Position numbers and translations under genes: made by a program. The notes beneath the pieces were generated by a model, which worked only from the letters and a program-made list of their open reading frames with translations, had not been told where the DNA came from and searched no databases. This document shows, piece after piece, positions 1-64,000 of a stretch of 64,000 nt of DNA (positions are counted from its first letter, which is position 1; each line of letters begins with the position of its first letter). The DNA is from Undibacterium sp. CCC3.4 (GTDB taxonomy: Bacteria > Pseudomonadota > Gammaproteobacteria > Burkholderiales > Burkholderiaceae_D): positions 3,720,001 to 3,784,000 of the forward strand of contig NZ_CP133779.1 in NCBI RefSeq assembly GCF_034347425.1. The letters run 5' to 3'.

Positions 1-128
1 ATAATTCTTTGCCGTACTTGTTCAAAATGACTCATAACCTTCAGCTTAAAGTAAAATGATGCTCATTAGTGCCAAATCATGGGGAGTCAGAACCACTGAC
101 TTTTCGCTAGTGTAATCTACCGAGACGT

Positions 129-929
129 ATGAGCCAATATAAGATAGAAGCTGGCACCGGGCAACACATCGGTGATCGCCAAGAGCAACAAGACCGCGTC
201 GCCCTGTTTGCCGCGCCCAATGCGCCCGGCTATATGCTGGCGGTGGTGGCCGACGGCATGGGTGGAAAAAGCGGTGGCGCACTCGCGGCTGAGCAAGTGA
301 TCCGTACCACCAAACAATTGTTCGATGAATTTTATCCGGGTAACGATGTCCGTCAGTTACTGCAAAATATCGTCATGGAAGCTCACGCTGTGATCACCCT
401 GAGTGCCGTGTCAGCCGAGAAAGAACCACACAGCACCTTCGTCGCACTGGTGATCACGCCCAAACAAGAGGCGATTTGGGCCCATGCCGGCGACTCGCGC
501 CTATACCGCTTCAACGGACCGAATTTCGCCGAAAAAACACGCGATCATTCGTATGTAGAAAAATTGGTCGATGAAGGAAAAATTTTACCCGAAGAAGCAA
601 AAACTCACCGGCTCTCGAATATCCTCGTCAATGTGCTCGGCTCGACCAACACTCTACCCTACATCAGCTTCGGTCAGTGCGAGCAGTTGCAAGTCAATGA
701 CAGTTTCTTAGTCTGTTCCGATGGGCTATGGCATTATTTTGATGATGCCGAACTGTCGGCCGCGGTCGCCGCCAATTCACCGCGCCAGGCCTCCGAACTC
801 TTGATACGCAAAGCCCGTGAACGCGGCATTCCGCGCGGCGACAACTGTACCTTCGCCATTGTTAAGTTGATCGATGCCCCGGCTGAAGTCAAAACCTATA
901 CCGTGCAAAAAATTCGCCGCGCAGTGTAA
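129..929 (+). CDS. PP2C-family serine/threonine protein phosphatase
   Basis: A 266-residue PPM/PP2C-type phosphatase that would remove phosphate from Ser/Thr in a metal-dependent reaction in the cytosol. The motifs run in the usual order: VVADGMGGKSGG near residue 40, AGDSRLYRF near 120, CSDGLWHYF near 199, and RGDNCTFAIVKL near 237. The aspartates in these motifs are the metal ligands of the family. It is a single-domain protein with no membrane segment. No partner kinase is adjacent in the window, so its substrate is unknown. The assignment to the family is firm; the role is inference. Confidence 0.9.
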   Translation: MSQYKIEAGTGQHIGDRQEQQDRVALFAAPNAPGYMLAVVADGMGGKSGGALAAEQVIRTTKQLFDEFYPGNDVRQLLQNIVMEAHAVITLSAVSAEKEPHSTFVALVITPKQEAIWAHAGDSRLYRFNGPNFAEKTRDHSYVEKLVDEGKILPEEAKTHRLSNILVNVLGSTNTLPYISFGQCEQLQVNDSFLVCSDGLWHYFDDAELSAAVAANSPRQASELLIRKARERGIPRGDNCTFAIVKLIDAPAEVKTYTVQKIRRAV

Positions 930-990
930 ACCCCGAAGCCGTGAGCCGTGATCCCTAAGCAGATCAACGGCCCACAGCGATTCTTTCACT

Positions 991-1638
991 TTACTTCGCC
1001 TTACTCGCCATGAGTGCCTGATTAGCTTTGCGATCAGCCAAAATTGTTTGCATGTGCGGACGGGCCGACAAGCGACTCAGGTACTCTTTGACCGGCAAGT
1101 CGGCCAAAAAATCGCGGCCATAAACCAGCTTGCTTGCCAAGGAAATCAAGGGCAAATGGATGACTGCGGCGCAATCGGCCTGAGTCAAGCTTTCTCCATA
1201 CAAATACGTGTCGAACTTTGCCAGCTTGGCGAAGGCTGCGATGTTGCGAGTCAATTGCTTTTCAATTTTGATTTTCAGCTCTTCACTCAGTGTGCCACCG
1301 AAAAAAGCCTGTCCATACAATTCACGCGCCACCAATTCCAAATGTAATTCCAGAAATACCACCAACTCATGCACCTTGGCAGCCGCGAAAGGCTCAGCCG
1401 GCAACAGAGGGGTCGCTGGGTAGGCTTGCTCCAAGTAGTCGACGATAACTTGCGATTCGCACAAATCGCCCTGTGGTGTCGTGATATACGGCACTTTGCC
1501 TAAAGGCGAGTGTTGCATCAACTCTGGCGAGCGATCTGTCCATGCCAGCACTTCTTCAAAGGGGATGCCCTTCTCGAGCAAAACCAATTTTACTTTATTG
1601 TAATAATTACTGACTGCAAATCCACATAATTTGATCAT
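991..1638 (-). CDS. Glutathione S-transferase family protein
   Basis: A 215-residue cytosolic GST-like protein. The N-terminal half (about 1-80) is a thioredoxin-fold domain starting with the CGFAVSNYYNKVKLVLLEKG segment and containing VPYITTPQGDLCESQVIVDYLE, where the Glu-Ser pair matches the glutathione gamma-glutamyl site of the family. The C-terminal half is the usual helical domain. It converges on the PP2C gene (62-bp gap). The specific substrate cannot be told from sequence; it could be a conjugating GST or a stringent-starvation-type regulator, though the length and the intact GSH site favour the former. Confidence 0.85.
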   Translation of the reverse strand: MIKLCGFAVSNYYNKVKLVLLEKGIPFEEVLAWTDRSPELMQHSPLGKVPYITTPQGDLCESQVIVDYLEQAYPATPLLPAEPFAAAKVHELVVFLELHLELVARELYGQAFFGGTLSEELKIKIEKQLTRNIAAFAKLAKFDTYLYGESLTQADCAAVIHLPLISLASKLVYGRDFLADLPVKEYLSRLSARPHMQTILADRKANQALMASKAK

Positions 1639-1708
1639 AATGGTGACTCATTCACGGTAGATAGGGGTGCCAGACGGGGATGACGCGCACTGGCCTCGCG
1701 TTGCCGAA

Positions 1709-3616
1709 TTATTCGGATTTCTGCTTAAAATCAATCTGTTCAAAATTGATGACATGCTCATTTTCTTCGGCTTTGAGATCAAGCTTAAGATCGAGCGGAA
1801 GGCCGGGCTTCTCGCTGTCAGGTGGGCGAACCCAGCCAGCTTGACCGGTCAGCGTCTTTTGGCGTTCCAACTCATTGGCGATGGCAATCAATAATAAAAT
1901 ATCGCGATACACCGGCAACTCAAAGCCCATACGCTTGCCATCGCGGTCATCGATCAATAAACTTTCCAAGAATGGCAGACTGTCTTTGGTATTCCAGACG
2001 GAACAGACTTTTCTGCTCAAGTGGTCGAAGTCATCGAGTTGACGGGCTGGCAAGCTGATCGGATCGATATCAAATTCGGGTACATTGGCATTGAAAAAAA
2101 CAATAAATCGATCACGCAAACTATTATATTTCTCTTTATTTGCTGTTACCTTGTACAAATCGAGCAGATACAACCAAGGCACCGGCGATTCCGGATGCGT
2201 CAGGTCGGCCTGAGGCTCAAGAATTTCAATCGCACGTTCCGGGTCATTGACCGACATCCAAAATTCAGCCTCTTGGGTAACGTCAGAAATCTCTTCTACT
2301 TTCACCGCGATATCGCGGGTGGAAAAGAAGTTAAACGTACTGCTGTTACTGTCTTCCAGGGTCGGCGAGTAATTTTTGCCGAACACGGAAGAGACATCGA
2401 GCGGCCCCAGTGCGACACTGCTGGCATTCTGCGGTGCGGTGGGCACGCTGACTTCGCGCTCGGTGGATGCTAATTGATGTGCGCTGAGAATGGCGCTGTC
2501 CGCCCCCGTTTCGTAAGTCGCCTGCACGCTGTTGACCAAGTCTTCGATGTGGCGTCGGTTCTCATTGGTCGATTTAGTGGCTTGGCCCTGCTCCCACCAC
2601 GTGGCTGAATGCGTGTGATGCAAACGACGAATATATGCGAACAACAAGCCTACAATGGCCAAGCAGGCGGCCAGCAAGACCAGAAAGAAATACACCCAAT
2701 CCTTTGCGACCGAACTCGCGCGCGCCTCATCGAGCGCCGCTTTCTCGCGCCCCAATTGCTGTTTCAGCTGCGCAGCTTCACGCTGCAGCGTTTGCAGTGC
2801 AGTTTGGTCTGCAGCAGCCGTCGCAACGGTCGTAACTACAGCGCTTGCCGGCTGCACCGGCTCGTCACGCAGCATGGCGGCAAATTGCACTTGTGCACGT
2901 CGTAACTCACTATTACTCTGCTCGCTGCCGGCGTTTTCTGGCACAGTCAACTCTTGCGCCATCTTCAAGCCGCTCGACACCGGCTCGATCTGGTCAGATA
3001 AACTCAAGGTATCGCGACCGGTGTTACGCGGCACGGTCACGGCGGCGCGCAGTTTGGGCTTGCTGGTTTTTTCGGCCGTCGGCGTAGTCGCGGCTGACAC
3101 GGCGGCCGGCGCGCTCGCTGTCTCGCTCGTGCGGGGTGTTTTGCGCGGCCGCTGTACTGGTGTTGCCGCCGTCGGTTCGGCGCCGGAAGTGGGCGAACTT
3201 ACACCAGGCAAGGCGATGGAATTGAACTCCGGCGGATCGAGCAAGACAGAAAATTCTCGGTGCAACTGTACTTCACAACTGACTTTGACTAAGAGCTTCA
3301 CCGCTGGTTCGACGATGTTTTTATTGCTCGCCAAATTCAGCATCCGCCGCTTGCATTGGCTCGATACCGACAAACTGAGCTTGGAAAGCGGCAAACCCTC
3401 CAAGCTTTCAAGACTGGCAGTAAAGCAATTGGCATCCATATCGGCGGCTTCCACCCCACTGATTTCAAGCTGGGCACTGAGCGTTTGGCCAAGATTGGAA
3501 AGAACGTGCAAATTACCGAGACCGAGCGCATGAGCATTACCTGCGTGGCAAGTCAAAAAAGCGCTGGCACACAATAAATAAACAGAAGATGGGCGAAATG
3601 GTACAGAAATAATCAT
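1709..3616 (-). CDS. FimV-like inner-membrane protein
   Basis: A 635-residue protein with a signal peptide (about 1-30, ending NAHA), then a FimV N-terminal domain starting LGLGNLHVLSNLGQTLSAQL (about residues 31-140). After this come an Ala/Thr/Pro-rich linker, a short coiled coil (about 265-300), one transmembrane helix (VYFFLVLLAACLAIVGLLFAY), and a cytoplasmic C-terminal half with a TPR-like segment (NDPERAIEILEPQADL). FimV proteins act as polar hubs for type IV pili or twitching. At 635 residues this is shorter than typical FimV, and no clear LysM domain is seen in the linker. No pilus genes are nearby, so the symbol is left blank. Confidence 0.75.
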   Translation of the reverse strand: MIISVPFRPSSVYLLCASAFLTCHAGNAHALGLGNLHVLSNLGQTLSAQLEISGVEAADMDANCFTASLESLEGLPLSKLSLSVSSQCKRRMLNLASNKNIVEPAVKLLVKVSCEVQLHREFSVLLDPPEFNSIALPGVSSPTSGAEPTAATPVQRPRKTPRTSETASAPAAVSAATTPTAEKTSKPKLRAAVTVPRNTGRDTLSLSDQIEPVSSGLKMAQELTVPENAGSEQSNSELRRAQVQFAAMLRDEPVQPASAVVTTVATAAADQTALQTLQREAAQLKQQLGREKAALDEARASSVAKDWVYFFLVLLAACLAIVGLLFAYIRRLHHTHSATWWEQGQATKSTNENRRHIEDLVNSVQATYETGADSAILSAHQLASTEREVSVPTAPQNASSVALGPLDVSSVFGKNYSPTLEDSNSSTFNFFSTRDIAVKVEEISDVTQEAEFWMSVNDPERAIEILEPQADLTHPESPVPWLYLLDLYKVTANKEKYNSLRDRFIVFFNANVPEFDIDPISLPARQLDDFDHLSRKVCSVWNTKDSLPFLESLLIDDRDGKRMGFELPVYRDILLLIAIANELERQKTLTGQAGWVRPPDSEKPGLPLDLKLDLKAEENEHVINFEQIDFKQKSE

Positions 3617-3814
3617 ATCCTCGATAAATTAAAAGTACTTGCTGTTTGGCACTGTTCTTGATATTGCAATATTACCTTGGTTATAACAAAACTGTTCGCT
3701 TGTGCAAATACTAAAGGATAAACTAATTGCATTACAACTAATGCATTTCATCATATTTATCAATTTAAACAACAAAGCAGTAGAGTTCAATCTTTTCGCC
3801 ACGCTTATTGCGCG

Positions 3815-4585
3815 CTATTGCGCAGTTCGGTCAGCGAGGATCTTATTGGCGATGCCGCGTAAAATACTGACTTCTTCCGCTTCGAGTTCGGCACGCGCGA
3901 ACAGACGCTTCAAGCGCGGCATGAGCTTTTTCGGTTTTTCCGGATCGAGAAAATCGATGGCGATGAGGGCCTGTTCTAAGTGCGTATACATACGCTCGAC
4001 GTCTTCATTGCTGGCACGCACACCCTGAAAGCCGATTTTCTGCTCACCGGGCGGTGGCGTTTCCGTATCGAGGGCGGCAATGCGGCTTTCATACGCCAGC
4101 AATTGAATCGCCTGCGCCAGATTGAGCGAAGAATACACCGGGTTGGCTGGAATATTGATTAGCGTTTGGCAATTCATCACGACTTCATTCGGCAAGCCAT
4201 AGCGTTCACTGCCGAAAATCAGCGCAACCTCGCCAGCACTCTGCTCGGCTGCGCTCTTGGCAAAGGCGCGCGGTGTGATCAAGGGGGGTGAGTATTCGCG
4301 CAAACGGGCGCTGACGGCAGCGACAAATTGACAGCCGTGCAAAGCCTCGTCCATGGTGCTGACGATCCGCGCGCCCTCGAGAATGTCGAGTGCGCCACTG
4401 GCAAAGGCAATCGCATCGGGATGGCTTAAGGCATCGTCAAAACGTGGGTTGACCAGTACCAACTGGCCGAAGCCCATGGTTTTAATCGCCCTTGCGGCCG
4501 CACCAATATTGCCAGGATGACTGGTTTCGACCAGCACGAAGCGCAGGCGTTTGAAAAGAGATGTGTCAGTTTCGGGCAAGTTCAT
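3815..4585 (-). CDS. trmJ: tRNA (cytidine/uridine-2'-O-)-methyltransferase TrmJ
   Basis: A 256-residue SPOUT-class methyltransferase. It shows HPGNIGAAARAIKTMGF near the N terminus, LIFGSERYGLPNEVV near residue 140 and PVYSSLNLAQAIQLLAYE near 165, the three segments that make the SAM-binding knot in the SpoU/TrmJ group. TrmJ methylates the ribose at position 32 of tRNAs. It is divergent from suhB with 165 bp between the starts, the arrangement common in Burkholderiales. The C-terminal extension (about 190-256) also fits TrmJ rather than TrmL. Confidence 0.92.
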   Translation of the reverse strand: MNLPETDTSLFKRLRFVLVETSHPGNIGAAARAIKTMGFGQLVLVNPRFDDALSHPDAIAFASGALDILEGARIVSTMDEALHGCQFVAAVSARLREYSPPLITPRAFAKSAAEQSAGEVALIFGSERYGLPNEVVMNCQTLINIPANPVYSSLNLAQAIQLLAYESRIAALDTETPPPGEQKIGFQGVRASNEDVERMYTHLEQALIAIDFLDPEKPKKLMPRLKRLFARAELEAEEVSILRGIANKILADRTAQ

Positions 4586-4750
4586 TTAAAATAGCGGTAT
4601 TCAGCGTTGATTGTTATGGTTGTGCTACGTATGGCGGCACCGTTTTACGATGACAGTTACGCACGCTCTTTATCATTTTTGTGTAGCAGATCAGGGTACT
4701 TCATCCGAAGGTGAAGCGCTGCTGTCTGCCGTCATTTTATCGGAAAACTT

Positions 4751-5557
4751 ATGCACCCAATGCTCAATACGGCTGTTAAAGCCGCTCGTCGCGGCGCGAC
4801 CGTCATCAACCGCGCCTCGTTTGATCTCGACCGCGTCAGCGTCACAGAGAAACATTTCAATGACTTTGTAACCGAAGTCGATCAAGCTGCTGAAGCAGCC
4901 ATCATCGAAGTCTTGAAAACAGCCTACCCAGATCATGCGATCTTGGCCGAAGAATCGGGTGCCTCCGCTAACTTACACGACGAAAGTGAATTCGTTTGGA
5001 TCATCGATCCACTCGATGGCACCACCAACTTCATCCACGGTTTCCCGCAATATTGCGTATCGATAGCATTGCAACATCGCGGCGTCATTACACAAGCCGT
5101 GGTCTATGATCCTACGCGCAATGAGATGTTTACCGCCAGCAAAGGCGGCGGTGCCTACCTCAATGATAAACGCATCCGTGTTACCCGTTGCGATAAAATT
5201 GCTGATGCCTTGATCGGCACCGGTTTTCCATCACGTGATCTGTCCGGCCTCGACCAGTATGTCGAAATGTTCAAAATCATGACTGCGAAATGTCAAGGAC
5301 TCAGAAGGCCGGGTGCTGCCGCCCTCGATTTGGCATATGTTGCGGCCGGTCGTCTCGATGGCTTTTTCGAAAAAGGTCTGGCACCTTGGGATCTCGCTGC
5401 CGGCTCTTTGCTGATAACCGAAGCCGGCGGCATCGTCGGTACCTTCGTCGGCGACTCCGATTATCTGCACAAAGGTGATATCTTGGCCGGCACACCAAAA
5501 GTGTTCGGACAAATGGTCAACTTACTGCAAAGCTTTGCAGGTGCCGCCAAAAAATAA
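4751..5557 (+). CDS. suhB: Inositol-1-monophosphatase family protein SuhB
   Basis: A 268-residue Mg-dependent phosphatase of the inositol monophosphatase family. The metal-binding motifs are [19 protein letters not shown] near residue 85 and [17 protein letters not shown] near 218, together with ILAEESG at about 64. SuhB hydrolyses inositol-1-phosphate in vitro and in E. coli also works in Nus-dependent antitermination of rRNA transcription. It diverges from trmJ and sits just before rhlE. Confidence 0.92.
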
Positions 5558-5563
5558 TCTCTC

Positions 5564-5581
5564 ACTGCCGTTTGCGGCAGT
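5564..5581 (+). terminator. Hairpin after suhB
   Basis: ACTGCCG pairs with CGGCAGT around a TTTG loop, seven nucleotides after the suhB stop. It is followed by CTGGGCTTCGCTTTTT, so the T run is displaced and termination may be weak. Confidence 0.4.
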
Positions 5582-5648
5582 CTGGGCTTCGCTTTTTCAC
5601 AGGACCGATGCAAGTTGGTCCATGCTTTCACCAAATCATTAGAAACAC

Positions 5649-7013
5649 ATGTCATCATTTAACGAACTCGGTCTGTCCGAGGACATTGTCCGCGCCGTCA
5701 GCGAACAAGGCTACACCTCCCCGACCCCAATTCAGCTGCAAGCAATTCCAGCCGTCATCAAAGGCGGCGATCTGCTGGCCGGTGCGCAAACCGGTACCGG
5801 CAAAACTGCTGGCTTCACTCTGCCGGTTTTGCAACGTCTGTCGACCTCACTCAATGCGCCGAAAGACAAACTGAGCCGTCGTCCCATCCGCGCACTGGTG
5901 TTGACACCAACGCGTGAGCTGGCAGCCCAGGTGCAAGAAAGCGTGGAAACTTACGGCAAATATGTGCCCCTGACTTCCGGCGTGATTTTCGGCGGGGTCG
6001 GTATTAATCCTCAAATCAAGCTTTTGAAGCACGGCGTCGATATTTTGGTGGCCACACCAGGGCGTCTGCTCGACCATCATCAGCAAGGCACGATTGATCT
6101 GCGCCACGTCGAAATTTTGATACTCGATGAAGCCGATCGTATGCTCGATATGGGCTTCATTCACGATATCAAAAAAGTCTTGGCGATCCTGCCAGCGAAA
6201 CGACAAAACCTGTTGTTCTCGGCGACCTTCTCCGATGAAATCAAAGTCTTGGCCGATCGCCTCTTGAATAATCCAGCCATGATCGAAGTCGCGCGTCGCA
6301 ATTCGACCGTCGAAATCATCGCTCAGAAAGTCCATCCGGTTGACCGCGATAAAAAACATCCGGTGCTCGCGCATCTGATCAAGACACATTCCTGGAACCA
6401 AGTATTGGTGTTTACACGCACCAAACATGGTGCCAATAAATTGGTCGAACAATTATTGAAAGACGACATCTCTGCCATGGCTATCCATGGCAACAAGAGC
6501 CAGTCGGCACGTACCAAGGCTTTGGCTGAATTCAAAGAAGGCAGCTTGACTGTCTTGGTCGCCACCGATATCGCCGCGCGCGGTATCGACATCGATCAAT
6601 TGCCGCATGTAGTCAATTACGATTTGCCGAATGTGCCCGAAGATTACGTTCACCGCATCGGTCGTACTGGCCGCGCCGGTGCGACCGGTGAAGCGGTGTC
6701 GCTGGTGTGTGTCGATGAATTCAAATTGTTGGCCGATATCGAAAAATTGATCAAGCGTCAGATTCCACAAGAGATCATCGATGGCTTCATCCCTGACCCG
6801 CACGCCAAAGCGCAGCCTATACAGTTGCGCAGCTTTGAAGGCCGCGCACCAGGTGGTGGTGGCGGTCGTGGCGGTCGTTCGCCACAGGGTAACAAACCGG
6901 CCCAAGCGCGCGGCAATTCCGCGCCAGGCGGTGCCAAACCACGCACACCGGGCACGCGTCCGGTAGTGAAACAGTCGACGCCACGTCGCTCTGGTGGTCG
7001 CGGTAACGTCTGA
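5649..7013 (+). CDS. rhlE: DEAD-box RNA helicase RhlE-type
   Basis: A 454-residue ATP-dependent RNA helicase. The core motifs are all present: Q motif ([10 protein letters not shown]), motif I (GAQTGTGKT), Ia (PTRELAAQ), motif II ([13 protein letters not shown]), motif III (FSATF), motif V ([11 protein letters not shown]) and motif VI ([10 protein letters not shown]). The last 80 or so residues form a Gly/Arg-rich basic tail (GGGGRGGR), typical of RhlE and used for RNA contact or targeting. RhlE remodels ribosome assembly intermediates and the degradosome in known species. A strong terminator follows. Confidence 0.92.
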
Positions 7014-7044
7014 GTCTTTTCAATCGGTGTAGCTTGAAAAAAAT

Positions 7045-7080
7045 CGCCCGCAGGCATAAAGTCTGCGGGCGGTTTTTTTT
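7045..7080 (+). terminator. Rho-independent terminator after rhlE
   Basis: CGCCCGCAG (7045-7053) pairs perfectly with CTGCGGGCG (7063-7071) around a 9-nt loop, and eight T follow. Confidence 0.93.
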
Positions 7081-7205
7081 AACAACTCAGATCACTTCCA
7101 GTAACTCAGCGGAACTTGAAAAAAACGACCAAAAACACGCGCTGCCTTTGCTTGCGCGTGAACCTTTGACACGCGCAGTCGTTCCAAGCGCTTCACTATC
7201 ACTCT

Positions 7206-8375
7206 GTGTGGCTCGCTTTGAATCAATCAAGTTACCTCGCCGCCATTGCGATCTTGGCGACCATTGCACTCACCGTCCACCTCATTGAGAAGTGCGCGCC
7301 GAGCAAAGATTCCCCCGCTCACTTGGCCAGCATTGATGGTTTGCGCGGCTACCTCGCCGCCTTCGTTTTTCTGCACCACGCAAGCATTTGGTATTTTTAT
7401 TTACACACGGGCATATGGCGCGTCCCACCATCCAATCTTTTCACGCATTTCGGCGAAAGCAGTGTCGTGCTGTTTTTCATGGTCAGTGGCTTCCTGTATT
7501 TTTCCAAATTATTTGCCGCCAAGCTGAGGCCGATTGATTGGAGAAAACTGTATATATCGCGCCTGTTTCGTCTCGCCCCTTTGTACTTTTTTGCGCTGCT
7601 GCTGCTTGTTCTGATTGTGGCAATCAAAACAGATGGACAACTCAAGCAAGCACCGCTCGACCTGCTCGCGGCCATCGCCCGCTGGGCTGGATTCAGCCTG
7701 TTCGGCACGCCCGATATCAACGGCCTCGAGGGCACCGCACTCATTATCGCCGGGGTCAGTTGGTCGATTGCCTACGAATGGGTGTTTTACTCGCTGCTGC
7801 CATTGAGCGCTTGTGCATTCGGCATACGCCCACCCACAAGGTGGCTGCTACTGGGCTGGTGCGGCATCATCATCGCTATTGGCATGCATGCAGCACCTAA
7901 GATACTTGGCATGTTTTTGGGCGGACTGGTCGCCGCCGCATTGGTCAGATCAAAGAGATTTTGCCAATTAGCGAGACATCAAGTCTCGTCCGTGCTGTGC
8001 ATTGCCTGCCTCGTCGTGCTCGTTATCCTATTTCGTTCTGCCTACCATTTCGCCGCAGTAGCTCTGTTGACCATCCCATTCGCACTGATCGCCGGCGGAA
8101 ATAATCTATTCGGATTGCTGAGCAACGCGACGGCCATCGCCATGGGGCGCATCAGCTACAGCGTGTATATGCTGCATGGAATTATTTTGTTTGTCGCGTT
8201 TGACATGGTAGCGGCACCACAAGCAAGCCCCTCACTACTCGTGCATTGGGCAAACACACTCTTACTCACGCCCGTCGTGGTCGTACTCAGTTTTCTGAGT
8301 TTTCGCTATATTGAACGCCCAGCGATGGAGTTCGCGAGCGCCTGTGCAAGAAGAAGGGAAAATAAGTCGCCTTGA
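7206..8375 (+). CDS. Acyltransferase 3 family membrane protein
   Basis: A 389-residue integral membrane protein of the acyltransferase-3 (OafA/NodX-like) family, with about ten hydrophobic helices. The N-terminal motif IDGLRGYLAAFVFLHH (near residue 43) carries the conserved Arg and His, and ISYSVYMLHGIILF near residue 316 is the second family signature. These enzymes move acetyl or other acyl groups onto sugars of envelope polysaccharides. The start taken is a GTG at 7206; no good ribosome-binding site is seen, so the start is uncertain. There is no linked polysaccharide cluster, so the acceptor is unknown. Confidence 0.82.
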   Translation: MWLALNQSSYLAAIAILATIALTVHLIEKCAPSKDSPAHLASIDGLRGYLAAFVFLHHASIWYFYLHTGIWRVPPSNLFTHFGESSVVLFFMVSGFLYFSKLFAAKLRPIDWRKLYISRLFRLAPLYFFALLLLVLIVAIKTDGQLKQAPLDLLAAIARWAGFSLFGTPDINGLEGTALIIAGVSWSIAYEWVFYSLLPLSACAFGIRPPTRWLLLGWCGIIIAIGMHAAPKILGMFLGGLVAAALVRSKRFCQLARHQVSSVLCIACLVVLVILFRSAYHFAAVALLTIPFALIAGGNNLFGLLSNATAIAMGRISYSVYMLHGIILFVAFDMVAAPQASPSLLVHWANTLLLTPVVVVLSFLSFRYIERPAMEFASACARRRENKSP

Positions 8376-8381
8376 TTGGCA

Positions 8382-8492
8382 TCACCGTGTCAAGCAAGGC
8401 CAATTGCGTACGCGTTTCGCTTGCGCAGATAAATAACCGGCATGCTCAAGTTGCTCGACCATTTTCAGGGTATCGAAGGCAATAGCAGTCAT
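8382..8492 (-). pseudogene. Remnant of a DUF1640-like coiled-coil protein gene
   Basis: A 36-codon reading frame starting MTAIAFDTLKMVEQLEHAGY and stopping after NWPCLTR. It has a good ribosome-binding site (AGGA, about nine nucleotides before ATG). The start resembles the N terminus of DUF1640-type coiled-coil proteins (FDTLK, then a helix with Ala-Gln-Ala), which are normally far longer. It looks like the 5' end of such a gene, cut off next to the acyltransferase stop. This is recognition from memory, not from a search. The rest of the gap up to mutS (8493-8757) shows no gene. Confidence 0.4.
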
Positions 8493-8757
8493 GATTTCTA
8501 TCCTGTAATGTAGCGATGTCAAATAAAATGCTACTGCCAAATACAGCGAAATTCCAGAATATCTTGCTGGCTTTTTAGAAAGCGCCAGCGCAGCGCAGTG
8601 AAATCGTACGCAAAGTTCCCCGCGCTCTGCGTGATTGATTTACCATTCCTGTTTTATCGACTGACGCAGGGCCGACGAGCAGCCGCACACGTCGCAACAG
8701 ACTCTTGGCAAGCACCGCAGCCCCTGCAGGTCGTCATCCCATTTCAAGACCGAGTAC

Positions 8758-11415
8758 ATGACAGACAAAAAGAAATCCAGCGCAACGCCCGACTCTGAGG
8801 CCAAACATACCCCCATGATGCTGCAATATTTAGGCATCAAAGCCGAGCATCCCGATACCTTGGTGTTCTATCGCATGGGTGATTTTTATGAATTGTTTTT
8901 TGGCGATGCCGAAAAAGTCTCGCGCCTGCTGGGTATCACGCTCACGCAACGCGGCAGTTCCGGTGGTAACCCGATCAAGATGGCTGGCGTACCGTTTCAC
9001 TCGCTCGAAACGTATCTGGCCAAACTGGTCAAGCTGGGCGAATCGGCAGCGATCTGTGAACAAATCGGCGATCCGGCGACCAGCAAGGGTCCGGTAGAAC
9101 GCAAGGTGATGCGCGTGATCACTCCCGGCACCCTGACTGACACCGATTTATTGCCGGAAAAATCAGAACGCCCTTTACTCGCGCTGGTAATGCTGCAACA
9201 ACGTAAAACCATTACCGTTGGCTTGGCTTGGCTGTCGCTGGCCAGTGGCGCATTGAAATTAATGGAATTTCAATGCGAAGAGAAAGCCTTGCGCAACCGC
9301 TTGATGCAAGAATTGGAGCGCATTTCTCCGGCTGAAATTCTGCTGTCGGCCGGTACCCTGTTGTTGGAAGAATTTCATCAGCAATTGCCGGGGAAATTTT
9401 CCGAAGTCCCGGACTGGCACTTCGATCTCAAACAAGGGCAAAAAGCCTTGGAAGATCAAATGGGTACGGCCACCCTCAGTGGTTTCGGTGCCGATATGAT
9501 GAGTGCGGCCTTCGGTGCCGGCGGTGCCTTGCTGCGCTACGCGGAAAGTACCCAAGGACGCGGACTGCGTCATGTCAACAGTTTAACAGTAGAAAGCGAA
9601 GAAGAATTCATCGGCCTCGACAGCGCGACGCGGCGTAATTTGGAATTGACCGAAACCCTGCGCGGCCAAGAAGCGCCGACCCTGTTTTCCCTGCTCGATC
9701 ACTGCCGCACCGCGATGGGTTCACGCCTGCTGCGTCATTGGTTGCATCATCCGCGCCGCGATCAAGCCGTGGCACGCTCGCGCCATGCCGCCATCGCCGC
9801 CTTGATACAAACCGATGCCGCTGAGCAGTTTGTGCCGATTCTCAATGCCATTCCCGACATCGAACGAATTACCACGCGCATTGCCCTGCAATCGGCACGA
9901 CCGCGCGACCTGTCCGGCCTGCGCGATGGCTTGCAACAATTGCCGCAGTTACGCCAACTCGTCAGCCACTGTCTGAGCGCTTCAGAAACCAGCGTACTGG
10001 CGATGGCGTTGGCAGACTTGGCGACCCCGATCGACTGCCTCGACGCACTGGAGCGCGGCCTCATGCCGGTGCCGGCGAGCATGGTGCGCGATGGTGGCGT
10101 GATTGCCACCGGTTACGATGCCGAGCTCGATGAATTGCGCGCCTTATCCGAAAATGCCGGACAATTTCTGATCGACCTGGAAATTTCCGAACGCGAACGC
10201 ACCGGCATTGCCAATTTACGTGTCGAATATAACCGTGTGCATGGTTTCTATATCGAAGTCACCAACGGCCAGAGCGATAAAGTGCCTGATAATTATCGCC
10301 GTCGTCAAACACTCAAAAATGCCGAACGCTATATCACGCCAGAATTGAAAGCCTTTGAAGACAAGGCTTTGTCAGCCCAAGACCGGGCCTTGGTGCGTGA
10401 AAAAATTCTGTTCGATCAATTGCTACAACACATTGCGCTCCACATAACTCAATTGCAAACGATCGCCCATGCCATCGCCCAGCTCGATGCCTTGGCTGGT
10501 TTGGCCGGCCATGCCCTGCGCAACAATTGGTGCGCGCCGCAACTACTCGCGGAACCACAGTTGCGGATACAACAGGGTCGTCACCCGGTGGTGGAAAATC
10601 AAATCGAACGATTTATTGCCAATGATTGCGAACTCTCTGAAGAACGCAAACTGTTGTTGATCACCGGTCCGAATATGGGTGGTAAATCGACCTTCATGCG
10701 CCAGGTTGCGCTGATCACCCTGCTCGCCTATGTTGGCAGCTATGTGCCGGCAACAGCGGCCGCCATCGGCCCCATCGACAGGATTTTTACCCGCATCGGC
10801 GCAGCCGATGATCTGGCCGGTGGGCGTTCCACCTTCATGGTGGAAATGACGGAATCGGCTGCTATTCTCAATGCTGCCAGCACGCACTCTTTGGTCTTGA
10901 TGGATGAGGTAGGCCGTGGCACCTCGACCTTCGACGGCTTGGCACTGGCCTGGGCGATTTCGAAACATTTGATCGAGGTATCGCGCAGTTACACTTTGTT
11001 TGCGACCCATTACTTTGAACTCACGCAACTGCCAGACTTACATCCGAGTGCAGCCAATGTGCATTTGTCAGCGGTCGAGCATAAAGAGAAAATCGTTTTC
11101 TTACATGCCGTGCAAAGCGGCCCGGCTTCGCAAAGCTATGGCCTGCAAGTAGCACAACTGGCCGGCATACCGCAAAGCGTGATTCGCGCCGCGCGCAAGC
11201 ACTTGGCCGAGCTCGAAGCGCATTCCTTGCAAGCGACGCCGCAATTCGATCTATTCTCTACGCCAAGCTTGCCAGCAGTAACGGAGGCGGCACTGCCGGC
11301 GGAATTCGAGGAATTGCATGAGGAATTGGCGGCCTTGGATCCCGATGCCTTGACCCCGCGCCAGGCACTCGAGGCCTTGTATGCGCTCAAGGGCCTGTAT
11401 CAAGCGGCTCAGTAA
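8758..11415 (+). CDS. mutS: DNA mismatch repair protein MutS
   Basis: An 885-residue MutS. The mismatch-reading motif [11 protein letters not shown] (near residue 38) holds the Phe-X-Glu pair. The ATPase has Walker [14 protein letters not shown] (about 638), STFMVEMTE, Walker [17 protein letters not shown] and [10 protein letters not shown]. Length and domain order match full-length MutS, including the C-terminal tetramer tail after about residue 820. The start at 8758 begins MTDKKKSS just before the conserved HTPMMLQYL segment. No mutL is in the window. Confidence 0.97.
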
Positions 11416-11420
11416 ACGAA

Positions 11421-11444
11421 ATCGGGCCACGCAAGTGGCCCGAT
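11421..11444 (+). terminator. Terminator-like hairpin after mutS
   Basis: ATCGGGCCAC pairs perfectly with GTGGCCCGAT around a GCAA loop, six nucleotides after the mutS stop. There is no T run behind it (TGATCAAC), so it may protect the 3' end rather than terminate on its own. Confidence 0.55.
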
Positions 11445-11476
11445 TGATCAACTCAGGGTTTGAAACCCCGGCCTTC

Positions 11477-11762
11477 AGAGGCTGTCACAAAAGCCTGATG
11501 GACGCTTTTTTACACCTGAAACACCGCATACCTCGTCATTCCTGCATGCCACAGTCTCGTCATTCCTGCATGCCACAGTCTCGTCATTCCCGCATGCTTT
11601 TGGCGGGAACCCAGTGTCGTTTTTAACACTGAAAACAGCATCATTTCTGGCATTTTCAGTCAACCACGAACGTCGCTGGATTCCTGCCAAAAGCGCGCAG
11701 GAACGACGTGATGTCCGACCGGGGTAATGATACCGAGTGAAAACCCTTTTGCGACAGCCTCT
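11477..11762. repeat. MITE-like element with terminal inverted repeats (copy A)
   Basis: The 286-bp gap filler between mutS and slyD begins AGAGGCTGTCACAAAAG and ends with the inverse, CTTTTGCGACAGCCTCT, a 16/17 match. It contains no credible gene. Inside are short repeats of the CGTCATTCCTGC type and a palindromic part near 11670-11705. Related sequence recurs at 32269-32504 and 38490-38604. The termini look like those of IS5-type elements, so a non-autonomous derivative is likely; that link is inference. Confidence 0.7.
11532..11597. repeat. 24-bp tandem repeat inside the MITE-like element
   Basis: Two exact 24-bp units (11532-11555, 11556-11579), each starting CTCGTCATTCCTGCATG, are followed by a partial third unit with one change (CCCGCATGC). 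Neither the 32 kb nor the 38 kb relative has this tandem array. Confidence 0.75.
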
Positions 11763-11860
11763 TGGGGCCGGCGAGCGAGGAAGGAGCGACCCGATGGGAG
11801 GGGATGCAAACCCCTTCCAGAGTCTGTTCCATCGTCGCTTGCGACGATCGATTAAGTTGT

Positions 11861-12409
11861 TCAGTGCAGTGAATGAGTGCGGTATTCGTTGCCGCTGTCA
11901 TCTTCATCTTCCTCATCGTGATGATGCGCATGCGCGCCATGAACATGACCGTGAGCAATTTCTTCATCACTGGCTTCGCGTACCGCTTCAACCGTTACAG
12001 AAAAACGCAAGGCAATGCCGGCCAGCGGGTGATTGCCATCGAGGACAACTTTGTCATCAGCGATGTCGGTCACCGTAAACAGCATGCTATCTTCTTCATC
12101 CGACGGCTCTGCCTGCTCGGGCGTGCCCTCGAACTGCATCCCGACTTCCAGTGGCGAAGGGAAACGATCGCGTGTCTCTACTTTCACCAGGGTCGCATCG
12201 TAATCGCCAAAGGCATCTTCTGGGTTCAATTGCAAAATTGTGGAGAAGCCGGCTTCTTTACCTTCAAGCGCTTCTTCGATTTTCGGGAAGATATTGTCAT
12301 AGCCACCATGCAGGTACACCATCGGCTCCTGACCTTCTTCGATCAGGTTATCTTGCGCGTCGGATAAGGTATAGCGGGCAGTAACAACTGAATTTTTGAC
12401 AATCTTCAT
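11861..12409 (-). CDS. slyD: FKBP-type peptidyl-prolyl isomerase SlyD
   Basis: A 182-residue prolyl isomerase and metallochaperone. The FKBP part is split by an insert-in-flap domain (about 70-125), as in SlyD: it starts VVTARYTLSDAQDNLIEE and ends GNHPLAGIALRFSVTVEAV. The C-terminal tail is rich in His and acidic residues (HGHVHGAHAHHHDEEDEDD), the nickel-binding tail of the family. It is divergent from the RoxA-like gene with 80 bp between starts. Confidence 0.93.
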   Translation of the reverse strand: MKIVKNSVVTARYTLSDAQDNLIEEGQEPMVYLHGGYDNIFPKIEEALEGKEAGFSTILQLNPEDAFGDYDATLVKVETRDRFPSPLEVGMQFEGTPEQAEPSDEEDSMLFTVTDIADDKVVLDGNHPLAGIALRFSVTVEAVREASDEEIAHGHVHGAHAHHHDEEDEDDSGNEYRTHSLH

Positions 12410-12489
12410 ACAATTTCCTTAAAAAATAAATATTCATAGCAGATTATACTCGTCTAGCAGCACAGCCAAGCTCAGCCTATAATATCGCC

Positions 12490-13623
12490 ATGAAAAAAAA
12501 CCTCCTCCCCCTGACACTGCTCGGCGGAATTACCGCGGAACAATTCTTCCAAGAATATTGGCACAAAAAGCCTTTATTAATCCGCCAAGCTATTCCTGGC
12601 TTCGTGCCGCCGCTCAGCCAGGAGCAATTATTTGACTTGACCGGCCGCGAAGACGTCGAATCGCGTCTGGTCAGTTGTTTTAATAGTCACTGGGAAATGC
12701 AGAACGGCCCTATTGCTGCGCTACCACGCAAAGAAAACAAAGACTGGACCTTACTGGTACAGGGTGTGAACTTGCATGAGCGCGCGGCCGACGACTTGTT
12801 ACGCCAATTCCGCTTCCTTCCCGATGCCCGCCTCGACGACTTGATGATCAGCTACGCGGCCGACGGCGGCGGTGTGGGGCCGCACTTCGATTCTTACGAT
12901 GTGTTCTTGCTTCAAGCGCAGGGACTACGCAAATGGCAAATCGGCGCACAAAAAGATTTATCGCTGATCGATGGCATGCCGCTCAAAATTCTGAAAAAAT
13001 TCACGCCCGAGCAAGAATTCATCCTCGAGCCGGGCGACATGCTGTACTTGCCGCCTCACTATGCGCATGACGGCATTGCCATCGGCGAATGCATGACTTG
13101 CTCCATCGGTTTTCGCGCTCCCTCGTTTCAGGAAATCGGCGTCGCCTTTTTGCAATTTATGTCTGACAGCATAGATTTGCCAGGTCGTTATGCCGACCCC
13201 GAACTCCAGCCCAGCGCAGCCCCGGCCGAACTCGACCACGCGCTGATCGCACAAATCAGCGAACAAATCCAGCATATCCGCTTCACGCCGGAAGACATCA
13301 CGATTTTCATCGGCGAATATCTGTCTGCACCTAAAGCCAGCGTATTTTTCAACGCACCCGAAAAAGCCCTGACACCGAAGCGTTTCGCTGCAGCGGCACA
13401 GAAGAAGGGTTTGCGTCTTGCACTGAAAACGACCATGTTGTACCGCGACGAGCACGTGTTTATTAACGGTGAGTCATTTGCGGTTGACGAACATGATCAA
13501 GTCATACTCAATCGTTTGGCTAATCAGCGCTGTCTGGCCGGGACCGATTTACTGCAAGCGTCTGACGATGTGATGGAAGCTTTTTGCTTATGGACCGAAG
13601 ATGGCTGGCTGGAATTAGCTTGA
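12490..13623 (+). CDS. JmjC/cupin ribosomal oxygenase (RoxA/YcfD-like)
   Basis: A 377-residue 2-oxoglutarate/Fe(II)-dependent oxygenase. The family hydroxylates an arginine of ribosomal protein L16. The iron ligands appear as His-x-Asp in GPHFDSYDVFLLQ (near residue 133) and the distal His in YLPPHYAHDG (near 193). The first residues (EQFFQEYWHKKPLLIRQA) match the start of the family's cupin domain, and the C-terminal 120 residues form the winged-helix part. The start is close behind the divergent slyD. Confidence 0.88.
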   Translation: MKKNLLPLTLLGGITAEQFFQEYWHKKPLLIRQAIPGFVPPLSQEQLFDLTGREDVESRLVSCFNSHWEMQNGPIAALPRKENKDWTLLVQGVNLHERAADDLLRQFRFLPDARLDDLMISYAADGGGVGPHFDSYDVFLLQAQGLRKWQIGAQKDLSLIDGMPLKILKKFTPEQEFILEPGDMLYLPPHYAHDGIAIGECMTCSIGFRAPSFQEIGVAFLQFMSDSIDLPGRYADPELQPSAAPAELDHALIAQISEQIQHIRFTPEDITIFIGEYLSAPKASVFFNAPEKALTPKRFAAAAQKKGLRLALKTTMLYRDEHVFINGESFAVDEHDQVILNRLANQRCLAGTDLLQASDDVMEAFCLWTEDGWLELA

Positions 13624-13777
13624 TGATTTTTACTCAAATCTGAAAAATTTGAATAAAAAATTTTCTTTCAGTACAAAAACAGCCCTTTTTGGCTGCCCAA
13701 TGCTTTCCTAAATGCAAATATATGAGAAAAACAGGGCAATTCACCATCTATGGCTGTTCCATTGCCTCAAAAATCAT

Positions 13778-13927
13778 TATAATCGTGGGCTAGGGAACTT
13801 TCGAAGGTACCGGAGAATTTCCGTTCCTCGTTACCGCCGAGTAAACCTATGTAGAGCGATAATTACCGGTAATTATTCATCGCAAAATTCTGATCTTATT
13901 TTTGATCTACTTATTGAAAGTACAAAC
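13778..13927 (+). promoter_or_regulatory. Promoter -10 and leader of the small lipoprotein gene
   Basis: A perfect TATAAT at 13778-13783 lies 145 bp upstream of the lipoprotein start; the matching -35 is weak. The leader contains an 18-bp perfect palindrome at 13859-13876 (ATAATTACC/GGTAATTAT) and a GC-richer hairpin region at about 13805-13850. The whole 304-bp gap 13624-13927 otherwise shows only AT-rich sequence and a small CAGCC/GGCTG hairpin (13680-13695) behind the upstream gene. A translational control role for the leader is only a guess. Confidence 0.45.
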
Positions 13928-14152
13928 ATGAAAAAATCACTCCTGATCGTATCCCTGTTGGCAATCGCTTTGGCCGCTTGCGGTAAAAAAGAAGAAGCCG
14001 CTCCTGCAGCATCCGCAGTTGCTCCAGCACCAGCTTCGGCTCCTGCTGAAGCACCAGCAGCTGCTCCAGCTCCTGCAGCCGCTTCGGATGCAGCCGCTGC
14101 ATCTGGCGCCGCTCCAGCAGCTTCGGCTACTGCAGCTCCAGCATCCAAGTAA
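13928..14152 (+). CDS. Small alanine/proline-rich lipoprotein
   Basis: A 74-residue protein starting MKKSLLIVSLLAIALAACGKK. The lipobox LAAC puts the lipidated cysteine at residue 18, so the mature protein is anchored in a membrane and has only about 57 residues. The rest is low complexity: Ala, Pro, Ser and Glu repeats with no visible domain. Such short lipoproteins are common in Oxalobacteraceae, and their role is unknown. The true start is the ATG before the signal peptide; a longer in-frame extension upstream has no signal character. Confidence 0.8.
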   Translation: MKKSLLIVSLLAIALAACGKKEEAAPAASAVAPAPASAPAEAPAAAPAPAAASDAAAASGAAPAASATAAPASK

Positions 14153-14168
14153 TTTTTTACTTGTGCTG

Positions 14169-14198
14169 AAAAAGCCGACCGCAAGGTCGGCTTTTTTT
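14169..14198. terminator. Bidirectional terminator between the lipoprotein gene and cheV
   Basis: AAAGCCGACC (14171-14180), loop GCAA, GGTCGGCTTT. T runs on the plus strand and A runs on the other side let it serve both converging genes. Confidence 0.9.
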
Positions 14199-14275
14199 AT
14201 GCCCCCAAAAAAACTTTGGAATTTAAAAAAACGGCACGCAATCAATGCGCACCGCTTCAGTGAGAGACCAGTCGC

Positions 14276-15232
14276 TTACTTGGCCAGCACTTTTCGAATC
14301 GCCGCCGCCAATTCTTCCGCCACAAACTTCGCCACATAGGCATCTGCGCCGACAGTTTTGATATGCTCTTCATTGGTTTGACCAGACAAAGAGGAGTGTA
14401 TGATTACAGGCAAGCCTTTATAGCGTTCATCTTGCTTGATTTTACGCGTCAGCGTAAAGCCATCCATTTCCGGCATTTCCAAATCTGTCAGCACCATGGC
14501 GACCTTGTCGCGCAAAGACTTACCCTCAGTGGTCGCCGCTGCGGCGAGCAACTGCAGCTTGTCCCAGGCTTCCTTGCCGGTCTTGGTCATGATGTAGGGT
14601 GCACCAATGGCCCCGAGCGCTTGTTCAATCAAGCTACGCGCTACGGCAGAATCATCGGCCGCCAGAATGACCGAGCCTTCTTTCATCTGCAAACGATCGC
14701 CGATGGTTTCCGGGTCAATGTCTTTGGTATCTGAAGGGGTAATCTGACGTAAGATCTGTTCGACATCCAGTACTTGGGCTAACCGGGTATTCTCCGTATC
14801 GCCATCGAGACGAGCAATGCTCGTCACCATGCCACCGACTGCACTGCTTTCGGCTGACAGCACTTGATTCCAATCAAGGCGCACGATCTCTTCCACCGAT
14901 TCCACCGCAAAACCTTGGGTCGTGCGCGCATATTCGGTAACGAGCATAATATTCAAGCCCGTTTTCGGCGTGCAACCGACCACGGCCGGCAAATCGATCA
15001 CAGGAATGATTTGCCCACGCAAATTGACCACGCCCAACATGTGTGGCAAGGAACCGGCTACCGCCGTGATGGCTGGCATCGCGACGATTTCTCTGACCTT
15101 AAAAACATTAATGCCGAATAATTCAGACCGGTCACCGGCGGCGTCGCCACCCAATCTGAACAATAGCAATTCAAACTTGTTGGAACCAGTGAGATTGGTA
15201 CGTTCGTCCACTTCTTGTTGTACAGAACTCAT
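14276..15232 (-). CDS. cheV: Chemotaxis coupling/receiver protein CheV
   Basis: A 318-residue fusion of a CheW-like domain (about 10-165, with VVNLRGQIIPVIDLPAVVG) and a response-regulator receiver (about 190-318). The receiver shows the acidic pair ADDSAVAR, the phospho-acceptor Asp in VLTDLEMPEMDGF, the Ser in IIHSSLSG and the Lys in YVAKFVAEEL. CheV couples chemoreceptors to CheA and tunes adaptation. The start chosen is MSSVQQEVDE, which has GAGGG upstream at good spacing; an ATG five codons earlier lacks one. No other che genes are nearby. Confidence 0.92.
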   Translation of the reverse strand: MSSVQQEVDERTNLTGSNKFELLLFRLGGDAAGDRSELFGINVFKVREIVAMPAITAVAGSLPHMLGVVNLRGQIIPVIDLPAVVGCTPKTGLNIMLVTEYARTTQGFAVESVEEIVRLDWNQVLSAESSAVGGMVTSIARLDGDTENTRLAQVLDVEQILRQITPSDTKDIDPETIGDRLQMKEGSVILAADDSAVARSLIEQALGAIGAPYIMTKTGKEAWDKLQLLAAAATTEGKSLRDKVAMVLTDLEMPEMDGFTLTRKIKQDERYKGLPVIIHSSLSGQTNEEHIKTVGADAYVAKFVAEELAAAIRKVLAK

Positions 15233-15414
15233 AATTTTCGCCCTCATCGGTAAACGAATTAAAGATCAATAATTTACTGCATGTAATATGGTAAGTTTAA
15301 GATTGACATAAATACATGTACTTATCTTATTACAAATTCTAGCAATGATTCATGCTTCACGGCACCGACTTCGAGAATTGAATTAAAGAAACCTTTGTAA
15401 TTCAGCAAATTTAC

Positions 15415-16782
15415 TTACTTTATGACACGATAGCAAGGGGTGTAAGCTTTGCCAGGCAACTTCATTCGGTTTTGCACAACAAAAGACGTCAGCAAACTAT
15501 CCATTGCCTCCATCATAGCCGTATCCCCGGCTATTTCGAAATGCCCGTGTTGCTCAATTGCCCGGATTCCTTGATTTTTAACATTTCCCGCCACAATGCC
15601 AGAAAAGGCCCGGCGTAAATTCGCCGCCAGCAAATGGCGCTCTTGATTTTTATGGAGTGCCAGATTACGCATATTTTGATGCGTCGGTTCGAAGGGTTTT
15701 TGAAACTCCGCATCTATTTTCAACATCCAATTGAAATAATAGGCATCGCCTTCGGCTTTGCGGTAGGCACGCACCTGTGCAATCCCCTGCGCGACGGTTT
15801 GCGCAACCAAGACGGGATCGCCAATGATGATTTGGTATAAAGCTTGCGCCGGCGCGCCCAGCGTATCGGCGATGAAGCGATCAATCTGGGTGAAATAAGC
15901 AGCAGCACTGGCCGGTCCGGTAAAAATCAAAGGAAACGGCATGTCCGCATTGTCCGGGTGCAGCAAGATACCAAGCAAATACAGAATTTCTTCCGCAGTC
16001 CCCGCCCCACCAGGGAACACAATGACTGCATGACCACAGCGTACAAACGCCTCGAGGCGTTTTTCTATATCCGGCAGTATCACCAATTCATTGACGATAG
16101 GGTTAGGGGCTTCGGCAGCGATGATGCCAGGCTCGGTGAAACCGAGGTAACGATTATGCGTGATGCGCTGCTTGGCATGACCTATGGTGGCCCCCTTCAT
16201 CGGTCCCTTCATCGCGCCCGGACCACAGCCGGTACAGATGTCGAGGGCACGCAAGCCAAGCTCATAGCCGACTTGCTTGGTGTAATCGTACTCCGGACCA
16301 GAGATCGAGTGACCACCCCAGCAAACGACCAGATTAGGATTGACTTGTGGATGCAATAAATTGGCGTTACGCAAAACATGGAACACCGCATCGGTGATGC
16401 CTTCGGAGCTCACTAAATCGAATGGGCCATCGGACAATTGCGCTTGAATAAACAAGATATCGCGCAAGACCGCGAATAAGTGTTCCTGTATGCCTTTGAT
16501 CATTACGCCATTAACGAAGGCGCTGGCCGGTGCCCCTTTTACTTCGAGTTTGATGCCGCGCTCGCGCTCAATGATACTTACTTGAAACGTCTTATAACGT
16601 TCAAGCAATTCTTTGCCATCATCGAGTCCGCTGCCGCAATTCAAAACTGCCAATGCACAATTTCGAAACACTTGGTATAAGCCGCCATGACTGTGGTCCA
16701 ACAACATGGCCACTTCGAGCTTGGACAAAACTTCCATCCGACCTTCGGGCGAAATTTGGGTATCGATCACTTCATATTCCAT
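15415..16782 (-). CDS. ppnN: Pyrimidine/purine nucleotide 5'-monophosphate nucleosidase PpnN (LOG family)
   Basis: A 455-residue protein that aligns by eye along its whole length with E. coli PpnN (YgdH). It has LEVAMLLDHS near the start, VVCWGGHSI, ICTGCGPGAMKGPMKGA, the LOG motif FPGGAGTAEEILYLLGIL (near residue 270), and the end HRMKLPGKAYTPCY after ADLRRAFSGIVAGNVK. PpnN splits nucleotide monophosphates into base and ribose-5-phosphate and is controlled by (p)ppGpp in E. coli. MEYEVIDTQ at 16782 is the natural start; 12 extra codons upstream look non-coding. Confidence 0.92.
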   Translation of the reverse strand: MEYEVIDTQISPEGRMEVLSKLEVAMLLDHSHGGLYQVFRNCALAVLNCGSGLDDGKELLERYKTFQVSIIERERGIKLEVKGAPASAFVNGVMIKGIQEHLFAVLRDILFIQAQLSDGPFDLVSSEGITDAVFHVLRNANLLHPQVNPNLVVCWGGHSISGPEYDYTKQVGYELGLRALDICTGCGPGAMKGPMKGATIGHAKQRITHNRYLGFTEPGIIAAEAPNPIVNELVILPDIEKRLEAFVRCGHAVIVFPGGAGTAEEILYLLGILLHPDNADMPFPLIFTGPASAAAYFTQIDRFIADTLGAPAQALYQIIIGDPVLVAQTVAQGIAQVRAYRKAEGDAYYFNWMLKIDAEFQKPFEPTHQNMRNLALHKNQERHLLAANLRRAFSGIVAGNVKNQGIRAIEQHGHFEIAGDTAMMEAMDSLLTSFVVQNRMKLPGKAYTPCYRVIK

Positions 16783-16991
16783 GCTGCAACACTTTCCTGA
16801 AAACGCCGCAGGCCGCACAATCGGCCGCAGGCTTGAATATCATTATGCATGCTTTCCAGCGCTTGTCAGCCCGGCGCGGATGAAAATCACTGCTTTGCCA
16901 ATTGCTGCTGCTGCTGGCGGCATTAAATATAAATTATTTGGCATGGCCCCTTGCTTATCCTGGGCGGGCGTTGTATTATTCGGGCCTCAGA

Positions 16992-17069
<78 letters not shown>

Positions 17070-17076
17070 TAAAATC

Positions 17077-17107
17077 AAAGGCTTACAGAATTGCTGTAAG
17101 CCTTTTT
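17077..17107 (+). terminator. Terminator behind tRNA-fMet, supplied by the island
   Basis: AAAGGCTTACAG (17077-17088), loop AATTG, CTGTAAGCCTTT and a T run. It lies just inside the island end; a different terminator follows the att copy at the other end (32113-32150), probably the original one. Confidence 0.88.
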
Positions 17108-17125
17108 GCATTTAAAACGATTTAT

Positions 17126-17146
17126 TGCTGCAATTTTGCTGCACTT
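17126..17146. promoter_or_regulatory. Candidate integrase arm-type site, left
   Basis: A 21-bp stretch made of two TTGCTGCA/TTTGCTGCA-like words. It matches 31944-31964 at the other island end with one difference and in the same orientation. Its position, 56 bp inside the att core, fits a binding site for the integrase's N-terminal domain. Confidence 0.5.
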
Positions 17147-17202
17147 CCGTTTGAAATGCCGGTGTCTATACCCTGTTCCTCAACCTCAATTGGAGCAGAA
17201 GT

Positions 17203-18198
17203 ATGGCAACGATCAATAAACGCGGTCCGTATCAATATCAAGCCATTGTCCGGTGCAAAGGCTATCCTACCCAAACACGCACTTTAGAAACCATCAAAGC
17301 AGCCAACGACTGGGCCAGAGATGTCGAGGCAAAAATGCGACGTGGTGAGTTTAGCGACCGTTCAACCGCAGAAAGTACGACTCTCGGCGATGCACTAGAA
17401 CGCTATCGCTTGGAAGTAACGCCCGCTAAGCGCGGTCATGTCAAAGAAAATTACCGTCTTTTGCAGTTGATGCGACACCCTCTGGCTTTACGTCCACTCG
17501 CCCGCCTACAAAATGTCGACTTTTCCACTTACCGTGACCAGCGACTAAAAGAAGTCGCTCCGAAGACAGTACAACTAGAACTTTCCGTATTCTCTGCTGT
17601 ACTCAATACAGCCCGTCGTGACTGGTCAATTTCGGTCGCCAATACCATCACCGATATTCGCAAACCAAAACTCCCCAGAGGCCGCTCCCGGCGTCTGGTT
17701 GGCGATGAGGAGAAGCGCCTGTTTGATACTGCTCGTAAGAGGGAATCATCTGACCTAAGTTTATTAATCGTACTTGCTATCGAAACTGGTATGCGTTGCG
17801 GAGAAATGGTGTCCTTAACTTGGGATCAAATCGACCTAGCTCACCATTTTATTCATTTGGATATGACAAAGAACGGGACTGCTCGGGATGTTCCTTTGTC
17901 GGTTGCTGCAGAATCTGCTCTGCGTAGTGCCCAGCAACATCCACATGGCCGATTGACGGGATTCCAGGCAACGGATGGCGTTACTGCGGCATTTAGTCGA
18001 CTTTGCCGACATGCTGACATAACCAATTTACGTTTTCATGACCTACGCCATGAAGCAGCGTCCAGATGGGCAAAAGTATTACCCGCAGCAACATTGGCAA
18101 AAATCTTTGGCTGGAAAACCTTGCAAATGGCGATGCGCTATTACAACCCTACTGCGGCTGAGTTAGTAGCAGCTATCCGTCAAAAGACAATACATTAG
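17203..18198 (+). CDS. Site-specific tyrosine recombinase (island integrase)
   Basis: A 331-residue phage-type integrase. The catalytic set is visible in the C-terminal half: Arg in IETGMRCGEMVSL (near 197), Lys in DMTKNGTARDVPL, His-x-x-Arg in LRFHDLRHEAASR (near 283), a second ring position in FGWKTLQMAMRYYNP, where the last Tyr pair holds the nucleophile. The N-terminal 60 residues form a small arm-binding domain and the next 100 a core-binding domain. It is transcribed away from the tRNA. IS copy 1 sits 22 bp after its stop. Confidence 0.93.
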   Translation: MATINKRGPYQYQAIVRCKGYPTQTRTLETIKAANDWARDVEAKMRRGEFSDRSTAESTTLGDALERYRLEVTPAKRGHVKENYRLLQLMRHPLALRPLARLQNVDFSTYRDQRLKEVAPKTVQLELSVFSAVLNTARRDWSISVANTITDIRKPKLPRGRSRRLVGDEEKRLFDTARKRESSDLSLLIVLAIETGMRCGEMVSLTWDQIDLAHHFIHLDMTKNGTARDVPLSVAAESALRSAQQHPHGRLTGFQATDGVTAAFSRLCRHADITNLRFHDLRHEAASRWAKVLPAATLAKIFGWKTLQMAMRYYNPTAAELVAAIRQKTIH

Positions 18199-18312
18199 CT
18201 TTCTTCTTTTTAGGATAAGTAAAGTGGCCCCCTAAGTCCAGACAATTATCCAAAGAGTTTAAGATAGTGCCTGTTTCTGCCACAGCTGCGCGGCGCTGCC
18301 CCGTTATTCGCA

Positions 18313-19224
18313 CTACATCACTACCGTGCTTTTCTTTTCTAGCTTTTTTGAATCAGGCAGTTCAGTACCAAATTTGTTTACGATCTTGGCACCGCCGCCC
18401 ACGCCTGAGCCATACACGGTTTCCGGCGTTTGATAACCCAATGATTGATGTTTACGCTCAGCGTTGTAGAACATAAAATAGTTCGCCAAGCCGATCACCA
18501 ATTCCGGCATACTTTCATGCTTTTTCAAATACACTTCTTCATATTTCACACTGCGCCATAAGCGCTCAACAAAAATATTATCCAGCGCCCGACCGCGACC
18601 GTCCATACTGATTTTGATGCCGTTTCTAAGCAGCAGCCCAGTAAAGGCCTGGCTGGTAAACTGCGCACCCTGATCGGTATTAAAAATCTCCGGCGTTCCA
18701 TACCATTTTATGGCTTCTTCCAAGCAGTCCACGCAAAACCCCGCATCCATCGTGTTCGACAACCGCCAGGACAGCACCTTCCGGCTGTACCAGTCAACGA
18801 TCGCCACCAGATACACAAAACCCCGCGGCAGCCTGATGAATGTGATGTCTGTACTCCAGACCATATTTGGTCGAGTGACGTCGATACCTCTCAGTAAGTA
18901 CGGGTAAATCTTGTTCTGCGGATGCGCTTTACTGGTGTTGGGGCCTGGGGCCATACCTGCCAATCCCAGTTGCTGCATCAGCCTCTGTACGCGCTTTCGG
19001 TTCACTGTATGGCCACAGTCTCGCAAGTAATGCGTCATGCGTCGCGTGCCGTAAAATGGATGTCTGGTGTATTCCTCGTCAAGCAATTGCAACAGCAAAC
19101 TATCAAACGGATTGATCTCTTCCTGCAAGCGCTTTTTCTTGTCGTACACGACCGAGCGCGTGACTGAAACGAGACGGCATTGTGTGGCGATTGAAAGGGC
19201 AGAGAGCGGCTCTACCCACTGCAA
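18313..19224 (-). CDS. IS3-family transposase OrfB, copy 1
   Basis: A 303-residue integrase-core protein. The DDE triad lies in VWSTDITFI, EIFNTDQGAQFTS and NIFVERLWRSVKYEEVY, with the Arg/Lys seven residues after Glu as usual in IS3 elements. An HTH_21-like part (YGTRRMTHYLRDCG) precedes it. It is read in the -1 frame relative to OrfA, so the active transposase should be made by programmed frameshifting at the A8 run near the end of orfA. Confidence 0.93.
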   Translation of the reverse strand: MQWVEPLSALSIATQCRLVSVTRSVVYDKKKRLQEEINPFDSLLLQLLDEEYTRHPFYGTRRMTHYLRDCGHTVNRKRVQRLMQQLGLAGMAPGPNTSKAHPQNKIYPYLLRGIDVTRPNMVWSTDITFIRLPRGFVYLVAIVDWYSRKVLSWRLSNTMDAGFCVDCLEEAIKWYGTPEIFNTDQGAQFTSQAFTGLLLRNGIKISMDGRGRALDNIFVERLWRSVKYEEVYLKKHESMPELVIGLANYFMFYNAERKHQSLGYQTPETVYGSGVGGGAKIVNKFGTELPDSKKLEKKSTVVM

Positions 19225-19232
19225 TCGTTCCG

Positions 19233-19526
19233 TTACAGGCTGATCCCTGACTTTTTTTTAAGCCAATCGAGTTCCATATTCAGTTGCCCAATTTTGGCAT
19301 AGAGACGGTCTGGGTCGTTCTGTGTGCTGGCCGGTTTCGGACCGCGTTTACCTTCAAACAGACTGCCTGCATTTTCCAGTAATTCTTTCTTCCACTGGCT
19401 GACCTGCGTCGGATGCACGCCGAACTCTTGGGCGATCTGATTGATCGTCTTTTCGCCTTTGATCGCCTCAACTGCCACCTTGGCTTTTTGTGCGCCGCTA
19501 AATATTTTTCTCTTATTTTCACTCAT
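19233..19526 (-). CDS. IS3-family transposase OrfA, copy 1
   Basis: A 97-residue helix-turn-helix protein (KAKVAVEAIKGEKTINQIAQ, then EFGVHPTQVSQWKKEL) with a C-terminal helix that carries the frameshift site (the eight A before GTCAGG). It binds IS ends in the family. Confidence 0.92.
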   Translation of the reverse strand: MSENKRKIFSGAQKAKVAVEAIKGEKTINQIAQEFGVHPTQVSQWKKELLENAGSLFEGKRGPKPASTQNDPDRLYAKIGQLNMELDWLKKKSGISL

Positions 19527-19638
19527 GGTCTGCCTCGTCTCTTTTCGACAGACACTAGTTTAAACTGTTGTCCGGATATGTGGATCCACTATAAAGTACC
19601 GAAGAGAGATTCAAACTTTTCTCATTGAGAAAACAAAA

Positions 19639-19662
19639 CCAAGCCAATGAATATTGGCTTGG
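19639..19662 (-). terminator. Terminator of the peptide-export module
   Basis: CCAAGCCAAT and ATTGGCTTGG form a perfect 10-bp stem with a 4-nt loop. On the minus strand it is followed by TTTTGTTTTC. It lies 14 bp behind the stop of the ABC exporter gene. Confidence 0.85.
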
Positions 19663-19675
19663 TTAGTTGAAATAA

Positions 19676-21829
19676 TCAGGCAACCAACATCTGTAGTTCT
19701 GCCAGCGACTCAAATTGATCAGGCTTAAGTTCAGCGCGGTCGATTGACGTAGCACGTATTTCTACCGCTTTCCCGTTCTGTAATGACACCACGCGCTCCG
19801 CACTGGCAATTGTCTCTGGTCGATGTGCAACCATAATGCGAGTCAAGTTCAGCGTACCCAATGCCTGATTGACCTTTTGCTCATTCTGCACATCCAGATG
19901 GCTCGTGGCTTCATCTAATGCCAGAATCTTGGGTTGTTTGTACAAGGCACGCGCTAGCAAGACTCGCTGCTTTTGCCCTCCTGACAAACTACTACCCATG
20001 TCCCCAACCAAGGTCTGATAACCCATCGGCATGGCCGCAATATCCTCATGAATTGCCGCCTGTCTAGCACAGTGCTCGACCTGTTCTTGCTTGGTATGTG
20101 CATCAAAAAAACTGATGTTGTCCTGAATCGAGCCGGCCATCAATACATCATCTTGCATCACAGTACCAATTAGCTTGCGATAGGCATTTATACCTAATTG
20201 CTTAGTCGGAATATTATCAATCAAGACTTCACCCTCAGTGGGTTTAAGCAAACCTAGAATGATTTTGCATAAAGTCGTTTTGCCACAACCGCTAGGGCCA
20301 ACCAGAGCAATGCTTTGTCCTGCAGGAATGGTCAGATTAATCCCGTCTAACACCCAAGGCTCCCCCTCGGCATAACGAAATTTCAGGTTTTTAAGTGTAA
20401 TCGTTGGCTGTATGCGAGACATATCGGTTTCTTGTACGGTATCGATTTCAGCTTCTTCCAAGACGATATCGGCTAAGCGCTCGCTATGCAGTCCTAGCAT
20501 TTTTAGGTTGACTACCAAGTCAATGACGTTAAAGAAACGACCTGAGAAGGTGCTGGCGTAACTAGAAAAAGCCATTAGCATCCCAACCGTCAAGACGTTC
20601 TGCATGACCTGTCCAGCGCCGATATAAAACAAAGCCAGACTTTGAATACCAAATAAGGTGGTATTAGAAATCTTAAACAAGATCGACATCTTCTGCGTCT
20701 TGATATCGCGGTTTTGTACATCCATTTTAAGATTAAGCCAGCGGGCACGACGCTCTTCTTCCCGTCCAAATAATTTCAGCGGCGAGATCGCACGGATAGT
20801 TTCTAAAAAATGGCTACTCTCTTTGGAGGACAAGACCAAACGTTCTTGCGAAGCCTCGCGAAATGGTTGATAAAACACCCAGCGTAATACGGCATACACC
20901 AAGACAGTGACAATTACCAAGGCAGATAACTTCACGCTATATAACAACATCATGCCGAGTGCCAGCAAGGCCATCAGACCGTCTAAGGCACTCTCCACAA
21001 ACAAACTCGTCAACGTACTCTGGATCGCCCCAATACTGCCAAAGCGAGAGACCACGTCACCCAGATGACGCTTCTCAAAAAAAGAGACCGGTAAATGCGT
21101 CAGATGTGCAAATACGCGAGAACTCCATTGAAAACTGATATCCATACTCCAGCGCATCAAGAACCAACTACGCGCCAGACTGATCGCGGTTTGAGTTACC
21201 ATCAATAAAGCAAAGCCGATGACCAGCACCGTCAGTAACTCGCGGTCGCCACTGACAATGACTTCATCCACCACAAATTGATTAAACAACGGGGAGGTAA
21301 TCGCAAAGATTTCTAACGCCAACGCTAGTACCATGACTTGCACAATGGCGCGACGCAGGCCAACGATGTGTCCGGTTAAATCTCGGATAGCAATCTTTTT
21401 ACGCTCGTCTTTGGGCTTAAAGCTCGCACTTGGAGACAATTCACAAGCAACACCAGTAAAGTGTGCCGACGCCTCTTGCAAAGCAACACGACGCTCACCT
21501 ACTGCGGGGTCAAGCAAAATCAAAGTCACTTTGCCTTGCCAATTTTTAGTAATCTTTTTTAAGACCACAAAGTGATTTAAGTTCCAATGCAAAATACATG
21601 GCAAAGCTAACTGATCTAACTCTTCCAATTCCAAGCGCAATGGTCGTGCGGACAATTGCATTGCCGACGCATGGCGCATTAATTGAGCTAACGTCGCTCC
21701 TTTAAGACTGATCGAGAATTGACGACGTAAATCCGCGAGATCAGTGTGGTAGCCGTAATGGCTTGCGACCATGGCTAAGCAAGCTAAACCGCATTCGCTC
21801 GATTCTGTTTGGAGGAGAGATTTCATCAA
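19676..21829 (-). CDS. Peptidase-containing ABC exporter (C39, CvaB/bacteriocin type)
   Basis: A 717-residue inner-membrane exporter that should cut double-glycine leaders and pump the mature peptide out with the HlyD-type adaptor encoded upstream. The N-terminal C39 peptidase domain (1-135) has Gln7, Cys13 (SSECGLACL), His86 (LNHFVVL) and Asp107 (LLDPAVGERR), a complete catalytic set. Then come about six membrane helices (160-430) and an ATPase with Walker A GPSGCGKTT, signature LSGGQKQRVLLARAL, Walker B ILALDEATSHLD and the switch His in VAHRPET. It is the last gene of the minus-strand module, 204 bp behind the nucleotidyltransferase gene. Expected outer-membrane partner TolC is not in the window. 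Confidence 0.93.
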   Translation of the reverse strand: MMKSLLQTESSECGLACLAMVASHYGYHTDLADLRRQFSISLKGATLAQLMRHASAMQLSARPLRLELEELDQLALPCILHWNLNHFVVLKKITKNWQGKVTLILLDPAVGERRVALQEASAHFTGVACELSPSASFKPKDERKKIAIRDLTGHIVGLRRAIVQVMVLALALEIFAITSPLFNQFVVDEVIVSGDRELLTVLVIGFALLMVTQTAISLARSWFLMRWSMDISFQWSSRVFAHLTHLPVSFFEKRHLGDVVSRFGSIGAIQSTLTSLFVESALDGLMALLALGMMLLYSVKLSALVIVTVLVYAVLRWVFYQPFREASQERLVLSSKESSHFLETIRAISPLKLFGREEERRARWLNLKMDVQNRDIKTQKMSILFKISNTTLFGIQSLALFYIGAGQVMQNVLTVGMLMAFSSYASTFSGRFFNVIDLVVNLKMLGLHSERLADIVLEEAEIDTVQETDMSRIQPTITLKNLKFRYAEGEPWVLDGINLTIPAGQSIALVGPSGCGKTTLCKIILGLLKPTEGEVLIDNIPTKQLGINAYRKLIGTVMQDDVLMAGSIQDNISFFDAHTKQEQVEHCARQAAIHEDIAAMPMGYQTLVGDMGSSLSGGQKQRVLLARALYKQPKILALDEATSHLDVQNEQKVNQALGTLNLTRIMVAHRPETIASAERVVSLQNGKAVEIRATSIDRAELKPDQFESLAELQMLVA

Positions 21830-22033
21830 GTAAGATAATTAAATGAGCAATTCATTTTTTCGACACTTTCAAGCAATGTCAAGTGAGCTACGATTTAGTT
21901 CTTAATTTATATAACTAAATACTAGCGAATAAAAAAAATAGGCTTTACGATCTAATCTCAACGTAAATTACATCAATCCTTTTCCATTGCAGAATAAAGT
22001 GATAATTTAAAAAATATCTACAAATCTAATAGG

Positions 22034-22789
22034 TCATCGGATTACTTTGTTTGGATTAACAAGCGGAAGCCTCCCACTTTCTCTCATTTGTTTTTTAAAA
22101 CCATCTTTCAATTCCCCACCTAGTTCGGCAAGAACAGCTTTAGCTAACACGACTAGATCTGCTGTGTCAGCATTCGAAATAGCTTTTTCAAGAGAATTAT
22201 TTAGTTTTTCATCCATTAGTGGATTGAATTTTTTAAGTGCTCGTGCCGTATGTTTGCGAACGTATCCTCCTTTCCCCCTCTTTAACAAAATTATTTCGAC
22301 TAACGTCTTATATAGCTCCGCGGCAAGGAAATTAATTTCTCTTTTGTCAATACAAAATTCTAGATCGATAATCAATGACGTTAAAAAATACCTAACTGAA
22401 TCTAAATCAGGAACTTCCCATTGCGCCGAATTCTCGATATACCTAGCGCATGATTTCAAATGTTCTGATTCAAATGTTGCTTGTGGCAAAACAGTACTAC
22501 CACAAATAATTTCTATTGTTGAATATTGCCCAATTTTAGGACAAATCTGAATATTGTAGTTTAATGTTTCAGCATCAAATACAAAGACATCAAATATTTT
22601 CCCACCCTCTGAAAACGACTCATGGAATGGTGTCGTTTTTTTTGTAAAAACTATAATTAGATCTATATCTGAGTCCTTTCGAGCAACGCCATTTATCTGT
22701 GATCCAAAAAAATAAATGAACGAGAAATCTGAATACCGATTTGAAATTACGTTGACAATAAACTCAGTTAATAAATTTTTATAATTCAT
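22034..22789 (-). CDS. Nucleotidyltransferase-fold protein in the peptide module
   Basis: A 251-residue protein. Residues 25-50 carry the MNT/pol-beta motif: YFFGSQINGVARKDSDIDLI, i.e. Gly-Ser, then a spaced Asp-x-Asp pair that would bind metal and NTP. The C-terminal 130 residues are all-helical, like the helical partner domains of KNTase or HEPN proteins, but with no RxxxxH seen clearly. The start MNYKNLL was chosen since the stop of the preceding gene lies one base upstream, so the two are coupled. Possible roles are peptide modification, self-protection or antibiotic-type adenylylation; none can be chosen from sequence. Very A+T-rich. Confidence 0.7.
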   Translation of the reverse strand: MNYKNLLTEFIVNVISNRYSDFSFIYFFGSQINGVARKDSDIDLIIVFTKKTTPFHESFSEGGKIFDVFVFDAETLNYNIQICPKIGQYSTIEIICGSTVLPQATFESEHLKSCARYIENSAQWEVPDLDSVRYFLTSLIIDLEFCIDKREINFLAAELYKTLVEIILLKRGKGGYVRKHTARALKKFNPLMDEKLNNSLEKAISNADTADLVVLAKAVLAELGGELKDGFKKQMRESGRLPLVNPNKVIR

Positions 22790-22790
22790 A

Positions 22791-23939
22791 TTATTTCTCT
22801 GGAAGATTTTTAATCCCCCTATTTTTTGAAAAATAGGTATTGTTCCAATGGTCGAAATGGAGATGCTTAACACCAAGCAGATCCAGTTCTGAAATTAATT
22901 CTGGAGAATAAATTTCAGCAATTACCTGAGAATTTACATAGTAAATACCACCTTCACTTAGTGTAAATTTATAAGCGATACTCAAGGTGTTTTCAGCAGA
23001 CTCCCACAACCTATTTATGTGTGCGAGGAATAGATGGCTATTTTGTATGTTTTGATATGTAGAGGGATAGTGAGCTCTTGCAGCTTTGAAGTAACACAAG
23101 ATATACAGCATAAAATCGCTCATTCCGCTTATATTTCCGCTATATGAGTCTAGTCCACTAGTTTTGAATTTTTGATAAACGCTAGTAGAAGTTAAGTTCG
23201 TCTCTAGGTTTGCTGCAATTGTATAGGCATTGAATTCATCAACTCCCGTTGATATATCGTTACCCGTGAATTTTTTGCTTTTAATAATGTAAGTATTAAA
23301 GTTTGAATTTGACGGTAAAAGTACTTTAAATTTGTCTGGTATCACTTCCTCGACGATGGAAAAGTTAGCACTGTCACCTGGATGCCGCTCGGTTATCCTC
23401 CCATAACCGTTAAATAAGTAGGTAGAATTCCCGCTATTGCACTTCCTCATTAAGGTGTGCATGTCATGTACCGTTTCATGTATCGCAGTAGTTAACGTGA
23501 TCAGAGAAATTCCTTTGTTAATACGAATCCACCACATCACACTGTGCGGCATAAGTCGGAATAACTGATAAGCGTCTCTGTTGTTCGAATCTAAAAGTAA
23601 CTGATTCACCACAGCAGTATCTGACTCTTTTAAATTAATACTTTTATCCCATTGTGGCTCACCAAACGCGTATGACTGATCGGATTTGTTGTCTCCAGAA
23701 TCAACACCTTGATTTTCAATCAAAGCCCAGCAATTCAAGGAATTATAAAAAGGCCGCTCACCCGCTTCAGCAATAGAAATATTTTCAATTTCAGTCTTTT
23801 TAAGCATTATTTTAAATTGATCCATATTTTTCACTAATCCGGTATCCGAGCTATTGGAGTTTTTTTCCTTACCGTTTATTTGCGCACCACAAGGAAATGC
23901 ACTAAAAAAAAACATAAGTATTAATGGTATTTTAAGCAT
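22791..23939 (-). CDS. Exported HEXXH protein, putative zinc metalloprotease
   Basis: A 382-residue protein with an N-terminal signal sequence (MLKIPLILMFFFSAFPCGA). Residues 154-158 read HETVH in the helix-like context ITLTTAIHETVHDMHTLM, the HEXXH zinc site of gluzincins and metzincins; His161 follows. A possible third ligand is Glu in GVDEFNAYTIAANLE, about 85 residues later. I do not recognise the family. Position between the precursor gene and the nucleotidyltransferase suggests a part in processing the peptide, in resistance or in attack on a target; this is inference. Base composition is A+T-rich like its neighbours. Confidence 0.6.
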   Translation of the reverse strand: MLKIPLILMFFFSAFPCGAQINGKEKNSNSSDTGLVKNMDQFKIMLKKTEIENISIAEAGERPFYNSLNCWALIENQGVDSGDNKSDQSYAFGEPQWDKSINLKESDTAVVNQLLLDSNNRDAYQLFRLMPHSVMWWIRINKGISLITLTTAIHETVHDMHTLMRKCNSGNSTYLFNGYGRITERHPGDSANFSIVEEVIPDKFKVLLPSNSNFNTYIIKSKKFTGNDISTGVDEFNAYTIAANLETNLTSTSVYQKFKTSGLDSYSGNISGMSDFMLYILCYFKAARAHYPSTYQNIQNSHLFLAHINRLWESAENTLSIAYKFTLSEGGIYYVNSQVIAEIYSPELISELDLLGVKHLHFDHWNNTYFSKNRGIKNLPEK

Positions 23940-24093
23940 TTGTTAAATAGATTTTGGAGGTATTGTCAAATAAGGTTTGCTGAAGATAATTGAACTCAGT
24001 AATGTGAAGTAATAAAAAAGGGCATAGAGGTCAATTTCCTTATTTTAATTTATACAAAATAATCCTAACCAAGTCATGACTTTTTGCTTTATG

Positions 24094-24126
24094 GTGGCAT
24101 TCATTATTTTCTTTAACAAATGCCAC
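24094..24126 (-). promoter_or_regulatory. Hairpin between precursor gene and downstream module genes
   Basis: GTGGCATT and AATGCCAC form a perfect 8-bp stem around a 17-nt loop, about 68 bp behind the precursor stop. It could stabilise the precursor mRNA or lower read-through, making more precursor than exporter. The 254-bp spacer (23940-24193) also holds a 19-codon frame starting MNATIKQKVMTW and a 30-codon frame with an AAGGA site that overlaps the next start; neither is convincing as a gene. Confidence 0.4.
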
Positions 24127-24193
24127 TACTTTCTATTTCACAAATCGCAGAAATATAAATCTAATTTCGTACCTCGTCTTGCTGAGACATTGA

Positions 24194-24520
24194 TCATTTT
24201 TGCATAGTTACTGTTGTGCAAATCTGCGCAGAAACAACCGGCGTTGGAGTGCCAGCGCATGTGATCACAGATATTGTGTTGTCATTATTTGTACAAGTTT
24301 GAATCGACTGTCCTACGGCACCTACAGTTATACAAACACTGGTTACAACAGTTGTTCCACTCGATTCCGAATTCTGTCCCGAGTTCGACCCCGAAACTGA
24401 TACAGATTGAATTGGCTCTTCGCCATAGTAGGCATTGTTAATATCCAATCCATATTGAGCAGCTAGGCCAATATCCCCACCACCAACCGCAAACAATTCG
24501 TCATTTGTAATTAAACGCAT
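24194..24520 (-). CDS. Double-glycine leader precursor peptide (microcin V-like secretion)
   Basis: A 108-residue precursor. Its first 15 residues, MRLITNDELFAVGGG, fit the C39 leader pattern LSxxELxxIxGG position by position and have the same length as the microcin V leader (MRTLTLNELDSVSGG). Cutting after Gly15 gives a 93-residue product starting DIGLAAQYG. The product is Ser/Thr/Val-rich with four cysteines (63, 76, 88, 101) spaced almost evenly, C-x12-C-x11-C-x12-C, which suggests two disulfides in a beta-rich fold. It lies between the adaptor and exporter genes. It could be a bacteriocin or another secreted small protein. No separate immunity gene is recognised. Confidence 0.82.
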   Translation of the reverse strand: MRLITNDELFAVGGGDIGLAAQYGLDINNAYYGEEPIQSVSVSGSNSGQNSESSGTTVVTSVCITVGAVGQSIQTCTNNDNTISVITCAGTPTPVVSAQICTTVTMQK

Positions 24521-24579
24521 TTTGTGTTTCCCTATACATGGTTAAGTTGAACTATGCCTCATGACATAGTTTTGCTGCT

Positions 24580-24608
24580 CCGTTCTTGGTCTCGACTACC
24601 TTGAACGG
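24580..24608 (-). promoter_or_regulatory. Structured spacer upstream of the precursor gene
   Basis: CCGTTC pairs with GAACGG, and within it GGT with ACC, about 60 bp upstream of the precursor start. A second hairpin, AACTATG/CATAGTT, lies nearer the start (24551-24572). The 180-bp spacer may hold a terminator for the adaptor gene or a leader for the precursor mRNA. Confidence 0.4.
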
Positions 24609-24700
24609 TTTTTCGGACTGGGTCTGGAAGAAAATATCCTTTCAGATCCAGTATTCGAATCTTGTTGGGTTACAAATTTCTATAGTTGTAGTAATTTTTC

Positions 24701-26065
24701 TTAGCCAGCATTTGTCACTGCCAATACTGGCTCTGCAATCCACTCCCAAATCTTGCGTTTGTCCTGCAATATGTCTGCCTCTAGGGTCATACCTGACTTT
24801 AGATTTTGCACTTGTCCGTAGGCATCTATTGTTTGTTTTTCTAGTCTGACTTTGATTCTGTACAAGGCTTCATTACTGTTGAAGCCTTGAATATTCTGCT
24901 GGGCGTTACTCAAAATCGTACTGGCTAAATTAGGGGGTAATTCATTTGGTGCGAATGGAGTGTCGCTAATGTCGGTAACGGTGCCTTTTTGCAGTCCAAA
25001 TTTTTGGTAAGGGTAGGCTTGATAGCGGATCAGGACTTGCTGTCCATTGGCGACGAAACCTGCGGTGCGGCTGGGTGCGTATAGATGGACCTCTAGCTGC
25101 GCTGCATCAGTCGTCTTTGTTGTGTCTAGTGTGTCTGTTGTCTTCGCTAACTTGGAGGATGAGGGTATTAATGTTGCCAATACCTGTCCTGCGTTAATGG
25201 TTTGGCCTATTTGACTGGTCAGTGTGGTGATGGTGCCTGCTTGGCTGGCGGTGATCAGATTCGTTTTACGATTGTTATTTTCTGCGATTTCTTGTTGCAG
25301 GCTAGCGACCGCTCTTTGTAGTTGTGCCTGGTCAGTTGCTAAGCTATTAGCCTGAGCATTCAGCTCTGCTTGCATAGCAAGTTGATTAGCCTCTAGCTGC
25401 AACTTATTGCGACGTAGGGTTGACAAATGAGTATCGACATCAATCATGTCTTCTTGTTTTTGCTGGGTCTGAGCCGCCGATACATAGCCATTATTTTGCA
25501 GCGTTTGGAATTTAGTGACACTGTCTTGGGCCAGGCTATGGCGACGTTGGGTGAGGACAATTTCTTGTTCTAGTTGACTGGCTTCGGTCGTAAGGTTATT
25601 CAACCTTTGAACTAAAGCCTGTTTCTTTTCTATCGCTTGGGCTGTGCGCAGTCTTTGTTCCGCTTCCAATGTCTGCCGACGGGTGGCGAGTTGTTGGGCG
25701 ACTAGAGCGGTAATTTCGCCTTTGTCACCTTGACGTTCAGTAGAAAGCTCGAACAGGATTTGGCCTACGCTAACAGTTTGGCCTTCTATAACGTGGCTGT
25801 TGACTAGCAATCCTCCATTGGGCGCGCTGATGCTGATACTACCGCCAATCGGCAGGGTGATGCCTGTGACGCGGGCTTTTTTGGTGATGTTACCCAATGT
25901 GATAAAGGCGATGAGAATCATCGTGACGATCAAAGCAACACCAGCAATCAGCCAAGCCGAAATCGGTTGTGCCAAGCGGATAGCGCCTAGCCATTGTTGA
26001 TTGTGACTTGCTGTCACTTCCGGACGGAACAAAGGCAGTTGACTAGTTTTATTTTGATTAATCAT
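24701..26065 (-). CDS. HlyD-family membrane fusion protein (CvaA-like adaptor)
   Basis: A 454-residue periplasmic adaptor for ABC export. A short cytoplasmic N terminus is followed by one membrane helix (about 33-55, WLIAGVALIVTMILIAFITL), a biotinyl-lipoyl half (GGSISISAPNGGLLVNSHV), a long coiled-coil hairpin rich in Gln and Leu (about 115-265), the second lipoyl half (ITASQAGTITTLTSQIGQT) and a beta-barrel part (VLIRYQAYPYQKFG), the signature of CvaA/MchE-type adaptors. It should bridge the C39 exporter to a TolC pore. It is the first gene of the minus-strand module. Confidence 0.9.
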   Translation of the reverse strand: MINQNKTSQLPLFRPEVTASHNQQWLGAIRLAQPISAWLIAGVALIVTMILIAFITLGNITKKARVTGITLPIGGSISISAPNGGLLVNSHVIEGQTVSVGQILFELSTERQGDKGEITALVAQQLATRRQTLEAEQRLRTAQAIEKKQALVQRLNNLTTEASQLEQEIVLTQRRHSLAQDSVTKFQTLQNNGYVSAAQTQQKQEDMIDVDTHLSTLRRNKLQLEANQLAMQAELNAQANSLATDQAQLQRAVASLQQEIAENNNRKTNLITASQAGTITTLTSQIGQTINAGQVLATLIPSSSKLAKTTDTLDTTKTTDAAQLEVHLYAPSRTAGFVANGQQVLIRYQAYPYQKFGLQKGTVTDISDTPFAPNELPPNLASTILSNAQQNIQGFNSNEALYRIKVRLEKQTIDAYGQVQNLKSGMTLEADILQDKRKIWEWIAEPVLAVTNAG

Positions 26066-26510
26066 TAATCTAAATTCAAATTATTTTGTAAATTATTTTT
26101 CATTAATTTGCATGCATTGACATTTTTATAGCAAATTAATGTTGTTTTATGAAAAATAGATTAGGTGAAAAATTCTAAGATATTCAGATGACAGCTGAAT
26201 CAGTTAGTATGCCTGATAATTATTACTTTTAAAGCAATAGTTGTCTTTTTATGCATGTTATTAAAACATGTAAATATTTCAATATTGTTACATGTTACAA
26301 AGAATTACAATATTGGAAATGTTTTAGCTTTGTTGATATTTTTCTTTTTTTAGTGAGGTACAGACGCATAAAAAATATATCTAGACAGAAATGGATACTC
26401 ATTTGTTAGTCACTTAAACAAGCTTGAAAATCATCCAAATAAGCTATCTCGCAATGATAAGAATATTAATTAGATTACGTTACTTTTACCCGCAGATTTA
26501 ATCACACTTG
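26066..26510. promoter_or_regulatory. A+T-rich upstream region of the peptide module with an inverted repeat
   Basis: 445 bp without a gene. The likely promoter for the adaptor-precursor operon lies here but I cannot place it surely. ACATGTAA (26266-26273) and TTACATGT (26288-26295) form a perfect inverted repeat around a 14-bp spacer, about 200 bp upstream of the adaptor start, a possible operator. Confidence 0.35.
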
Positions 26511-26741
26511 CTAGTTCTGAAACCACTGCTCAAGCGTCTCCTCAGACCAAGCCAAAGACCGCCCAGGATTATCTGGCGGCGACACTTTGAGCGCCGTGTA
26601 AATACTGCCAAACAGTACTTGTACCGATTTATCATCGACATCCTTCCTGTTTTCAGCAGCCTTTAATGCAGACCAAATCATGCATTTAAGTTGATATCGC
26701 TGTTGGTTAATCCCATAAAATCCTGGCCGTTTCTGCTGGTA
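26511..26741 (-). pseudogene. 3' part of an unknown gene split by IS copy 2
   Basis: These 77 codons (with stop) read YQQKRPGFYGINQQRYQLKC at the IS end and finish SEETLEQWFQN. They have no start of their own. With the IS and one 3-bp duplication removed, they continue in frame from the ORF at 28119-28796, giving RWLEY-QQKRPGF. The split confirms that this fragment is the C-terminal quarter of a 302-residue protein. Confidence 0.85.
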
Positions 26742-26808
26742 TATAGTGGATCCACATATCCGGACAACAGTTTAAACTAGTGTCTGTCGAAAAGAGACGA
26801 GGCAGACC

Positions 26809-27102
26809 ATGAGTGAAAATAAGAGAAAAATATTTAGCGGCGCACAAAAAGCCAAGGTGGCAGTTGAGGCGATCAAAGGCGAAAAGACGATCAATCAGAT
26901 CGCCCAAGAGTTCGGGGTGCATCCGACGCAGGTCAGCCAGTGGAAGAAAGAATTACTGGAAAATGCAGGCAGTCTGTTTGAAGGTAAACGCGGTCCGAAA
27001 CCGGCCAGCACACAGAACGACCCAGACCGTCTCTATGCCAAAATTGGGCAACTGAATATGGAACTCGATTGGCTTAAAAAAAAGTCAGGGATCAGCCTGT
27101 AA
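26809..27102 (+). CDS. IS3-family transposase OrfA, copy 2
   Basis: 97 residues, identical in protein sequence to OrfA of copies 1 and 3. The A8 slippery run is at 27076-27083, right before the zero-frame stop. Confidence 0.93.
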   Translation: MSENKRKIFSGAQKAKVAVEAIKGEKTINQIAQEFGVHPTQVSQWKKELLENAGSLFEGKRGPKPASTQNDPDRLYAKIGQLNMELDWLKKKSGISL

Positions 27103-27110
27103 CGGTACGA

Positions 27111-28022
27111 TTGCAGTGGGTAGAGCCGCTCTCTGCCCTTTCAATCGCCACACAATGCCGTCTCGTTTCAGTCACGCGCTCGGTCGTGTACGACAAGAAA
27201 AAGCGCTTGCAGGAAGAGATCAATCCGTTTGATAGTTTGCTGTTGCAATTGCTTGACGAGGAATACACCAGACATCCATTTTACGGCACGCGACGCATGA
27301 CGCATTACTTGCGAGACTGTGGCCATACAGTGAACCGAAAGCGCGTACAGAGGCTGATGCAGCAACTGGGATTGGCAGGTATGGCCCCAGGCCCCAACAC
27401 CAGTAAAGCGCATCCGCAGAACAAGATTTACCCGTACTTACTGAGAGGTATCGACGTCACTCGACCAAATATGGTCTGGAGTACAGACATCACATTCATC
27501 AGGCTGCCGCGGGGTTTTGTGTATCTGGTGGCGATCGTTGACTGGTACAGCCGGAAGGTGCTGTCCTGGCGGTTGTCGAACACGATGGATGCGGGGTTTT
27601 GCGTGGACTGCTTGGAAGAAGCCATAAAATGGTATGGAACGCCGGAGATTTTTAATACCGATCAGGGTGCGCAGTTTACCAGCCAGGCCTTTACTGGGCT
27701 GCTGCTTAGAAACGGCATCAAAATCAGTATGGACGGTCGCGGTCGGGCGCTGGATAATATTTTTGTTGAGCGCTTATGGCGCAGTGTGAAATATGAAGAA
27801 GTGTATTTGAAAAAGCATGAAAGTATGCCGGAATTGGTGATCGGCTTGGCGAACTATTTTATGTTCTACAACGCTGAGCGTAAACATCAATCATTGGGTT
27901 ATCAAACGCCGGAAACCGTGTATGGCTCAGGCGTGGGCGGCGGTGCCAAGATCGTAAACAAATTTGGTACTGAACTGCCTGATTCAAAAAAGCTAGAAAA
28001 GAAAAGCACGGTAGTGATGTAG
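27111..28022 (+). CDS. IS3-family transposase OrfB, copy 2
   Basis: 303 residues, identical to OrfB of copy 1, with the DDE residues in STDIT, NTDQG and VERLW. It lies in the -1 frame to OrfA; the nominal TTG start at 27111 is probably used less than the frameshift product. Confidence 0.93.
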   Translation: MQWVEPLSALSIATQCRLVSVTRSVVYDKKKRLQEEINPFDSLLLQLLDEEYTRHPFYGTRRMTHYLRDCGHTVNRKRVQRLMQQLGLAGMAPGPNTSKAHPQNKIYPYLLRGIDVTRPNMVWSTDITFIRLPRGFVYLVAIVDWYSRKVLSWRLSNTMDAGFCVDCLEEAIKWYGTPEIFNTDQGAQFTSQAFTGLLLRNGIKISMDGRGRALDNIFVERLWRSVKYEEVYLKKHESMPELVIGLANYFMFYNAERKHQSLGYQTPETVYGSGVGGGAKIVNKFGTELPDSKKLEKKSTVVM

Positions 28023-28118
28023 TGCGAATAACGGGGCAGCGCCGCGCAGCTGTGGCAGAAACAGGCACTATCTTAAACTCTTTGAATAATTGTCTGGACT
28101 TAGGGGGCCACTTTAGTA

Positions 28119-28796
28119 CTCCAACCATCTAACGATGGTTGCTGCTGCCTGTGGTGTGAGCTTTTTATAGCTGCTCAGAAAGCGCCCAATCAATTCATTC
28201 GCCAATGCTTTCGCTTCATTAAAGGATTCTTTACTGATGACCCATGTCAAATGTCGACCGCCGCTACTCATTATCTCTTGACCATCCTCATCGACTAACA
28301 CCTCGCCTTTGCGGTTCTTCGCTACATGCTTGCGGTGTTCAAGCTGCGTCAGTTTATAAATTCGGGAGATCTCCCAGCCGTCATGTTCGGTTCGTTTTGC
28401 CGTTTCAAAATAGAGTCGTTGATACGGTTTTCTTGCATCTTTATATTTTGGAAAAACATCCAGTTCACCTTCGCCTTGTGACCAAAGCACATAAAAATTG
28501 ACCTTGCCAAACTCTTGAATTTGCCGTTGATCCAGCGGTTTAACGATGACGAGATGGCCGCAAGAGTGACCTTGTTTGCGCGCATAGTCGCGTTGATGTC
28601 GCATCATACCGATGCCAATTTTGGCATGCATCTCAATTATAAAAGCAGGTAATTTGTCGATGCGTATCCAGCCACTTTGATAGAAATAATGCTTACTTTT
28701 AAGGTAATCGAGTAGTAGACGCATGGCTTGTGTGTGACTGCGCGGTAGCCGGATTTGCGCCAATACTGAGGTATCGTTCTCACTAAATTTAGGCAT
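28119..28796 (-). pseudogene. 5' part of an unknown gene split by IS copy 2
   Basis: 226 codons starting MPKFSENDTSVLAQIRLPRS and running up to the IS, where a TAA from the IS end would stop it. Joined to 26511-26741 it encodes 302 residues. The protein is basic, with many aromatic residues and segments such as LPAFIIEMHAKIGIGMMRHQ and GRHLTWVISKESF; no signal peptide or membrane helix. I do not recognise it. An island replication or DNA-binding function is possible but not shown. The truncated product of about 227 residues may still be made. Confidence 0.8.
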
Positions 28797-29009
28797 AGGA
28801 TGTTCATTTAAAGAGTAATTAGGCGTATAGACATCGTTCTTATCTTTTTCAAGAACTGCTTTTTAGACGTTGATTAAGAACAGTAGTACGGCGCCATAAC
28901 GATAGATTTGCGTTCAGTTCAAATCATCGGAAAGACGCCTATTATAGTGGATCCACATATCCGGACAACAGTTTAAACTAGTGTCTGTCGAAAAGAGACG
29001 AGGCAGACC

Positions 29010-29303
29010 ATGAGTGAAAATAAGAGAAAAATATTTAGCGGCGCACAAAAAGCCAAGGTAGCAGTTGAGGCAATCAAAGGCGAAAAGACGATCAATCAGA
29101 TCGCCCAAGAGTTCGGGGTGCATCCGACGCAGGTTAGCCAGTGGAAGAAAGAATTACTGGAAAATGCAGGCAGTCTGTTTGAAGGTAAGCGCGGTCCGAA
29201 ACCGGCCAGCACACAGAACGACCCAGACCGTCTCTATGCCAAAATTGGGCAACTGAATATGGAACTCGATTGGCTTAAAAAAAAGTCAGGGATCAGCCTG
29301 TAA
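29010..29303 (+). CDS. IS3-family transposase OrfA, copy 3
   Basis: 97 residues, the same protein as in copies 1 and 2, with a few silent base changes and the same A8 run. Confidence 0.93.
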   Translation: MSENKRKIFSGAQKAKVAVEAIKGEKTINQIAQEFGVHPTQVSQWKKELLENAGSLFEGKRGPKPASTQNDPDRLYAKIGQLNMELDWLKKKSGISL

Positions 29304-29311
29304 CGGAACGA

Positions 29312-30223
29312 TTGCAGTGGGTAGAGCCGCTCTCTGCCCTTTCAATCGCCACACAATGCCGTCTCGTTTCAGTCACGCGCTCGGTCGTGTACGACAAGAA
29401 AAAGCGCTTGCAAGAAGAGATCAATCCGTTTGATAGTTTGCTGTTGCAATTGCTTGACGAGGAATACACCAGACATCCATTTTACGGCACGCGACGCATG
29501 ACGCATTACTTGCGAGACTGTGGCCATGCAGTGAACCGCAAGCGCGTACAGAGGCTGATGCAGCAACTGGGATTGGCAGGTATGGCCCCAGGCCCCAACA
29601 CCAGTAAAGCGCATCCGCAGAACAAGATTTACCCGTACTTACTGAGAGGTATCGATGTCACTCGACCAAATATGGTCTGGAGTACAGACATCACATTCAT
29701 CAGGCTGCCGCGGGGTTTTGTGTATCTGGTGGCGATCGTTGACTGGTATAGCCGGAAGGTGCTGTCTTGGCGGTTGTCGAACACGATGGATGCGGGGTTT
29801 TGCGTGGACTGCTTGGAAGAAGCCATAAAATGGTATGGAACGCCGGAGATTTTTAATACCGATCAGGGTGCGCAGTTTACCAGCCAGGCCTTTACTGGGC
29901 TGCTGCTTAGAAACGGCATCAAAATCAGTATGGACGGTCGCGGTCGGGCGTTGGATAATATTTTTGTTGAGCGTCTATGGCGCAGTGTGAAATATGAAGA
30001 AGTGTATTTGAAAAAGCATGAAAGTATGCCGGAGTTGGTGATCGGCTTGGCGAACTATTTTATGTTCTACAACGCTGAACGTAAACATCAATCATTGGGT
30101 TATCAAACGCCGGAAACCGTGTATGGCTCAGGCGTGGGCGGCGGTGCCAAGATCGTAAACAAATTTGGTACTGAACTGCCTGATTCAAAAAAGCTAGAAA
30201 AGAAAAGCACGGTAGTGATGTAG
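29312..30223 (+). CDS. IS3-family transposase OrfB, copy 3
   Basis: 303 residues with the complete DDE triad. It differs from the other copies by a Thr-to-Ala change in DCGHAVNRK. Intact and probably active. Confidence 0.93.
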   Translation: MQWVEPLSALSIATQCRLVSVTRSVVYDKKKRLQEEINPFDSLLLQLLDEEYTRHPFYGTRRMTHYLRDCGHAVNRKRVQRLMQQLGLAGMAPGPNTSKAHPQNKIYPYLLRGIDVTRPNMVWSTDITFIRLPRGFVYLVAIVDWYSRKVLSWRLSNTMDAGFCVDCLEEAIKWYGTPEIFNTDQGAQFTSQAFTGLLLRNGIKISMDGRGRALDNIFVERLWRSVKYEEVYLKKHESMPELVIGLANYFMFYNAERKHQSLGYQTPETVYGSGVGGGAKIVNKFGTELPDSKKLEKKSTVVM

Positions 30224-30324
30224 TGCGAATAACGGGGCAGCGCCGCGCAGCTGTGGCAGAAACAGGCACTATCTTAAACTCTTTGAATAATTGTCTGGAC
30301 TTAGGGGGCCACTTTATATAGCCT

Positions 30325-30352
30325 AGGTGTCCGGAATGTATTCCGGACACCT
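30325..30352. repeat. Perfect 13-bp inverted repeat
   Basis: AGGTGTCCGGAAT and ATTCCGGACACCT are separated by two bases, immediately right of IS copy 3. There is no T run. It may be a protein-binding site or the end of another element; the GGACACC word recalls IS ends seen at 38.6 kb. Confidence 0.7.
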
Positions 30353-30390
30353 CTAATGAATGTCCCAAAAAATTCAAAGAATTTTTATTT

Positions 30391-30414
30391 TTTTGATTTT
30401 GATTTTGATTTTGA
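30391..30414. repeat. TTTTGA hexamer tandem repeat
   Basis: Four exact TTTTGA units in a T-rich stretch, preceded by an AAAAATTC/GAATTTTT hairpin (30368-30386). The tract lies upstream of the structured-RNA region. Confidence 0.8.
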
Positions 30415-30441
30415 TTTTTTGGGTTTTACACTTTTTAGTGA

Positions 30442-31520
30442 AGTCCGATACCTACACAGGTAAGGACTCCAAGAAAATAGTTCCAGACGATGCAGGTCGT
30501 CGGGTGCGCCAACACTCTCACTTCTTACTGCTGTGGGGATGGTCGCGCCAACGACCCCACATCAGTCTCACTTGTCAGGCACTGACCTCTATTCCAGAGT
30601 TCAGTTGCCGGTACCGCTCGGTGCACGTAAAGGTGCTCGCCGAGCGATGATGGGCGGGAGAGCTGCAATTCTCTCGACCCACTCTTTATTGTGAAGTTTG
30701 TTGTGAAATTCGTGCGACCACCAGAAACACCGCCGCTATAAGCCGTGAGGCGAAATGCGGTAGGTTGGCAAACGAAAAATCGAGTAACCAGCCTCGACCT
30801 CCTGAACGATCCAGCGTAAGTTGGACGGGAGTGCTTGACACGAGTGATGTCGGCGGACGAAAGTCGCCGCTGTCTGAAAAAATGCCGTAAGACGCCTGGA
30901 GAGTCGTCCAGGGAAGACAGTCCACCACCGGAAGGTGGGGTAGCAGAGAGCTTATGCGTGTAATAGTCGGAAACTACGCTGAGGGAACTCAGGTAGGGCA
31001 CCGGCTTTCAAGAGGTGCATAAAGTGTGTGATGTAAAAGTCCAGGTAGACGTACAAATAAACAAGGATGAGGTCTTCGGGACATTCTCCCATCCGCGGGC
31101 GCCCAAAAGCGTCGGTAGCTGAAAACTACGTTTGTTTGATTTCGTGCCGCACACGTTATGCGCTGTTCATCGTCGTTTTGTCTAAGTGGGTGACCTGTCG
31201 TGGATACTTATTTTGTTCAGGGTGGAAACCTGCATATAAAAAATAAGGATGCACTATGGTTAAGCGGTGATACCAGTCAATTTAGTTGAGCTTTCCTCTG
31301 CATGGGCATGTGGAGGCGAGTTAGCGAATCTGCTACTGGGAAACACCACCGGATAATATAGCCTTACAAGTGAAATGATGTGCCTGGAAGGTTTGGCGAC
31401 CGACCAGGAGGTGATGTGACATGGGGTGCTTTGGCGAGTACTCCGTGTAATACAAGTAGATGAAGGCTAGATGTTTAGCATGAATATTGATTCACGGGGC
31501 CGACTTCGGTCGGCCCCTCC
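30442..31520 (+). ncRNA. Candidate large ornate structured RNA
   Basis: About 1.08 kb with no credible ORF but dense perfect hairpins. Examples (stem/stem, loop): AGTCC/GGACT with TACCT/AGGTA (30442-30468); GACGA/TCGTC (30486-30501); TGTGGGG/CCCCACA (30532-30561); CGCTCGG/CCGAGCG (about 30615-30646); GAGAG/CTCTC (30658-30675); CCAGC/GTTGG, GTAA (30811-30824); CGGC-GAC/GTC-GCCG, GAAA (30851-30869); CCTGGA/TCCAGG (30895-30912); CCACC/GGTGG, GGAA (30925-30938); CTGAG/CTCAG, GGAA, stacked on CTAC/GTAG (30974-30996); CTTATTTT/AAAATAAG (31207-31247). Two late hairpins show the same loop TTGGCG (31383-31408, 31423-31444). GNRA loops on this strand and the UUCG terminator set the direction. Size and place near a tRNA att site recall GOLLD/ROOL-type RNAs; group II intron or HEARO are alternatives. 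Confidence 0.65.
31496..31520 (+). terminator. UUCG-loop terminator ending the structured RNA
   Basis: GGGGCCGAC and GTCGGCCCC form a perfect 9-bp stem around TTCG, the extra-stable C(UUCG)G tetraloop, followed by TCCTTT. Confidence 0.75.
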
Positions 31521-31574
31521 TTTGGGTGTTGAATTAGCGATACACGAGCGGAAAGTGATAAGTAAGTTAGAAAT

Positions 31575-31850
31575 TCATAGGTTGCGGCGAGCTATAATTT
31601 GGTCGGCCTTGGTTGGACGGCCTCGACGACGTGGACTTGATGCTTGCGATGGTGAAGCTGCTGTTAAAGGTGCCGTTGCTTGCTGCTTCTGGTTCAACCA
31701 GTGTTGCACATCGGCTGGCCGGAAACGGATTAAACGACCGAGTTTGACGACGGGAGGTAAGTCTCCGCCTGTGGCGTGACGGTTATAAATCGTTTGTTCG
31801 GCAATGCCGAGTGCTAAAGCTAAAGTTTTAGGAGAAAGAAGTGCTTCCAT
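31575..31850 (-). CDS. AlpA/excisionase-like DNA-binding protein
   Basis: A 91-residue winged helix-turn-helix protein: LSPKTLALALGIAEQTIYNR is the helix-turn-helix and GDLPPVVKLGRLIRFRPADVQHWL the typical wing and end of the MerR/AlpA (HTH_17) fold. Such proteins act as excisionases or as activators of the integrase in islands. The start MEALLSP at 31850 has GGAA upstream; a GTG nine codons earlier would overlap the inverted repeat at 31867-31888. The C-terminal 30 residues are basic and Ala/Ser-rich. Confidence 0.82.
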   Translation of the reverse strand: MEALLSPKTLALALGIAEQTIYNRHATGGDLPPVVKLGRLIRFRPADVQHWLNQKQQATAPLTAASPSQASSPRRRGRPTKADQIIARRNL

Positions 31851-31866
31851 GGGAATGGTTCCGTTG

Positions 31867-31888
31867 TTAGCAGTCACATGACTGCTAA
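31867..31888. promoter_or_regulatory. Inverted repeat upstream of the AlpA-like gene
   Basis: TTAGCAGTCA and TGACTGCTAA are perfect 10-bp arms around CA, 17 bp upstream of the alpA-like start. The position suits an operator for autoregulation or an excisionase site. Confidence 0.6.
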
Positions 31889-31943
31889 ACGTATAGGCAC
31901 CAGTTACCAGGATTTACTTTGATCTGGCGGGCGGCGGAATTTC

Positions 31944-31964
31944 TGCTGCAAATTTGCTGCACTT
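31944..31964. promoter_or_regulatory. Candidate integrase arm-type site, right
   Basis: Matches 17126-17146 with one difference over 21 bp, in the same direction, 91 bp inside the right att core. Confidence 0.5.
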
Positions 31965-32055
31965 GAGTGGGTAAATTCCGGTATAATGCGGTAAGTCAGG
32001 GTATGGCATGCCATTGATTTTATTGAATATTTTGGTTTTAAGCCCCTCTAGTTTT

Positions 32056-32104
<49 letters not shown>

Positions 32105-32112
32105 GAATACTG

Positions 32113-32150
32113 ATCCGTTGATTTTCCTTGTGAAGATCAGCGGATTTTTT
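32113..32150 (+). terminator. Terminator behind the right att site
   Basis: ATCCGTTGAT pairs with ATCAGCGGAT (one G-T pair), with a 13-nt loop and a T run. Probably the original terminator of the tRNA-fMet gene before the island came in. Confidence 0.85.
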
Positions 32151-32268
32151 ATTTTCCAGATGCCATTTCAGTGCCTTGAGGTTTGCATGGGTTTGGCAAG
32201 GTTCCTGAGTTTAAGACCGGCTGTCACGACGCGTTTTTATCAGATGTGCAGGTAAAACCTCGGCGCTC

Positions 32269-32504
32269 AGAGCGCTGTCGCGAAAGCCTGATAGGCACTT
32301 TTTTTACCTAAAACACCGCATGCCTCGTCGCTCCCGTATGATTTTAGCGGGAATCCAGAAGTCTGTCGGACTTAGGGAATCGATTACTCCTAAGCCCGAC
32401 AGACCCCTAATGTCGTTTTTAGCACTAAAAACGTCATCATTTCTGGCATTTAAAGCTAACCACGAACGTCGCTGGATTCCTGCCAAAAGCGCGCAGGAAC
32501 GACG
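32269..32504. repeat. MITE-like element, copy B (right end missing)
   Basis: It starts AGAGCGCTGTCGCGAAAGCC and follows copy A (11477-11762) to about ...GCGCAGGAACGACG. The 24-bp tandem array is absent, there is a private insert with GTCTGTCGG (about 32353-32408) that forms a long inverted repeat, and the right terminal repeat is lost. It fills the gap between the island and the SOS cassette. Confidence 0.65.
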
Positions 32505-32524
32505 CGGCAAAGCCCCCGTAGCCT

Positions 32525-32555
32525 AAGGAAGCGCAAATTTAATCCAAGCGGTTTG
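32525..32555. repeat. Short dispersed repeat, copy 1
   Basis: The core ATTTAATCCAAG with flanking GCGCA and GG.TTG also occurs at 59643-59674, in front of the map gene. About 28 of 31 positions agree. Confidence 0.55.
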
Positions 32556-32619
32556 CCCGCCGCCACTGAGGCGCACTGCTGCGTTGTCTTAACTCACAAG
32601 CCACATCAGGGCTGCCTGT

Positions 32620-32847
32620 TCACCACTTGGCTTTGGATAAAATAATCAGCCATTTCTTACAAAATAAAATTTCCAGATGGCCGGCTTGTATACCCGTAGA
32701 ACAATCAAACAGCGGATTGACTGAGTAATAGCGTTGGCGAAAATCACGGCAAACGAAAATTTCGCGGCGACCCAGCCGCAGCATGAAGGAGTTTGGTGTC
32801 AGTTGCAGGCTCATACGCGTATCAACAGTCGGTTCGAAGTGTGTCAT
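32620..32847 (-). CDS. Small hypothetical protein, possibly SOS-controlled
   Basis: 75 residues from MTHFEPTVDTRM, a start with a good GGAG site six bases upstream. An in-frame ATG 25 codons earlier (32922) has none. The protein has a basic centre (RLGRREIFVCRDFRQRYY) and two aromatic stretches, but no family I know. It diverges from imuA, and a LexA-type box (32943-32962) lies about 95 bp before its start. That placement is the best evidence that it is real. Confidence 0.45.
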   Translation of the reverse strand: MTHFEPTVDTRMSLQLTPNSFMLRLGRREIFVCRDFRQRYYSVNPLFDCSTGIQAGHLEILFCKKWLIILSKAKW

Positions 32848-32942
32848 GGAATACTCCAGATCAGAAAAAGGAAGAATAACTTGGTCAAGGACATCCTTGA
32901 GCAGCGCTCTTCGTTCGTCCATGAAGCGACTTTAACACAAAA

Positions 32943-32962
32943 TACTGTATAAACAATCAGTA
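32943..32962. promoter_or_regulatory. LexA-type box facing the small divergent ORF
   Basis: TACTGTATAAACAATCAGTA, an imperfect CTGT-N8-(A/T)CAG palindrome. It agrees with the box before imuA at 18 of 20 positions. Confidence 0.65.
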
Positions 32963-33093
32963 GTTATATTTTTGTCGCACATTCACGACAAGCCCCACTT
33001 TTTCCTTTGCTCCGCTCCTTATGCTGCGCGGAAAGGAACTCTTGCGGCGAAAAAAATCTTTTATGGGCTTGGATTTTTCAAGATAGGACAATA

Positions 33094-33113
33094 TACTGTA
33101 TATTCAATCAGTA
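33094..33113. promoter_or_regulatory. LexA-type box before imuA
   Basis: TACTGTATATTCAATCAGTA, 33 bp before the imuA start; the usual way this cassette is put under SOS control. Confidence 0.8.
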
Positions 33114-33146
33114 TTTTTTATCACTCGCGACGATCCCCTCCCCATC

Positions 33147-33845
33147 ATGCCTTTGCTTTCGACCATCTCTGCCAGCGCCCCTACCATGGAAGCAATTCAT
33201 CCGGCCTTGTGGCGCGCTTCGCAAGTCGCGCGGGCCGACCGGCCCAGTATAGACAGCGGTCATCTGGCGTTGAACCGAGAACTCGCCGGCGGTTGGCCGC
33301 TGGGGCAAATCAATGAAATTTTGCTTGACCAAAGCGGCACGGCAGAATTGCGTTTGCTCGCGCCGGCCCTGCGGCAAGCAGGGCCGCGGCCACTGGCCTT
33401 GTTATGCCCACCCTACGTACCACAAGCCTCAGGCTGGTGCGAACGACAACCGAACCGACAATTGCTGTGGATACGCAGCCAAACCCAAGCCGATGGACTA
33501 TGGGCGGCCGAACAAATTTTGCGGCATGGCAGTTGTGCGGTACTGTTGTTATGGCAAACGCAGATACGTCACGAAGCCTTGCGCCGACTGCAGCTCGCCG
33601 CCAACACTTCCGACACCTTGTTTTGTCTGATCCGCCCCGCTTCCGCCGCACAACAGCCCTCGCCTGCACCGCTACGTATTCGGGTGAGTAATATGAGCTT
33701 TGGTTTGCAACTACGCATACTCAAGCGCCGCGGTGCTGTACACGAGATACCGATTCCCCTGTATTTACCCGATCATCCGTATCTGGCGGCCGGCTTGAAC
33801 ACGCCGCGCAGCACCATTCAACAAGTGCAACTACAGAGAGGGTGA
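33147..33845 (+). CDS. imuA: Translesion accessory protein ImuA
   Basis: 232 residues of the ImuA/SulA-RecA-like family, here the first gene of imuA-imuB-dnaE2. The segment HPALWRASQVARADRPSIDSGHLALNRELAGGWPLGQINEIL is typical of ImuA in betaproteobacteria. ImuA helps the mutasome at damaged DNA. Two starts are possible, 33147 or the ATG at 33186 (MEAIHPALWR); neither has a strong ribosome-binding site. Confidence 0.88.
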   Translation: MPLLSTISASAPTMEAIHPALWRASQVARADRPSIDSGHLALNRELAGGWPLGQINEILLDQSGTAELRLLAPALRQAGPRPLALLCPPYVPQASGWCERQPNRQLLWIRSQTQADGLWAAEQILRHGSCAVLLLWQTQIRHEALRRLQLAANTSDTLFCLIRPASAAQQPSPAPLRIRVSNMSFGLQLRILKRRGAVHEIPIPLYLPDHPYLAAGLNTPRSTIQQVQLQRG

Positions 33846-33850
33846 GGCCA

Positions 33851-35332
33851 ATGGAAATGTGGATCGCCCTACACTTTCGAGCGCTGGAATTGGAAGTATT
33901 TATACCGCACTGGCAGCATCGCGCAGCACTCTTCGGCCACGTCGTATTAGCACAGCAAAGCGTTACTGCCTGTTCGGCCAGCGCGGCAGAGGCCGGCATC
34001 GTGCCCGGCATGCGTAGCGGCGCAGTACAAATGCTTATGCCGACGGCAAAAATCTTCGAGCAAGATATGCACAAGCAAGCAGCGGCGCTGCTGGCAGCCG
34101 CAAGCGCCCTCTTACAATACACGCCACAAGTCAGTCTGATCGATGCCGACAGACTGGTGCTCAATGTCGGGGCCAGCTTGCGCTTGTTCGGCGGTTTGCC
34201 AGCCTTGCGCCGCCGCATCCGCGCCACCATGGCCGCACTCGGCTACCAAGTCAGCCTGGGCTGCGCACCGCATGCCAAAGCCGCCTGCTTGTTGGCACTC
34301 GATGCCACGCGCCAAGGCCGCGCCGGGCAACTTTGCTTGCAAACAGCGCGACTAGCGCGCCGGCTCGACCGCTTACCCGTGACATTACTGGACAGCGCCC
34401 ACACTTGGCGCGACTTATTGCATGGCTTAGGCTGCTACTGTTTGCGCGAGCTGCGCGCCTTGCCGCGCCCCGGTTTGCAACGACGCTGCGGTCTGGCCTT
34501 CATGGCTGAACTCGATCTGGTTTACGCAGCAACGGCAACGGCCCCGATCTGGATTCTTATTCCTGACGAATTTGAAGCGCGACTGGAATTGCCGGAACGT
34601 TTGGATAGCAGTGATTTATTACTCAAACATTGCCAAAGTTTATTGGCACAATTGCATGGCTGGCTGGCGGCACACCGCCTGAGCGCGTTAATGCTACGTC
34701 TATCTCTGTCCCATGAGCGTGGGCGCAATGCCATTCCCGCCAGCATACTCGATATCAGCTTGCCGGCCGGAGCACAAGAAAAGCAATTGCTGGCATTGCT
34801 ACATGAAAAACTCCATCGCTTCGACTTCATTGCACCGGTCATTGCGTTACAACTGACGGTACCACGAACCCAAGCCGCGGCACCACAGAGTGCCTCCCTG
34901 TTTGCCGAGCCGGGCGGGCAGCCCGAAGATCATCACCATTTACTGGCTTTATTGAGCACTCGTCTTGGTGCCGATCAGGTATTGCAGGCCGCCCCCTTGG
35001 CTGATCATCGTCCCGACCTCGCCAATCGTTGGATTTCCGCGCTGGAAAAAGCCCCGTCCAAGCTGCTGCCGACGCCCACTTTACTACGCCCAGCTTGGTT
35101 GTTGGCAACGGCAGCACCCTTACAAGTGCGTCAACACCGGCCCTACTTCACTTCGCCACTGAATATTATTTCAGCGCCGGAAAGAATCGAGGCCGCTTGG
35201 TGGAGCGAGCAAACCGAGCTGCGCGACTATTTCATCGCCGTCAGTGCCAGCCATGTGCGCTACTGGATTTATCGCCCGCGCAGTGGCACTGCAGCACAGG
35301 CCAGTTGGCTGCTGCACGGGGTATTCGGATGA
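33851..35332 (+). CDS. imuB: Y-family polymerase-like protein ImuB
   Basis: 493 residues resembling DinB/UmuC polymerases in fold but lacking the catalytic acids. Where DinB has the metal-binding Asp, ImuB reads MWIALHFRALELEVF, and the second acidic site reads VSLIDADRLVLNVGAS. This fits ImuB, which is a clamp-binding adaptor that brings DnaE2 to lesions. The start MEMWIAL follows GAGAGGGTGAGG, five codons past the imuA stop. It overlaps dnaE2 by ATGA. Confidence 0.9.
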   Translation: MEMWIALHFRALELEVFIPHWQHRAALFGHVVLAQQSVTACSASAAEAGIVPGMRSGAVQMLMPTAKIFEQDMHKQAAALLAAASALLQYTPQVSLIDADRLVLNVGASLRLFGGLPALRRRIRATMAALGYQVSLGCAPHAKAACLLALDATRQGRAGQLCLQTARLARRLDRLPVTLLDSAHTWRDLLHGLGCYCLRELRALPRPGLQRRCGLAFMAELDLVYAATATAPIWILIPDEFEARLELPERLDSSDLLLKHCQSLLAQLHGWLAAHRLSALMLRLSLSHERGRNAIPASILDISLPAGAQEKQLLALLHEKLHRFDFIAPVIALQLTVPRTQAAAPQSASLFAEPGGQPEDHHHLLALLSTRLGADQVLQAAPLADHRPDLANRWISALEKAPSKLLPTPTLLRPAWLLATAAPLQVRQHRPYFTSPLNIISAPERIEAAWWSEQTELRDYFIAVSASHVRYWIYRPRSGTAAQASWLLHGVFG

Positions 35333-38300
35333 CGGCAGACAGCGACAGCACCCGCTTGCCCGACTATGCAGAATTATTCTGTCTGTCGAATTTCACTTTC
35401 CTGCATGGGGCATCCCATCCGGAAGAATTGGTACAACGCGCCGCCCAACTCGATTATCGTGCCCTGGCCATCACCGATGAATGCTCGCTGGCTGGCGTGG
35501 TGCGCGCCCATGATGAAGCGAAATTACAAGGTTTGCCGTATATCTTGGGCAGCCATTTCAAATTGAGCGCGCCACAAGGAACGCTGACCTTGCTCGCACT
35601 GGCCTGTAACCGCGAAGGATATGGCAACTTATCTGAACTGATCACGCTGGCACGCAGTCGCTGCGGCAAAGGCAGCTACTTGCTCACACCGGAAGATTTC
35701 ACCATGCCGCCGCCCGATTATGCGCATTTGCGCGGCTTGCCCGACTGTTTGCTGATTTTGGTACCGGCCTATCCCTTGCAAGCCGAGCTGCTGGCCGTAC
35801 AAGCGGCGTGGCTGGCACACAGCTTCGGCCCACGCGCGCGGCTCGGTCTGACGCTGCTCATGCAAGCGGCCGACGCCTTTCAAGAACAACACATTGAACA
35901 TATCGCCGAACGCTACGGCTTGGCGGTAGTGGCACTGGGACAGGTCTGCATGCATCTGCGTTCGCGCAAACCTTTGCAAGACAGTTTGACCGCGATCCGC
36001 CTCGGCACGCCAGTCGAACAATGCGGTTATCAATTGGCTGCCAATGCCGAGCAACATCTGCGCTCACGCTTACGGCTGGCTAATCTCTACCCGCCTGCCG
36101 CACTGGCAGAAAGCTTGGTGGTCGCCGCGCTGTGTCATTTTTCGCTGGATGAATTGCGCTATGAATACCCGCAAGAAGTGGTGCCGGATGGCTTGACCGC
36201 CGCCACCCATCTGCGCCATGAAGTCTATCGCGGTGCGCAACGACGTTACCCACATGGCGTGGCCGACGAAATTACCCGACAAATCGAGCACGAACTCGAC
36301 ATCATCAATGATCTGGCCTATGAAGCTTATTTCTTGACCGTGCATGACATCGTGCGCTTCGCGCGCCATCGCGGTATTTTATGCCAAGGACGCGGTTCGG
36401 CTGCCAATTCCGTGGTGTGTTATTGCCTGCACATCACCGAGGTCGATCCTAGCGTGCAGACGCTGTTGTTCGAACGCTTCATTTCCCGAGAGCGCGGCGA
36501 ACCGCCCGATATCGATGTCGATTTCGAACATCAGCGGCGCGAAGAAGTGATTCAATATATTTACCAAAAGTATGGACATCATCGTGCCGCGCTGACCGCC
36601 GCCATCCATACTTACCGGCCGCGCGGTGCCGTGCGTGAAGTCGGCAAAGCGCTCGGGGTTGATGCCGCCATCATCGAGGCCGTGGCCAAATCTTTACATT
36701 GGTTCGACAGCACAGCCGATTTGCTCACCCAAATGGCAAGCTGCGGCGTGGACAGCGAATCGCGCTTGGCACGGCAATGGGCTGCCTTGGCGACACAATT
36801 ACTCCGCTTTCCCAGACATTTATCGCAGCATAGCGGCGGCTTTGTGATCGCGCGCGGCAAGTTGTCGCGATTGGTACCGATAGAAAATGCAGCGATGAAA
36901 GATCGCCGCGTCATCCAGTGGGATAAGGACGATCTCGAATCCTTAGGCATACTGAAAATCGATATCCTCGCCCTCGGCATGCTCTCAGCCTTGCAGCGCG
37001 CCCTCACGCTAATGGCTGGTCTGCCCGGCAAACCACGCAGCATGCAAGCGATTCCGCGTGAAGATGCCGCCACCTATGCCATGATCTGTCGCGCCGATAC
37101 GGTCGGGGTATTTCAAATTGAATCGCGGGCGCAGATGAGCATGTTGCCCCGCTTGCGACCGCAAAAATTCTACGACCTCGTAGTACAAGTAGCGATTGTC
37201 CGCCCGGGACCGATACAAGGCGGCATGGTGCATCCGTATCTGCGCCGCCGTCAGGGTTTGGAAGCCATCGAAACCCAACACGATCCGGCCATGCAAAAGG
37301 CGCTGGGGCGCACCCTGGGCGTACCGATTTTTCAAGAACAAGTGATGCAAATTGCCATGTTAGCTGCCAATTTCACGGCCGGTGAAGCCGATGGCTTACG
37401 TCGTGCCATGGCTGCTTGGAAGCGTAAAGGTGGCCTGGACAGCTATCGCGAGCGTATTATTGACGGCATGCTGGCCAATCAGTATTCACGCGCATTTGCC
37501 GAAGGCATATTCGAGCAAATGAAAGGCTTCGGTGAGTACGGCTTTCCAGAAAGCCATTCGGCCAGTTTTGCGATTTTGGCCTACCTCAGCAGTTGGATCA
37601 AATGTCACGAGCCGGCGGTGTTTTTGTGTGCGCTGCTCAATTCCCAACCTATGGGGTTTTATTTGCCGGCGCAATTGATACAAGATGCGCGCCGCCATCA
37701 GGTACAAGTCGATGCCATTGATGTCCTGTGTAGCGAATGGGATTCAAGCCTGGAAAACACCGCTACCGGCAGCCCATCGGTAAGGCTAGGACTGTCACTG
37801 CTGAGCGGCATGCCTGCGACGAGCGCGCGACGCATCATGGTAGCGCGACAAAGTGGCACTTTCAGCGACGTCGCCGATTTAGCCAGACGCGCCGAATTGA
37901 CTCGCCATGATCTGCACATCTTGGCAGCCGGCAACGCCCTGAAAAGTCTCGCCGGTCATCGTCGCCAAGCCTTGTGGCAAGCCGTCGGGGCCTTGCCCGA
38001 GCGCGATTTACTGCGACCGACTACGATAGAAGAAGCGCTGCCGCAATTATCTGCCCCCAGTCTGGCCGATGAAATTGCGCATGATTACCGCACTCAAGGC
38101 TTGAGCCTGCAAGGACATCCGCTCTCCTTATTACGCCCACAACTGCTGGCCCAACGTTTTCTACCGGCAGAATTACTGAACACTTTTGCCAACGGCCAGT
38201 TCGCGCGCGGCTGCGGCATCATCACGATGCGGCAACGCCCGGGTACGGCCAATGGGGTCATCTTCATCACGCTCGAAGATGAAACCGGCTCGATCAATGT

Positions 38301-38448
38301 GATCATCTGGCCCAGTTTATTCGAACAAGAACGCCGCCTTATTCTCAGCGCACGATTACTCGGCGTGTATGGTATCTGGCAATGCGAAAACGAGGTGCGT
38401 CATTTGATTGCCAAACGTCTGGTTGATTTGAGCCATTTACTCGGATAA
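35329..38448 (+). CDS. dnaE2: Error-prone DNA polymerase DnaE2
   Basis: 1039 residues, C-family polymerase alpha type. It starts ADSDSTRLPDYAELFCLS with a PHP domain (FTFLHGASHPEEL, LAITDECSLAG), then the palm with PDIDVDFEHQRR (near residue 387), the fingers, helix-hairpin-helix and a C-terminal OB fold (GVIFITLEDETGSINVII). DnaE2 does mutagenic bypass with ImuA and ImuB. The start is set by the 4-bp overlap with the imuB stop; upstream codons in the same frame belong to imuB in another frame. Confidence 0.94.
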   Translation: MTADSDSTRLPDYAELFCLSNFTFLHGASHPEELVQRAAQLDYRALAITDECSLAGVVRAHDEAKLQGLPYILGSHFKLSAPQGTLTLLALACNREGYGNLSELITLARSRCGKGSYLLTPEDFTMPPPDYAHLRGLPDCLLILVPAYPLQAELLAVQAAWLAHSFGPRARLGLTLLMQAADAFQEQHIEHIAERYGLAVVALGQVCMHLRSRKPLQDSLTAIRLGTPVEQCGYQLAANAEQHLRSRLRLANLYPPAALAESLVVAALCHFSLDELRYEYPQEVVPDGLTAATHLRHEVYRGAQRRYPHGVADEITRQIEHELDIINDLAYEAYFLTVHDIVRFARHRGILCQGRGSAANSVVCYCLHITEVDPSVQTLLFERFISRERGEPPDIDVDFEHQRREEVIQYIYQKYGHHRAALTAAIHTYRPRGAVREVGKALGVDAAIIEAVAKSLHWFDSTADLLTQMASCGVDSESRLARQWAALATQLLRFPRHLSQHSGGFVIARGKLSRLVPIENAAMKDRRVIQWDKDDLESLGILKIDILALGMLSALQRALTLMAGLPGKPRSMQAIPREDAATYAMICRADTVGVFQIESRAQMSMLPRLRPQKFYDLVVQVAIVRPGPIQGGMVHPYLRRRQGLEAIETQHDPAMQKALGRTLGVPIFQEQVMQIAMLAANFTAGEADGLRRAMAAWKRKGGLDSYRERIIDGMLANQYSRAFAEGIFEQMKGFGEYGFPESHSASFAILAYLSSWIKCHEPAVFLCALLNSQPMGFYLPAQLIQDARRHQVQVDAIDVLCSEWDSSLENTATGSPSVRLGLSLLSGMPATSARRIMVARQSGTFSDVADLARRAELTRHDLHILAAGNALKSLAGHRRQALWQAVGALPERDLLRPTTIEEALPQLSAPSLADEIAHDYRTQGLSLQGHPLSLLRPQLLAQRFLPAELLNTFANGQFARGCGIITMRQRPGTANGVIFITLEDETGSINVIIWPSLFEQERRLILSARLLGVYGIWQCENEVRHLIAKRLVDLSHLLG

Positions 38449-38489
38449 GCTGTCGGGCTTAGTCACTTGCAAGTTTCTCCACTCGCTTA

Positions 38490-38604
38490 AGAGGCTGTCG
38501 CAAAAGGGTTTTCAGTCGGTATCATTACTCCAACTGGCAGACCTGTCACTCCCCCGTGCTCTCGCCTCGTCATTCCTGCGTAGGCAGGAATCCAGTGACA
38601 CCTT
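38490..38604. repeat. MITE-like element fragment, copy C, cut by an IS
   Basis: Starts AGAGGCTGTCGCAAAAGGG and matches the right end of copy A in inverse orientation for about 40 bp (through CGGTATCATTAC). It includes ATTCCTGC/GCAGGAAT as a hairpin (38573-38592). The IS at 38605 is inserted in it. Confidence 0.65.
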
Positions 38605-38655
38605 TGTAATGGTCTAATGTTTACGGACACCTCAATAGGAGGAATAATTACCTAA

Positions 38656-39842
<1,187 letters not shown>

Positions 39843-39985
39843 CCACTACACTTAGTGCCTTCAGGGTGAGAGGGTCGATCAAGGGCACTTTTTTTTCTGT
39901 GAAAACAACTTGTGTGAATAGTAGCTCAGCGCAGAGCTGTCGGGCATGACCGTTGAGCGGAAAATCAAACCGGCAGCACCGGCCA

Positions 39986-41008
39986 TCACTGCAATTCATA
40001 AGCCAAGATCGCCGTATACTGTTCACTGCCATATGGTTTGCCAACCACCATCAAAGAACCGGGCCAAACACTGCTGAGCTCATGCACGAAGGAAGTACCC
40101 TGCTGCTGCATTTCTTGCCAGTGATCGCTCTGCACGATGGCCATTTTTTCAAACAGCGTCGCCTCAATGCGGAACGCATACGCCTGCTCACGCCGCAGAC
40201 GATACATCAGTGGCGCCTCGCGTACGGCGACCGAATGATAGGGCAGCGTGAAGGTATGCACTAAACCACCTTCTGCCTGCACGTTTTTGAGGGCAGACCA
40301 GACTGCCAGCGGTGAGATGCTGCTGTGGAAAAAATTCGCTTCCAATGCCGGCAAGGATTCAAATTCAGCTTGCGATAAATGCGGCGTACTTTGAAACTGC
40401 GCTTGATGATCAAGTGGAAAATGGGTGAAGGCTAATTGTTCAGGGGCGGTTAAGAAAAATGTTTCCGATAATTCTTTTTGAAATTTCCCTTCTTTCAAAT
40501 AACCGGCCCCCCAAGTGGTGTCAACCAGCCGCCACTGGCCATCGATGCGCACGGCATTCCAGGCATGATTGGCTTTATCAAAATGCTGGCCCGGCAGACT
40601 GCCGGCTGCCTTGGCATAGCCGGAAATGGTGCGCGCTTCCAGGCCGGCGGCGCGTGCCAATTGCTCAAACAAGCCGGCGAAACCGACACAGACGCTGATG
40701 CGCTTGCGCAGTACTTCTTCTACCGTGCTGGCGTCACTGTGTCCACTCAGGTAAGCCGCGGCATCGTAGTTGATGCGATCGGTGATCCAGCGGTAAATCG
40801 CGCGGGCTTTTTCCCGCTCTGAACTGAGCCCCTCGGTCAGATAGGCCGCCAACTGACGCGCATCCTGCTCAGCGCTGAAGGGCGCGGCCAGTGCATGGGC
40901 ATCGATTTGCTGCAGTTGTTGCGCGCTTAATTCTTGTGCTTGGGCCGCCGGCGCAGCCAACATAGCCAGAGATACAAGGGTACATTGCAGCATGCGTAAG
41001 GAATTCAT
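39986..41008 (-). CDS. Secreted transglutaminase-like protein
   Basis: 340 residues with a Sec signal peptide (MNSLRMLQCTLVSLAMLAAPAAQA). The transglutaminase/protease-like core has Cys in RKRISVCVGFAGLFEQLA (near 103), His in KANHAWNAVRI (near 145) and Asp in WRLVDTTWGAGY (near 160), a complete Cys-His-Asp triad like that of the kyphoscoliosis-peptidase group. The C-terminal 140 residues are beta-rich. It should act in the periplasm or outside; the substrate is not known. The start MNSLRML is preferred over an ATG ten codons upstream. Confidence 0.8.
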   Translation of the reverse strand: MNSLRMLQCTLVSLAMLAAPAAQAQELSAQQLQQIDAHALAAPFSAEQDARQLAAYLTEGLSSEREKARAIYRWITDRINYDAAAYLSGHSDASTVEEVLRKRISVCVGFAGLFEQLARAAGLEARTISGYAKAAGSLPGQHFDKANHAWNAVRIDGQWRLVDTTWGAGYLKEGKFQKELSETFFLTAPEQLAFTHFPLDHQAQFQSTPHLSQAEFESLPALEANFFHSSISPLAVWSALKNVQAEGGLVHTFTLPYHSVAVREAPLMYRLRREQAYAFRIEATLFEKMAIVQSDHWQEMQQQGTSFVHELSSVWPGSLMVVGKPYGSEQYTAILAYELQ

Positions 41009-41140
41009 GTCCCACCCTCGTTTGGAAAAATCAAGCAAAAAAAATTACGCCAAAATGTTGCCACTACAGTATCTTGGAAACTTGGTATTGGCGTCAATCT
41101 CGATCGCAGATAGTGACGAAAATGACACAATAAGTGAGAT

Positions 41141-41174
41141 GCAAAAAAAAGACGCCGCAGCGTCTTTTTTTTGC
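41141..41174 (-). terminator. Terminator of the ABC transporter operon
   Basis: A perfect 15-bp stem (GCAAAAAAAAGACGC / GCGTCTTTTTTTTGC) with loop CGCA, nine bases behind the stop of the ATPase gene. It would also work on the plus strand. Confidence 0.93.
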
Positions 41175-41182
41175 AGAACAAA

Positions 41183-42487
41183 CTACTCTTCGCTTTCTTG
41201 TTCCGGCAGTTTCAGGCGACCAGTATGGTAATCGTATTCATAGACTTCGCCATAACGGCCCCATTCGATCGCCACTTCGAGCACGCGCTTGGCTTCGTCT
41301 GCTTTGAGGAATTCTTCCAACAATTCCAGCAAGGGTTGTTCCGACAAGTTGCCATTGACTTCGACTTCGAGTTTGCGCCGGATATGCGCGGCCAAGGGGA
41401 CGTGCATGAGTAACTGTTGACCGAATAATTCCTGCTTCTCGGCTTGTTCGGCGTCGAAGTACTTTTGCCCCAAGGGGGTCAAGATGATGTCGCCTTTTTC
41501 CAGCACGGCAAAGCCGAGCAGGCTCAGCGCTTCATAGGTTGGGAATAATTCTTCATCCGACAATTCGGCTTCTTCGGCCAGTTGTGGCAAATCGGCGCGG
41601 CCATTGTAAGGGGTTGCGGCGACCATATCGAGAATCGCTTCGATGCGGCTGACATCGGTATCGGGCAAGCGGTAACCAAGATGCTTCGCGCTCGGTACTT
41701 CGGAACTGGCTTCATGGGTGGTGCGCATGGTCATCAAGCCATAGACTTCATCAATCAAGGCGCGCACTTCATGTGAATCCACATTCCGTGGTCGTGGCAA
41801 ATCTATCTTGATTTCGCAACGGATCGTGCCGGGGTCGCTGGAAAGAATGATGATGCGATCGGCCATCACCACCGCTTCTTCGATATTGTGCGAGACTATC
41901 AAGATGCCTTTAGTGGAAATCTTATCTTCATCCCACAGTTCCAGCATGTCATTGCGCAGAGTTTCGCCGGTCAACACATCGAGTGCCGAGAAGGCTTCAT
42001 CCATCAGCAGAATATCGGGATTGGTGACGAGTGCGCGGGCGATGCCAACGCGCTGTTTCATGCCACCTGATAATTCGCGCGGCAAAGCGCCACCAAAGCC
42101 AGCCAGACCGATCAATTCGAGCACAGCGTCGGCGCGCGTTTCACGTTCATCAGCGGCGACACCTTGGGCTTCGAGCCCGAGTTCAACGTTTTGCTGCACG
42201 GTTAACCACGGGAACAAGGCAAACGATTGGAATACCATCGCCACCCCGGCCACCGGGCCGTGTATGGTCTTGTCGCGGTAGGCGACCTTGCCCTTGTCGG
42301 CCGGGATCAAACCGGCCATGATGCGTAACAAAGTCGATTTACCGGAACCGGATTTGCCCAGCAAGGCGACGATTTCACCTTCTTTAAGCTGGAAATCGAC
42401 TTTATCAAGAATGAGGCGCGACTTGCCGTCGGATGCCTTGAAGGATTTGGCGACCTGTTGCAGGTCTATCAGCAGCGGTTGATTCAT
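41183..42487 (-). CDS. NitT/TauT-type ABC transporter ATP-binding protein with C-terminal extension
   Basis: 434 residues. The ATPase (about 1-245) has Walker A GKSGSGKST, signature LSGGMKQRVGIARAL, Walker B ILLMDEAFSAL and the switch His in IVSHNIEEAV. It is followed by a 170-residue AAA-associated C-terminal domain with winged-helix character (ILTPLGQKYFDAEQAEKQEL), found in one subgroup of nitrate/sulfonate/bicarbonate-type transporters. The start MNQPLLIDLQQ is used since upstream codons overlap the permease gene. The permease is 14 bp upstream; no binding protein is in the window, so the substrate is open. Confidence 0.88.
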   Translation of the reverse strand: MNQPLLIDLQQVAKSFKASDGKSRLILDKVDFQLKEGEIVALLGKSGSGKSTLLRIMAGLIPADKGKVAYRDKTIHGPVAGVAMVFQSFALFPWLTVQQNVELGLEAQGVAADERETRADAVLELIGLAGFGGALPRELSGGMKQRVGIARALVTNPDILLMDEAFSALDVLTGETLRNDMLELWDEDKISTKGILIVSHNIEEAVVMADRIIILSSDPGTIRCEIKIDLPRPRNVDSHEVRALIDEVYGLMTMRTTHEASSEVPSAKHLGYRLPDTDVSRIEAILDMVAATPYNGRADLPQLAEEAELSDEELFPTYEALSLLGFAVLEKGDIILTPLGQKYFDAEQAEKQELFGQQLLMHVPLAAHIRRKLEVEVNGNLSEQPLLELLEEFLKADEAKRVLEVAIEWGRYGEVYEYDYHTGRLKLPEQESEE

Positions 42488-42501
42488 CTTGATCTTCTTT
42501 C

Positions 42502-44235
42502 TTAACGAATATGGTCTTCGGCGAGCAAATACAATTTGCGCCAGAAAAAGCGGTTCAACATCATCACAAAAATACACATCACGCCTATGCCCAAGGCGAT
42601 GCGATGAAAGTCACCGCTTTCCGTCATTTGTTTGATGTAACTGCCCAAGCCGTCTGCCACCAAAGTGGTTTTACCCCAAGTAACGTATTCGGCCACGATA
42701 CTGGCATTCCACGAGCCACCGCTGGCGGTGATGGCACCGGTGATATAGCTGGGGAAAATCGCCGGCAAATACACGCGCTTCCATTTCAACCAACCCTTGA
42801 GTCCAAGATTATCGGCAGCCAGGCGCAATTCATTCGGAATAGTCGAGGCACCGGCGACGACATTGAACAAAATATACCACTGGGTACCGAAGACCATGAG
42901 CGGACTGAGCCAGATATTGGGCGAGAGTTTGAACGATACCATCGCATACACGACGATAGGAAACATCAGGTTGACTGGAAAGGCGGCCAGAAATTGCGCC
43001 AGTGCCTGCACTTTTTGTGAGTATTGCGGGCGCAAACCGATCCAAACTGAAATCGGCACCCATACCAGCGAAGCCAAACCGATCAACAACATCACCCGTG
43101 TGAGCGTAATGAGACCGAGTCCGAACACATGTACCACTTCACTCATGCCGACATCACTGCGGATGAAACTGACCAGACGAAACACTGCCAGCATGGTGAT
43201 CACAATCAGCACCCCATCCCAAACCCGCGACCACAGCGGGCTCATGCCTTTTTTGATCGCCCGTTCGGAAGTGCCATCGTAGGTAACGGCAAACCACGAT
43301 AAGCCGCGACTCATGAAGGACCAGAAATTTTCAGTCCAGCCGCGTATCCAACTGCTGTTGCGCATCCAATCGAGTAGCCACGATTGTTGCGATGCTTCTC
43401 CTTGCGATTCTTCGAAACGGAATTTATCTGCCCAAGCCAACAAAGGACGGAAAAACAATTGATCGTAGAGCAAAATACCGGTCAGCATGGCACCGATGGC
43501 CCAGGCGATGGCGGTACCGTTTTCAGTTTCAATCGCCACCGCAATATAGGAACCGATGCCCGGTAATTTGATATCTTGGCCGGCCACCGAAATCGCTTCA
43601 GCGGCAACCAAGAAAAACCAGCCACCCGACATCGACATCATCATATTCCACAGCAAACCTGGCATCGCATACGGCAACTCGAGGCGCCAGAAACGCTGCC
43701 AGCCGGATAGGCGAAAAATATGTGCGGCTTCTTGTAATTCGGGTGGTACGGTACGCATCGATTGATACAAACTGAATGCCATATTCCAAGCTTGCGAAGT
43801 GAAGATCGCAAAAATCGCCGCACATTCAACGCCTAACAAATTACCGGGAAACAAGGCGATGAACGGTGCGATCGCAATCGCCTGAAAGCCGAGAATCGGC
43901 AGCGATTGCAAGATATCGAGTGCCGGCACCATGACTTTTTCCGCCGCCGCATATTTCGCTGCGATAGCTGCAAAAGCCAGGCTGAACAAGAGTGAAAAGC
44001 CGAGCGCGGTAAACATGCGTAAGATGGTTCTGAGCAGGTAGTACGGCAGATACCAAGGATCGAGTGAGACTTCCAAAGCTTCGCCGACGGCAAACGGATG
44101 ACTCATCTGCATGGCAGCGAAGGCGAAGATACTGACCAAGGCTAAAATCAGCGGCAGCAAGGCCCAATCCCAGCGGTTAGGACCACCATGATCGACCACA
44201 TCGTCGCGTGAATTGAATTTGAATAATTCAAGCAT
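42502..44235 (-). CDS. ABC transporter permease, two fused membrane domains
   Basis: 577 residues with two BPD_transp_1-type domains in one chain. Each carries an EAA loop: ELQEAAHIFRLSGWQRFWRL (near 168) and ELRLAADNLGLKGWLKWKRV (near 460). There are about 12 hydrophobic helices. A single fused permease would act with two copies of the ATPase encoded behind it. The start has a strong AGGAGGATGCC site, and a structured leader lies upstream. Confidence 0.88.
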   Translation of the reverse strand: MLELFKFNSRDDVVDHGGPNRWDWALLPLILALVSIFAFAAMQMSHPFAVGEALEVSLDPWYLPYYLLRTILRMFTALGFSLLFSLAFAAIAAKYAAAEKVMVPALDILQSLPILGFQAIAIAPFIALFPGNLLGVECAAIFAIFTSQAWNMAFSLYQSMRTVPPELQEAAHIFRLSGWQRFWRLELPYAMPGLLWNMMMSMSGGWFFLVAAEAISVAGQDIKLPGIGSYIAVAIETENGTAIAWAIGAMLTGILLYDQLFFRPLLAWADKFRFEESQGEASQQSWLLDWMRNSSWIRGWTENFWSFMSRGLSWFAVTYDGTSERAIKKGMSPLWSRVWDGVLIVITMLAVFRLVSFIRSDVGMSEVVHVFGLGLITLTRVMLLIGLASLVWVPISVWIGLRPQYSQKVQALAQFLAAFPVNLMFPIVVYAMVSFKLSPNIWLSPLMVFGTQWYILFNVVAGASTIPNELRLAADNLGLKGWLKWKRVYLPAIFPSYITGAITASGGSWNASIVAEYVTWGKTTLVADGLGSYIKQMTESGDFHRIALGIGVMCIFVMMLNRFFWRKLYLLAEDHIR

Positions 44236-44291
44236 GGCATCCTCCTGCTGACAGAAGGGTAAAACGAGAGATTAAATGAAGACGCAACAAA

Positions 44292-44370
44292 CTGACTCCC
44301 CGGCAGATGAGCATACTCACCTGCATTGATGGATGTAAGCATCTGGCTGCCTGCCGAACTGAGGAGTCAG
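44292..44370 (-). promoter_or_regulatory. Structured leader of the ABC transporter operon (possible riboswitch)
   Basis: Read on the minus strand, CTGACTCC (44370-44363) pairs with GGAGTCAG (44299-44292) as an 8-bp closing stem around a 63-nt body. Inside, CGGCAG or CAGATG can pair with the overlapping CATCTGCCG, i.e. two exclusive pairings, and CTTAC pairs with GTGAG. It ends 57 nt before the permease start. This looks like a ligand-controlled leader, but I recognise no known class. Confidence 0.5.
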
Positions 44371-44387
44371 ATGTCAAAAAACTTGGG

Positions 44388-44416
44388 TGAGTAGAAAATC
44401 AGCATCGTGCTGTCAA
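44388..44416 (-). promoter_or_regulatory. Candidate promoter for the ABC transporter operon
   Basis: On the minus strand: TTGACA (44416-44411), 17 bp, TACTCA (44393-44388). The -35 is perfect and the -10 weak. Transcription would start just upstream of the structured leader. The rest of the 383-bp gap up to the ankyrin gene (44417-44618) shows no gene. Confidence 0.4.
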
Positions 44417-44618
44417 TACTACTACCCGCCGAGTGGCAAGGTAGCAGCAGGAAATCTGCGGTTACCGTGCCGGGTTATGCGCTACAAAAGAGCGACAACT
44501 ATAACTATCCACAGAATGAACTCCAAGACGATGAAGACCGCACTGTAACACAGGCGCAGGCCTGTTCACAATATGATGCGGTGCAAAAAATTGAATTTTT
44601 AGCGGCACTGAAAATAGC

Positions 44619-45266
44619 TTAATTCGGCTTCGCCGCGAGGCGGTTTTTTAACAACAAAATCAAGTCTTTCCGTTCATTTTCCAGCGCAAAATCGAGGGCA
44701 GTCATGCCCCGGTCATTTTTCAGGTATAGGTCGGCACCCTCGTCGATCAAGAGCTCGACCGCGGCATTTTTTCCGGAGCGTACAGCCATCATCAAAGGCG
44801 TGGTTTTATTCGGCGATTCGGTATCGATATACGCGGCATGCTCAAGCAAAACAGCAATGGTTTCGGGATTGCCGGAGGCGGCGGCATAATGCAATGCCGT
44901 CCAACCGACTTGGTTGACTTCGGCTCCAGCGGCGATCAATTTGGCCACGCTGTCGCTGTCACCGAGAAATGCGGCCAGCATCAAGGCGGTATCTCCGTTT
45001 GTTGCGCGCGCCTCGAGTTTCAGCTCCGGCAATTGCAATAGCAAATCGCGTACCTTGAAGGATTTTTCTCGCAGCGCTATCATCAAGGCCGTTTCGCCGC
45101 GCAGCGCTTCGACGGCATTGGCATCCATGCCGCGTGCCAGCAGAGTTTGCAGCTTCGCACTGTCATTGAAACGCACCGCAAATAAAAAATCGTCATAGCT
45201 GTCGGCCGACGCGGCGCTGCTGAGTAGCAGCAGCGCCAAGCAGCAAGCGGCAGGCGCGGACTTCAT
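44619..45266 (-). CDS. Exported ankyrin-repeat protein
   Basis: 215 residues: signal peptide (MKSAPAACCLALLLLSSAASA), then five ankyrin repeats with the GxTALxxA pattern (GETALMIALREKSF, GDTALMLAAFLGDS, GWTALHYAAASGN, KTTPLMMAVRSGK, GMTALDFALENER). Probably a periplasmic protein-binding module. It is coupled to tatD by a 4-bp ATGA overlap; this pairing is common in Burkholderiales, but a shared role is not known. Confidence 0.88.
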   Translation of the reverse strand: MKSAPAACCLALLLLSSAASADSYDDFLFAVRFNDSAKLQTLLARGMDANAVEALRGETALMIALREKSFKVRDLLLQLPELKLEARATNGDTALMLAAFLGDSDSVAKLIAAGAEVNQVGWTALHYAAASGNPETIAVLLEHAAYIDTESPNKTTPLMMAVRSGKNAAVELLIDEGADLYLKNDRGMTALDFALENERKDLILLLKNRLAAKPN

Positions 45267-46060
45267 GCGACTTCCGCGGGCCGTTGCGCGTCCGAGAATA
45301 AGTCGAAGAAATTGCGCGTTGTCGCTTGCTGCACTTCTTGGGCGGAAATGCCGCGTAAATTAGCCAGAAATTCGCCGACATGGCGCACGAAACCGGGCTC
45401 GTTGGTTTTGCCGCGGTGCGGCATCGGTGCCAGATAAGGGGCATCGGTTTCGATCAAAATGCGTTCCAGCGGCAAGGCCCGTGCAACGGCTTGCAAATCC
45501 TTGGCACTCTTGAAGCTCAAGATGCCTGAAAAGGAAATATAAAAACCCATCGCTATGGCTGCCTCGGCCATTTCCAGCGACTCGGTAAAACAATGCAAGA
45601 CACCCGCCACCCCACCCTGCGCAACGCCAGCCGCTTCTTCTTGCAAAATACGGATAGTATCGGCGGCGGCGGCGCGGGTGTGGATGATCAGCGGTTTGCG
45701 GCACAGGCGCGAAGCCCGAATATGTTGGCGAAAACGTTCGCGTTGCCACTCGAGATCGCCTTGCAGGCGAAAATAATCGAGCCCGGTTTCACCGATAGCA
45801 ATCACTTTTGGATGCTGCGCCAACTCAACCAGTTGTTCCGCACTGGGTTCGGGCGTGTCTTCGTAATCGGGATGCACGCCGACTGAGGCATAGATGTGCG
45901 GATGAGCTTGCGCCAAGGCCAGCACTTGCGGAAAATCCGGCAAATCGACCGCCACGCAGAGCGCATGGCCGACCTCGTTAGTGCGCATCGTTTCCAAGAT
46001 TTCCGGCAAACGTTGGACTAACTCAGGAAAATTGATATGGCAATGGGAATCAACGTACAT
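45263..46060 (-). CDS. tatD: TatD-family metal-dependent DNase
   Basis: 265 residues, TIM-barrel metallohydrolase: DSHCHINFPEL at the start (His-x-His), GETGLDYF near residue 92, PLIIHTRAA near 128, VLHCFTES near 155 and ETDAPYLAPMPHRGK near 205 give the metal ligands. The family has 3'-5' exonuclease activity in DNA repair and turnover. It lies behind lpxB, with 48 bp between. Confidence 0.92.
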   Translation of the reverse strand: MYVDSHCHINFPELVQRLPEILETMRTNEVGHALCVAVDLPDFPQVLALAQAHPHIYASVGVHPDYEDTPEPSAEQLVELAQHPKVIAIGETGLDYFRLQGDLEWQRERFRQHIRASRLCRKPLIIHTRAAAADTIRILQEEAAGVAQGGVAGVLHCFTESLEMAEAAIAMGFYISFSGILSFKSAKDLQAVARALPLERILIETDAPYLAPMPHRGKTNEPGFVRHVGEFLANLRGISAQEVQQATTRNFFDLFSDAQRPAEVA

Positions 46061-46108
46061 AGAAAAATACCGGAAAAAGCGGCAGCATGGCTGCCGTCAG
46101 CAACAGAA

Positions 46109-47263
46109 TCAGCGTGCCGCGATGACGTCGAGCACGGCTTGGGCAGAGAGTGCAGCAGTATCGCGCAACAATAAATGATGCATGTCGGTGAAACGCTGCT
46201 GCAACTGCTTTTGTATCATATCATCATTGAGCTGGGCCCAGATGGCATCGGCCAAAGCCAACGGCGTAGCGGCCGCCTGCAAAAACTCGGGCACCACGAA
46301 TTCGCGCGCGAGAATATTTGGCAAGCCTATCCAAGGCTGATACCCCATGTGCTTGAGGATTTGCCATGAGGCTTCCATCATCTTGTAGGCGATGACCATC
46401 GGCTTTTTGAACAGTGCCACTTCCAGCGAGGCCGTGCCGGACGCGACCAGCACCGCATCGGCGGCGGCAATGGCGGTATGCGAACGACCATCGATCAGCA
46501 AGATCGCTACACCTTCGAGTTTGGCGGCGACGACCAATTCGATATAGTAATGGCGCTGCTTGTTACCGGCCATCGGCACCACGATTTGCAAATGGGGATC
46601 GCGCTCGAGCAGGAGTTTGGCGGCACCGACGAAGGCGACGGTATTATATTTAAGTTCCGACATCCGACTGCCGGGCAAAATCGCGACGACCTTGAAACGC
46701 GGGTCGAGTCCGAGCTCTGCACGGGCAGCCTCGACATCGATGTCCATAGGAATCACTTGTGCCAAAGGATGGCCGACATAGGTGGCGGGAATGCCGGCTT
46801 GGCGATAGATTTCCTCTTCAAAGGGAAATACCACCAACATATGCGTTACCGCTTGCGCAATTTTTTTGATCCGACCACCACGCCAAGCCCAAATCGATGG
46901 GCTGATATAGTGCATGGTTGGAATGCCCGCCTGTTTGAGCGCGATTTCCAAGTCAAGATTAAAATCCGGCGCATCGACGCCGATAAAGACGTCGGGCCGC
47001 TCCTGCAGCAAAGCTTGTTGCAGTTGTCGGCGTATACCGCTGATTTCGCGGTAATGCATGAGCACTTCGAACAGCCCGCGCACCGACAGCTTATCCATAG
47101 GATGGTCGCTGACGAAACCATACTCAGCCATATGCGGACCACCGATGCCGTGCATGAGCGAATCAGGCAAGCGTGGCCGCAAACCCGATAACAAGCGGTT
47201 AGCTAACATGTCGCCCGAGGTTTCACCAGCGACCATCGCAATGACAGGGGGATGATTTGCCAT
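46109..47263 (-). CDS. lpxB: Lipid-A-disaccharide synthase LpxB
   Basis: 384 residues, a glycosyltransferase that joins UDP-diacylglucosamine and lipid X at the inner face of the inner membrane. Seen: VIAMVAGETSGDMLANRL at the start, IGVDAPDFNLDLEI, YISPSIWAWR, LPGSRMSELKYN and VASGTASLEVALFKKPMVIAYKM. The start MANHPPVI is 10 bp behind lpxA; a longer form would overlap lpxA. Last gene of the lipid A/Bam block. Confidence 0.95.
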   Translation of the reverse strand: MANHPPVIAMVAGETSGDMLANRLLSGLRPRLPDSLMHGIGGPHMAEYGFVSDHPMDKLSVRGLFEVLMHYREISGIRRQLQQALLQERPDVFIGVDAPDFNLDLEIALKQAGIPTMHYISPSIWAWRGGRIKKIAQAVTHMLVVFPFEEEIYRQAGIPATYVGHPLAQVIPMDIDVEAARAELGLDPRFKVVAILPGSRMSELKYNTVAFVGAAKLLLERDPHLQIVVPMAGNKQRHYYIELVVAAKLEGVAILLIDGRSHTAIAAADAVLVASGTASLEVALFKKPMVIAYKMMEASWQILKHMGYQPWIGLPNILAREFVVPEFLQAAATPLALADAIWAQLNDDMIQKQLQQRFTDMHHLLLRDTAALSAQAVLDVIAAR

Positions 47264-47273
47264 GGCGAGCCAG

Positions 47274-48062
47274 TCAGCGCACGATGCCACGTGCTGAGGC
47301 ATCGAGAAAATCACGCAGCAAGCGTATCTGCAGCGCCGCATCACCGTTCAAGCTGGCGATCTGTTCATCGAGTGCGAGCTTGGCTTGGTCCAGTGTCAAA
47401 CCCGATTTATACAATAATTTGTAGGCGTGGCGAATCGCATTGAGGGCATCGCGCTCGAAACCGCGCCGCTTCAAGCCTTCCAAATTCACACCGTGGGCTT
47501 GCGCCGGATTACCGGATAACAGCACAAATGGCGGTACGTCTTGCGTCAGACTGGTGTTCATGCCGACAAAGGCGTGTGCTCCGATTTTACAAAACTGATG
47601 CACCGCCGAAAAGCCACTCATGATGACCCAATCACCGATTTCTACGTGTCCGGCCAGTGCCGCATTATTGGAGAAAATGGTGTTATTGCCGACACTGCAG
47701 TCGTGCGCGATATGCACATAGGCGAGAAACCAATTATCGTTACCAATACGGGTGACGCCACGATCCTGCACGGTACCGCAATTGAAGGTACAGAATTCAC
47801 GTATCAGATTGCGCTCACCGATTTCGAGATAGGTAATTTCACCGGCATATTTCTTATCTTGCGGCGGACCGCCGATCGAAGAAAAAGAGTGAAACACGTT
47901 CTCGCGCCCTATCGTGGTATGACCATTGATGACGACATGCGAACCGATTTTACTGCCGGCACCGATGCGGACATGCGGTCCGATGATGGCATAGGGGCCG
48001 ACCTCGACGCTGCTGTCGAGCTCGGCCTTGGGATCAATCAGCGCGCTTGGGTGAATCAGCAT
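47274..48062 (-). CDS. lpxA: UDP-N-acetylglucosamine acyltransferase LpxA
   Basis: 262 residues. A left-handed beta helix of hexapeptide repeats (ALIDPKAELDSSVEVGPYAI, HVRIGAGSKIGSHV) with the catalytic His region in YVHIAHDCSVGNN (near 125). First step of lipid A synthesis. Its start overlaps the fabZ stop by one base. Confidence 0.96.
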   Translation of the reverse strand: MLIHPSALIDPKAELDSSVEVGPYAIIGPHVRIGAGSKIGSHVVINGHTTIGRENVFHSFSSIGGPPQDKKYAGEITYLEIGERNLIREFCTFNCGTVQDRGVTRIGNDNWFLAYVHIAHDCSVGNNTIFSNNAALAGHVEIGDWVIMSGFSAVHQFCKIGAHAFVGMNTSLTQDVPPFVLLSGNPAQAHGVNLEGLKRRGFERDALNAIRHAYKLLYKSGLTLDQAKLALDEQIASLNGDAALQIRLLRDFLDASARGIVR

Positions 48063-48526
48063 TATTTCTCCGTATTGTCGTCAGTCTTGCGCATCGTGCA
48101 CATCAGTTCGCCTTCGACTGCCAACTGGCCATCGACCGTACCTTTGGCTTTGTACTTCCAAATCCCGCGCGCTACCTTGATGACTTCGATTTCCATCTTC
48201 AATTGGTCACCTGGTTCGACCGGGCGCTTGAAGCGGGCACCGTCGATGCCGAGAAAATACACAATGGTCTTTTCATCAGGCTTTTGTCCCATCGTCAGGA
48301 ACGATAAAATCGCGGCCGTTTGGGCCAAGGCTTCTATCATCAATACACCGGGCATGACCGGTTTGTTCGGGAAGTGACCGTTAAAAAACTCTTCGTTGGC
48401 GGTGACGTTTTTGATGGCGGTAATACTCTTACCCTCTTCCCAGTCAAGCACACGATCGACCAACAACATCGGATAGCGATGCGGCAGATATTCTTTGATT
48501 TCGTTGATATTCAGTGTTTTCTTCAT
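48062..48526 (-). CDS. fabZ: 3-hydroxyacyl-ACP dehydratase FabZ
   Basis: 154 residues, hot-dog fold. [15 protein letters not shown] near residue 16 and [20 protein letters not shown] near 50 hold the His and Glu of the active site. It works in fatty acid elongation and competes with LpxA for the same hydroxyacyl-ACP pool. Overlaps lpxD by four bases and lpxA by one. Confidence 0.96.
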
Positions 48527-49578
48527 GATGATTTCAATGTGTTGATGGTTTTTTCCAGCGCGCGGATTTTTTCACGCATGCCAGACAGATTACGGACGAT
48601 CGCAGCAGTTTTTTCCCAGTCAGCATTTTTCGCCAAGGGGTAAAAACCGGTGTACTGGCCAGGTTCGAGTATGGATCGCGACACCATACTGGCCGAAGAA
48701 ATGTGCACGTTATCGACGATGGTCAAATGACCGAGCACCATGGCGGCACCACCGAAAGTACAATGTTTGCCAATTTTGGCGCTACCGGCCACGCCAACGC
48801 AGCCGGCCATGGCTGTATGTGCACCGATATGGCAGTTGTGACCGATTTGAATCTGGTTATCGAGCTTGACGCCATCTTCAATAATCGTGTCAGCCAAGGC
48901 ACCGCGATCAATACTGGTATTGGCACCGATCTCGACATCATTACCGATCACTACGCGACCGGTTTGCGGGATTTTGATCCAGCTGCCACGCTCGTTGGCA
49001 AAGCCGAAACCATCGGCACCGATCACCGCCCCGGAATGCACGATGCAACGCTCACCGATGACGCAATAATCATAAATGCTGACGTTGGCGTGAATCAGGC
49101 TGTCCGCCGCTATCGTCACACCACGTCCTAGCACAGTGCCCGCTTTGATCACGACACCAGCACCAATCACCGCCTCAGCCTCGATGCTGACCTGTGCACC
49201 GATGCTGGCAGTCGCGTCGATCAGCGCGTGCGGGCTGACCCAGGCGCTGGGATGGATGCCGGCTGGCGGAACGATCGCCACCAATGCCGCAAAATATTGC
49301 GCGGCCCGAGCGAAATACACGTAGGGGTTATCGCTGACGATGCGCGCGCCCGTGTACTCAGTGCCAATCTGTGTGTGGTCGGACGGTGTCAGTATCAAGG
49401 CCGCTGCCTGCGAAGCAGCCGCTTGCGCGCGCAATTTGCTATTGGAGAGAAAGCTCACGTGCTGCGCACCGGCCTCACTCAAAGCAGCAATGCCGGAAAC
49501 GCAAATATCGGGAGATCCGATCAATTGACCACCGAAGCGATCGACTAATTCTCCCAGCCGAGTGCTCGTCGTGGTCAT
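48523..49578 (-). CDS. lpxD: UDP-3-O-(3-hydroxyacyl)glucosamine N-acyltransferase LpxD
   Basis: 351 residues: an N-terminal uridine-binding domain (to about 105), the hexapeptide-repeat beta helix ([20 protein letters not shown] onward, with [19 protein letters not shown] as active-site part) and a C-terminal helix. Third step of lipid A synthesis. Confidence 0.96.
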
Positions 49579-49581
49579 GAT

Positions 49582-50100
49582 TTATTTGGAGAGCGCTTTG
49601 AGCACCTTGTCTGTGATATCGACGCGCGGATTGGAGTAGACCGCATCCTGTAAAACGATATCGTATTTTTCAGTTTCGGCGATCAGCTTAACGGCTTTCA
49701 CTGCGCGATCAACCAAGGCGGCGATTTCTTCATTCTTGCGCTGATTCAAATCTTCATTGAAAATTCTTTGTTTGCGCTTGAAATCTTGATCGAGATCAGT
49801 CAGATCACGCTGACGCTTGATCCGTTCCGATTCCGACAGCACCGGTGATTCTTTATCGAGTTTTTCAGCAATCGTTTTGATCTTCGCTGACAAATCTTGC
49901 AATTCCTTGCCACGCTTGGAAAATTCTTGCTCAATCTTGGCTTCAGCAGCTTTGGCAGGTGCCGACTCCCGAATCACTCGCTGAGAATCAAATATCGCAA
50001 CCTTGAAATCCTGCGCATGGACCTGGGCAACGCTGAGTACGCAGACCGCACAAACCATTAAGCGTTGAAACAATTTGGACGGGGTAATAAGTTGACTCAA
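49582..50100 (-). CDS. ompH: Periplasmic chaperone OmpH/Skp
   Basis: 172 residues with a TTG start. The only in-frame ATG further upstream (50133) gives a poor N terminus, while TTG at 50100 follows GGAG with seven bases and gives SQLITPSKLFQRLMVCAVCV, a good signal peptide ending VHA. The mature part starts QDFKVAIFDSQRVIRESAPA and is mainly a long coiled coil with many Lys/Glu, as in Skp. It carries outer-membrane proteins to BamA, encoded next to it. Confidence 0.92.
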   Translation of the reverse strand: MSQLITPSKLFQRLMVCAVCVLSVAQVHAQDFKVAIFDSQRVIRESAPAKAAEAKIEQEFSKRGKELQDLSAKIKTIAEKLDKESPVLSESERIKRQRDLTDLDQDFKRKQRIFNEDLNQRKNEEIAALVDRAVKAVKLIAETEKYDIVLQDAVYSNPRVDITDKVLKALSK

Positions 50101-50168
50101 AATAATCTCCGTAACACGAACAAAAGCTAACAAAAGCTAACAAACACAAACAAGCAGCACAGCAGCGA

Positions 50169-52520
50169 TCAGAAACCGGTACCCATCTGGAACTGGAACG
50201 ATTGCTTCTTATCTTCCGGCTTGGCATTCAAAGCACGACCAAAGCTCAGTTTCAAAGGACCGACCGGAGAAATCCAGCTTATACCAATACCTGCACCAAA
50301 ACGCAAATCGCGCACTTGAATTTTTTGACCTTCATCAAAAACTTGGCCGCCATCGAGGAAGGTGAACCAGCGCAGCGACTTATCCGCACCCGGGAACGGG
50401 ATTTGGAACTCGATGTTACCGATAATCCGTGCGGCACCGCCGAGCGAATCATTATTCGGATCGCGGGTACCGAGCGACGAAGGCTCATAGCCGCGTACCG
50501 AGCCGATACCACCGGCATAGAAGTTTTTAAAGATAGGATAAGGATTACCACCCAAACCGTGACCATAATCGAATTCGCCATTGAGCGCGAGAATCACCGA
50601 ACGATATACCGGCTTGAAGTACTGCGCATTATAAATTGCACGGTAGTACTTCAGATTGCCGATCGCCGCCACTTCCAGATTGGCACGCTGATAGCGGCCA
50701 ACCGATGGCGTGAGCACGCTGTCGCGGCTGTCACGCTGCCAAGCAGCCGTCAGTGGAAATGAAGTGGTGGTGGCGGTGCCGATACCGAAGTCGGGATCGG
50801 TCGGGTCCGTCACCGCGCTGCCGTAGGTAGCCACATACTGCTTGTAGCGCTGCGGACTGCTGTACGAGGTGGTCGACACCTTGGTACGCTCGGCACCGAT
50901 ACCGAAGAAGACGGTATCGACTTCCGAGAACGGTACGCCGAAACGCATATTGCCGCCGGTGGTTTGGATTTTATAGTCACCGACGCTGCCGATGACAGGC
51001 CGCGTCGTGCGCAAATACGCTTCCAAACTGCGGCTGATGCCATCATCGGTGAAATACGGATCGACGTGCGACAAGGCGACTGTACGGTTTTGGCTGCTGG
51101 TATTGACTTCAAGACCGATGGTATCGCCACTGCCGAAGGCATTGGCTTGAGAAATCGAGCCGGACAAGGTCAAGCGTTCGGCATTCGAGTAGCCGGCACC
51201 GAACATCAGATTACCGGTCGGTTTTTCCGTGACAGTCAGGTTGATATCGACTTGATCGGTACTGGTGGCGACTTCCGGCGTTTCCAACTTAACGTCATTA
51301 AAGAAGCTCAAGCGTTCAACGCGATCACGTGAAGCTTTGATTTTTTCGCCGTCATACCACGAAGCTTCAAACTGGCGGAATTCGCGGCGGATGACTTCAT
51401 CGCGGGTGCGGGTATTGCCGGCCAAATTGATGTGGCGTACATAGACACGCTTACCGGGGTCGACCAAGACCGTAAACGCCACTTCTTTTTTCTCTTTATT
51501 GAGAATAGGATTGGCATTGACGTTGGCGAAAGCATAGCCGAAGTTACCCATGCGTTCGGAAATACGTTTAGTGCTCTCCGTGAGCAAGGCTGCATTGTAA
51601 ATATCGCCCTTCTTGAGCAACAACAGTGAACCGAGCTCGGTTTCACGACCGAACATCTCGCCTTCGAGCTTGATATCAGAGATATTGTATTTATCGCCTT
51701 CAACCAGGTTGACGGTGATGTAAATGTCTTTTTTATCGGCGGAGATCGCGATCTGGCTCGATAAAATTTGCATTTCGAGATAGCCGCGGTTTTGATAAAA
51801 CGAGCGCAGGGTTTCCAAATCGCCGGCCAGCTTTTGCTTCGAATACTGATCGGCCTTGGTGTACCAAGAAAACCAAGTCGGCGTGTTGAGTGCCATGGTA
51901 GCGCGCAGATCGCTGTCAGAGAAGGCCTTGTTGCCGATGATATTGATTTGTGCAATACGGGCGATATCACCCTCATCGACGGCAAACGTGACCCGCACCC
52001 GATTACGCTCGATCGGCGTAATGGTGGTGGTGATCTGCATGCCGTACAAGCCCTTGGACAGGTATTGTCGCTTGAGTTCTTGCTCGGCGCGATCAACCGT
52101 CGCCTTATCGAAAATCCGCGATTCGCCGATACCGATATCTTTGAGCGCCTTGATCAGCGCATCTTTCTCGAATTCTTTGGTGCCGCTGAATTCAACGCCG
52201 GCAATGGTGGGACGCTCTTCCAACAGCACCACCAACACGCCATCTTGCTCTTCAATTTGAATATCTTTGAAAAACCCGGTTGCATACAGCGATTTGATCG
52301 CTGCCGTACTCTTGGCTTCGTCAAAGGTTTCACCTACCTTGACCGGTAAGTAACTGAATACCGTGCCAGCTTCGGTGCGCTGCAAACCTTCTACCCGAAT
52401 ATCTTTGACGGTGAATGCAGGAATCGCCAAGGCGCTGCCGGTGCAAAGCGCCAAGGCAGCTAAAGCAATGGATTTGAGTCGAAAATTTGGCAAAGTAAAG
52501 TGCTCGATATGTAATTTCAT
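50169..52520 (-). CDS. bamA: Outer-membrane assembly factor BamA
   Basis: 783 residues. Signal peptide (to about 32, ending ALA), five POTRA domains (about 34-440, beginning FTVKDIRVEGLQRTEAGTVF), then a 16-strand barrel with GSVRGYEPSSLG (the conserved VRGY/F loop, near 680) and the end FQFQMGTGF with a terminal Phe. BamA inserts beta-barrel proteins. Confidence 0.97.
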   Translation of the reverse strand: MKLHIEHFTLPNFRLKSIALAALALCTGSALAIPAFTVKDIRVEGLQRTEAGTVFSYLPVKVGETFDEAKSTAAIKSLYATGFFKDIQIEEQDGVLVVLLEERPTIAGVEFSGTKEFEKDALIKALKDIGIGESRIFDKATVDRAEQELKRQYLSKGLYGMQITTTITPIERNRVRVTFAVDEGDIARIAQINIIGNKAFSDSDLRATMALNTPTWFSWYTKADQYSKQKLAGDLETLRSFYQNRGYLEMQILSSQIAISADKKDIYITVNLVEGDKYNISDIKLEGEMFGRETELGSLLLLKKGDIYNAALLTESTKRISERMGNFGYAFANVNANPILNKEKKEVAFTVLVDPGKRVYVRHINLAGNTRTRDEVIRREFRQFEASWYDGEKIKASRDRVERLSFFNDVKLETPEVATSTDQVDINLTVTEKPTGNLMFGAGYSNAERLTLSGSISQANAFGSGDTIGLEVNTSSQNRTVALSHVDPYFTDDGISRSLEAYLRTTRPVIGSVGDYKIQTTGGNMRFGVPFSEVDTVFFGIGAERTKVSTTSYSSPQRYKQYVATYGSAVTDPTDPDFGIGTATTTSFPLTAAWQRDSRDSVLTPSVGRYQRANLEVAAIGNLKYYRAIYNAQYFKPVYRSVILALNGEFDYGHGLGGNPYPIFKNFYAGGIGSVRGYEPSSLGTRDPNNDSLGGAARIIGNIEFQIPFPGADKSLRWFTFLDGGQVFDEGQKIQVRDLRFGAGIGISWISPVGPLKLSFGRALNAKPEDKKQSFQFQMGTGF

Positions 52521-52589
52521 TGGGTGTAAAGTTCTTTCAATACTCTCAATATTGCTATCTGGAATGAATTCCGGTGATCAATCTGACTA

Positions 52590-53954
52590 TTATGACATTA
52601 GTCTGGCAATGTCATTGAAAAAAGCGACTGCCATCATTGCTAACAACAAGGCCACTCCGACCCGCTGCGCAATCTCGCCGAAACGTTCAGGCACGGGCTT
52701 ACCCGTTAAAACTTCCAGCGAATAATACAACAAATGGCCTCCGTCCAACACTGGTATAGGCAGCAAATTCATGACACCCAAGCTAATACTGATCAAAGCC
52801 ATGAAACTGATGTAGCTGATCCAACCCGATCGCGAGGTTTGCCCAGCATAATCAGCGATCGTAATCGGGCCGGTAATATTTTTCAAGGAGACTTCGCCGA
52901 CCAACATTTTCCCCAGCATGGAGACGCTCATCACGCTGGCATCCCAAGTTTTGCTCACGCTCTTGCTCACCGCTTGTGGCAGCGATGCCGCACTCACCAC
53001 CATTTGCGGTGCGAGCATCATTTGTATCTTCAAGCGTCCGATGGTCTTGCCATTGACTTCCTCGGCCAGCGGCTTGGCTTGAATTTCTAAAATTTCTTTT
53101 CCACGTGCTATTTTGAAATGCAATTCTTTGCCAGGCGAAGCATTAATGGTTTCGGTCAAGGCCAAGCCATCAAGCATGGTCACGCCATCCACTGCCAAAA
53201 CCAAGTCAGCTTGACGCAAACCGGCCTGCGCCGCCGGCCCACCAGCCAAAACCGGCCCTAACACCGCAGCAGGACGGGCTAAACCCAAGCCTAAGCGGGC
53301 CAGAAAATCGGCTTCCAGATCCTGGGTTGACAATTGCTTAAGCGGCAAATCGACCACGCGCCGTAGCGATTGACCAGTCGCTACATCGAAGCGCTCGACC
53401 TCTAATTCAGCATTCGATTTCGCCAATGCCAGTTGCAACAAGCGCCATTGCATATCACCCCAGCTTTGTACCGTTTGCCCAGCCACGCTGACAATCAGAT
53501 CGCCATGCCGCAAACCGGCTTGCGCGGCCACCGAGGATGTCGATGAGACACGAATTTTAGCGATAGGTTCAGGAACACCATGTAAAAACAAGCCCGCATA
53601 CAAAACAATCGCGAGCAAAAAATTCGCCAACGGACCGGCCGCCACGATGATCATACGCTTCCATACCGACTGCCGCCCGAATTCACGCGGCAAATCTGCG
53701 GCAGAAATGTCGCTTAAATCTTGTTCGCGCGCATCCAACATCTTGACGTAACCACCGAGCGGCAACAAAGACAGTGCAAATTCAGTTTGATCAGCGCCGA
53801 AGCGACGCATGAAAATCACGCGCCCCATTCCCAACGAGAAGCGCAATACTTTCACACCACACAGACGGGCCGCCAAATAATGGCCGAACTCGTGAATGCT
53901 GATCAGCACTCCGAGCACCACGGCGAACGCCAAAAGAGTTTGCAAGAGATTCAT
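52590..53954 (-). CDS. rseP: Site-2 intramembrane protease RseP
   Basis: 454 residues. The zinc site is [16 protein letters not shown] (near residue 21, HExxH), with [16 protein letters not shown] (near 397) as the second half. Two PDZ domains lie between (about 115-300). It cuts the anti-sigma factor RseA in the envelope stress route. Overlaps dxr by ATGA. Confidence 0.96.
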
Positions 53955-55135
53955 CGGCTTATGATCGCATGAGAAACCGCTCTGGCGTGCGCATCGGCGG
54001 CTAAAATATCGGGCAAATCGCTGAGTTCGCTCAAAGCGATGACATCGAGGCTTGCAGCGATGACCTCGGCAATGCGGGTAAAACTGATCCGGCCCTCGAG
54101 AAAAGCCTGTACTGCCACTTCATTACTGGCATTCAAAATCGTCGCTGCCGAAGCACCGCTGCGCAGCGCTTGATAGGCCAGCGCCAGACAGGGAAAGCGC
54201 GTCAAGTCAGGAGCGGTGAAGTGCAACTGCCCGACTTGAATCAAATCAAGCGGTGCGACACCAGAGTCTATGCGTTCCGGATAGGCCAGGCCATACGCAA
54301 TGGGAGTGCGCATATCGGGATTTCCCAATTGGGCCAGCACCGAGCCGTCATGATAGGAAACCATGGAGTGAATCACGCTCTGCGGATGAATCAAGACGTC
54401 GATATGCTCGGCCGGCGCCGCGAAGAGCCAGTGCGCTTCGATCACTTCCAAGCCCTTGTTCATCATCGTTGCCGAATCGATGGAAATTTTTCGCCCCATT
54501 ACCCATTTCGGGTGCGCCACCGCTTGCTCCGGCGTTACTGTCGCCATGGTATCGAGCGCGCGCGTCAGGAAGGGACCACCGGAAGCGGTCAACACAATTT
54601 TGCGCACACCATGCTGGGCCATGCCGCCTTGGTAATCACGCGGCAGGCATTGAAAAATAGCATTATGTTCACTGTCGATAGGCAGCAAGGCCGAGCCACT
54701 CTTGCGCACCGCATCCATGAACAATTGCCCGGACATGACCAAGGCTTCCTTATTGGCCAATAAGATTTTCTTGCCCGCTTGTGCTGCTGCCAGCGTAGGC
54801 GGTAAGCCGGCCGCGCCAACGATGGCAGCCATCACGCTGTCACATTCGCTGGAACTGGCCACTGCACACAAAGCTTCAGGACCATATTCGATTTGTATCG
54901 ACTGCAGCTTTTTTTCACATAACAGCAGGTGCAGCGCATCGGCGGCGGCGGCCGTGCCGACTACTACCACTTGCGGCAAAAACTGTGCACACTGTTGCGC
55001 CAGCTTTTCGACTTGCGTGTGTGCGGTCAGCGCATACACACGGTAGCGGTCGGGATGACGGGCGATCACATCGAGCGTAGAAACGCCGATAGAGCCGGTC
55101 GCGCCGAGAATACAAATACGTTGTAGTTTGCTCAT
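53951..55135 (-). CDS. dxr: 1-deoxy-D-xylulose 5-phosphate reductoisomerase
   Basis: 394 residues. NADPH site [16 protein letters not shown] at the start, the metal site [14 protein letters not shown] (near 153), and [34 protein letters not shown] and [16 protein letters not shown] in the catalytic part. Committed step of the MEP isoprenoid route. Confidence 0.97.
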
Positions 55136-55154
55136 ACTTATACAAAAACCCTTA

Positions 55155-55970
55155 CTAAAACCACAAACCTGACAAGGCTGCCAACGGCAATACCGGTATC
55201 AAGGCATCGATACGATCAAGCACACCGCCATGGCCAGGCAAGAGATTGCTACTATCTTTCATGCCAGCACGGCGCTTGAGCATGGATTCAAACAAATCGC
55301 CGACCACACTGGCGGCCGCCAGCACACTCAACACCAACAACAAGACCGCGTAACCATGCTTATGCAAAATCTGTGCGGCAAAGCTTTGCTGCAATGCCGG
55401 CAGCAGAGTGGAACCGACACCAAGCAAGAGCACCATGACCCAACCACCGATTGCACCCTCCCACGATTTGCCGGGAGAAATACTGGGCGCGAGCTTGTGC
55501 TTACCAAAGGCTTTGCCGGAAAAATAGGCGCCGATGTCAGCGACCCAGACAATCACCATGACGGAGAGTAAGTATAAGGGGGAATGAGTAAACAGCACGG
55601 CGATAGCCGTAAAGCAGCCAAAAATACAGATGCCGTACAAGGTACTGAGTATGCCATTGGAAAAGCCGAATCCAGGTAAGCCACGCGCCAACAAAGGCGT
55701 CAGACGCAGCAACCAGAAAGCCACGCACAGAGCGAACAGCAAGCCGGCAGAAAAATCTTTTAAATGGAACAGCAGATAGCCGAAGAAGGCCGTCCAAACG
55801 GCCGACATCAGCAGCGGCAAGGGTTTTTTGAATAAACGCTGACATTCCCATATCGCGGCAGCAAAAAATGCCAACACAATCGCAGAAAAGGCGAAAAAAT
55901 TGGCCGAGTACAGCACCGGCAATAATATTGCCAATAAAATCAGTGCCGTAATGATGCGCGTTTTTAACAT
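55155..55970 (-). CDS. cdsA: Phosphatidate cytidylyltransferase CdsA
   Basis: 271 residues, about eight membrane helices. The family signature [12 protein letters not shown] near 178 and the end [34 protein letters not shown], with the metal-binding Asp residues, are complete. It makes CDP-diacylglycerol for phospholipids. Start [10 protein letters not shown]; the extension upstream looks non-coding. Confidence 0.95.
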
Positions 55971-56168
55971 CAATGACTTTCTATCCGACTGCCGGCGCAC
56001 AGTACTGCGCGATGCAGGTCTGCCAGCATGAAAGAGGAGCACGCAGGCTCGAAACTGGCACTATTTGCCCAAGTGAGCAGAGTAACCCCGACAGCCCGGC
56101 TGGCGTCACACTGCCGGGCCGGGCCACGGCAGCGGCCCTGAATGAACAGAAAACTGTTCGCACCCTGG
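55971..56168. other. Gap between cdsA and frr where uppS is normally found
   Basis: 198 bp with no recognisable gene. In related betaproteobacteria uppS sits here. Neither its start motif (MDGNGRWA) nor its usual end (RERRFG) can be read in any frame. It holds a GC-rich stem region (about 56090-56135, GCCCGGC and GGCCGGGCC words). Confidence 0.7.
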
Positions 56169-56729
56169 CTATACGGTCAAGACTTCTTTTTCTTTTTCGC
56201 CCAGCAGTCTGTCGACTTCCGCCACAAATTTGTCAGTCAGTTTCTGTACTTCATCTTGCGAGCGACGTTCGTCATCTTCCGAACATTCTTTATCTTTCAA
56301 AATCTTTTTCAAGGACTCATTGGCATCGCGACGGATATTGCGGATCGCAATTTTTGCACCCTCACCTTCGGTCTTGACCAACTTAACCATTTCTTTGCGA
56401 CGCTCTTCTGTCAGCGGCGGTGTCGGCACACGAATCACTTCGCCTTGGCTCGATGGATTCAAGCCAAGATCGGCATCACGAATCGCTTTTTCTATCGCGC
56501 TGAGCATTTTCTTTTCAAACGGCTGCACACCAATGGTGCGCGCATCGATCAGATTGACATTGGCAACCTGAGTAATATTGGTCGGCGAGCCATAGTAATC
56601 AACCATCACATGATCAAGAATACCAACATGGGCACGACCGGTTCTGACTTTTGATAAATCCGATTTGAGGGTCTCAATCGACTTCTGCATGCGGATATCA
56701 CTGTTTTTTTTAACGTCTGTTACGCTCAT
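56169..56729 (-). CDS. frr: Ribosome recycling factor
   Basis: 186 residues, the usual length. [20 protein letters not shown] near residue 16, [18 protein letters not shown] and [16 protein letters not shown] are family landmarks. It frees ribosomes after termination together with EF-G. Strong GGAGG site before the ATG. Confidence 0.97.
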
Positions 56730-56846
56730 TCTGTCCTCCAGTACTTCAATTTCTGATTCTCGCCAAACCTGCCCACTGCAGCTACGGCGCGCTCATCGTG
56801 CTCACATTCCGAGCAGGCTTAGACCGCCCACTCCAGAAACGCTGCA

Positions 56847-57563
56847 TTATACGTGCACAAGGGTGCCCTCGTCAGCCCCCATGATGACATTCTTCAAAGC
56901 ACCTGGTTTAATGATGGAGAATACTTTGATCGGCAATTTCTGGTCACGGCACAAGGCAAACGCCGTGGCATCCATCACTTGAAGGTGGCGCGAAATCGCT
57001 TCATCGAAAGAAATGGTTGTATAGCGCGTAGCCGTCGGATCTTTTTTCGGATCAGCCGTATAGACGCCATCGACTTTGGTGGCTTTGAGCACGATCTCGG
57101 CACCGATTTCCGAACCACGCAAGGCCGCGGCCGTGTCGGTAGTGAAGAAAGGATTGCCGGTACCGGCGGCAAACACGACGACTTTGCCCTCTTCGAGATA
57201 TTGCAAAGCCTTAGGACGCACATAGGGCTCGACAACTTGATCAATCGCAATTGCCGACATCACACGTGCCGTCAAGCCAACTTGACGCATAGCATCTGCC
57301 AAAGCCAGTGAATTCATCACTGTTGCCAACATACCCATGTAATCGGCGGTCGCACGGTCCATGCCTTGTGCACCCGGTGCCACGCCACGGAAAATATTAC
57401 CGCCGCCGATGACGATGGCCAATTCCACGCCCATGCGCGACACTTCTGCCACGTCAGCCACCATACGTTCAATGGTAATGCGGTTAATGCCAAATGGGTC
57501 ATCGCCCATCAAGGCTTCACCAGAGAGCTTCAAGAGTACGCGCTTGTAAGCAGGTTTTGTCAT
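56847..57563 (-). CDS. pyrH: Uridylate kinase
   Basis: 238 residues: [15 protein letters not shown] at the start, [11 protein letters not shown] (near 60), [19 protein letters not shown] and [18 protein letters not shown]. It phosphorylates UMP. Start MTKPAYKRV after AGGAG. Confidence 0.96.
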
Positions 57564-57684
57564 GATAGGACTCCTTCTGGAAGATTGATTATGAAATAGA
57601 GAAAATGAATAGGTATTTGCTGTGCACACGCACACCTTAGGCCAGTACACACTCGCACAGCAAATACCACTCAGCAGCGGGGTT

Positions 57685-57711
57685 TAAAAAAACGGGCCTT
57701 TCGGCCCGTTT
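57685..57711 (-). terminator. Terminator behind tsf
   Basis: AAACGGGCC/GGCCCGTTT, a perfect 9-bp stem with loop GAAA on the minus strand, then a T run. It separates rpsB-tsf from pyrH. Confidence 0.93.
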
Positions 57712-57715
57712 CTGA

Positions 57716-58597
57716 TTACGCTTGCTGGGCGGCTGCAACTTGCGCTGCAACTTCTGCTGCAAAGTCATCGACTTTCTTTTCTATACCTTCACCGACAACA
57801 AACATGGTAAACGCTTTCACCGATGAATTGGCGGCTTTGAGCATTTGTTCCACGGTTTGCTTATCGTTTTTAACGAATGGTTGATTGAGCAAAGAAACTT
57901 CTTTGAGGAATTTCTGTACCGAACCGTCTATCATTTTAGCCACGATTTCGGCTGGCTTGCCGGATTCAGCAGCTTTCTGCGCGGCAACCGAACGTTCTTT
58001 TTCGATCAATTCTGCAGGAACTTGCTCAGTCGACAAAGAAACTGGCTTCATCGCAGCAATGTGCATCGCTACATCTTTACCAACTTGCTCATCCGCGCCA
58101 TCAAATTCAACGATCACACCGATGCGGGTACCATGCAGGTAAGAAGCCAATTTAGCCGAGCTGTCGAAACGAGCAAAACGACGGAAAGACATGTTTTCGC
58201 CAATTTTACCGATCAATGCAGCACGTACTTCTTCGACAGTCTTACCATCGAGCGGCAACGCGCCCACAGCAGCGACGTCAACTGGATTGTGTTCAGCGAT
58301 CAATTTTGCAACGGTATTCGCCATTGCGAGGAAATCATCGTTCTTCGTCACAAAGTCAGTTTCGCAATTAACTTCAAGCAAGACGCCGACATTCCCAGCT
58401 ACATAAGAAGCAACCACGCCTTCGGCAGTGATACGCGAAGCAGCTTTTGATGCTTTGCTACCCAACTTAACGCGCAGCAATTCTTCCGCACGGTCCATAT
58501 CGCCTTCTGCTTCTGTCAGTGCTTTTTTGCACTCCATCATAGGTGCATCTGTTTTTGCGCGCAAAGCGCCAACCATCGCTGCTGTAACCGCTGCCAT
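57716..58597 (-). CDS. tsf: Translation elongation factor Ts
   Basis: 293 residues. [22 protein letters not shown] at the start (UBA-like domain), [11 protein letters not shown] (near 80) and [11 protein letters not shown] are landmarks. It reloads EF-Tu with GTP. A strong AGGAG site precedes the ATG. Confidence 0.97.
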
Positions 58598-58728
58598 GTA
58601 ATTCTCCTGAGTTGAAGATGCCGATAAGCATCATCATTAAATTTTGTTTAAAAAAAAGGGCGAACGATTGTTGCCCCATTTTTTGCATGATGCAAGCTCA
58701 GTCGCATCATGCGTTTAAGCTGTACGTA

Positions 58729-59475
58729 TTACGCTTGCTCTACTTCAACAAACTCATCCGCACTCGGCTTCACAGCTTCCAACACTTCGTTGACAGCATT
58801 TGCACGACCTTCAAGGATGGCATCAGCCACGCCACGAGCGTACAGAGCAATCGCTTTCGACGAGTCATCATTACCTGGAATGATGAAAGCAACACCGTCC
58901 GGGGAGTGATTCGTATCAACGATACCGATGACTGGGATACCCAGTTTAGCGGCTTCAGTGATAGCACCCTTGTGGTAGCCGACGTCGACGACAAAAATTG
59001 CGTCAGGAATGCCGCCCATATCTTTAATACCACCGATGGATTTTTGCAGCTTGATCATTTCGCGATCAAACATCAAGGCTTCTTTTTTCGACAATTTTTC
59101 AACTGAACCGTCTTCGATCGACGCTTCCATGTCTTTCAAACGCTTGATCGATGTTTTGACAGTTTTGAAGTTTGTCAACATACCGCCCAACCAACGTTGA
59201 TCAACGAAAGGCATGCCGGAACGTGCAGCTTCTGCAGCGATGATTTCACGCGATTGACGTTTTGTACCAACCAACAAGACTGTGCCGCGATTCGACGACA
59301 ATTGACGGATGTACTTCATGGCTTCTTGGTACATCGCCAATGTTTTTTCCAAATTGACGATATGAATTTTGTTGCGATGACCGAAAATATACGGTGCCAT
59401 CTTTGGATTCCAAAAACGAGTTTGGTGACCAAAATGGACGCCGGCTTCCAGCATTTCGCGCATTGTTACAGACAT
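58729..59475 (-). CDS. rpsB: 30S ribosomal protein S2
   Basis: 248 residues: [20 protein letters not shown] at the start, [34 protein letters not shown]. Followed by tsf after 131 bp. Confidence 0.98.
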
Positions 59476-59949
59476 AATAACTCCAGGGTTAGGTCTTGAA
59501 TCCAGCCAGTGATCTGACGATACATATCGAAAGACACCCTTTTCGACCGGATTCGATTGATAAGAATTGAATTAACTTACAGAGAATTTGCATTGTTTTG
59601 CAAGCTAACCATCTATTCTACTATGAAACCGCTTCTTTACTCAAGGGAGGCGCAGATTTAATCCAAGTGGCTTGACGGTCGCCGCGTTTTCAGCGACTTG
59701 ACTACGGCCATTACATCAAAAATCGCTTATCGCGCAATTGACCATCCCCCCCCCAAAAAAAAATGGACAAGCAGCAGCCTGTATTTGCCTGTAACACCAC
59801 GAGTAAGGCGTTCCTCGCTTATAATTCTCTTGTCGGCGCGTCCACGCGCTGGAAATAACGCCACAATCTACAAGAACAAAAATATTTTGTCCGGCACAGC
59901 CGGACTACTTTTATCACCCCCTCGATATTGCGGGGTGCAAGGACAAATT
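59476..59949. promoter_or_regulatory. Divergent control region between rpsB and map
   Basis: 474 bp without a gene. On the rpsB side the leader is about 140 nt and A+T-rich. On the map side TATAAT lies at 59820-59825, followed by hairpins GTCCGGC/GCCGGAC (59889-59905) and CACCCC/GGGGTG (59915-59937), the second ending just before the AAGGA site. A homopolymer run of nine C and nine A is at 59746-59763. Confidence 0.5.
59643..59674. repeat. Short dispersed repeat, copy 2
   Basis: Shares ATTTAATCCAAG and its flanks with 32525-32555. Confidence 0.55.
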
Positions 59950-60759
59950 ATGGAAGCTATCTCGATTAAAACCGCGGAAGACATCGCTGGTATGCGCATT
60001 GCCGGCAGACTGGCCTCGGAAGTGCTCGATTATATTACCCCCTTCGTCAAAGTTGGCGTAACGACTGGCGAACTTGACCGTTTATGCCATGAATTCATGT
60101 CGCAGGTGCAAGATACGATACCGGCCCCGCTGAACTACTGCCCGCCCGGCTATACGCCATACCCGAAAGCTATCTGCACTTCAGTCAATGATGTGATTTG
60201 CCATGGCATTCCGGGCGATAAAGTACTCAAGAGCGGCGACTCGGTTAATCTCGATATCACTGTGATCAAAAATGGCTACCATGGCGATACCAGCCGCATG
60301 TTTTTGGTCGGAGAACCATCGATACTGAGCAAGCGTTTAAGTGAAATCACCTATGAGTGTATGTGGCTGGGCATTGCGAAAATCAAGCCAGGTGCGCATC
60401 TCGGCGATATTGGTCATGTTATTCAGCAGTATGCTGAAAAAGCCGGTTACAGTGTGGTGCGCGAGTTTTGCGGCCACGGCATAGGGAAAATTTTCCACGA
60501 AGCGCCGCAGGTGATGCATTACGGCAAACCCGGCACCATGGAACGTCTGGAAGCCGGCATGATTTTCACGGTCGAGCCGATGATCAATGCCGGTCGTCGC
60601 GACATCCGCGAAATGGGTGATGGCTGGACCATCAAGACCAAAGATCGCAGCTTGTCGGCCCAGTGGGAGCATACGGTGCTGGTAACCGAAACTGGCTACG
60701 AAGTGCTGACTTTGTCGGCCGGCTATCCGGCAATTCCTGACTACATCAAAATCGCCTGA
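59950..60759 (+). CDS. map: Type I methionine aminopeptidase
   Basis: 269 residues. Metal ligands in GDSVNLDITVIKNGYHGDTSR (two Asp), CGHGIGKIFHEAPQV (His) and FTVEPMINAG and WEHTVLVTE (two Glu). It removes N-terminal Met. The start MEAISIKTAED is placed by AAGGAC and by homology; the frame upstream is leader sequence. Confidence 0.96.
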   Translation: MEAISIKTAEDIAGMRIAGRLASEVLDYITPFVKVGVTTGELDRLCHEFMSQVQDTIPAPLNYCPPGYTPYPKAICTSVNDVICHGIPGDKVLKSGDSVNLDITVIKNGYHGDTSRMFLVGEPSILSKRLSEITYECMWLGIAKIKPGAHLGDIGHVIQQYAEKAGYSVVREFCGHGIGKIFHEAPQVMHYGKPGTMERLEAGMIFTVEPMINAGRRDIREMGDGWTIKTKDRSLSAQWEHTVLVTETGYEVLTLSAGYPAIPDYIKIA

Positions 60760-60770
60760 GGTGTAGCGCG

Positions 60771-63326
60771 ATGAAACCCGCCCCTGCACTCGCTTTCAAA
60801 GAACAAATCAAAACTGGTCAGGCCGGAATCATCGCGGCATTCCAAGCCAATCATAAGGCCGAACAATTGCTGTATGATTTATGCCGCAATGTCGATCGTG
60901 TGCTTGAAATGGTATGGAAGCATTTCGAATTACCGAAAGACTGCGCCCTCATTGCCGTCGGCGGCTATGGACGCGGCGAACTGTTCCCGCAATCCGACGT
61001 CGATGTCTTGATTTTGCTGCGGCAGACGCCGAGCGCAGAACTGAAGGAAAAGCTCGAAAGCTTAGTCCAACTGTTTTGGGATATCGGCCTCGATATCGGT
61101 CATAGCATACGCACGGTCGATGAGTGTCTGGAAGAATCGGCGGCCGATATCACTGTGCAAACGAGCTTGCTCGAAGCGCGCCTGGTATGCGGCAGCCGCA
61201 AGCTGTTTTGGGATTTACAGCAGCGCTATGCTGAAGTGATGCAGCCACAAAAGTTTTTCCAAGAAAAATTACTCGAGCTGCAGCAGCGCCATGTCAAGTA
61301 TGAGGATACCCCGTATAGCCTGGAGCCGAATTGCAAAGAAAGCCCTGGCGGCTTACGCGATCTGCAAGTCATTTTATGGGTCGCCAAAGCGGCTAATTTA
61401 GGTACCTCGTGGCGCGAATTGGCCGACCGCGGTCTGATCACGGATGTTGAAGCGCGCCAGCTCAAACGCAATGAGCGCGCCTTCAAGGATATTCGCATCC
61501 GCTTGCATATCCATGCCGGTCGACGCGAAGACCGTCTGGTTTTCGATGTGCAGACGCCGATCGCCGAATCCTTCGGCTTCAAAACCACCGAAGCACGGCG
61601 CGCCAGTGAATACCTGATGCAGCGTTATTATTGGGCCGCCAAAGCGGTGACCCAGTTGAACCAAATTCTGCTGCAAAATATCGAGGCGGTATTATTCCCA
61701 CAGCCGTCCGTACCCCATCCGATTAATGAGCGCTTCAATAATATCAATGGCTTGATCGATATCGCTCGGGACGACACCTTTGAAGCGACCCCATCGGCCT
61801 TGCTGGAAGTGTTTTTACTGATGGCGCGCCAGAGTGAACTCAAGGGCATGACGGCACGCACCGCCCGTGCACTCTGGCATGCGCGCTTGCTGATCGATGC
61901 AGAATTTCGCCACGACATTTTCAACCGCGCCTTGTTTTTGCAAATACTGCAGTCACCGCGCGGCATCACCCATGCATTACGCCGCATGAATCAGATGAGC
62001 ATCTTGGGGCGCTATTTACCGAATTTCCGCCGCATCGTCGGGCAAATGCAGCATGATTTGTTTCACGCGTACACGGTCGATCAGCATATCCTGATGGTGG
62101 TGCGTAATTTGCGCCGCTTCACCATGCCCGAACACGCTCACGAATATCCATTTTGCAGCCAACTGATGGCCAATTTCACCCAGCCTTGGGTGCTATTTAC
62201 GGCTGCGCTGTTTCACGATATTGCCAAGGGTCGCGGCGGCGATCATTCGGTACTCGGGATGAGTGATGCCAAAAAATTCTGCTACGAGCACGGTCTCACG
62301 CGCGCCAATACCGAACTCATCGTATTCTTGGTACAAAACCATTTGACCATGTCACATGTGGCACAAAAACAGGATTTGTCGGACCCCGATGTGGTGCAGA
62401 ATTTTGCCAATCTGGTCAAGGATGAACGTCATTTAACGGCGCTGTACTTGCTCACGGTGGCCGATATCCGCGGCACCAGTCCGAAAGTATGGAATGCTTG
62501 GAAAGGCAAGCTGCTCGAAGACTTGTATAAAATGAGCTTGCGCGTACTTGGTGGCGAAGCGCCATCGAAAGATCGCGAACTCAAAAACCGCCAAGAGGAT
62601 GCGCTCAAAGCGCTGCGCTTAGCCGGCATTGCGCCTGACGCGCATGAAAAATTTTGGCAACAGCTCGACGTTGCGTACTTCCTGCGCCACGACGCTTCCG
62701 ATATAGCCTGGCAAACCAGAGTGCTGCACGATAAGCTCGCCAGCACGACGCCGTTGGTGAAATGCCGACTCTCCACTATTGGCGAGGGTTTGCAGGTGAC
62801 GGTGTATGTCAAGGATCAAGCCGATTTATTTGCGCGTATCTGTAATTATTTTGACAGTAAAAATTTCGGCATTCTCGACGCCAAAATTCATACGGCGAAA
62901 AATGGTTACGCGCTCGATACCTTCATGGTGACCGAGCCGAGTTTCGCGCATCAGTATAGAGACATCATCAATTTGATTGAACATGAATTGAGCTTGGTGC
63001 TGGCGCAGCAAACACCACTGTCACCACCGAACCGTGGCCGACTCTCGCGTTTGTCGCGCAGCTTCCCTATCGTGCCGACGGTCGATTTGCGACCGGATGA
63101 CAAAGCACAGTTTTATTTGCTTTCGATTACGGCCAACGATAGAAACGGTTTGCTGTATGCGATCGCCGAGGTACTGACCAAATATAAAATCAATCTGCAT
63201 ACGGCCAAGATCATGACCTTGGGCGAGCGCGTCGAGGATGTCTTTCTCGTCGACGGCGCCGCCCTGCAAGGTGCACGCAGCCAGATTCAGTTTGAGACCG
63301 ATTTGCTCGCTACACTCAGAGTGTAG
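60771..63326 (+). CDS. glnD: [Protein-PII] uridylyltransferase/uridylyl-removing enzyme GlnD
   Basis: 851 residues. The nucleotidyltransferase domain has GGYGRGELFPQSDVDVLILL (near 64), the HD domain FTAALFHDIAKGRGGDHS (near 483), and two ACT domains close the protein (about 675-750 and 785-851, LLSITANDRNGLLYAIAEVL). GlnD senses glutamine and controls PII proteins by uridylylation. Eleven bases behind map. Confidence 0.97.
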   Translation: MKPAPALAFKEQIKTGQAGIIAAFQANHKAEQLLYDLCRNVDRVLEMVWKHFELPKDCALIAVGGYGRGELFPQSDVDVLILLRQTPSAELKEKLESLVQLFWDIGLDIGHSIRTVDECLEESAADITVQTSLLEARLVCGSRKLFWDLQQRYAEVMQPQKFFQEKLLELQQRHVKYEDTPYSLEPNCKESPGGLRDLQVILWVAKAANLGTSWRELADRGLITDVEARQLKRNERAFKDIRIRLHIHAGRREDRLVFDVQTPIAESFGFKTTEARRASEYLMQRYYWAAKAVTQLNQILLQNIEAVLFPQPSVPHPINERFNNINGLIDIARDDTFEATPSALLEVFLLMARQSELKGMTARTARALWHARLLIDAEFRHDIFNRALFLQILQSPRGITHALRRMNQMSILGRYLPNFRRIVGQMQHDLFHAYTVDQHILMVVRNLRRFTMPEHAHEYPFCSQLMANFTQPWVLFTAALFHDIAKGRGGDHSVLGMSDAKKFCYEHGLTRANTELIVFLVQNHLTMSHVAQKQDLSDPDVVQNFANLVKDERHLTALYLLTVADIRGTSPKVWNAWKGKLLEDLYKMSLRVLGGEAPSKDRELKNRQEDALKALRLAGIAPDAHEKFWQQLDVAYFLRHDASDIAWQTRVLHDKLASTTPLVKCRLSTIGEGLQVTVYVKDQADLFARICNYFDSKNFGILDAKIHTAKNGYALDTFMVTEPSFAHQYRDIINLIEHELSLVLAQQTPLSPPNRGRLSRLSRSFPIVPTVDLRPDDKAQFYLLSITANDRNGLLYAIAEVLTKYKINLHTAKIMTLGERVEDVFLVDGAALQGARSQIQFETDLLATLRV

Positions 63327-63339
63327 CGACAGTTTTTTT
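63308..63339 (+). terminator. Terminator overlapping the glnD stop
   Basis: CGCTACACTC and GAGTGTAGCG are perfect 10-bp arms around one A, then ACAG and seven T. The stop TAG lies in the 3' arm. Confidence 0.75.
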
Positions 63340-63382
63340 ATTCACCCGCAGCATTGCTGCCGTTATAAGTATCGATATCACC

Positions 63383-64000
63383 ATGACAGAATTAGTTCGC
63401 CTCTCCAAACGCATGTCCGAGCTCGGCTTGAGCTCACGCCGCGAAGCCGATGAATGGATCGCGCGCGGCTGGGTGCGCGTTGATGGCAAGGTCATCTCCG
63501 AATTGGGCAGCAAAGTCTATCCGCATCAGCAAGTAACGGTAGAACGCCAGGCCGCCGCCGAACAATCCAAGCGTGTCACCATCCTCATCAATAAGCCGGT
63601 CGGTTTTGTCAGCGGTCAAGCCGAAGATGGCTATACGCCGGCCGTGGCCTTGGTGAAACCGGAAAACCGTTGGACTGAATGTGCGGTCGACACCGAATTT
63701 CATCCGACTCAGTTACGCAGTCTGGTGCCGGCCGGCCGACTCGATATCGACTCGGTGGGCTTACTGGTCTTGACTCAGGATGGCCGCGTTGCCAAGCACT
63801 TGATCGGTGAAAATACTGTCGTCGAGAAAGAATATCTGGTACGCGTAGCCTATTCCAAAGCCGGTCGTCTGCCGGACTCGGATTTTCGTCTACTCAACCA
63901 TGGCCTCAGTCTCGATGGTAAAAAATTGCTGCCCGCAAGGGTCAGTTGGCAAAATGAAGATCAGCTCAATTTCATCCTGCGCGAAGGTAAGAAGCGTCAA
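63383..64000 (+). CDS. Pseudouridine synthase, RsuA/RluF family (3' end beyond window)
   Basis: 206 codons, open to the window end. An S4 RNA-binding domain (RLSKRMSELGLSSRREADEW, to about 60) is followed by the synthase domain with INKPVGFVSGQ, the catalytic Asp in PAGRLDIDSVGLLVLTQDG (near 137), KEYLVRV and the start of the closing motif REGKKRQ. It resembles RluF (23S rRNA U2604) most, but the family cannot be fixed without the end. Confidence 0.85.
   Translation, partial: MTELVRLSKRMSELGLSSRREADEWIARGWVRVDGKVISELGSKVYPHQQVTVERQAAAEQSKRVTILINKPVGFVSGQAEDGYTPAVALVKPENRWTECAVDTEFHPTQLRSLVPAGRLDIDSVGLLVLTQDGRVAKHLIGENTVVEKEYLVRVAYSKAGRLPDSDFRLLNHGLSLDGKKLLPARVSWQNEDQLNFILREGKKRQ

Follow-up and report, generated by a model that had tools for sequence, protein, structure and literature searches.

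A peptide-export cassette with exchanged cargo: a four-cysteine precursor and a rare HEXXH protein

The stretch of DNA analysed here, 64,000 nucleotides long and called the window below, carries a small set of genes arranged for the export of a peptide. The locus raises the question of what kind of peptide is exported and which gene, if any, would protect the producer. In class II microcins, immunity genes are described as sitting beside the core (PMC10233263), and the known immunity proteins are reported as inner-membrane proteins of 51-216 aa (PMC10233263; PMC9746304). At this locus a protein of that kind is missing from the vicinity of the precursor, and two genes foreign to classical microcin V-type clusters lie between the precursor and the exporter.

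Layout of the module and its precursor

Five ORFs, encoding an adaptor, a double-glycine precursor, an HEXXH protein, a nucleotidyltransferase and a C39 exporter, are collinear on the minus strand. Together with two associated features they are:

24701..26065, minus strand: membrane-fusion adaptor of HlyD type (Pfam HlyD_3, 1.6e-10)
24194..24520, minus strand: precursor of 108 aa, leader at 24476-24520, core with four Cys at 24197-24475
22791..23939, minus strand: HEXXH protein of 382 aa, HETVH at residues 154-158, E235
22034..22789, minus strand: nucleotidyltransferase of MNT/Pol beta type, 251 aa (Pfam Polbeta, 5.9e-8)
19676..21829, minus strand: C39 peptidase-containing ABC exporter (Pfam), triad C13/H86/D107 read from the sequence
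21830..24473, minus strand: exchanged segment with the core and accessory genes; DNA similarity to relatives is lost near the upstream end and returns at the downstream end
19637..19664, minus strand: terminator-like stem-loop of 12 pairs, 3′ of the exporter (pattern match only)

The original prediction described a peptide-export module with adaptor, precursor and exporter collinear on one strand and a complete C39 triad, and this layout is borne out by the ORFs, by the Pfam domains of the adaptor and exporter (Peptidase_C39 1.3e-32, ABC_membrane 2.2e-38, ABC_tran 5.6e-35) and by the C39-type leader. Against the NHLP (nitrile hydratase leader) export model TIGR03796 the exporter scores 504 bits, below the cut-off of 853.3. 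The leader, MRLITNDELFAVGGG, places V at -4, L at -7, E at -8 and I at -12 relative to the cut after Gly15. Among the 510 ORFs of at least 40 aa in six frames of the whole window, the strict leader pattern occurs once, in the precursor itself. The predicted fit to the C39 pattern thus holds, and by its sequence the precursor ranks as a C39-type substrate. The core comprises 93 residues with the spacing C-x12-C-x11-C-x12-C, as had been proposed. Searches of Pfam (E 1) and NCBIfam matched the precursor to no family, in agreement with the earlier view of a core unlike known microcins. The precursor is not a chance ORF, because a copy with 99% identity is found in a second species (G014) and a Rhodoferax locus (L102) encodes a similar core, with a local score of 89 against a best of 79 and a mean of 40 in 5000 shuffles.

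With its 15-residue leader ending in GG (15-18 aa and GG or GA in that class), C39 exporter with Cys/His/Asp triad and co-encoded HlyD-type membrane-fusion protein, the module is similar to class II microcins of the MccV type. It differs from them in its 382-residue HEXXH partner, four cysteines and low glycine. The absence of an evident immunity gene, noted earlier, is confirmed in that the only genes between precursor and exporter encode the proteins of 382 and 251 aa; on the same strand, no further ORF of more than 20 residues lies in the intergenic spaces from precursor to exporter. A single 56-residue ORF, not hydrophobic by eye, is located 5′ of the adaptor.

Exchange of core and accessory genes among relatives

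Comparison at the DNA level covered 20 of 38 stretches (L041-L058, L060-L079) from relatives that are probably Undibacterium and its neighbours; one carries the window's allele, leaving 19 comparable loci. In 13 of the 19, similarity extends across the adaptor and into or through the leader, and ends near the Gly-Gly at window positions 24469-24501, the leader ending at 24476. It ends at the adaptor end, 24710-24720, in five more, and the remaining locus has no upstream DNA. All 18 stretches with an exporter regain similarity at 21799-21840, the exporter start. By this DNA comparison the cassette is polymorphic, the module being one of its alleles: core and accessory genes are swapped, while leader, adaptor and exporter remain constant. 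Whether the precursor is conserved with the transporter in relatives, a point on which the original prediction was staked, has two answers: the leader is kept beside the exporter in many, but the core recurs in only one other lineage.

A constant N-terminal trafficking part joined to an exchanged C-terminal part, with an adjacent partner gene exchanged as well, is also described for polymorphic toxin systems (PMC3482391). The cassette differs in that its constant part is just a 15-residue leader, its cargo is a small peptide and its partner is peptidase-like. Searches of an open-access library listed nothing recognisable as a description of such a system. As to the sample, L042 carries approximately the window's allele, L079 is the same place as L049, and the exporters of L077, L078 and L102, at only 57-62% identity, are counted with the close group. 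The earlier reading of this DNA had not included cassette allelism.

The HEXXH protein and its counterparts in sister cassettes

The HEXXH protein has an N-terminus that looks like a signal peptide by eye. H154, E155, H158 and E235 are invariant in five of five sequences, and an AlphaFold2 model (pTM 0.78) places these residues on helices 146-167 and 229-251. HExxH with a conserved downstream Glu is the pattern of metallopeptidases of the gluzincin type. No family was matched in Pfam at E 1 or in NCBIfam, and no match was found among PDB sequences. A profile search of 5.77 billion proteins, word-based and thus of limited sensitivity, listed five clusters including the window's own. Alignment searches of 399 genomes from the order and 369 from the class matched the window's own genome alone; samples of this kind miss carriers, since G014 has the gene too. 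A scan of genome contigs gave two loci. In one locus (L101) the HEXXH gene lies at the contig start with IS remains alongside, and the genomic surroundings of two further members (P0004, P0006) were looked for and not found. The protein is very rare and resembles a zinc protease in its sequence.

The Rhodoferax locus contains an adaptor, the homologous peptide, an HEXXH protein with 30% identity and an exporter, and nothing else. As this locus keeps the peptide and the HEXXH protein together without the nucleotidyltransferase, the four-cysteine core probably has the HEXXH protein as its partner, a link known from two lineages. It had been suggested that one of the two extra genes may protect the producer. 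For the HEXXH protein, retained alongside the four-cysteine peptide in Rhodoferax, this is plausible; the nucleotidyltransferase, missing from that locus, is the weaker candidate.

In 20 of 21 loci with an adaptor-exporter interval of more than 1 kb, a peptidase-like or hydrolase-like protein is encoded there, and its family varies; nine of these partners exceed the Pfam cut-off (M16, S9, aspartyl, TraB/PrgY or CPBP) and the others are weaker. Not included in this count are nine loci with adjacent adaptor and exporter (L064, L065, L067-L072, L076), L045 (no exporter), L058 (split exporter, no adaptor), L059 (truncated, outer type), L075 (no adaptor), and six loci that have no full adaptor on the stretch (L041, L048, L049, L061, L062, L074). 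In these six, an M16 (two) or TraB (four) protein adjoins the exporter, all above the cut-off. The CPBP-like partners of L046 and L047 fall below the Pfam cut-off and are without EExxxR, and the alpha/beta hydrolase of L078 is assigned by its GxSxG motif only, Pfam being blank. The L063 interval encodes only small proteins that look membrane-embedded by eye, and a small protein of this appearance accompanies the peptidase in at least L044, L051, L056, L061, L066 and L077. By eye, partner N-termini look periplasmic or membrane-bound.

The ClpP-like assignment is weak. Pfam gives 0.0026 and 0.04 for two of ten proteins, NCBIfam NF045542 gives 4.6e-8, below its cut-off, for one of two tested, and comparison with the ClpP profile gives E 0.0019 and a probability of 14%, the alignment matching the Ser and His columns; ClpP is also the top PDB profile match (E 0.11). 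The ClpP-like profile matched 70 of 323 genomes, the window's own included. In 20 of the new regions, leader patterns revealed no peptide of double-glycine type encoded on the same strand as the ClpP-like gene, which indicates that the family is not cassette-specific.

A control of 114 flanking ORFs from 17 loci was used to gauge the excess of peptidases. Among the 25 commonest of its 134 Pfam families, Rce1-like proteins have four members and Peptidase_C26 two. A phmmer search with the accessory proteins at E 1e-3 returned only four matches, all from CPBP queries: those in L050, L053 and L054 lie 3′ of the exporter and share its strand, and that in L051 lies upstream of the adaptor. Partners also follow the type of core in a post hoc count in which some pairs are related copies (L054a, L054b). 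M16 partners pair with cysteine-free cores of 34-38 residues (3/3), ClpP-like partners with C-x5-7-C loop cores (6/8, against 0/21 of the others) and HEXXH partners with four matched cysteines (2/2).

Possible roles of the partner proteins

The best reading, which we hold with about as much doubt as belief, is that the locus is a polymorphic cassette allele whose HEXXH protein provides periplasmic proteolytic self-protection. The conserved adaptor and C39 exporter would serve the conserved 15-residue leader, behind which the secreted core and the genes up to the exporter are exchanged. The exporter would cut the leader after Gly15, and the 93-residue peptide, probably with two disulfides, would leave the cell in one step and act on other bacteria. 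Type I export bypasses the periplasm, so a periplasmic enzyme would mainly meet peptide that re-enters. The HEXXH protein, as the private partner of the core and a zinc-dependent peptidase held in the periplasm, would destroy or trap its cognate peptide arriving from outside, and the producer and its kin would thereby be spared. Self-protection is suggested because the peptidase-like proteins occupy the place where class II microcins keep their immunity genes; the pairing of core type with partner type and the precedent of PrgY, a TraB-family protein described below (PMC7117660), also speak for it. On the other side, several cassettes hold, next to the peptidase, a small membrane-like protein of the usual immunity kind, and there the peptidase may have another task. 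The processing role of SilX given below, the CPBP-like partners under the cut-off and the weak ClpP-like assignment, in a family that is not cassette-specific, likewise count against this reading.

A wider and tentative proposal is that the genus (probably Undibacterium) and its relatives maintain a polymorphic peptide arsenal with one kind of exporter and leader and many unrelated cores. Protection would be core-specific and would rely on more than small membrane immunity proteins: periplasmic or membrane peptidases would have been recruited anew from no fewer than seven unrelated families (M16, S9, retropepsin-like, TraB, CPBP, ClpP-like and HEXXH). The window's allele would combine its four-cysteine core with an HEXXH family that is nearly unique. 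Published work describes the immunity genes of Gram-negative peptide bacteriocins as difficult to recognise from sequence, and looks for them among small proteins, mostly of the membrane (PMC9746304; PMC10233263). Should the peptidase partners prove to be immunity factors, searches of that kind overlook a whole class, and every cassette supplies a peptide together with a natural enzyme directed at it. Further cores may be found simply by way of the leader-core junction, where the exchange takes place. Both the four-cysteine peptide and the HEXXH family offer new points of departure.

The main rival, unlikely but deserving weight, is that the HEXXH protein is a maturation protease making a second cut without which the exported peptide is inactive. 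Metallopeptidases of the M1, M16, M61, M103 and M50 families are reported to join leader removal in several peptide pathways (PMC10885120), and the CAAX protease SilX, encoded beside a streptococcal bacteriocin, is described as acting in signal-peptide processing, not immunity (PMC9298176). CPBP/CAAX proteins occur both in Gram-positive bacteriocin loci and in sister cassettes, although their reported roles are mixed (immunity, processing; PMC9298176) and the window's partner is not a CPBP protein. Core-specific partners would suit core-specific maturation equally well. However, the leader is already removed by the C39 domain in the proposed scheme, several unrelated chemistries for one step would be odd, and the apparent location of the partners does not fit a peptide that bypasses the periplasm.

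Improbable, in our judgement, is a peptide that serves as a signal, adhesin or surface factor, with the peptidase switching the signal off or shaping it. The precedent is PrgY, a TraB-family protein of enterococcal plasmids that is co-encoded with, and thought to degrade, the producer's own peptide pheromone (PMC7117660); TraB/PrgY proteins are present in sister cassettes, but the HEXXH protein of the window is unrelated to them. The window's core is rich in Ser, Thr and Val, and 9 of its 93 residues are Gly, against the 12-26% Gly given for class II microcins (PMC11494933). Other alleles, for instance L066, L073, L077, L045b and L056, nevertheless have Gly/Ala-rich hydrophobic cores of bacteriocin type, and the joint exchange of core and partner follows the polymorphic toxin pattern. 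Several sister cassettes have glycine-zipper-like cores and in this respect resemble the Cdz system of Caulobacter, in which small glycine-zipper bacteriocins are secreted by a type I system; Cdz differs in its immunity protein CdzI, with three predicted transmembrane segments, and in an N-terminal signal described as RTX-like (PMC5380434).

It is very unlikely that immunity or modification (e.g., adenylylation of the precursor) is the task of the nucleotidyltransferase, with the HEXXH protein secondary: the GSx10DxD motif of the nucleotidyltransferase is intact, its ATG lies one base past the HEXXH stop and its best NCBIfam match is the MntA antitoxin (NF047752, 32.4 bits, below the cut-off of 60), but the gene is missing from the Rhodoferax cassette and a close copy exists only in the window's own genome (G000) and G014, with two 25%-identity relatives (147 genomes). 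Decaying mobile-island cargo that yields no product is hardly credible, since each of the five genes in the window has an uninterrupted reading frame and intact motifs, even though two IS copies flank the module and the near-identical G014 copy has a truncated adaptor and a stop in the exporter. The mobile features are:

17021..17069, plus strand: attL-like end, 49-bp repeat in the 3′ part of tRNA-Met
17203..18198, plus strand: phage-type integrase of the 15-kb island holding the module (Phage_integrase, 1.2e-24)
18220..19593, minus strand: IS3-like copy downstream of the module, 3-bp target duplication AAG
26742..28115, plus strand: IS3-like copy upstream of the module, 3-bp target duplication GTA
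32056..32104, plus strand: attR-like end, exact copy of the 49-bp tRNA-Met repeat

A composite transposon is unsupported. Each of the three IS copies has its own 3-bp duplication (AAG, GTA, TAT) and 24 near-full-length copies at 99-100% identity are found genome-wide, so the IS copies look like separate insertions into the tRNA-Met island. The module may have been moved by IS elements at an earlier time.

The export module and its putative genomic island

All five genes of the predicted export module were found on the minus strand with intact open reading frames. The precursor and the HEXXH protein are covered by no family in Pfam or NCBIfam.

Genes of the module
24701–26065, minus: HlyD-type adaptor (ORF and Pfam)
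24194–24520, minus: precursor (ORF)
22791–23939, minus: HEXXH protein (ORF)
22034–22789, minus: nucleotidyltransferase (ORF and Pfam)
19676–21829, minus: C39 exporter (ORF and Pfam)

The precursor leader satisfies the C39 pattern, and a single one of the window's 510 ORFs matches the strict form of that pattern. The core is 93 residues long, with its four cysteines at spacings of 12/11/12, as in the original prediction. Downstream of the exporter, pattern matching finds a terminator-like stem. From family knowledge and co-conservation, this exporter would very probably cut the peptide at Gly15 and carry it out of the cell.

The window's genome is a single contig of 4.59 Mb. Exact 49-bp direct repeats of the 3′ part of tRNA-Met, at 17021 and 32056, bound a 15-kb stretch around the module, and these repeats together with a phage-type integrase suggest that the module is probably island cargo. 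IS3-like copies, each with a separate target duplication, flank the module; 24 near-full-length copies of this element, 99–100% identical, occur in the genome.

Mobile elements around the module
17021–32104: putative integrative island, tRNA-Met, 15 kb, with 49-bp repeats at both ends and an integrase
17203–18198: phage-type integrase, within the 15-kb stretch
18220–19593, 26742–28115 and 28943–30316: copies of the IS3-like element

Inside the island, between IS copies, lies a 227-residue ORF (28113–28796) for which Pfam gave no family at a credible score. A 94-bp repeat (11615–11708 and 32411–32504, 91% identical) lies outside the island, one copy 300 bp past its end.

Sister cassettes and exchange of their contents

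The exporter has matches at E 1e-100 in 23 of 60 genomes. This sample includes 36 members of the genus, of which 14, the window's own genome among them, carry copies with at least 77% identity. Across the family, 77 of 245 genomes match at E 1e-180, and identities step from 65% to 59%, with a large group near 50%. Surroundings were fetched for both the close and the outer group. Adaptor and exporter were both on the stretch in 30 loci with exporters of at least 57% identity (the window and the Rhodoferax locus L102 counted); they are more than 1 kb apart in 21 and adjacent in nine. In the outer group they are adjacent, overlapping or fused in 19 of 20 loci. A second, truncated pair of outer type lies elsewhere in the window's genome (L059, G000:C1:1055000-1072000).

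In G014, a second species of the genus, precursor and HEXXH protein are 99% and 100% identical to those of the window, and this near-identical module has a truncated adaptor and a stop in the exporter. A second G014 cassette (L043, G014:C1:2313000-2330000) encodes an S9 peptidase, a double-glycine peptide and a CPBP protein; by eye, its exporter is interrupted by an apparent IS21-type element.

Leaders are alike and take the form MRLITNEEL..V.GG; in the 190 pairwise comparisons among 20 leaders, identity over 13 residues averages 0.54. Cores differ among peptides. The window core beats all 300 shuffles only against the Rhodoferax core (20 others compared). Overall, 33 of 210 core pairs score above their own shuffles, many explained by two short post-leader segments that several cores share, as judged by eye. 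The window module was compared at the DNA level with 20 stretches, 19 after removal of one with the same allele. In 13 of the 19, similarity covers the adaptor, enters the leader and stops at 24469–24501, between about eight codons ahead of the leader end and two codons past it; in five it stops at the adaptor, and one lacks upstream DNA. All 18 stretches with an exporter regain similarity where that gene starts. Five loci hold a second block, about 115–160 bp long and made up of intergenic DNA and a leader, which tandem peptides would be expected to produce. Polymorphic toxins have the same exchange pattern, as sections of PMC3482391 describe it. No description of such cassettes was recognised among the top matches of full-text searches in an open-access literature library.

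Proteins beside the core

A peptidase-like or hydrolase-like protein is encoded in the long adaptor–exporter interval of 20 of the 21 loci, L063 being the sole case without one; in nine of these loci it scores above the Pfam threshold for a peptidase family, with TraB taken as one.

Proteins in the long intervals
S9 and CPBP: L043, above Pfam cut-off
TraB: L044, L052, L053, L077, above Pfam cut-off
Aspartyl protease: L050, L056, above Pfam cut-off
M16: L051, above Pfam cut-off
CPBP: L060, above Pfam cut-off
HEXXH: window, its near copy L042, L102
ClpP-like, weak assignment: L047, L054, L055, L057
CPBP-like: L046, below cut-off
Transglutaminase-core with DUF3857: L066, L073, above cut-off
GxSxG hydrolase: L078, without Pfam match

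In six further loci, whose stretches lack a complete adaptor, M16 or TraB also adjoins the exporter. Active-site motifs are kept in the checked M16, aspartyl, S9, transglutaminase, HEXXH and above-cut-off CPBP proteins, and are missing in two CPBP-like proteins checked. Among 114 flanking ORFs used as a control, the accessory proteins match only four at E 1e-3, all through CPBP queries; three of these lie downstream of the exporter on the same strand. ClpP-like genes occur in tandem (at least two) in L141, L142, L144, L145, L146 and L153, where no double-glycine peptide was found beside them. At L066:9098-9988 and L073:9755-10414, JmjC and 2OG-Fe(II) oxygenase genes adjoin glycine-zipper-like peptides, which are perhaps hydroxylated products.

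The HEXXH protein and its role

A profile search of 5.77 billion proteins listed five HEXXH clusters, the window's own included; the closest named relative of the gene, about 60% identical, is in an Undibacterium MAG. H154, E155, H158 and E235 are invariant in five aligned members, and an AlphaFold2 model (pTM 0.78) places HExxH and E235 on two helices. By eye, the N-terminus is signal-peptide-like in the window protein and lipoprotein-like in its relative P0006. The L102 cassette comprises adaptor, peptide, HEXXH protein and exporter (adaptor 47%, HEXXH protein 30% and exporter 62% identical to the window's) without a nucleotidyltransferase; the last four of its peptide's six cysteines align with the four of the window core. 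Because the pairing persists in this distant cassette without the nucleotidyltransferase, the HEXXH protein is likely the partner of the four-cysteine core, judging from two independent gene contexts, and can with good confidence be regarded as specific to the window core.

Type I export is a one-step process. This, the adjacency of the HEXXH gene to the core, the absence of any other candidate for immunity from the precursor–exporter interval of the window and of the Rhodoferax locus, and the recurrence of unrelated peptidase families beside the core leave the chances evenly balanced that the HEXXH protein provides self-protection through periplasmic proteolysis or trapping. A precedent is PrgY, a TraB-family peptidase thought, in the portion of PMC7117660 that treats it, to degrade the producer's own peptide pheromone. 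That the HEXXH protein instead acts in maturation seems rather unlikely. Two findings argue against self-protection as a uniform role of the accessory proteins: some sister cassettes also hold small, apparently membrane-embedded proteins, and the result for SilX, a CAAX protease beside a streptococcal bacteriocin, points the same way in the part of PMC9298176 concerned. The ClpP-like family is also common away from cassettes. Class II microcins have leader, exporter and adaptor in common with the window module. Their confirmed immunity proteins, in the relevant passages of PMC10233263 and PMC9746304, have 51–216 residues and tend to the inner membrane, a feature that the window module does not share, and it is therefore not filed among them.
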